The notes under the pieces: generated by a model
Told to the model about the DNA's origin: nothing
Seen by the model: only the letters and a program-made list of their open reading frames with translations
The model's database searches: none
DNA from: Flavobacterium sp.
GTDB taxonomy: Bacteria; Bacteroidota; Bacteroidia; Flavobacteriales; Flavobacteriaceae
Assembly: GCF_020217025.1 (NCBI RefSeq)
Contig: NZ_JAIWOF010000223.1
Coordinates: forward strand, 1-19,375
Length of the DNA: 19,375 bases
Reading direction: 5' to 3'
Translations under genes and position numbers: made by a program
Shown here: positions 1 to 19,375 of the stretch, in pieces
Position numbering within the stretch: the stretch's first letter is position 1
Layout of the letters: each line of letters opens with the position of its first letter

Positions 1-1175
1 AATTGTCTGAAAATTCGAGTTTGAAAACTAGTGCTTATGTTTCGTTATATGATTTCGAATTGTATTCTAACTTTACTTTTTTCTTGGAAGATCCAATAAA
101 TGGAGACCAAATTAGACAAAAAGAAAAACGAACAACTTTCGGATTAAACTCTGAATTTGACAAACATACTTTCATTAAAAACACTCCGTTTAGCTACCAA
201 TTTGGAATGGGCTTACGACAAGATAAAGTGAATGATATTGAACTTTCTCATACTGCTAATCGTGTTACAACACTAGAAAATATAATGTTGGGCGACATAA
301 ACGAAAGCAATTTATCTGGTTACGGAAATACTGAATTCAAATTCAACAAATTAATTGTGAATGCCGGACTTCGTTATGATTATTTCAAATTTGATTACTA
401 TGACAAATTGAGTCCAACTTATTCAAATGAAGCCGTTAACAAAGGGATTTTGAGTCCTAAATTGAACTTTCTTTATAAATACAATGACAAACTTCAGCTA
501 TTTTTAAAATCGGGAAAAGGATTTCACAGTAACGATACACGTGTAAACGTAGCGAATGGTGGAAGAAAAACATTACCTGCTTCGTATGGTTCAGATTTAG
601 GTTTTGTATGGAAACCAACTCCAAAATTAATCATCAATTCAGCGCTTTGGTATTTATTTTTGGAACAAGAATTTGTCTACGTTGGCGATGCGGGAATCGT
701 AGAACCAAGTGGAAAAACCGCAAGAAAAGGAATCGATTTAGGTTTACGCTATCAATTCACCGATTGGCTATTCTTAAATGCTGATTACACTTATACGAAT
801 GCTAAAAGCATAGAAGAACCAAGTGGAAACGATTACATTCCGTTGGCTCCAAAAACCACTTTTATGGGAAGTTTGAGTGTGATAAAAAATCGATTTTCGG
901 GTTCGTTTAAAAGCCGCTATTTAGGCGATAGACCTGCGAATGAAGATTATTCTTTAACAGCAGAAGGATATTTTGTTTCCGATTTGAATTTGAATTATAC
1001 CTACAAAAATTTTACAGCAGGAATTTTAATCGAAAACATCTTCAACACAGAATGGAACGAAACCCAATTTGAAACCGAATCTCAATTACAAGGAGAAACC
1101 TCATCTGTAACCGAAATTCACTTTACGCCTGGAACGCCATTTAATTGTAGAGCAGTTTTGAGTTACAAGTTTTAA
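1..1175 (+). CDS. TonB-dependent receptor, C-terminal beta-barrel (5' partial)
   Basis: The gene is open at the left edge; the first whole codon is at base 3, so the TTG there is not a real start. About 390 residues remain. They consist of alternating amphipathic strands rich in Tyr, Phe and Asn, with typical barrel phrases (NAGLRYDYFKF, LFLKSGKGFHSND, NADYTYTNAKS, LIENIFNTEWNE) and a terminal strand ending in Tyr-Lys-Phe. That is the usual outer-membrane protein C-terminus recognised by BAM. In this family the barrel imports a ligand such as a siderophore, vitamin, metal or oligosaccharide, powered by TonB-ExbBD. The plug domain and TonB box lie outside the window, so the substrate cannot be named. 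There is no SusD-like partner downstream, which makes a classical SusCD glycan system less likely. The end is a TAA, with no hairpin terminator before the next gene. Confidence 0.88.
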   Translation, partial: LSENSSLKTSAYVSLYDFELYSNFTFFLEDPINGDQIRQKEKRTTFGLNSEFDKHTFIKNTPFSYQFGMGLRQDKVNDIELSHTANRVTTLENIMLGDINESNLSGYGNTEFKFNKLIVNAGLRYDYFKFDYYDKLSPTYSNEAVNKGILSPKLNFLYKYNDKLQLFLKSGKGFHSNDTRVNVANGGRKTLPASYGSDLGFVWKPTPKLIINSALWYLFLEQEFVYVGDAGIVEPSGKTARKGIDLGLRYQFTDWLFLNADYTYTNAKSIEEPSGNDYIPLAPKTTFMGSLSVIKNRFSGSFKSRYLGDRPANEDYSLTAEGYFVSDLNLNYTYKNFTAGILIENIFNTEWNETQFETESQLQGETSSVTEIHFTPGTPFNCRAVLSYKF

Positions 1176-1223
1176 ATAATTCGAAAAATAGTAGTACATT
1201 TAACTTCAGATAATAACTTTTTT

Positions 1224-2612
1224 ATGCCAGAATCCATGCTTATTTTAATCACTTTTATTGTAGCACTTGCCGTTGGAATTTTCATCGGGAAGTTAATTTT
1301 TAGCGCCAAATCACAATCCGAAAAATCAGGTTTAGAAGAACGAATTAACGGACTTTTAAATCAAATGGAACAATTGAAAGTACAATTTCAAACAGAAAGA
1401 AATCAGTTTGAGAAATCGCTTGCCCAACTTTCATCCGAAAAAGAAAATCTTCAAAAAGAAAAGGAATCTTTAGCGATTCATTTGGCTAAAAAGGAAAATG
1501 ATTTTAATAATTTATTAGAACGCAATAAAGAGCAAAAGCAAGAAGTAGAGCAACTTCAGGAGAAATTCACTAAAGAATTTGAAAACTTAGCCAACAAAAT
1601 TCTAGAAGAAAAAACAGTAAAATTCACCGAGCAAAACAAGGAGAATTTGAAAAATATTTTGTCACCTTTACAAGACAAAATTCAACTTTTTGAAAAGAAA
1701 GTCGAAGATACGCATAAAGAAAGTATCGATTATCATGCTGCGTTACGCCAACAAATTTTGGGACTTCGCGAAATGAACGAGCAAATGAGTAAGGAAACCA
1801 TCAATTTAACCAAAGCTTTAAAAGGCGACAGCAAAATGCAAGGAAATTGGGGAGAATTGGTGTTAGAACGCGTGTTAGAAAAATCGGGATTAGAGAAAGA
1901 CAGAGAATATTTTGTACAACAAAGTCACGTTACGGAAGACGGTAATCGTGTATTCCCCGATGTTATCATCAATCTTCCTGATGGCAAGAAAATGATTATC
2001 GATTCGAAAGTAACCTTAACCGCTTACGAACGTTACATCAACGAGGAAGATTCGGATATAAAAAATCAACATTTAAAAGAACACATTGTTTCGATAAATC
2101 GACATGTAGAGCAATTGGGTAGCAAAAATTACCACGATTTGTACCACATGGAAAGTCCAGATTTTGTGTTGCTTTTCATTCCGATTGAGTCTGCTTTTGC
2201 AGTGGCTTTAAATGAAGATACAACGCTATACAACAAAGCATTCGAGAAAAATATTGTGATTGTAACGCCTTCTACCCTTTTGGCAACCTTACGTACGATT
2301 GACAGTATGTGGACGAACCAAAAACAACAAGAGAACGCGATTGAAATTGCGCGTCAAGCTGGAGCTTTGTATGATAAATTTGAAGGTTTTGTTTCCGATT
2401 TGATTAAAATTGGGAAGAAAATGGACGAAGCTAAAATCGAATATGGTAACGCTATGAACAAGCTGGTTGACGGAAAAGGAAATCTGATTACAAGCGTTGA
2501 AAAACTGAAAAAAATGGGAGCTAAAGCTAAAAAAGCACTTCCAGAAGCTGTTCTAAAAAGAGCTAATGAAACAGATGAAATTTCATCACTTTCTGAAAAC
2601 AATAACGACTAA
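1224..2612 (+). CDS. rmuC: RmuC family protein (DNA recombination protein RmuC)
   Basis: The protein has 462 residues, normal for RmuC. An N-terminal hydrophobic helix (about residues 5-26) should anchor it in the membrane. A long Glu/Lys/Gln-rich coiled coil follows (about 35-200), then the RmuC domain. Hallmarks of that domain are GNWGELVLERVLEKSGL (about 206-222), FPDVIINLPDGKKMIIDSKV (about 243-262) and TPSTLLATLRTI. The conserved DVxxxLP and IDSKV elements resemble a PD-(D/E)xK nuclease-like core. In E. coli, RmuC limits inversions at short inverted repeats; its exact biochemistry is not settled. The ATG at 1224 is used because it precedes the anchor directly; a second ATG four codons later is possible. 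TACATTTA (1195-1202) is a weak -7-like box. The gene leads a tight run with the next two genes (gaps of 11 and 5 bp). Confidence 0.93.
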   Translation: MPESMLILITFIVALAVGIFIGKLIFSAKSQSEKSGLEERINGLLNQMEQLKVQFQTERNQFEKSLAQLSSEKENLQKEKESLAIHLAKKENDFNNLLERNKEQKQEVEQLQEKFTKEFENLANKILEEKTVKFTEQNKENLKNILSPLQDKIQLFEKKVEDTHKESIDYHAALRQQILGLREMNEQMSKETINLTKALKGDSKMQGNWGELVLERVLEKSGLEKDREYFVQQSHVTEDGNRVFPDVIINLPDGKKMIIDSKVTLTAYERYINEEDSDIKNQHLKEHIVSINRHVEQLGSKNYHDLYHMESPDFVLLFIPIESAFAVALNEDTTLYNKAFEKNIVIVTPSTLLATLRTIDSMWTNQKQQENAIEIARQAGALYDKFEGFVSDLIKIGKKMDEAKIEYGNAMNKLVDGKGNLITSVEKLKKMGAKAKKALPEAVLKRANETDEISSLSENNND

Positions 2613-2623
2613 AAAAGAAAATT

Positions 2624-2974
2624 ATGATACGAAAAATTGTTCTTTATATTGCTTTATCACTAACTCTAATAACGGTGGGTTACTTCAGTTTTATTTATTA
2701 TGTACCATATAGTGACGGAGTCCGCTCGGGTGAATTGATTAAAATTAGCCATAAAGGTTTTATCGTAAAAACATGGGAGGGCGAATTAAGTCAGGGTATT
2801 TCTGGCGCTCAAATTTTTGCTTTTTCTATAATGGACAATGAAACTGCTGTTATTGAACAACTCAAACAAAATCAAGGCAAAAAAGTAACTTTAGAATACG
2901 AAGAACGCTACAAAACTTTCTTTTGGTGGGGCGATACCCGCTATTTTGTTACTAAAGTTTCACTTGAAAAATAA
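2624..2974 (+). CDS. Small membrane-anchored protein of unknown function
   Basis: This 116-residue protein starts 11 bp after rmuC and ends 5 bp before the thioesterase, so it is probably co-transcribed with both. Residues 5-27 form one hydrophobic helix, a signal anchor or uncleaved signal. The rest is a small soluble domain with alternating beta-strand character (SGELIKISHKGFIVKTWEGEL, then a central GKKVTLEYEERY, then the C-terminal WWGDTRYFVTKV), which would face the periplasm. From memory, similar flavobacterial proteins are often labelled 6-phosphogluconate dehydrogenase in databases. Nothing here supports that: there is no Rossmann GxGxxG motif and the protein is about a quarter of the enzyme's length. 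I know of no demonstrated function. It is a real gene judging by its operon spacing, clean start and well-formed membrane anchor. Confidence 0.8.
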   Translation: MIRKIVLYIALSLTLITVGYFSFIYYVPYSDGVRSGELIKISHKGFIVKTWEGELSQGISGAQIFAFSIMDNETAVIEQLKQNQGKKVTLEYEERYKTFFWWGDTRYFVTKVSLEK

Positions 2975-2979
2975 TTTTT

Positions 2980-3537
2980 ATGGAAATTGCTAATACCGTT
3001 GATGCATCAAGAATTACACTTTCTGAATTAATGTTACCATCGCACTCTAACTTCAGTGGAAAAATTCATGGTGGATATTTATTGAAATTAATGGACCAAA
3101 TTGCCTTTGCTTGTGCCTCTAAATTTTCGGGTTGCTATTGTGTAACGGCTTCGGTGGATACGGTTGATTTTTTGAATCCTGTGGATGTGGGCGAATTGGT
3201 TACTTTAAAAGCTTCTGTAAATTACGTTGGCAAAACATCGATGGTGGTGGGAATTCGAGTTACATCGGAACACATTCAAACTGGAGTAAAAAAACATTGC
3301 AATTCGAGCTATTTTACCATGGTGGCAAAAAATGAAAACGGACAAAATGTTCAAGTTCCCAAACTTATTTTATCCAATTTAGAAGAAGTTCGCCGCTTTT
3401 ACGATAGTATTAATCGCATCGAAAACAAAAAAAGAGCTAAAGAAATTGAGACCAATTTTGATCACAAATCAAAAGAAGCGATTGATAATTTAAAAAATTA
3501 TAATGTTGTAATTTCCGATACTTTATTCAAAATTTAA
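2980..3537 (+). CDS. Acyl-CoA thioesterase, hotdog fold
   Basis: The 185-residue protein carries one hotdog domain of the acyl-CoA hydrolase type. The diagnostic stretch is SNFSGKIHGGYLLKLMDQIA (about residues 21-40), with the HGG turn and the MDQ acidic residue on the central helix. FLNPVDVGELVTLKASVNYVG and a strand pattern typical of BFIT/YciA-like enzymes follow. The expected reaction is hydrolysis of acyl-CoA to free fatty acid and CoA in the cytosol; chain-length preference cannot be read from sequence. The last 40 residues, after the hotdog core, are charged and helical (RRFYDSINRIENKKRAKEIE), as in flavobacterial members. The ATG at 2980 lies 5 bp after the previous stop, so translation is probably coupled. 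No terminator hairpin is visible between this gene and the next at 3608. Confidence 0.9.
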   Translation: MEIANTVDASRITLSELMLPSHSNFSGKIHGGYLLKLMDQIAFACASKFSGCYCVTASVDTVDFLNPVDVGELVTLKASVNYVGKTSMVVGIRVTSEHIQTGVKKHCNSSYFTMVAKNENGQNVQVPKLILSNLEEVRRFYDSINRIENKKRAKEIETNFDHKSKEAIDNLKNYNVVISDTLFKI

Positions 3538-3569
3538 TTACTAAATCGTCAATATTTTGAAAAAAAAGT

Positions 3570-3577
3570 TATATTTG
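3570..3577 (+). promoter_or_regulatory. Candidate -7 promoter box TATATTTG
   Basis: TATATTTG matches the Bacteroidota consensus TAnnTTTG exactly and lies about 30 bp before the ATG at 3608. A TTG at the usual -33 spacing is not evident; the nearest (3557-3559) is only 10 bp away, so the match rests on one box. It would drive the cytochrome and FG-GAP pair. Confidence 0.45.
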
Positions 3578-3607
3578 TCTTAAACAAAACAAACAAAATA
3601 TAACTAA

Positions 3608-4729
3608 ATGATAAAAAAATACTCGATTTACACCATTATTATTAGTATCTCTCTTCTTATTTATGCTTGTACAAGCGATAATGATGATAATGACTATACA
3701 CCTGTTTCTCCTGTCACAGTTGACCTAACACAAGTACCCTATTCAAAACTATCGGATTACAAATTTTTTGAAGGCGAAATGAAGAATCAAATTCCTTCAT
3801 TAAATGTAATTCCATATGAACCTATTTCTTCTCTTTTCACAGATTATGCGCATAAAAAGAGATTTGTTTGGTTGCCAAACGGAACGAAAGCTTCTTTTAA
3901 TGGCGATGATGAAATTCTAGACTTACCAATTGGTTCTGCTATCATAAAAACTTTTTATTATGATAATGTGCAACCATCAAATTCGACAAAAATACTTGAA
4001 ACCCGATTGATGATTAGAAAATCAGAAGGTTGGATTTTTGCCGATTACGTTTGGAATGATGAGCAAACAGAAGCGTTACTTGATTTAAATGGTAGTACTA
4101 AAAACATTACATTCAAAGACGATAACAATGTAACTAGAACAGTAGATTATAGAATCCCAAATGAAGCACAATGCATTGTTTGTCATAAAACTAAAAGTTA
4201 TGAAGATGGAAATTATGTTCAAAAGAATATTCCAATTGGTATAAAACCTCAAAACCTAAACAAAACATACAATTATGGTAGCGAATCTAAAAATCAATTA
4301 ACTAAATGGATTGAATTAGGCAAGCTAAATAATTTTGCGTTACCTACGGAGGCAAACACCATTGTAAATTACAATGATAACACACAACCACTTGAGATGA
4401 GAGTTCGATCTTATTTCGACATTAATTGCGCACATTGTCACAAAGAACATGGGCATTGTGATTACAGACCAATGCGTTTTGCTTTTTCTGAAACAAATAA
4501 CAATCTAACTAATATGGGTGTTTGCGTAGACACACAAGATATGCAAAACTTTGAACCTGCTTTATCAAAAATAGTTACTCCTGGAAACATCTATCGCTCT
4601 ATGCTTTATCATAGATTAAATACGATTGATGAAACGTATAGAATGCCTTTACACGGTAGAACCATTATTCACGAAGAAGGAATTCAACTTGTAGAAGAGT
4701 GGATTAATTCATTAAGCCCTTGTAACTAA
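3608..4729 (+). CDS. Diheme c-type cytochrome lipoprotein (SO2930-like family)
   Basis: The 373-residue protein begins with a lipoprotein signal (hydrophobic run, then Tyr-Ala-Cys with Cys21 as the likely lipidated residue), followed by an Asp/Asn-rich linker. It should sit in the outer or inner membrane facing the periplasm. Two heme c attachment motifs are present: CIVCH at residues 189-193 and CAHCH at 274-278. The region before the hemes (PYSKLSDYKFF, SLFTDYAHKKRFVWLPNGTKA, YRIPNEAQCIVCHKTK) and the end (MPLHGRTIIHEEGIQLVEEWI) match what I know of the SO2930/HNE_0200 family of diheme cytochromes. Substrate and partners of that family are not established; electron transfer is inferred from the hemes. 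The sequence between the two CxxCH motifs keeps the expected spacing, so the gene looks intact. It is followed after 26 bp by a secreted FG-GAP protein, probably in one transcript. Confidence 0.85.
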   Translation: MIKKYSIYTIIISISLLIYACTSDNDDNDYTPVSPVTVDLTQVPYSKLSDYKFFEGEMKNQIPSLNVIPYEPISSLFTDYAHKKRFVWLPNGTKASFNGDDEILDLPIGSAIIKTFYYDNVQPSNSTKILETRLMIRKSEGWIFADYVWNDEQTEALLDLNGSTKNITFKDDNNVTRTVDYRIPNEAQCIVCHKTKSYEDGNYVQKNIPIGIKPQNLNKTYNYGSESKNQLTKWIELGKLNNFALPTEANTIVNYNDNTQPLEMRVRSYFDINCAHCHKEHGHCDYRPMRFAFSETNNNLTNMGVCVDTQDMQNFEPALSKIVTPGNIYRSMLYHRLNTIDETYRMPLHGRTIIHEEGIQLVEEWINSLSPCN

Positions 4730-4755
4730 AACCCTAACCATTAAACAATACAACT

Positions 4756-6813
4756 ATGAGAAAAACTTTACTATTAACCTTTGCTACATTACTTTCCACA
4801 ACAGCAAATTTTGCGCAAGACAATTGTGAAAGTGCTATGCCAATTTCTGGTCCAGGAACATATTCTGTAGGAGTGATTAATGGAACCCAACCTTCCAGTT
4901 TTTGTGCTCCTAATGGAGCAATACCTACCGTAAATATTCCAGCTGGTGAGTGGTATGCCTATACTCCATCGCAAAATTTTGCAGTAAATATAACTTCTGA
5001 TATTGCCCTAAACAATCCTAGAAAAGATACTAGAATGCATGTTTTTACTGGAAATTGTAGTAATCTTACTTGTCTCATTGGAGATGATGACTCAGGCTCT
5101 AGCTACTCTTCTACCGTAAATTTCAACGTTACTGCTGGAACAACTTATTACATCGTTTGGGACAACAGATGGCTTAATACAACCAATAATACTGGATTTA
5201 GCTTTCAACTTACCGAGAGTACTGTTTTAATCCCAACAACTCCAATTACCTACACGACACAAACTGTTCCTACAATAAACAGTGCATATAATATTTGTGT
5301 AGTCGACATGAATGGAGATTACAAAGATGATATTGTGGGTATAAGCGCCGCTAATATGCGAATTCATTACCAAACAAATACATCTGGAACCTATACCGTT
5401 ACTGATATTCCTTTATCTGGAACAGTCTTACAACCGAATTGGAGTATGGCTGCTGGTGATTACAACAAAGATGGTTTTAACGATATTGTTTTAGGTAATG
5501 GTAGTGGTGCAACCATTTTGAAATCAAATAGTACTGGAACAGCTTTTTCTACCTATACTCCTGGTCAATATATCTTTTCGCAAAGAACTAATTTTTCTGA
5601 TTTAAATAATGATGGTAATTTAGATGTATTCGTTTGCCATGATATCGCTCCAAGTTGTTATTACTTAAACGATGGAAGTTCTGGACTAACTTTTTATCAA
5701 TCAACGGTTACTCCTGGCGCCATGAGTATTGCAACAACAACAGGAAATTATGCAACCCTTTTTACTGATTTTGATAATGACGGAGATTCTGATGTTTTTG
5801 TTTCAAAATGTTCTGGACCACCATGTGAATTATACCGAAATGATACAAATGGAATCTACACAAACGTTTCTGCTCTAGCTGGAATCAACATAACTCCTGT
5901 ACAAACTTGGTCTTCTGCTATTGCCGATTTCGACAATGATGGTGATATGGATGTAATCATTACTGCAAGTTCAGGAGCACATAATTTTTTTAGAAACAAT
6001 TTTGAAACTACAGGAACATTGAGTGCTTTTACCAATATAACAGCAGGTTCTGGATGGGATACTAACACCTCAACTAGTACTGACAACATTGCTTATGATT
6101 TTGACAATGATGGAAGAGTGGATGTTTTAGGAGGTGCAAATAAAATCATGTTTAATCAAGGAAATAATATTTTTGCTGCTGTAACTTACACCGGATTATC
6201 CGTTTCTGCGGTAGGTGATTTAAACAACGATGGCTTTATAGATTTTCAAAACGGTTCTACAATTCGATATGCTGTTCCAAATGGAAACAATTGGGTTAAA
6301 TTTAATCTACGAGGAGTTCAAAGCAATAGAAATGGTATAGGTGCCCGAATTGAGATTTATGGTGCGTTTGGAAAACAAATTAGAGATATTAGAAGCGGTG
6401 AAGGATTTAGACATATGAGTACCCTAAATGCACACTTTGGTTTAGGTACTGCAACTGCCGTAAGTCAAGTGGTTGTAATTTGGCCATCAGGAACAGTTGA
6501 TGTGATAAACAACCCAACAATTAATCAAGCTTTAACTATTATTGAAGGTTCTAGCCCATTGAGTGTTGCTGATAACAACTTAAATTCTATTAAATTGTAC
6601 CCAAATCCTTCAAGCGATATAATTACACTTTCAAATACTGAAATGCTAAATATTAAGCGTATTTCAATTATTTCAACACTTGGAAACGTGATAAAAGAAG
6701 TTACATTGTCAAATTCTAGTTTTTCTGTTTCAGAATTAGCACAAGGTGTTTACATTTTATCAATTGAAACTACAGACGGAGAAAAATACTCTAAAAATTT
6801 TATAAAAAAATAA
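4756..6813 (+). CDS. Secreted FG-GAP/VCBS repeat protein with ASPIC/UnbV domain and T9SS type A sorting domain
   Basis: The 685-residue protein has a signal peptide (residues 1-20, cut near NFAQ-DNC) and an N-terminal beta-sandwich-like region. Seven Ca2+-loop repeats of the form DxNxDGxxD follow between about residues 184 and 496 (DMNGDYKDD, DYNKDGFND, DLNNDGNLD, DFDNDGDSD, DFDNDGDMD, DFDNDGRVD, DLNNDGFID). These are the FG-GAP blades of a beta-propeller. An ASPIC/UnbV domain (about 513-597; GIGARIEIYG, FGLGTA, VVIWPSGTVD) comes next, as in CRTAC1-like proteins. The C-terminus is a T9SS type A sorting domain (LYPNPSSD at 614, then ISTLGNVIKEV and GVYILSIETTDG), so the product should be exported and attached to the cell surface or released. 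Binding of ligands or matrix is likely; no catalytic motif is seen. The neighbour upstream is the diheme cytochrome, 26 bp away. Confidence 0.9.
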   Translation: MRKTLLLTFATLLSTTANFAQDNCESAMPISGPGTYSVGVINGTQPSSFCAPNGAIPTVNIPAGEWYAYTPSQNFAVNITSDIALNNPRKDTRMHVFTGNCSNLTCLIGDDDSGSSYSSTVNFNVTAGTTYYIVWDNRWLNTTNNTGFSFQLTESTVLIPTTPITYTTQTVPTINSAYNICVVDMNGDYKDDIVGISAANMRIHYQTNTSGTYTVTDIPLSGTVLQPNWSMAAGDYNKDGFNDIVLGNGSGATILKSNSTGTAFSTYTPGQYIFSQRTNFSDLNNDGNLDVFVCHDIAPSCYYLNDGSSGLTFYQSTVTPGAMSIATTTGNYATLFTDFDNDGDSDVFVSKCSGPPCELYRNDTNGIYTNVSALAGINITPVQTWSSAIADFDNDGDMDVIITASSGAHNFFRNNFETTGTLSAFTNITAGSGWDTNTSTSTDNIAYDFDNDGRVDVLGGANKIMFNQGNNIFAAVTYTGLSVSAVGDLNNDGFIDFQNGSTIRYAVPNGNNWVKFNLRGVQSNRNGIGARIEIYGAFGKQIRDIRSGEGFRHMSTLNAHFGLGTATAVSQVVVIWPSGTVDVINNPTINQALTIIEGSSPLSVADNNLNSIKLYPNPSSDIITLSNTEMLNIKRISIISTLGNVIKEVTLSNSSFSVSELAQGVYILSIETTDGEKYSKNFIKK

Positions 6814-6830
6814 TTCAACTAAACTCAATA

Positions 6831-6869
6831 AAAAAAGCTGATTAAAGTTTAAGAATCAGCTTTTTTTTT
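6831..6869. terminator. Bidirectional intrinsic terminator
   Basis: GCTGATT (6837-6843) pairs with AATCAGC (6854-6860) across a 10-base loop, flanked by an A-run on the left and nine T on the right. It lies between two convergent genes and can end both transcripts. Confidence 0.85.
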
Positions 6870-6879
6870 ATTGCTTTAT

Positions 6880-7758
6880 TTAAAACACTCTCACTAAATT
6901 AAATCCGAAACCAAATTCTCCTTTAGTCCAATCGCCGACGGTTTGCCCTAAATATCCGGTTTCATGCATTGCAGTCGAATTGGTAAAATGCATCTGAAAA
7001 ACGTGACCTCCTGTTTCCAAATCGAAACCTATTGATAATGGATTCTTGTAAATAGATTCATTAGCTCTGTTTAAATGAGCGGCATAATCTACGTTAAACG
7101 ACCAACGCTTGGTTAATTTATAACGACCTCCTATTCCAATGGCATATTGTGTATTGTCTTGAGGATTTGGAGAAATAACCATATTATTTTCATCTAAAAT
7201 ATCACGTAATGTATTTTCATGGAAAACCGTTGGAGCTAATTCTAAAGATAACTTTTCTGAAAATTTACGCGAAATTAAAAGTTGGGTTACATAACCTAAA
7301 CGATTTTCGAATTTTAAATTAGGATAATTTTCCTTTTTTAATTCCGAATTAACGGCAATGCTATTAAATCCAACTATTGTTACCGGAAAATTATTCTCAC
7401 CTTGAGCAAATAAACGATATTTAACTGCAGCATCATACGTTTTCTGAAAACCACTTCTCGAAACATGAACGGTTAACCAATCGTTTACTCCGTATAAAAA
7501 CTTCAACTGGGTATTGGCATTATCCAATCCAAAAAAATCATCAAATCCATTATTCACAAATCCAAATCGGTGCGCTACAATGAAGTAAAAATCACCTTTT
7601 GAAGCTAATTTTGTAGATTCTAAATTCACAATTTTCAAAGATTTAAATGCCGATTCAACTTTCTGATTTTGCGGAATTGAATCAATTTCGTTTAACAAAT
7701 CATCTTGAGCAAATCCAATAAACGAAGAAAGTAACGATAAGAAAATTAGTTTTTTCAT
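6880..7758 (-). CDS. DUF5777 family beta-barrel outer membrane protein
   Basis: The 292-residue protein has a cleavable signal peptide (MKKLIFLSLLSSFIGFAQ) and then the DUF5777 pattern. An early conserved stretch (VNLESTKLASKGDFYFIVAHRFG) is followed by DFFGLDNANTQLKFLYGVNDWLTVHVSRSG and alternating strands that end in a barrel-like FGFNLVRVF. The C-terminal Phe fits BAM-dependent insertion in the outer membrane. The family has no agreed function; its members often occur near cytochromes and YceI proteins, which is the arrangement here. It is the second gene of a leftward pair, 70 bp after the OB-fold gene. The start at 7758 gives the complete signal peptide. The end faces the bidirectional terminator at 6831-6869. 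Confidence 0.88.
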   Translation of the reverse strand: MKKLIFLSLLSSFIGFAQDDLLNEIDSIPQNQKVESAFKSLKIVNLESTKLASKGDFYFIVAHRFGFVNNGFDDFFGLDNANTQLKFLYGVNDWLTVHVSRSGFQKTYDAAVKYRLFAQGENNFPVTIVGFNSIAVNSELKKENYPNLKFENRLGYVTQLLISRKFSEKLSLELAPTVFHENTLRDILDENNMVISPNPQDNTQYAIGIGGRYKLTKRWSFNVDYAAHLNRANESIYKNPLSIGFDLETGGHVFQMHFTNSTAMHETGYLGQTVGDWTKGEFGFGFNLVRVF

Positions 7759-7828
7759 AATTAAGGTTTTATTTATAAAATAGTGTTAATTAAAGTAGTT
7801 TTTGAAATTGAGAGATTTTTGAAAGTCG

Positions 7829-8233
7829 TTATTGTTCCACAATACATTGATCCATTCTTAATTCTTCGAAAAGTTCATCATATCCAATAAATCTGCCTTT
7901 TACTTTTACCAAATCGCCATTTTTCACTTTTTTAATTTCTTCTTTAGTTAGCAAAGCAATAAGCTTATCATCTAGAATTATACTGTTTTGTTTTAAATCC
8001 AATGCGGTAACATTTCCGTATATGGAAATAGTTTGATTAGCATAAGTAGCGATTGAAGAATCAGGATTGTTAATAAAGCGTTGCGATAATTCGTTCACAC
8101 TAGTCTCAAAAGCCGAATTTTCTGATGCTATGTCCCGATGTGACTGATACAAGAAAAAATACAATGCGATAATGGATAGTAATAATCCAAAAACAGAACC
8201 TAATAGTAATCTAAATTTCAATTTTCTAGTCAT
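7829..8233 (-). CDS. Membrane-anchored OB-fold (tRNA_anti-like) protein
   Basis: The 134-residue protein has a short basic N-terminus (TRKLKFR), one transmembrane helix (about residues 8-29) and a linker. The C-terminal domain of about 75 residues has OB-fold character: ISIYGNVTALDLKQNSIIL, then GDLVKVKGRFIGYDELFEEL and a final strand (MDQCIVEQ). The pattern is that of the tRNA_anti-like family found in Bacteroidota envelope proteins. Because the domain should face the periplasm, nucleic-acid binding is unlikely; the family name reflects only the fold. The gene starts 16 bp from the divergent cytochrome gene and is followed by the DUF5777 barrel gene in the same direction, so the two probably share a transcript. 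Function is unknown. Confidence 0.8.
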   Translation of the reverse strand: MTRKLKFRLLLGSVFGLLLSIIALYFFLYQSHRDIASENSAFETSVNELSQRFINNPDSSIATYANQTISIYGNVTALDLKQNSIILDDKLIALLTKEEIKKVKNGDLVKVKGRFIGYDELFEELRMDQCIVEQ

Positions 8234-8249
8234 AACTAATATATTTAAA

Positions 8250-8612
8250 ATGAAAAAAATGATACAAAAAATCTCCTTGTTAGTGCTTATTTTTACAACG
8301 ATAAGTTGTACAGAAGACAGTATTTCTGATTTAAGTGAAACTGAAATCCCAACTTCAATAAGCTATCAGAACGATGTAAGACCTATTATTCAAAACAATT
8401 GCTTAAACTGTCATGGTAACCCTACCAACTTTGGAGCACCAAATTCTCTTACTACATACGAGAATGTAAAGGCTTCGGTTTTAAATAATTTAATTGACCG
8501 AATTTCAAGAGTTGAAGGAACATCTGGAGCTATGCCTTTGGGAGGACCAAGATTATCACAAAACGACATCAACATCATAATCGAATGGCAAAATGCTAAT
8601 TTTCCTCAATAA
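8250..8612 (+). CDS. Monoheme c-type cytochrome-like lipoprotein
   Basis: The start at 8250 is preferred over an upstream in-frame ATG at 8172, because it places a lipoprotein signal at the N-terminus (MKKMIQKISLLVLIFTTISC, Cys20 as the lipidated residue) and avoids overlap with the divergent OB-fold gene. The mature part of about 100 residues resembles small cytochrome c domains: SYQNDVRPIIQNNCLNCHG, with one CxxCH, and a later AMPLGGPRLS whose Met is the probable sixth heme ligand, then NIIIEWQNANFPQ. It should be a membrane-tethered periplasmic electron carrier. The YceI gene follows 15 bp downstream, so the two are probably co-transcribed. Only a TATATTTA box (8240-8247) lies before the ATG, so the transcript could be nearly leaderless. 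Confidence 0.85.
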   Translation: MKKMIQKISLLVLIFTTISCTEDSISDLSETEIPTSISYQNDVRPIIQNNCLNCHGNPTNFGAPNSLTTYENVKASVLNNLIDRISRVEGTSGAMPLGGPRLSQNDINIIIEWQNANFPQ

Positions 8613-8627
8613 CTAAATCTTATACTT

Positions 8628-9167
8628 ATGAAAACGAAACTATTTTTGGTTTTACTTTTGATTACCCATTTCTCTTTCGCTCAAGACAAATTAATCACTA
8701 AAACCGGAACCATTACTTTTGAAGCTTCAGTGCCTTCATTTGAAGAAGTAAAGGCAAAAAATTCAGGTGTTTCTTGTGTGATTAATACCAAAACGGGCGA
8801 AATTGCTTCACTTGCCTTATTAAGAGGGTTCCGATTTAAGGTGGCGTTAATGGAAGAACATTTTAACGAGAATTATGTGGAAAGCGATAAATTCCCTAAA
8901 GCCACTTTTAAAGGAAAAATAGAAAATTTCGACCTTTCTAAGATTACTACAACAGCAACCAATTATACCATTAAAGGAAAATTAGAACTGCATGGAAAAG
9001 CAAAAGACATTTCAATAATCGCAAAAATTAAAAAAGGAAAAGATGGCATAGAAATTGTATCTGACTTTACCGTCAATACAGATGACTTTGACATTGAAAT
9101 TCCAAGTGTAGTGAGTAAAAAAGTTACCAAGAAAGTAAATGTTCGCTTTGAATTTGCATTGAATTAG
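8628..9167 (+). CDS. YceI family periplasmic lipocalin-like protein
   Basis: The 179-residue protein has a signal peptide (to about SFAQ, residue 19) and the YceI fold signature. TKTGTITFEASVP, then GEIASLALLRGFRFKVALMEEHFNENYVESDKFPKATFKGKI, then TIKGKLELHGKAKDISI make up the family's lipocalin-like barrel. YceI proteins bind isoprenoid or amide lipids in a central cavity; some are linked to quinone handling or stress. Here the gene follows a cytochrome lipoprotein and sits opposite a DUF5777 barrel, so a role in an envelope redox or lipid-carrier process is a fair inference but not shown. Length is normal and all core strands appear present. Confidence 0.92.
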   Translation: MKTKLFLVLLLITHFSFAQDKLITKTGTITFEASVPSFEEVKAKNSGVSCVINTKTGEIASLALLRGFRFKVALMEEHFNENYVESDKFPKATFKGKIENFDLSKITTTATNYTIKGKLELHGKAKDISIIAKIKKGKDGIEIVSDFTVNTDDFDIEIPSVVSKKVTKKVNVRFEFALN

Positions 9168-9183
9168 TATTTTATTATATTTA
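9154..9183 (+). promoter_or_regulatory. Candidate promoter TTG-N19-TATATTTA
   Basis: TTG (9154-9156) and TATATTTA (9176-9183) are 19 bp apart, inside the 17-23 bp spacing usual for Bacteroidota promoters; the -7 box differs from TAnnTTTG only in its last base. The start point would be near 9190, about 20 bp before the DUF4412 ATG. The -33 element lies inside the end of the YceI gene. Confidence 0.5.
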
Positions 9184-9209
9184 CATTATTATACAAACAA
9201 GAAACTCAC

Positions 9210-9884
9210 ATGAAAAAAATGACACAAATTGCATTAACTGCCCTATTATTTGTAGGAATTACAGCCAATGCACAAACACAATTAAAAAAAGGTTCTGTAA
9301 CTTACAACATGACAATGCCAAGCGCAAGTGAGGAAATGGCCGCAATGGGAGAAAGCACTATAACTGTTCATTTTGACGAAACCATGCAAGCTACAGATAT
9401 GAGTATGATGGGCGGCATGATGATGATGAAAACTATTGTTCCTAATGAGAATAAAAAAGATTCTAAAATGACAATGGAAGTAATGGGTATGAAATATGAA
9501 ATTACTGATGTAGGAGAAGAAGCTTCAAAAACCTCTAAAGGTCTTAGTAATTTAGATGACGCTAAAGAAATTGTTTACGACAAAAAAGACACTAAAGAAA
9601 TCGTAGGATTTAAATGCTATAAAGCAATTATAACTATGAACGATGGTTCAAAAAACACATTCTACGTTACAGATGCAATTGCACCTCAAGCGCCTTCAAA
9701 TCCTAAAGTAGCGCTTAAATTAACAGGATATCCATTAGAAATGAAGGTTAAAACAGCTCAAGGCGACATGGTTATGACAGCTACAAAATTTTCAAAAGAA
9801 ATTCCTGCAGATGCTTTTAAAGTAGGCGAAGGTTTTACTAAAGTAACTATGGAAGAATTCCAAAAACAAATGGGTGGTATGTAA
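9210..9884 (+). CDS. DUF4412-like, methionine-rich secreted protein
   Basis: The 224-residue protein has a signal peptide (cut near ANAQ-TQL, about residue 22). The body resembles DUF4412 domains: KKGSVTYNMTMPSASEEMA, then DAKEIVYDKKDTKEIVGFKCYKAII, then FYVTDAIAPQAPSNP and GYPLEMKVK. About 25 of the 224 residues are Met (roughly 11%), with a dense run near residues 63-74 (MSMMGGMMMMK). Such runs in periplasmic proteins sometimes bind Cu(I); that is an idea, not shown. The family has no known enzymatic role and is thought to be an envelope protein. The gene has its own promoter-like element and a strong terminator, so it is a single-gene unit downstream of yceI. Confidence 0.75.
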   Translation: MKKMTQIALTALLFVGITANAQTQLKKGSVTYNMTMPSASEEMAAMGESTITVHFDETMQATDMSMMGGMMMMKTIVPNENKKDSKMTMEVMGMKYEITDVGEEASKTSKGLSNLDDAKEIVYDKKDTKEIVGFKCYKAIITMNDGSKNTFYVTDAIAPQAPSNPKVALKLTGYPLEMKVKTAQGDMVMTATKFSKEIPADAFKVGEGFTKVTMEEFQKQMGGM

Positions 9885-9905
9885 TACTAACTCTTTTATG
9901 ATAGT

Positions 9906-9935
9906 AAAAAGCACTGAGAAATCGGTGCTTTTTTT
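9906..9935 (+). terminator. Intrinsic terminator of the DUF4412 gene
   Basis: GCACTGA (9911-9917) pairs with TCGGTGC (9922-9928), including one T-G wobble, closed by a GAAA loop and followed by seven T. It starts 21 bp after the stop codon. Confidence 0.85.
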
Positions 9936-9983
9936 GTATCCTAATTTAGAAAATTAAAAAGTCTATCTAAAAGTTCTATTTTA

Positions 9984-10023
9984 CAAGTTAAACTTACTAG
10001 CTACTTTCAAAATGCAAGTTAAA
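9984..10023 (+). promoter_or_regulatory. Candidate HxlR operator region
   Basis: A 17-base dyad ACTTTCAAAATGCAAGT (10003-10019) has the symmetric form ACTTnCAnnnTGnAAGT. A perfect AAGTT-A-AACTT palindrome lies at 9985-9995, and CAAGTTAAA occurs twice (9984-9992 and 10015-10023), 31 bp apart, about three helical turns. The site is 26 bp before the HxlR start codon. HxlR proteins bind such dyads as dimers, so autoregulation is likely. Confidence 0.45.
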
Positions 10024-10044
10024 TTTTGAAATATTTTTATAGTT

Positions 10045-10464
10045 ATGGAAAAAAATAAAAAAAGATCGGACTGTCCAATTAGTTGTACCCTTGATATTTT
10101 GGGCGATAAATGGTCGTTATTGATTATTAGAGATATGATGTTTCGTCAAAAATCGACTTATGGGGAATTTTTAAAATCGGAAGAAAAAATTGCTACGAAT
10201 ATTTTGGCTGCAAGACTACAAAATTTGGAAGAAAATGAACTCATCGAAAAACTAGAACACCCAGAAAGTAAAGCAAAGGTGTTATATAAGCTTACGCCAA
10301 AAGCAATTGATTTATTACCCATTATTGTAGAAATCCATTTGTGGGCTGATAAATACTTTACCATTCCAGCCGACATAAAAGCCATGATAAATGATACCAA
10401 AAAAGGAAAAGAAGCCTTTATAAAAACCACAACGCAGCAATTAAAAAAACAAATAGCGGGTTAG
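10045..10464 (+). CDS. HxlR family winged-helix transcriptional regulator
   Basis: The 139-residue protein is a compact HxlR domain. CPISCTLDILGDKWSLLIIR (residues 10-29) is the family signature, followed by the helix-turn-helix (YGEFLKSEEKIATNILAARLQNLEENELI) and the wing (EHPESKAKVLYKLTPKA). A dimerisation helix with EIHLWADKY ends the domain. Two cysteines (10 and 14) near the N-terminus could act as a thiol sensor, as in some HxlR proteins, though that depends on the subfamily. The dyad in front of the gene points to autoregulation. There is no divergent target gene; DUF4412 upstream has its own terminator and the gene downstream is a foreign-looking cassette, so the regulon cannot be named. 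Confidence 0.92.
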   Translation: MEKNKKRSDCPISCTLDILGDKWSLLIIRDMMFRQKSTYGEFLKSEEKIATNILAARLQNLEENELIEKLEHPESKAKVLYKLTPKAIDLLPIIVEIHLWADKYFTIPADIKAMINDTKKGKEAFIKTTTQQLKKQIAG

Positions 10465-10500
10465 AAAATAGTATTTTGAACTAATGTTTCATAAGCTAAT

Positions 10501-10525
10501 TTGTAAGAATTTTTTCTTATATTTG
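10501..10525 (+). promoter_or_regulatory. Candidate promoter just before the NTPase cassette
   Basis: TATATTTG (10518-10525) matches TAnnTTTG exactly. A TTG at 10501-10503 is 14 bp upstream, shorter than the usual 17-23 bp. It lies 5 bp before the left cassette site and could drive the NTPase gene from outside the cassette. Confidence 0.4.
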
Positions 10526-10530
10526 AAAAA

Positions 10531-10606
10531 CGCTAGTTTATAGCGCTTAAACACCCCAAATTGGGTAGATTGGCGATACTTTGAAGCGCATATATACAAG
10601 TTGGCG
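10531..10606 (+). repeat. Left attC-like palindromic site
   Basis: CGCTAGT (10531-10537) can pair along its full length with GTTGGCG (10600-10606), using three G-T wobbles. Inside, TATAGCGCTT (10539-10548) pairs with AAGCGCATATA (10584-10594), leaving A10590 as a bulged base. The loop holds a further small hairpin, CCCAA-A-TTGGG (10555-10565). A competing hairpin CGCTA-GTTTA-TAGCG (10531-10545) is also possible. Confidence 0.5.
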
Positions 10607-10620
10607 GTAATGATACAGAA

Positions 10621-12504
10621 ATGAACATAGAACAAGTAGAAATTATAAAGCAATATTTGAGTATTGAAACAAACTACGCTGTCATTATTAACGGACAGTA
10701 TGGTGTTGGCAAGACTCATTTTTACAAAAACTATCTATCTCCAAAAATTAAAGAAGTATCCCTTGCGAAAGATTACAGGAAAAAATTTACTCCAATTCAT
10801 ATTTCTCTTTTTGGGTTTAAAAGTTTAGATGAAATTCAGACCGCAATTTTTGTAGAACTTTATCCAATTCTTAGACATAAAGGTTTAAAATTAGCTGCTG
10901 GGATTGGCAAATCCTTAATAAGGGGAATTGCACAAATAAAGGGTGCAGGAGATATTGATGATTATATAGGTGATATAAGTCAAGATGCTGATGATTGGTT
11001 AAAGTATGACGAATTAGTCATTTGCTTTGATGACTTGGATAGAAAAAGTGAAAGTTTGGATTTACGTGATGTATTCGGCTTCATAAATTCGTTAGTTGAA
11101 AATCAAGGTGCGAAAATTATAATTATAGCTAACGAAGAACAACTAATTAAAGATGAGAATTATTCTTCAAGTCTCAGAGAAAAGGTAATTGGTGTTTCAA
11201 TTCAATTTGAACCAGACGTTGAAAGTGTATTTAAACAAATTATTGATACGAGATATTCATCTTCTTCAAAATCATTCTATGCTTTTCTAGAAATTAATTC
11301 TTCTCGGATTGTAGAAATTATTCAAGTAAACCAAAATAACTTTAGAAACTTAATTTTCTTTCTTGAACACTTTAGGACAATCTACTATCCATTGGAAAAT
11401 GAATTTCAAGTAGATAAAGACTTCAATCTTTTAAAAGAAGAAAAACTCCAATCGGTTCTCGATTTTACAATTGCAATTACCATAGAGTATAAACTTGGAT
11501 TAATAAACTCTACAAATTTTAAAGAAGTGAAAGAACTTGGTCAAGTTTCCTTCTCAAATTTTGATTTTAGCTTGCTACTTAAGAACAATAAAAAAGATGA
11601 AAAGGAAGAAAAAACTCCGACTTACATAGAGACGTTTAGAAACAAATATTTTACAAACAAAAAGTATTATTTCTTTAAATCCGTATTTGACTATGTCACT
11701 GGAACAAAGTCATTTTGCATTAAGACTTTGAAGTCTGAATTAATGGAGTATTTTATTGTGAAAGATGGAGAAATCCCTGAGCAAGAAATAATACTAAATG
11801 ACTTATCTTACTTGGGTTGCCTAAACTTATCAGACGAAAGCTACAAAAGACTAACTTCAAAAATGCTTGAATTTGTCGATGACGGAAAATACCAACTAAG
11901 ACAGTATGCAACCGTTTTTCATTATGCAACTCGATTTAATAATATCCTCGGCTACAATTTTAAAAACCTAAAAAGGAGATTTAAAAATGGAATAAAAAAT
12001 GGAATTTCTAATTACACGTACAATTACGACTTAGGATTCCATATGTCGGTGAGTAGCGATACAGAATTTATAGATGATGTTATTGAAATAATAAAGTATT
12101 GTGTAGAAATAAATGATTCCTTACAAAAGGTTAATAAAGAGACAGAATTAAAAGAACTATTTGATTTATTCCAAAACGACTATGATTCATTTATAGAAAA
12201 AGTATCCGAGCGAGATAATGAATTAAGATACTCGCCTTTTTGGTTAGAATTCAACTTGAAAAAGGTAGTAAAAACCATAGGACAACTTGAAAATGAGAAG
12301 ATTTGGAAACTAGGACATTATTTTAAAAACAGGTATCATGTTCACATCTACGAAAAGATTTTCCCAGAAAAGGATTTTGTAATTAAGCTTAGAGAAGAAA
12401 TTAATAAGCCAACAAGGAAAAGGAAAGTGAAAAGTTTAAAAAATGCAAGCTTAAACTACCTTACACAGACACTATCTGAATGCGAGAACAACTTCCCGAA
12501 ATAA
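10621..12504 (+). CDS. P-loop NTPase, KAP-like; possible defence protein
   Basis: The 627-residue protein has an N-terminal P-loop NTPase domain. Walker A is GQYGVGKT (residues 25-32). ISLFGFKSLDEIQTAIF (61-77) is a strand-helix often seen in KAP-type NTPases. Walker B is LVICFDDLDR (132-141), and IIIIANEEQ (166-174) is the likely sensor 1 with Asn171. A later FRNLIFFLEHFRTIY could hold the sensor 2 region. Unlike many KAP proteins, no transmembrane helices interrupt the domain, so a cytosolic location is expected. The remaining 350 or so residues are helical and charged, with no domain I recognise; an effector or sensor role there would be a guess. Related NTPases occur in phage-exclusion systems, and isolated position in a cassette-like insertion fits that, but nothing here proves it. 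No Shine-Dalgarno is evident; ATG 10621 is the only start that includes the full P-loop domain. Confidence 0.75.
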   Translation: MNIEQVEIIKQYLSIETNYAVIINGQYGVGKTHFYKNYLSPKIKEVSLAKDYRKKFTPIHISLFGFKSLDEIQTAIFVELYPILRHKGLKLAAGIGKSLIRGIAQIKGAGDIDDYIGDISQDADDWLKYDELVICFDDLDRKSESLDLRDVFGFINSLVENQGAKIIIIANEEQLIKDENYSSSLREKVIGVSIQFEPDVESVFKQIIDTRYSSSSKSFYAFLEINSSRIVEIIQVNQNNFRNLIFFLEHFRTIYYPLENEFQVDKDFNLLKEEKLQSVLDFTIAITIEYKLGLINSTNFKEVKELGQVSFSNFDFSLLLKNNKKDEKEEKTPTYIETFRNKYFTNKKYYFFKSVFDYVTGTKSFCIKTLKSELMEYFIVKDGEIPEQEIILNDLSYLGCLNLSDESYKRLTSKMLEFVDDGKYQLRQYATVFHYATRFNNILGYNFKNLKRRFKNGIKNGISNYTYNYDLGFHMSVSSDTEFIDDVIEIIKYCVEINDSLQKVNKETELKELFDLFQNDYDSFIEKVSERDNELRYSPFWLEFNLKKVVKTIGQLENEKIWKLGHYFKNRYHVHIYEKIFPEKDFVIKLREEINKPTRKRKVKSLKNASLNYLTQTLSECENNFPK

Positions 12505-12514
12505 GAATCACTAC

Positions 12515-12644
12515 TGCCAACATCACCTATACGCAATCAGGGGTTTCGTGCTTCGTAGGGCAGGAAAGTAGTAAAATTAAAGTTCAGTTCTTCGTAGGAA
12601 GTTCAGTGGTAAAATCCCTGCCTGCGTATAGCTGAGAACCGTTG
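12515..12644 (+). repeat. Right attC-like palindromic site with internal duplication
   Basis: TGCCAAC (12515-12521) faces GTTG (12641-12644). Inside, TATACGCA (12528-12535) pairs perfectly with TGCGTATA (12623-12630). After a 2x2 internal loop, CAGGGGTTT (12538-12546) pairs with AAATCCCTG (12612-12620) with one wobble. The loop between 12547 and 12611 contains an imperfect direct duplication (12545-12577 and 12583-12615) sharing CTTCGTAGG and a GTAAAAT end. Confidence 0.5.
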
Positions 12645-12691
12645 AAATTTCAATCTAAAAAGTTGTTTATGGCAACTCGCCATTTTTAAAA

Positions 12692-12722
12692 CAAAAAAAT
12701 CCCGAGCCAACACTCGGGATTT
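12692..12722 (-). terminator. Intrinsic terminator of valS
   Basis: Read leftwards, AAATCCCGAG pairs with CTCGGGATTT (12713-12722 with 12697-12706) around a 6-base loop, followed by a T-run (the A-run at 12693-12699 on this strand). It lies 41 bp after the valS stop codon. Confidence 0.85.
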
Positions 12723-12733
12723 ACTATTTTTAG

Positions 12734-12754
12734 ATTCTGAATCGAGTTCAGAAT
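12734..12754. repeat. REP-like palindrome
   Basis: ATTCTGAA (12734-12741) and TTCAGAAT (12747-12754) form an 8-bp stem with a TCGAG loop. On the minus strand it is preceded by GTC. From memory, units of the type GTCATTCTGAA...TTCAGAATCT are a common intergenic repeat in Bacteroidota genomes; copy number cannot be seen here. Confidence 0.55.
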
Positions 12755-12763
12755 GACAAAATG

Positions 12764-15391
12764 CTATTTCAAACTCGCTAAACTTTGTTCTAAAGTCGCA
12801 ATTTTAGCTAAAGCGTCGGCTTCTTTTTTGCGTTCGTTGGCGATTACTTGTTCAGGTGCGCCGGCTACGAATTTCTCGTTAGACAATTTCCCTTGTACTG
12901 AGCGTAAGAAACCTTTCGTGTAGTTCAACTCTTCGGTTAATTTTGCAATTTCTGCTTCTACATCAATGTTTCCTTTAATTGGAATAAAATATTCATTCGA
13001 TTTCACACGATACGATAACGCACCATCTACTTTATCTGCAACATATTCTAACGTAGTCAAGTTTCCTAACTTCTGAATCACCGAATCAAAATACGTTGAT
13101 GCTTTTTCGTTGTTCACCACTTTTAATTCCATCGCATCTTTAAACGGAATGTTTTTGTCTTTACGAATCGTTCTAATTCCAGAAATTACTTCGGTTGCAA
13201 AATCAAAATCGGTAATTAATTTTTCGTCAAATGCTTTTGCTTTTGGCCACTCGCCTACTATCAACGCTTGTTCTGGCGTTCTTTCGGCAATATGATGCCA
13301 AATTTCCTCCGTTAAAAACGGCATGAACGGATGTAACAATTTCAAGTTCGCTTCTAACATTTCAATTGCTTTTTCAAACGTAGCGCGGTCAATTGGTTGT
13401 TGGTAACCTGGTTTGATCATTTCTAAGAACCACGAACAAAAATCGTCCCAAACCAATTTGTAAATCGCCATTAACGCGTCTGATAATCTGTATTTATCAA
13501 AGTTATCTTCGATTTCGGCTAAGGTTTGTTGCAACTTCGCTTCGTACCATTCGATGGCAACTTTTGAAGATTCTGGTTGTGCAATATCCGCCACTTCCCA
13601 ACCTTTGATTAGTTTGAAAGCATTCCAAATTTTGTTAGAGAAACCTTTTCCTTGGTTGCATAATTCTTCGTCGAATAAAATATCATTTCCTGCCGAAGCA
13701 CTCAATAACAATCCCACACGAACTCCATCAGCACCAAATTTTTCAATTAGTCCAAGCGGTTCTGGAGAATTTCCTAAAGATTTCGACATTTTACGACCTT
13801 GCTTATCACGAACTAATCCTGTTAAATATACGTTTGAAAATGGTTTTTCGCCTGCATATTCATAACCTGCAATAATCATACGCGCTACCCAGAAGAATAA
13901 AATATCGGGACCCGTAACTAAATCATTGGTAGGATAATAATATTTAAAATCTTCACTTTCTGGATTTAAAACACCTCCAAAAACCGCCATTGGCCATAAC
14001 CATGAAGAAAACCAAGTATCTAGGGCGTCAGCGTCCTGACGTAAGTCAGCAGTGGTCAGTGTTGCGTTGCCAGTTTTTACTTTCGCAAGCTCAAGGGCTT
14101 TCTCGATGTTTTCCGCTACTACGAAATCTTCTTTTCCGTCACCAAAATAGTACGCCGGAATTTGTTGTCCCCACCACAATTGGCGTGAAATATTCCAATC
14201 GCGAATGTTGTTTAACCAATGCGCATACGTATTGTTAAAACGGCTTGGATATAATTTGATTTCGTCTGATTCTAAAACGGCTTTGATAGCAGGTTTTACT
14301 AAATCTTCCATTTTTAAGAACCATTGGTCGGATAATCTTGGTTCGATTACCGCTTTTGTTCTTTCAGAAGTTCCTACTTTATTCAAATGCGTTTCGGTTT
14401 TTGCTAACGCTCCGATTGTTTCTAATTCTTTCGCAATTTCTTCACGAACAACAAATCTGTCTTTTCCTTGATAATGCAATCCGAAAGAATTCAAAGTCGC
14501 ATCTTCATTGAAAATATCGATGATTTCTAAATTGTGTTTATCACCTAACGTTTTATCGTTTGTATCGTGAGCAGGCGTTACTTTTAAACAACCTGTACCG
14601 AATTCTACATCAACATATTCGTCTTCGATGATTGGCACTACTCTACCACAAATTGGAACGATTGCTTTCTTCCCTTTTAAATGCGAAAAACGTTCGTCAT
14701 TTGGATTGATACAGATTGCAGTATCTCCAAAAATTGTTTCTGGACGAGTCGTTGCAACGGTTAAGAAATCTTCTGAACCTTCGATTTTATATTTGATGAA
14801 ATATAATTTTCCTTGACGTTCTTCAAAGATTACTTCTTCGTCTGATAAGGTAGTTTTAGCTTCTGGATCCCAGTTTACCATTCGGTAACCGCGGTAAATC
14901 AAACCTTTGTTGTATAAATCTACAAATGAGTGAATTACCGATGCTGACATATCGTCATCCATCGTAAACTTAGTACGACTCCAATCGCAAGAACAACCTA
15001 ATTGTTTTAATTGCTCTAAGATGGTTCCTCCGTATTTTTCGGTCCAATCCCAAGCGTGTTTTAGGAATTCTTCGCGTGTTAAATCGTTTTTATTGATGCC
15101 TTCTTCTTTTAACTTCGCTACTACTTTCGCTTCGGTTGCAATTGAGGCATGGTCGGTTCCTGGCACCCAACAAGCGTTGAACCCTTTTAAACGCGCACGA
15201 CGAATTAATACATCTTGAATGGTGTTATTCAACATGTGTCCCATATGTAAGACTCCCGTTACGTTTGGTGGCGGAATTACAATGGTGTACGGCGTTCTGT
15301 GGTCGGGTTTGGATGTAAAATAATCGTTTTTCATCCAGTAGTCGTACCACTTTTGTTCTACTTCTTTAGCGTTGAATTGTGCAGGAATCAT
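12764..15391 (-). CDS. valS: Valine--tRNA ligase
   Basis: The 875-residue enzyme charges tRNA-Val with valine in the cytosol, at ATP cost. The start at 15391 ([19 protein letters not shown]) is preferred over an in-frame ATG 20 codons upstream (15451), whose extra residues come from a tandem-repeat leader and match no ValRS N-terminus. Visible are [13 protein letters not shown] (HIGH-type motif at residues 49-52), [17 protein letters not shown] and the CP1 editing insert ([20 protein letters not shown]). [10 protein letters not shown] and the KMSKS motif (534-538) follow, then the anticodon-binding domain and a C-terminal coiled-coil arm (about 805-875). All catalytic elements are intact. The gene ends next to a strong terminator. 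A TACTTTTG box lies on its strand at 15492-15499, and an 8-bp tandem repeat lies between box and start. Confidence 0.97.
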
Positions 15392-15405
15392 TATATTTTT
15401 TTCTT

Positions 15406-15445
15406 GTTTAATTGTTGAATCGTTGAACGGTTGAATCGTTCGTTT
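15406..15445. repeat. 8-bp tandem repeat in the valS leader
   Basis: Four consecutive imperfect units GTTTAATT, GTTGAATC, GTTGAACG and GTTGAATC occupy 15406-15437, with a degraded fifth (GTTCGTTT, 15438-15445). The array begins 15 bp upstream of the valS start codon and lies in its probable 5' leader. Confidence 0.7.
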
Positions 15446-15491
15446 TAACATTCCAAAACTTACTTTGGTATGCTTTTTGTTTTACTAATTG

Positions 15492-15499
15492 CAAAAGTA
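15492..15499 (-). promoter_or_regulatory. Candidate -7 box of valS
   Basis: On the minus strand this reads TACTTTTG, an exact match to TAnnTTTG, about 100 bp before the valS start codon. No TTG at the expected -33 spacing is visible. The leader would include the 8-bp tandem repeat. Confidence 0.4.
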
Positions 15500-15588
15500 A
15501 CTATATAACGAAAATAAAAAAAATGTTAGGAGTAGTTTGTTGGTTGCTTATATTTAATTATTTTTACAACAACCTATTAATTTATAAG

Positions 15589-16017
15589 ATGATGAAAAAA
15601 TTACTTGTTTATTTAACTGTATTAGTTGGGATGGCTTCTTTTGCTCAAACGGGTCCAAAGATTGAATTTAAAGAAGAAACCATCAACTATGGTGAGGTAG
15701 AAAAAGGAAAAGATGATGGAATTAGAATTTTTGAATTCACAAATACGGGTGATGCTCCACTAATTATTACCAATGCAAAATCGAGCTGTGGTTGTACCGT
15801 GCCTGAATGGCCAAAAGAACCAATTGCTCCAGGTAAAAAAGGGCAAATTAAAGTTCAGTATAACATGAATCCGGGTCCTATTAGTAAAACAATTACTATT
15901 GAAAGTAATGCGGTAAACAAACCAAATGGTATGGTTCCGTTACGAATCAAAGGAACGGTAATTGTTAAGGAAGAAATTAGTCCGTTAGTTAAAAAGAAAA
16001 CGTTTCCAAATTCATAA
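15589..16017 (+). CDS. DUF1573 domain secreted protein
   Basis: The preferred start is 15589 (or the adjacent ATG at 15592), since it opens a normal signal peptide (MMKKLLVYLTVLVGMASFAQ). An in-frame ATG at 15523 would add 22 residues with a second hydrophobic run. The mature part, about 120 residues, is a single Ig-like DUF1573 domain: INYGEVEKGKDDGIRIFEFTNTGDAPLIIT, then SSCGCTVPEWP with the conserved CGC, then IAPGKKGQIKVQYN and TITIESNAVN. The family is widespread in Bacteroidota as periplasmic or surface proteins with no fixed role. TATATTTA (15549-15556), 33 bp before the start, is one base from the -7 consensus. A strong UUCG-loop terminator follows the stop. Confidence 0.88.
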   Translation: MMKKLLVYLTVLVGMASFAQTGPKIEFKEETINYGEVEKGKDDGIRIFEFTNTGDAPLIITNAKSSCGCTVPEWPKEPIAPGKKGQIKVQYNMNPGPISKTITIESNAVNKPNGMVPLRIKGTVIVKEEISPLVKKKTFPNS

Positions 16018-16020
16018 ATA

Positions 16021-16049
16021 AAAAGTCCCAATTCGTTGGGACTTTTTTT
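16021..16049. terminator. Bidirectional terminator with TTCG loop
   Basis: AAAAGTCCCAA (16021-16031) pairs with TTGGGACTTTT (16036-16046) around a stable TTCG tetraloop, with a T-run continuing to 16049. It sits between convergent genes; its T-run overlaps the stop codon of the leftward gene. Confidence 0.9.
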
Positions 16050-17370
16050 ATAGGATTTTTTTTAAATTAAACTTAAAAGTAATTTGTTCATTTTTACGTT
16101 CAATTATAATCGTAATTAATTTTCCATCTTCCGATTGAAATACATCAGTTATATTCTGAATGGATAATTGATTAATCCCTTTATTGTTCAGTTTAATGAT
16201 TTTATCACCTACTTTGAGTCCTGCTATAGCTGCGGGAGAATCTTTCCTAATACTATAGATTTCAAAAATTGGTTTTAATTCATATTTATACTTATTCCTA
16301 TCGCCTCCTTTTTCAAAATAAAATTCGTCTAAGTTTAGAAGTCCAATTGCGGAATTTACATTAACCCCTTCCTTCACCCATTGAAAACCAAAATGTTGTA
16401 CTTCAATTCCAGACATATTGTAATTGAATGGTAAATCATAAGCTCTATTTTTTTGAAAATAAAAATCACTATTCTTATAATCCAGTACCCAATTGAATCG
16501 CTTTATTACTTCGCCACCTAGTGAACCATTTCTATTGCTATAAATGCTAATTCTTTTAAAGAAGACACTGTCAGGATAAGAAACAATAACGTTTTTAAAT
16601 TCATAATTTGAAAGTACAACATTTTTTATTCTGGCTTTTTTTCCTTCAATATCCCCAGATAATCCTCTCCCTAAAACATCGTTGATATAAAAATTAGAGC
16701 ATTTAATTTTATCATTTTCAAAAAGCCACAAGCCTTCACCCAAACCCGTATCAAATAATAGTTTTAAAGTTGCTTCCTTGCCTTCCAATTCGGTATTAAT
16801 TGACACATAAGGCTTATTTTCATCAATCTCAACCTTACATTTCGACATATTTCTTCTTGCTTTATCAATTTGTTTCCTACTATTTTTAAACAATGTTATG
16901 CACTTTTTATCATAATCAATTTTCGTAACATACTGTTTAAAAAAAGTGCTTCCTAAAATACCATTAATTGGTAATCCTATTTTATTAATCAAAGTAATTT
17001 CTTGATCAGGAATTAATAAAATCTCAAAATTACTATCTTCAAGTTCATTGATTTTTAATGTATTATTTTTAGAAAGATAAGCAATAATCGACTGATCATT
17101 TCCAACACCTCTAACTTCTATTTTATCCGTTTGGTTTAAAACTAAAGAATCATTTTCTGGAAAACTAAACAACATGCTCCTATCTGAACCCGTATCTACA
17201 ATCATTTTGAGAGGAACTCCGTTAAAACCAACATCAACAATAATAAGATTATGAGTAAGTTCAAAAGGAATTTTAATTGTATTCTTTTTTGAATTCCAAT
17301 TAAAACTAGACTGCGACTGAAGCGTTACAGTAACCATGAATAAAAATACTATTTGAATAATCTTTCTCAT
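16048..17370 (-). CDS. Retropepsin-like aspartyl protease with PDZ domain
   Basis: The 440-residue protein has a signal peptide (MRKIIQIVFLFMVTVTLQSQ). Two retropepsin-type active-site motifs lie in one chain: IVDTGSDRSMLF with Asp59, and LLFDTGLGEGLWLF with Asp207. A hydrophobic NGILGSTFFKQYV stretch lies between them and a related GGEVIKRFNWVLDY follows the second. A C-terminal PDZ domain follows (about residues 360-435; IRKDSPAAIAGLKVGDKIIKLN). Such proteins are predicted periplasmic or envelope proteases, with the PDZ domain binding peptide ends; substrates are unknown. Two DTG motifs in a single chain could build the bilobal site that retroviral enzymes form as dimers. The gene is intact, with a -7-like TACATTTA on its strand at 17387-17394, and diverges from the aminotransferase gene. 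Confidence 0.85.
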   Translation of the reverse strand: MRKIIQIVFLFMVTVTLQSQSSFNWNSKKNTIKIPFELTHNLIIVDVGFNGVPLKMIVDTGSDRSMLFSFPENDSLVLNQTDKIEVRGVGNDQSIIAYLSKNNTLKINELEDSNFEILLIPDQEITLINKIGLPINGILGSTFFKQYVTKIDYDKKCITLFKNSRKQIDKARRNMSKCKVEIDENKPYVSINTELEGKEATLKLLFDTGLGEGLWLFENDKIKCSNFYINDVLGRGLSGDIEGKKARIKNVVLSNYEFKNVIVSYPDSVFFKRISIYSNRNGSLGGEVIKRFNWVLDYKNSDFYFQKNRAYDLPFNYNMSGIEVQHFGFQWVKEGVNVNSAIGLLNLDEFYFEKGGDRNKYKYELKPIFEIYSIRKDSPAAIAGLKVGDKIIKLNNKGINQLSIQNITDVFQSEDGKLITIIIERKNEQITFKFNLKKIL

Positions 17371-17497
17371 CTAAAAATTTATAACCTAAATGTAAGAAAT
17401 TAAGACTTCACTTTTATGTTTTTAACATTTTTTAGTATCCGTTTTTAGTTATATCACAAAAAAAATTGCAATTTTGTGCATCTTTAAAAAACAGATT

Positions 17498-18691
17498 ATG
17501 CCAAAAGTTTCCATTAAAGGCCAACAAATGCCAGAATCACCAATTAGAAAATTGGTACCTTATGCTGAAATTGCTAAGAAAAAAGGTCATAAAGTATATC
17601 ACTTAAATATTGGGCAACCTGATATTAAAACACCAGAAGTTGCTTTAGAAGCTGTAAAAAAAGCTGATATTTCAGTTCTTGAATACAGTCATTCTGCAGG
17701 TTTTGAAAGTTACAGAACTAAACTTTCTCAATACTATAAAAATCATGGGTTACCTATAGATACTCAAGATATCATCATTACAACTGGTGGTTCTGAAGCA
17801 TTACTTTTTGCTATGGGAAGTACAATGGATGCAGGTGATGAAATTATTATCCCTGAACCTTTTTATGCTAATTACAACGGATTTTCAACAGCTTCTGGTG
17901 TGCATGTAGTTCCTGTGATTTCAGGAATTGAAACTGGATTTGCATTACCTCCAATCGAGGCTTTTGAAAAGTTAATTACGCCTAAAACAAAAGCAATCTT
18001 AATTTGTAATCCAGGTAATCCAACAGGTTACTTATATTCTCAAGAAGAAATTTTAAAATTAGCAGAAATAGTTAAGAAACATGATTTATTCTTAATTGCT
18101 GACGAAGTTTACCGTGAGTTTATTTATGATGGTGACAAACATTTTTCAGTAATGAATGTTCCTGGTTTAGAAGAGAACGCTATTATGATTGATTCGGTTT
18201 CTAAACGTTATAGTATGTGTGGAGCTCGAATTGGTTGTATTGTTTCTAAAAACAAAGAAGTAATGGCAACAGCAATGAAATTTGCTCAGGCTCGTTTAAG
18301 CCCTCCTACTTATGCTCAGATTGCTAGTGAAGCTGCATTGGAAACTCCTCAAAGTTACTTTGATGATGTTATTTCAGAATATAAAGATCGTAGAGATACT
18401 CTTATAACAGAATTAAACAAAATTGAAGGAGTTAAAGTAGCGACTCCAAAAGGAGCATTTTATTGCATCGCTAAATTACCAATTGATAATGCAGATAAAT
18501 TTGCACAATGGTTATTAGAATCTTATGATTTAAATGGTGAAACCGTTATGGTTGCTCCAGCCGCAGGATTTTATTCAACACCAAATATTGGTTTAGACGA
18601 AGTTCGTATTGCTTATGTATTGAAAAAAGACGATTTGATTAAATCTGTTCAAATTTTAAAAGAAGCAATAGCTGTTTACAACAAGTTATAA
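17498..18691 (+). CDS. Class I/II PLP-dependent aminotransferase
   Basis: The 397-residue enzyme belongs to fold-type I aminotransferases (COG0436-like). The start at 17498 (MPKVSIKGQQMPESPIRKLV) is preferred; an in-frame TTG at 17474 would add eight residues without family support. Recognisable elements are YHLNIGQPDIKTPE, the glycine-rich TTGGSEALLFAMG and NPGNPTGY (from Asn171). IADEVYREFIYDG carries the PLP-contacting Asp and Tyr, and SVSKRYSMCGARIG holds the Schiff-base lysine Lys236. A typical C-terminal domain follows, with an ARLSPPTYAQ segment and a YVLKKDDL end. The amino-donor preference (aspartate, alanine or aromatic) cannot be read with certainty. It stands alone, with its own terminator, and diverges from the protease gene. 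Confidence 0.93.
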   Translation: MPKVSIKGQQMPESPIRKLVPYAEIAKKKGHKVYHLNIGQPDIKTPEVALEAVKKADISVLEYSHSAGFESYRTKLSQYYKNHGLPIDTQDIIITTGGSEALLFAMGSTMDAGDEIIIPEPFYANYNGFSTASGVHVVPVISGIETGFALPPIEAFEKLITPKTKAILICNPGNPTGYLYSQEEILKLAEIVKKHDLFLIADEVYREFIYDGDKHFSVMNVPGLEENAIMIDSVSKRYSMCGARIGCIVSKNKEVMATAMKFAQARLSPPTYAQIASEAALETPQSYFDDVISEYKDRRDTLITELNKIEGVKVATPKGAFYCIAKLPIDNADKFAQWLLESYDLNGETVMVAPAAGFYSTPNIGLDEVRIAYVLKKDDLIKSVQILKEAIAVYNKL

Positions 18692-18710
18692 TTCAATATA
18701 AAATTATAAT

Positions 18711-18744
18711 AAAAAAGAGTCCACGTATTCGGACTCTTTTTTTT
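18711..18744 (+). terminator. Intrinsic terminator of the aminotransferase gene
   Basis: AAAAAAGAGTCC (18711-18722) pairs with GGACTCTTTTTT (18731-18742) around an 8-base loop, followed by more T. It starts 19 bp after the stop codon. Confidence 0.9.
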
Positions 18745-18766
18745 ATCCTTAAGTCTTAGATTTTAC

Positions 18767-18797
18767 AAAAAAAAAGCGGCACTAAGTACCGCTTTTT
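18767..18797. terminator. Terminator of the T9SS type B protein gene, probably bidirectional
   Basis: AAAAAGCGG (18771-18779) pairs with CCGCTTTTT (18789-18797); ACT and AGT can pair inside after a mismatch. Read leftwards the hairpin ends in a T-run (the A-run at 18767-18775), 17 bp after the stop codon of the leftward gene. A T-run on the other side also allows stopping rightward transcripts. Confidence 0.8.
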
Positions 18798-18814
18798 TTG
18801 TTTTAAATATTTAA

Positions 18815-19375
18815 TTATCGTTTTAATGAGAAGTGTGCTTTGAATTGTTTCTTAGCTCCGTTCTCTAAATAATCAACAGTGAACCAGTAATCGGTCGAAG
18901 GAAGGTTTTCTTGGTTGTAAGTACCATCCCAAAACTCAACACCTCTCAACTGTTTGATTAGTTTTCCGTATCTATCAAAGATGTAGATTACATCGGTATC
19001 TTGTAAACCAGCGATAAACCAACCATCATTGATACCATCTCCATTTGGTGTAAAATAATGAGGATAATCAATCACCAATAATGTATAAGTTAAATAAGTA
19101 CATCCTTGTGTATCAACTACGGTTATAGTATGAGGTCCAGAACTTACATTAGTAAACACATTGGAAGATTGTAAAGTTCCTTCATCTAATGAATACATTA
19201 GTGTTCCGCTTCCACCTGTTATATTCACTGTTAAAGTGGCATTTCCACTAAAATAAGCACTTTGGGTTACAGTCATACTTGCCGCTGGTGTTACTGATGT
19301 AACATTTGCAGTTACCATAGTTGTAACATCTGAAGAAACACAATTCGTAATGCTATTTGTAGCAATTACACCATA
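18815..19375 (-). CDS. T9SS type B sorting domain surface protein (5' partial)
   Basis: The reading frame is open to the right edge (an in-frame ATG at 19318 is internal, with 19 more open codons beyond), so only the last 186 residues are seen. They contain part of a repeat-type Ig-like or SprB-like segment (AYFSGNATLTVNITGGSGTL, then SSGPHTITVVDTQGC). The C-terminal type B sorting domain follows: YPHYFTPNGDGINDGWFIAG, then IYIFDRYGKLIKQL, then FWDGTYNQENLPSTDYWFTV and FKAHFSLKR. The TPNGDGxND phrase is its hallmark. Such proteins are large adhesins or gliding-related surface proteins exported by the type IX system; the full protein is likely several times longer. The gene ends at a strong terminator. 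Confidence 0.9.
   Translation of the reverse strand, partial: YGVIATNSITNCVSSDVTTMVTANVTSVTPAASMTVTQSAYFSGNATLTVNITGGSGTLMYSLDEGTLQSSNVFTNVSSGPHTITVVDTQGCTYLTYTLLVIDYPHYFTPNGDGINDGWFIAGLQDTDVIYIFDRYGKLIKQLRGVEFWDGTYNQENLPSTDYWFTVDYLENGAKKQFKAHFSLKR

Follow-up and report, generated by a model that had tools for sequence, protein, structure and literature searches.

The window, the whole 19,375-nucleotide stretch of Flavobacterium DNA analysed here, carries an open reading frame of 627 aa (10621-12504, + strand) with a palindromic site on either side, flanked on the left by an HxlR-family regulator gene (10045-10464, + strand; Pfam HxlR 1e-16) and on the right by the valS open reading frame (12764-15451, - strand). 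The box at the left, GTTGGCG (10600-10606), lies 14 bases upstream of the ORF start, the right site opens with TGCCAAC at 12515, 10 bases past the ORF stop, and the boxes facing the gene are complementary (GTTGGC/GCCAAC). These distances and complementary ends had been noted in a preliminary description of the locus and are confirmed by the coordinates, as is its observation that the window holds no integrase; no recombinase gene of any kind was found there. The ORF and its right-hand site would form a cassette of 2,041 bp (10601-12641, + strand), running from the TT of the left site to the G of the R' box of the right one, with limits set by the box rule and the exact cassette duplicate described below; both flanking genes lie outside it. 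As a whole, 10500-12683 is very probably best explained as an integron-type platform with a single gene cassette, and we infer from its sequence that recombination took place here.

The ORF encodes a KAP-family P-loop NTPase (Pfam KAP_NTPase 4.8e-12) matching the PADLOC candidate defence family PDC-S49 over its full length (1.3e-64, residues 8-618 of 627). Going by family models alone, this NTPase probably acts in phage defence, which is the least certain step of our reading.

The attC-type site and cassette arrays

The site to the right of the gene (12515-12647, + strand) is of attC type, with R'' TGCCAAC at 12515-12521, stem arms within 12523-12542 and 12616-12635, a spacer at 12636-12640 and R' GTTGAAA at 12641-12647, the R'' and R' boxes being set off by spacers of 1 nt and 5 nt. 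Its inverted repeat (arms 12523-12546 and 12612-12635, 83% complementary) is the longest pair listed for 10300-12900. As single strands, this site and the left one both fold better than most shuffles (z -2.17, 6 of 200 as good, and z -2.24, 5 of 200), scores that are weak evidence when taken alone. A covariance model built from 18 sites, all from other genomes and none from that of the window (R2), recovers exactly 12515-12647 with 42.8 bits (E 8.3e-7 in a search of 96 kb), and a second model, R1, whose training set included the site, gives it 86.4 bits. The whole-genome R2 search of the window's own genome, with 150 of 3,146 candidates scored, listed 13 sites and not that of the window. Few strong relatives were found by blastn (best 1.1e-8 and 1.3e-5), as expected when the fold rather than the sequence is conserved. 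Stem covariation across the attC family is 0.575 against 0.153 shuffled, or 0.542 against 0.183 with the window's genome set aside, and of the GTTRRRY box GTTR alone is kept (19/19 attC-type sites). Integron attC sites are recognised by a palindrome, variable sequence, a conserved fold and RYYYAAC/GTTRRRY ends; fold and covariation are both found here. Outside the attC, R1 reaches at most 10.2 bits anywhere in the window, so HxlR as part of a cassette was rejected. tblastn did not find the HxlR gene in the stretches beside valS from 20 relatives.

R1 finds attC-type sites in at least 25 of 40 genomes (the window's own and its relatives), at least 22 of the 24 same-genus relatives, and at least 148 of 390 Bacteroidota genomes, counts that are lower bounds because a preliminary pass limited the candidates scored (83 per genome in the 40-genome set, 8 in the 390-genome set). 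Sequence shows attI- and attC-type sites to be recurrent within the genus, and the attC type also across the phylum. The covariance-model search of genome and relatives that the preliminary description proposed has found further sites, and its worry that no other gene might carry them has fallen away. So has its concern that the same NTPase and flanks might be conserved in all relatives, since the gene was found in none of 39 and, in G012, the closest relative, valS is bordered by a different cassette. Among distant PDC-S49 homologues, 0 of 12 adjoin an R1 site in the fetched flanks, so the family is not typically carried by such cassettes, and these homologues were rejected as cassettes.

Among 99 pairs of successive sites in arrays, 82 agree at all 4 variable bases between the R' box of the first site and the R'' box of its successor, as do 72 of the 80 pairs within 1.5 kb, against 8/121 for the two boxes of a single site and 50/651 for other pairs. 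Such matching is the hallmark of cassette exchange at G|TT; 17 of the 99 neighbour pairs depart from it, 8 of them among the 80 close pairs. In integrons the R'' box of a site pairs with the R' box at the start of its own cassette, and GTTGGC/GCCAAC in the window follows this pattern. The test covers 121 sites out of 151 matches (cut-off, solitary and repeat-locus matches were excluded), with one site in two overlapping loci counted twice; alignment A2 omits two rows of A1, L073 and L077:8212. A 481-bp cassette is present twice, identical, in one array, where the identity ends 2 nt (TT) beyond the G at its right end. At 4 loci group II introns apparently lie inside R'' boxes, and group IIC-attC introns are described in PMC8876359 as invaders of attC. 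Hairpin-finder links appear on the array strand at 15/20 loci and on the opposite strand at 13/20; palindromes show on both strands, so these links have no proper null and are illustrative, and the finder also fires inside coding sequence.

In G012, homology to which begins at 12657 on the right flank, another locus carries a third cassette framed by the same ends, and the window's left and right neighbours lie ~110 kb apart. The platform ends at 12659-12683 (+ strand) in a conserved tail, AAAGTTGTTTATGGCAACTCGCCAT, which contains a terminator-like stem (ATGGC/GCCAT) and then a T run. Allowing at most 3 mismatches, this tail occurs 17 times, in 9 of the 81 genomes of the genus (reversed control, 0 matches), five of them in different places of G012, with landing sites at several. 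By eye, each of the 17 has attC-like sequence upstream (in two cases after a gap of about 45 and about 60 bases), and none was seen to be an empty platform, in which the tail would follow the landing site immediately.

The landing site and the recombinases of relatives

The preliminary description had the gene framed by two attC-like sites sharing one plan. Its right half stands, with an attC-type site that R2 recovers, but the left site has no R'' (RYYYAAC) box, bears a promoter-like motif, and resembles the landing sites that adjoin recombinase genes, so attC on both sides was rejected and the common plan with it. What lies to the left is a landing site of the attI type, in which a promoter-like motif is followed by a palindrome and then by TATATACAAG|TT; blastn turns up related sites in several congeneric species. 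Its promoter-like pair (10500-10525, + strand) consists of TTTGTAA (10500-10506) and TATATTTG (10518-10525). The palindrome (10529-10590, + strand), to which sites in other species are related, has arms at 10529-10548 and 10571-10590 and an inner stem of 10552-10556 with 10563-10567, and is followed by the core TATATACAAG|TT (10591-10602, + strand). TATANAC.AGTT is invariant in the attI sites (19/19), ATTT[G/A]TAA is present in 17 and TAnnTTTG in 14. TAnnTTTG is the Bacteroidota promoter element, and a putative promoter, judged by motif, would read into the cassettes at attI. Covariation in the long attI palindrome is 0.312 against 0.176 shuffled; local hairpins fit equally well (0.313), so that covariation does not separate one long hairpin from two local ones. 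By analogy with integrons, whose crossover is given as G|TT in PMC8876359, and in line with the R'/R'' matching and the cassette duplicate, the crossover is inferred to fall between 10600 and 10601.

In four relatives (loci L103, L104, L071 and L105), where the gene is intact, a tyrosine recombinase gene oriented in the same direction as the cassettes ends immediately before the landing site, and such a gene also adjoins attI in a Chryseobacterium plasmid. The 3' end of this gene is still readable in 12 of the 19 attI sites, the window not being one of the 12. In relatives the recombinase gene terminates in TTTGTAA (..P F D D L stop), and the window's copy may thus be the last trace of that gene. 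Beyond these last codons, a tblastn search of 36 loci (E <=0.01) found 32- and 78-residue pieces at two places, L062 (which coincides with L179) and L180; L063 and L072 gave distant recombinase matches only. The window's draft genome has one related recombinase, on contig C156.

The preliminary description looked to a tyrosine recombinase with the IntI-specific insert elsewhere in the genome; a recombinase does lie beside attI in relatives, but the insert is absent. In these recombinases 64-65 aa separate the K..R and H..RH motifs (one Bacteroidota row has 69), against 106 for IntI1 and for five further proteins, taken as IntI by spacing alone, and 15 residues stand opposite 59 of the solved integron recombinase in the insert region. 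On this alignment, the recombinase is without the IntI-specific insert, which PMC8138268 calls essential for integron function and, in its survey, not fully conserved in its integron-like subgroup. The spacing set has 71 rows (56 of 80 loci plus 15 other sequences), and L108, L313, L317 and L323 were left out of the tree. The six IntI-spaced proteins form one clade (support 100) with no Bacteroidota row inside, and the tree of 71 rows minus four decides neither for nor against a sister relationship between the Bacteroidota proteins and IntI. Four recombinases score 204-212 bits with TIGR02249, under its cut-off of 265, and 198-223 bits with NCBIfam NF040815, one of them above its cut-off of 220. 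For the relatives' recombinase, Foldseek puts XerA 5hxy (the top solved structure) and 2a3v, an integron recombinase, at the head of its ranking. For the model of the extra N-terminal domain, about 65 aa, the top two Foldseek matches are SMARCAL1 HARP (4o66) at non-significant values (E 0.28 and 0.45, probability 0.57 and 0.44), and Pfam and PDB sequence searches gave no HARP match; the modelled domain weakly resembles HARP, a suggestive likeness. Across samples of 395 and 390 genomes, with a recombinase cut of 1e-60 chosen by us and kinship ignored, attC matches occur in 87 of 117 genomes with the recombinase and 61 of 273 without. Thus 30 recombinase genomes have no R1 match and 61 genomes have matches without a recombinase, with R1 scoring 8 candidates per genome.

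Alternative explanations and proposed mechanism

The dispersal of the tails and landing sites in G012, together with the separation there of the window's two neighbours, would suit a transposon-like element whose conserved ends (the attI side and the tail) move as a unit, the attC being merely its right end. We regard this as unlikely, since exchange within the unit would also be needed to give multi-attC arrays and to let the same ends enclose different single genes. A plain canonical IntI-type integron that happens to sit in a flavobacterium would show the same layout of attI, promoter-like motif, cassette, attC and box rule, and 2a3v stands beside XerA at the top of the Foldseek ranking; with the insert missing from the recombinases, the IntI clade closed to Bacteroidota rows, TIGR02249 scores below cut-off, the recombinase gene co-directional with the cassettes and GTTR alone kept, this explanation is very unlikely and was rejected. 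It is harder still to credit that both hairpins are RNA features, a 5' leader and a terminator, of an ordinary acquired gene. The left site does lie downstream of a promoter-like motif, and an intrinsic terminator is what the tail resembles, but the matching of neighbouring boxes, the exact cassette duplicate and the different genes between the same ends would be left unexplained. A known RNA family was also tried, and Rfam has no match in the window, a result neutral for this explanation.

The preferred reading is an integron-type platform, and the divergent cassette system suggested at the outset is supported in substance by the R2 match, the R'/R'' rule and the differing cassette at valS. 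A tyrosine recombinase like XerA and IntI would fold one attC strand into a hairpin and recombine this hairpin with the landing site at the G|TT step; cassettes would thereby be captured downstream of the promoter and could be lost or replaced. At this locus, the recombinase gene would be gone except perhaps for its last codons, and the platform would accordingly now be fixed, or else be acted on in trans, the related recombinase on C156 being one candidate.

In Bacteroidetes proper, IntegronFinder 2.0 reports one complete integron, in Salinibacter ruber, and an earlier version only integrases without cassettes, according to PMC9024848. Evenly balanced, in our judgement, is the broader proposition that Bacteroidota possess a phylum-wide second integron system with folded-hairpin recombination and no IntI insert, in which a XerA-like recombinase with a HARP-like, fork-DNA-reading N-terminal domain would serve many platforms that lie dispersed, have no recombinase of their own and consist of promoter, palindromic attI, cassettes and terminator, stocking defence and other adaptive genes. 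Should the arrays recombine, gene exchange of the integron type has mostly escaped notice in a major phylum, and the IntI insert is not the sole way of handling folded sites. The route from a Xer-type enzyme to an integron recombinase would then be a testable question, and the arrays yield a list of cassettes, some matching defence families.

Comparison with known systems

The recombinases share with XerA-type enzymes their NF040815 scores and top solved structure, but XerA is grouped with chromosome dimer resolvases in PMC8138268, whereas the recombinase here is tied to cassette arrays and has the added N-terminal domain. That domain is like the SMARCAL1 HARP domain in its top two Foldseek matches, suggestive at E 0.28 and 0.45, and differs in having no sequence match. 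The window and the arrays of C166 and C95 have attC and no recombinase seen beside them, as in CALIN (clusters of attC lacking integrases, as defined by IntegronFinder), but the window retains attI and has a single cassette, below the two-attC threshold given in PMC9024848. Compared to chromosomal integrons (IntI, attI, attC, Pc), the recombinase here lacks the IntI insert, carries the N-terminal domain and is encoded co-oriented with the array, attI is palindromic, GTTR alone is conserved, and a genome may have several platforms, some without a recombinase. What the two have in common is a landing site beside a tyrosine recombinase gene, a promoter-like motif directed into the array, one-ORF cassettes with palindromic sites, a probable G|TT crossover, the R'/R'' rule, and apparent invasion by group II introns.

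The NTPase gene and its two flanking sites

Between an HxlR-family gene (10045-10464) and valS (12764-15451, minus strand), the window carries a plus-strand ORF of 627 aa (10621-12504) that matches Pfam KAP_NTPase (4.8e-12) and, over residues 8-618, PADLOC PDC-S49 (1.3e-64). On its left, a GTTGGCG box (10600-10606) lies behind a palindrome, and on its right, a long inverted repeat opens with TGCCAAC at 12515, as the preliminary description had placed them. Its reading of both as attC-like sites holds for the right one only; the left has the layout of a landing site (attI) beside recombinase genes. As single-stranded DNA, both fold better than most shuffles (z of -2.24 left and -2.17 right), which proves little on its own. 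A tRNA search and an Rfam scan of the window gave no tRNA and no match. Another inverted repeat (12687-12732) adjoins the terminator-like tail, the conserved 3' end of the platform, and is possibly the valS terminator.

We aligned 19 attC-type sites with MAFFT and drew their structure by hand. Stem covariation is strong, with 92 cells changed on both sides compared to 26.7 in shuffles, and the stem score is 0.575, compared to 0.153 when shuffled and 0.07-0.16 when the structure is slid. The shared geometry is AAC, 1 base, a stem of 12, an inner stem of 6, a variable loop, 5 bases, and GTT. At the fifth pair of the stem (alignment columns 13 and 125), 14 of the 19 sites have T.G, which, as an A/C mismatch on the bottom strand, might serve strand choice. 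The search of host and relatives proposed in the preliminary description, run with an attC covariance model (R1) trained on these 19 sites, gave matches at E of 0.01 or better in 25 of 40 genomes. The window's own genome has 23 such sites, and matches were also found in 22 of the 24 further congeneric genomes and in 2 of the 15 from outside the genus. Because R1 includes the window site, a second model (R2) was built on 18 sites, all taken from other genomes. This model finds the window site (12515-12647) at 42.8 bits; in its whole-genome run, with 150 of 3,146 first-look candidates scored, 13 sites are listed for the window's genome, the window site not being among them. Judged from sequence, the site on the right belongs to the attC type.

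With 10500-10625 as blastn query, matches appear in several species of the genus (best outside the window, 2.5e-13), the long ones sharing a promoter-like motif, a palindrome with arms differing in sequence, TATANACNAG, and GTT. TATANAC.AGTT is invariant in all 19 landing sites, TAnnTTTG lies upstream in 14, and 12 can still be read as the last codons (..P F D D L stop) of a recombinase-type gene. In four relatives (loci L103, L104, L071, and L105), an intact tyrosine recombinase gene leads from its stop codon through the landing site to the first cassette without a gap; two of these loci, L104 and L105, lack the strict TAnnTTTG. Since intact genes end at the landing site in relatives, the window retains a landing site and perhaps the last trace of a recombinase gene. 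The palindrome arms have a covariation score of 0.312 versus 0.176 in shuffles, with no excess of pairs with double changes (16 versus 16.2), and one long hairpin and two local hairpins fit equally well.

Cassette boundaries, probable exchange, and cargo

In an integron cassette, the first bases derive from its own attC, so that box R' ahead of the gene complements box R'' behind it. Among 121 array sites (out of 151 model matches), all four variable bases agree between R' of one site and R'' of the next in 82 of 99 pairs, and in 72 of the 80 pairs closer than 1.5 kb, compared to 8 of 121 sites for their own R' and R'' and 50 of 651 other pairings. GTTGGC and GCCAAC in the window obey the same agreement.

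One array (L109) holds an identical 481-bp cassette twice (100% identity; reverse complement, 8315 and 9634, 0-based). On the right, identity ends 2 bases (TT) past the G; on the left, it continues for 28 bases, where the two preceding attC sites resemble each other. Comparing 94 cassettes and keeping pairs with 60% or more of the shorter cassette covered, we found 13 pairs in total. In one, cassettes of two species are related, with 84% identity over 706 bases and 40-base flanks that are 40% and 33% identical. Three further whole-cassette pairs are 67-87% identical, two of which come from a single genome. The remaining eight match one 268-bp stretch to the attC ends of other cassettes.

The preliminary description had considered that the same NTPase and flanks might be kept in all relatives; the gene is found in 0 of 39, and the valS-side interval it pointed to differs in the closest relative, G012, whose valS is 93% identical over 2.2 kb. 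There, valS is neighboured by a landing site whose palindrome has decayed, a different ORF of 170 aa, an attC, and the 3' end known from the window. About 110 kb away, homologues of the window's left neighbours are followed by a second landing site, an ORF that we read as PhzF-like, an attC, and a further copy of this 3' end. The window's left side thus matches that of one G012 platform and its right side that of another, HxlR being extra, and rearrangement between platforms is likely the source of this arrangement. The stretches mapping to the two G012 platforms are 7829-9937 and 12657-19173. The tail AAAGCTGTTTATGGCTACTCGCCAT (up to 3 mismatches) occurs in 17 copies in 9 of 81 genomes of the genus, with none for the reversed control, and by eye all 17 come after attC-like sequence (two of them beyond gaps of some 45 and 60 bases). 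Although G012 has five tails, the integron integrase model matches it no better than at XerC/D level (8.5e-20).

Cassette cargo was scanned in 10 of 17 ORFs, mostly longer ones, from the window's genome and G012. Three match PADLOC models (an AbiLi-like ATPase, a PDC-S15 FRG protein, and a SoFic-like protein), and others are cation efflux, ParE-like, and hydrolase proteins. Phage defence genes are a known theme of integron cassettes. Homologues of PDC-S49 (25-32% identity) turn up in 12 further genomes out of 395, with an R1 site within the fetched flanks of 0 of 12.

The recombinase, its predicted role, and its spread

R204, K229, H294, R297, H320, and Y329 (L103 numbering), which we take to be the catalytic residues, are invariant in 10 aligned sequences from relatives. 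The best-matching solved sequences are XerA-type, followed by an integron recombinase, in whose alignment 15 residues stand opposite 59. The IntI-specific insert sought by the preliminary description is missing: the spacing from K..R to H..RH is 64-65 aa in nearly all measurable Bacteroidota rows (69 in one), compared to 106 aa in IntI1 and five other proteins, the five being classed as IntI from this spacing. These six group as a single clade (support 100) in a quick 67-row tree, with the Bacteroidota proteins outside and the deeper order without support. Four recombinases score 198-223 with the NCBIfam XerA-type model (cut-off 220) and 204-212 with the integron integrase model (cut-off 265). 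For an AlphaFold model (mean pLDDT 80, pTM 0.52), Foldseek puts XerA 5hxy and integron 2a3v at the top.

An extra N-terminal domain of ~65 residues has F20 and W38 invariant across 13 rows. We had likened it to HARP before any search; HARP reads forked DNA. The top Foldseek matches of its model (pLDDT 76) are both SMARCAL1 HARP chains of 4o66 (E 0.28 and 0.45), and HARP sequence searches with the domain gave no match. A shorter variant without this domain, starting near model residue 70-85, is common in genomes of the phylum, and several copies have premature stops.

The sites, the cassette rule, the adjoining recombinase, and different cassettes between the same ends are documented at the sequence level. 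In the proposed mechanism, the recombinase would bind the folded attC strand, exchange between this strand and the landing site would take place at G|TT, the landing-site promoter would drive the first cassette, and the tail would terminate transcription. As noted at the outset, no integrase lies in the window, and the KAP NTPase cassette (10601-12641) is thus either stranded or mobile only in trans. Contig C156 of the same genome encodes a recombinase of 580 aa (3271-5010, minus strand), whose N-terminal part by eye resembles three repeats of the HARP-like unit and which is followed by a landing site without palindrome. Since the core of this site, ATATTTACTAG|TT, is similar to that of the window, it is possible that this recombinase acts on the window platform in trans.

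An alignment of ten recombinases, at our own threshold of 1e-60, gives matches in 117 of 395 phylum genomes; at 1e-40 there are 345, most of the remainder presumably at XerC/D level. R1 sites occur in 148 of 390 phylum genomes and 81 of 168 genera, and in 87 of 117 genomes with the recombinase versus 61 of 273 without (two nearly identical samples, kinship ignored). Chained sites adjoin the recombinase in other families too, most clearly in L237, L240, L246, L247, and L250; 5 of 20 loci give no chain beside it, and chain links have no proper null. In a genome scan, the named matches within the best 80 come from Flavobacterium, Algoriphagus, Cyclobacterium, Algibacter, Winogradskyella, and others, along with MAGs labelled Spirochaetota, Firmicutes, and archaeon. 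Chryseobacterium sp. SNU WT5 from rainbow trout has, on a plasmid (L336, 12001-22126), a recombinase 70% identical to that of L103 together with one landing site and five sites matched by R1, so the system can reside on a plasmid.

Relation to known integrons

On this plasmid, a group II intron, confirmed by Rfam, splits an attC within its R'' box. In three more loci (L105, L181, and L236), an intron end, recognised from its motif alone, follows NNNYAA, and in 3 of the 4 loci a matching R' lies 562-926 bases upstream. Group IIC-attC introns invade attC sites (PMC8876359), and introns within R'' boxes provide independent evidence that other elements treat these sites as attC.

Searches of an open-access library, judged by titles and the opening lines of abstracts, gave no account of such arrays from Flavobacteriia and none of a functional integron lacking the insert. 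A published listing of integrons includes Bacteroidota (PMC8618304), intI genes have been recorded in the Bacteroidetes/Chlorobi group (PMC2426708), and one complete integron, that of Salinibacter ruber, has been reported in Bacteroidetes proper by IntegronFinder 2.0, which defines IntI by its extra domain (PMC9024848). Archaeal integrons reportedly retain this additional domain (PMC9668308). A survey of tyrosine recombinases describes the insert as essential for function and as not fully conserved in an integron-like subgroup (PMC8138268), a remark under which some of the Bacteroidota recombinases described here may fall.
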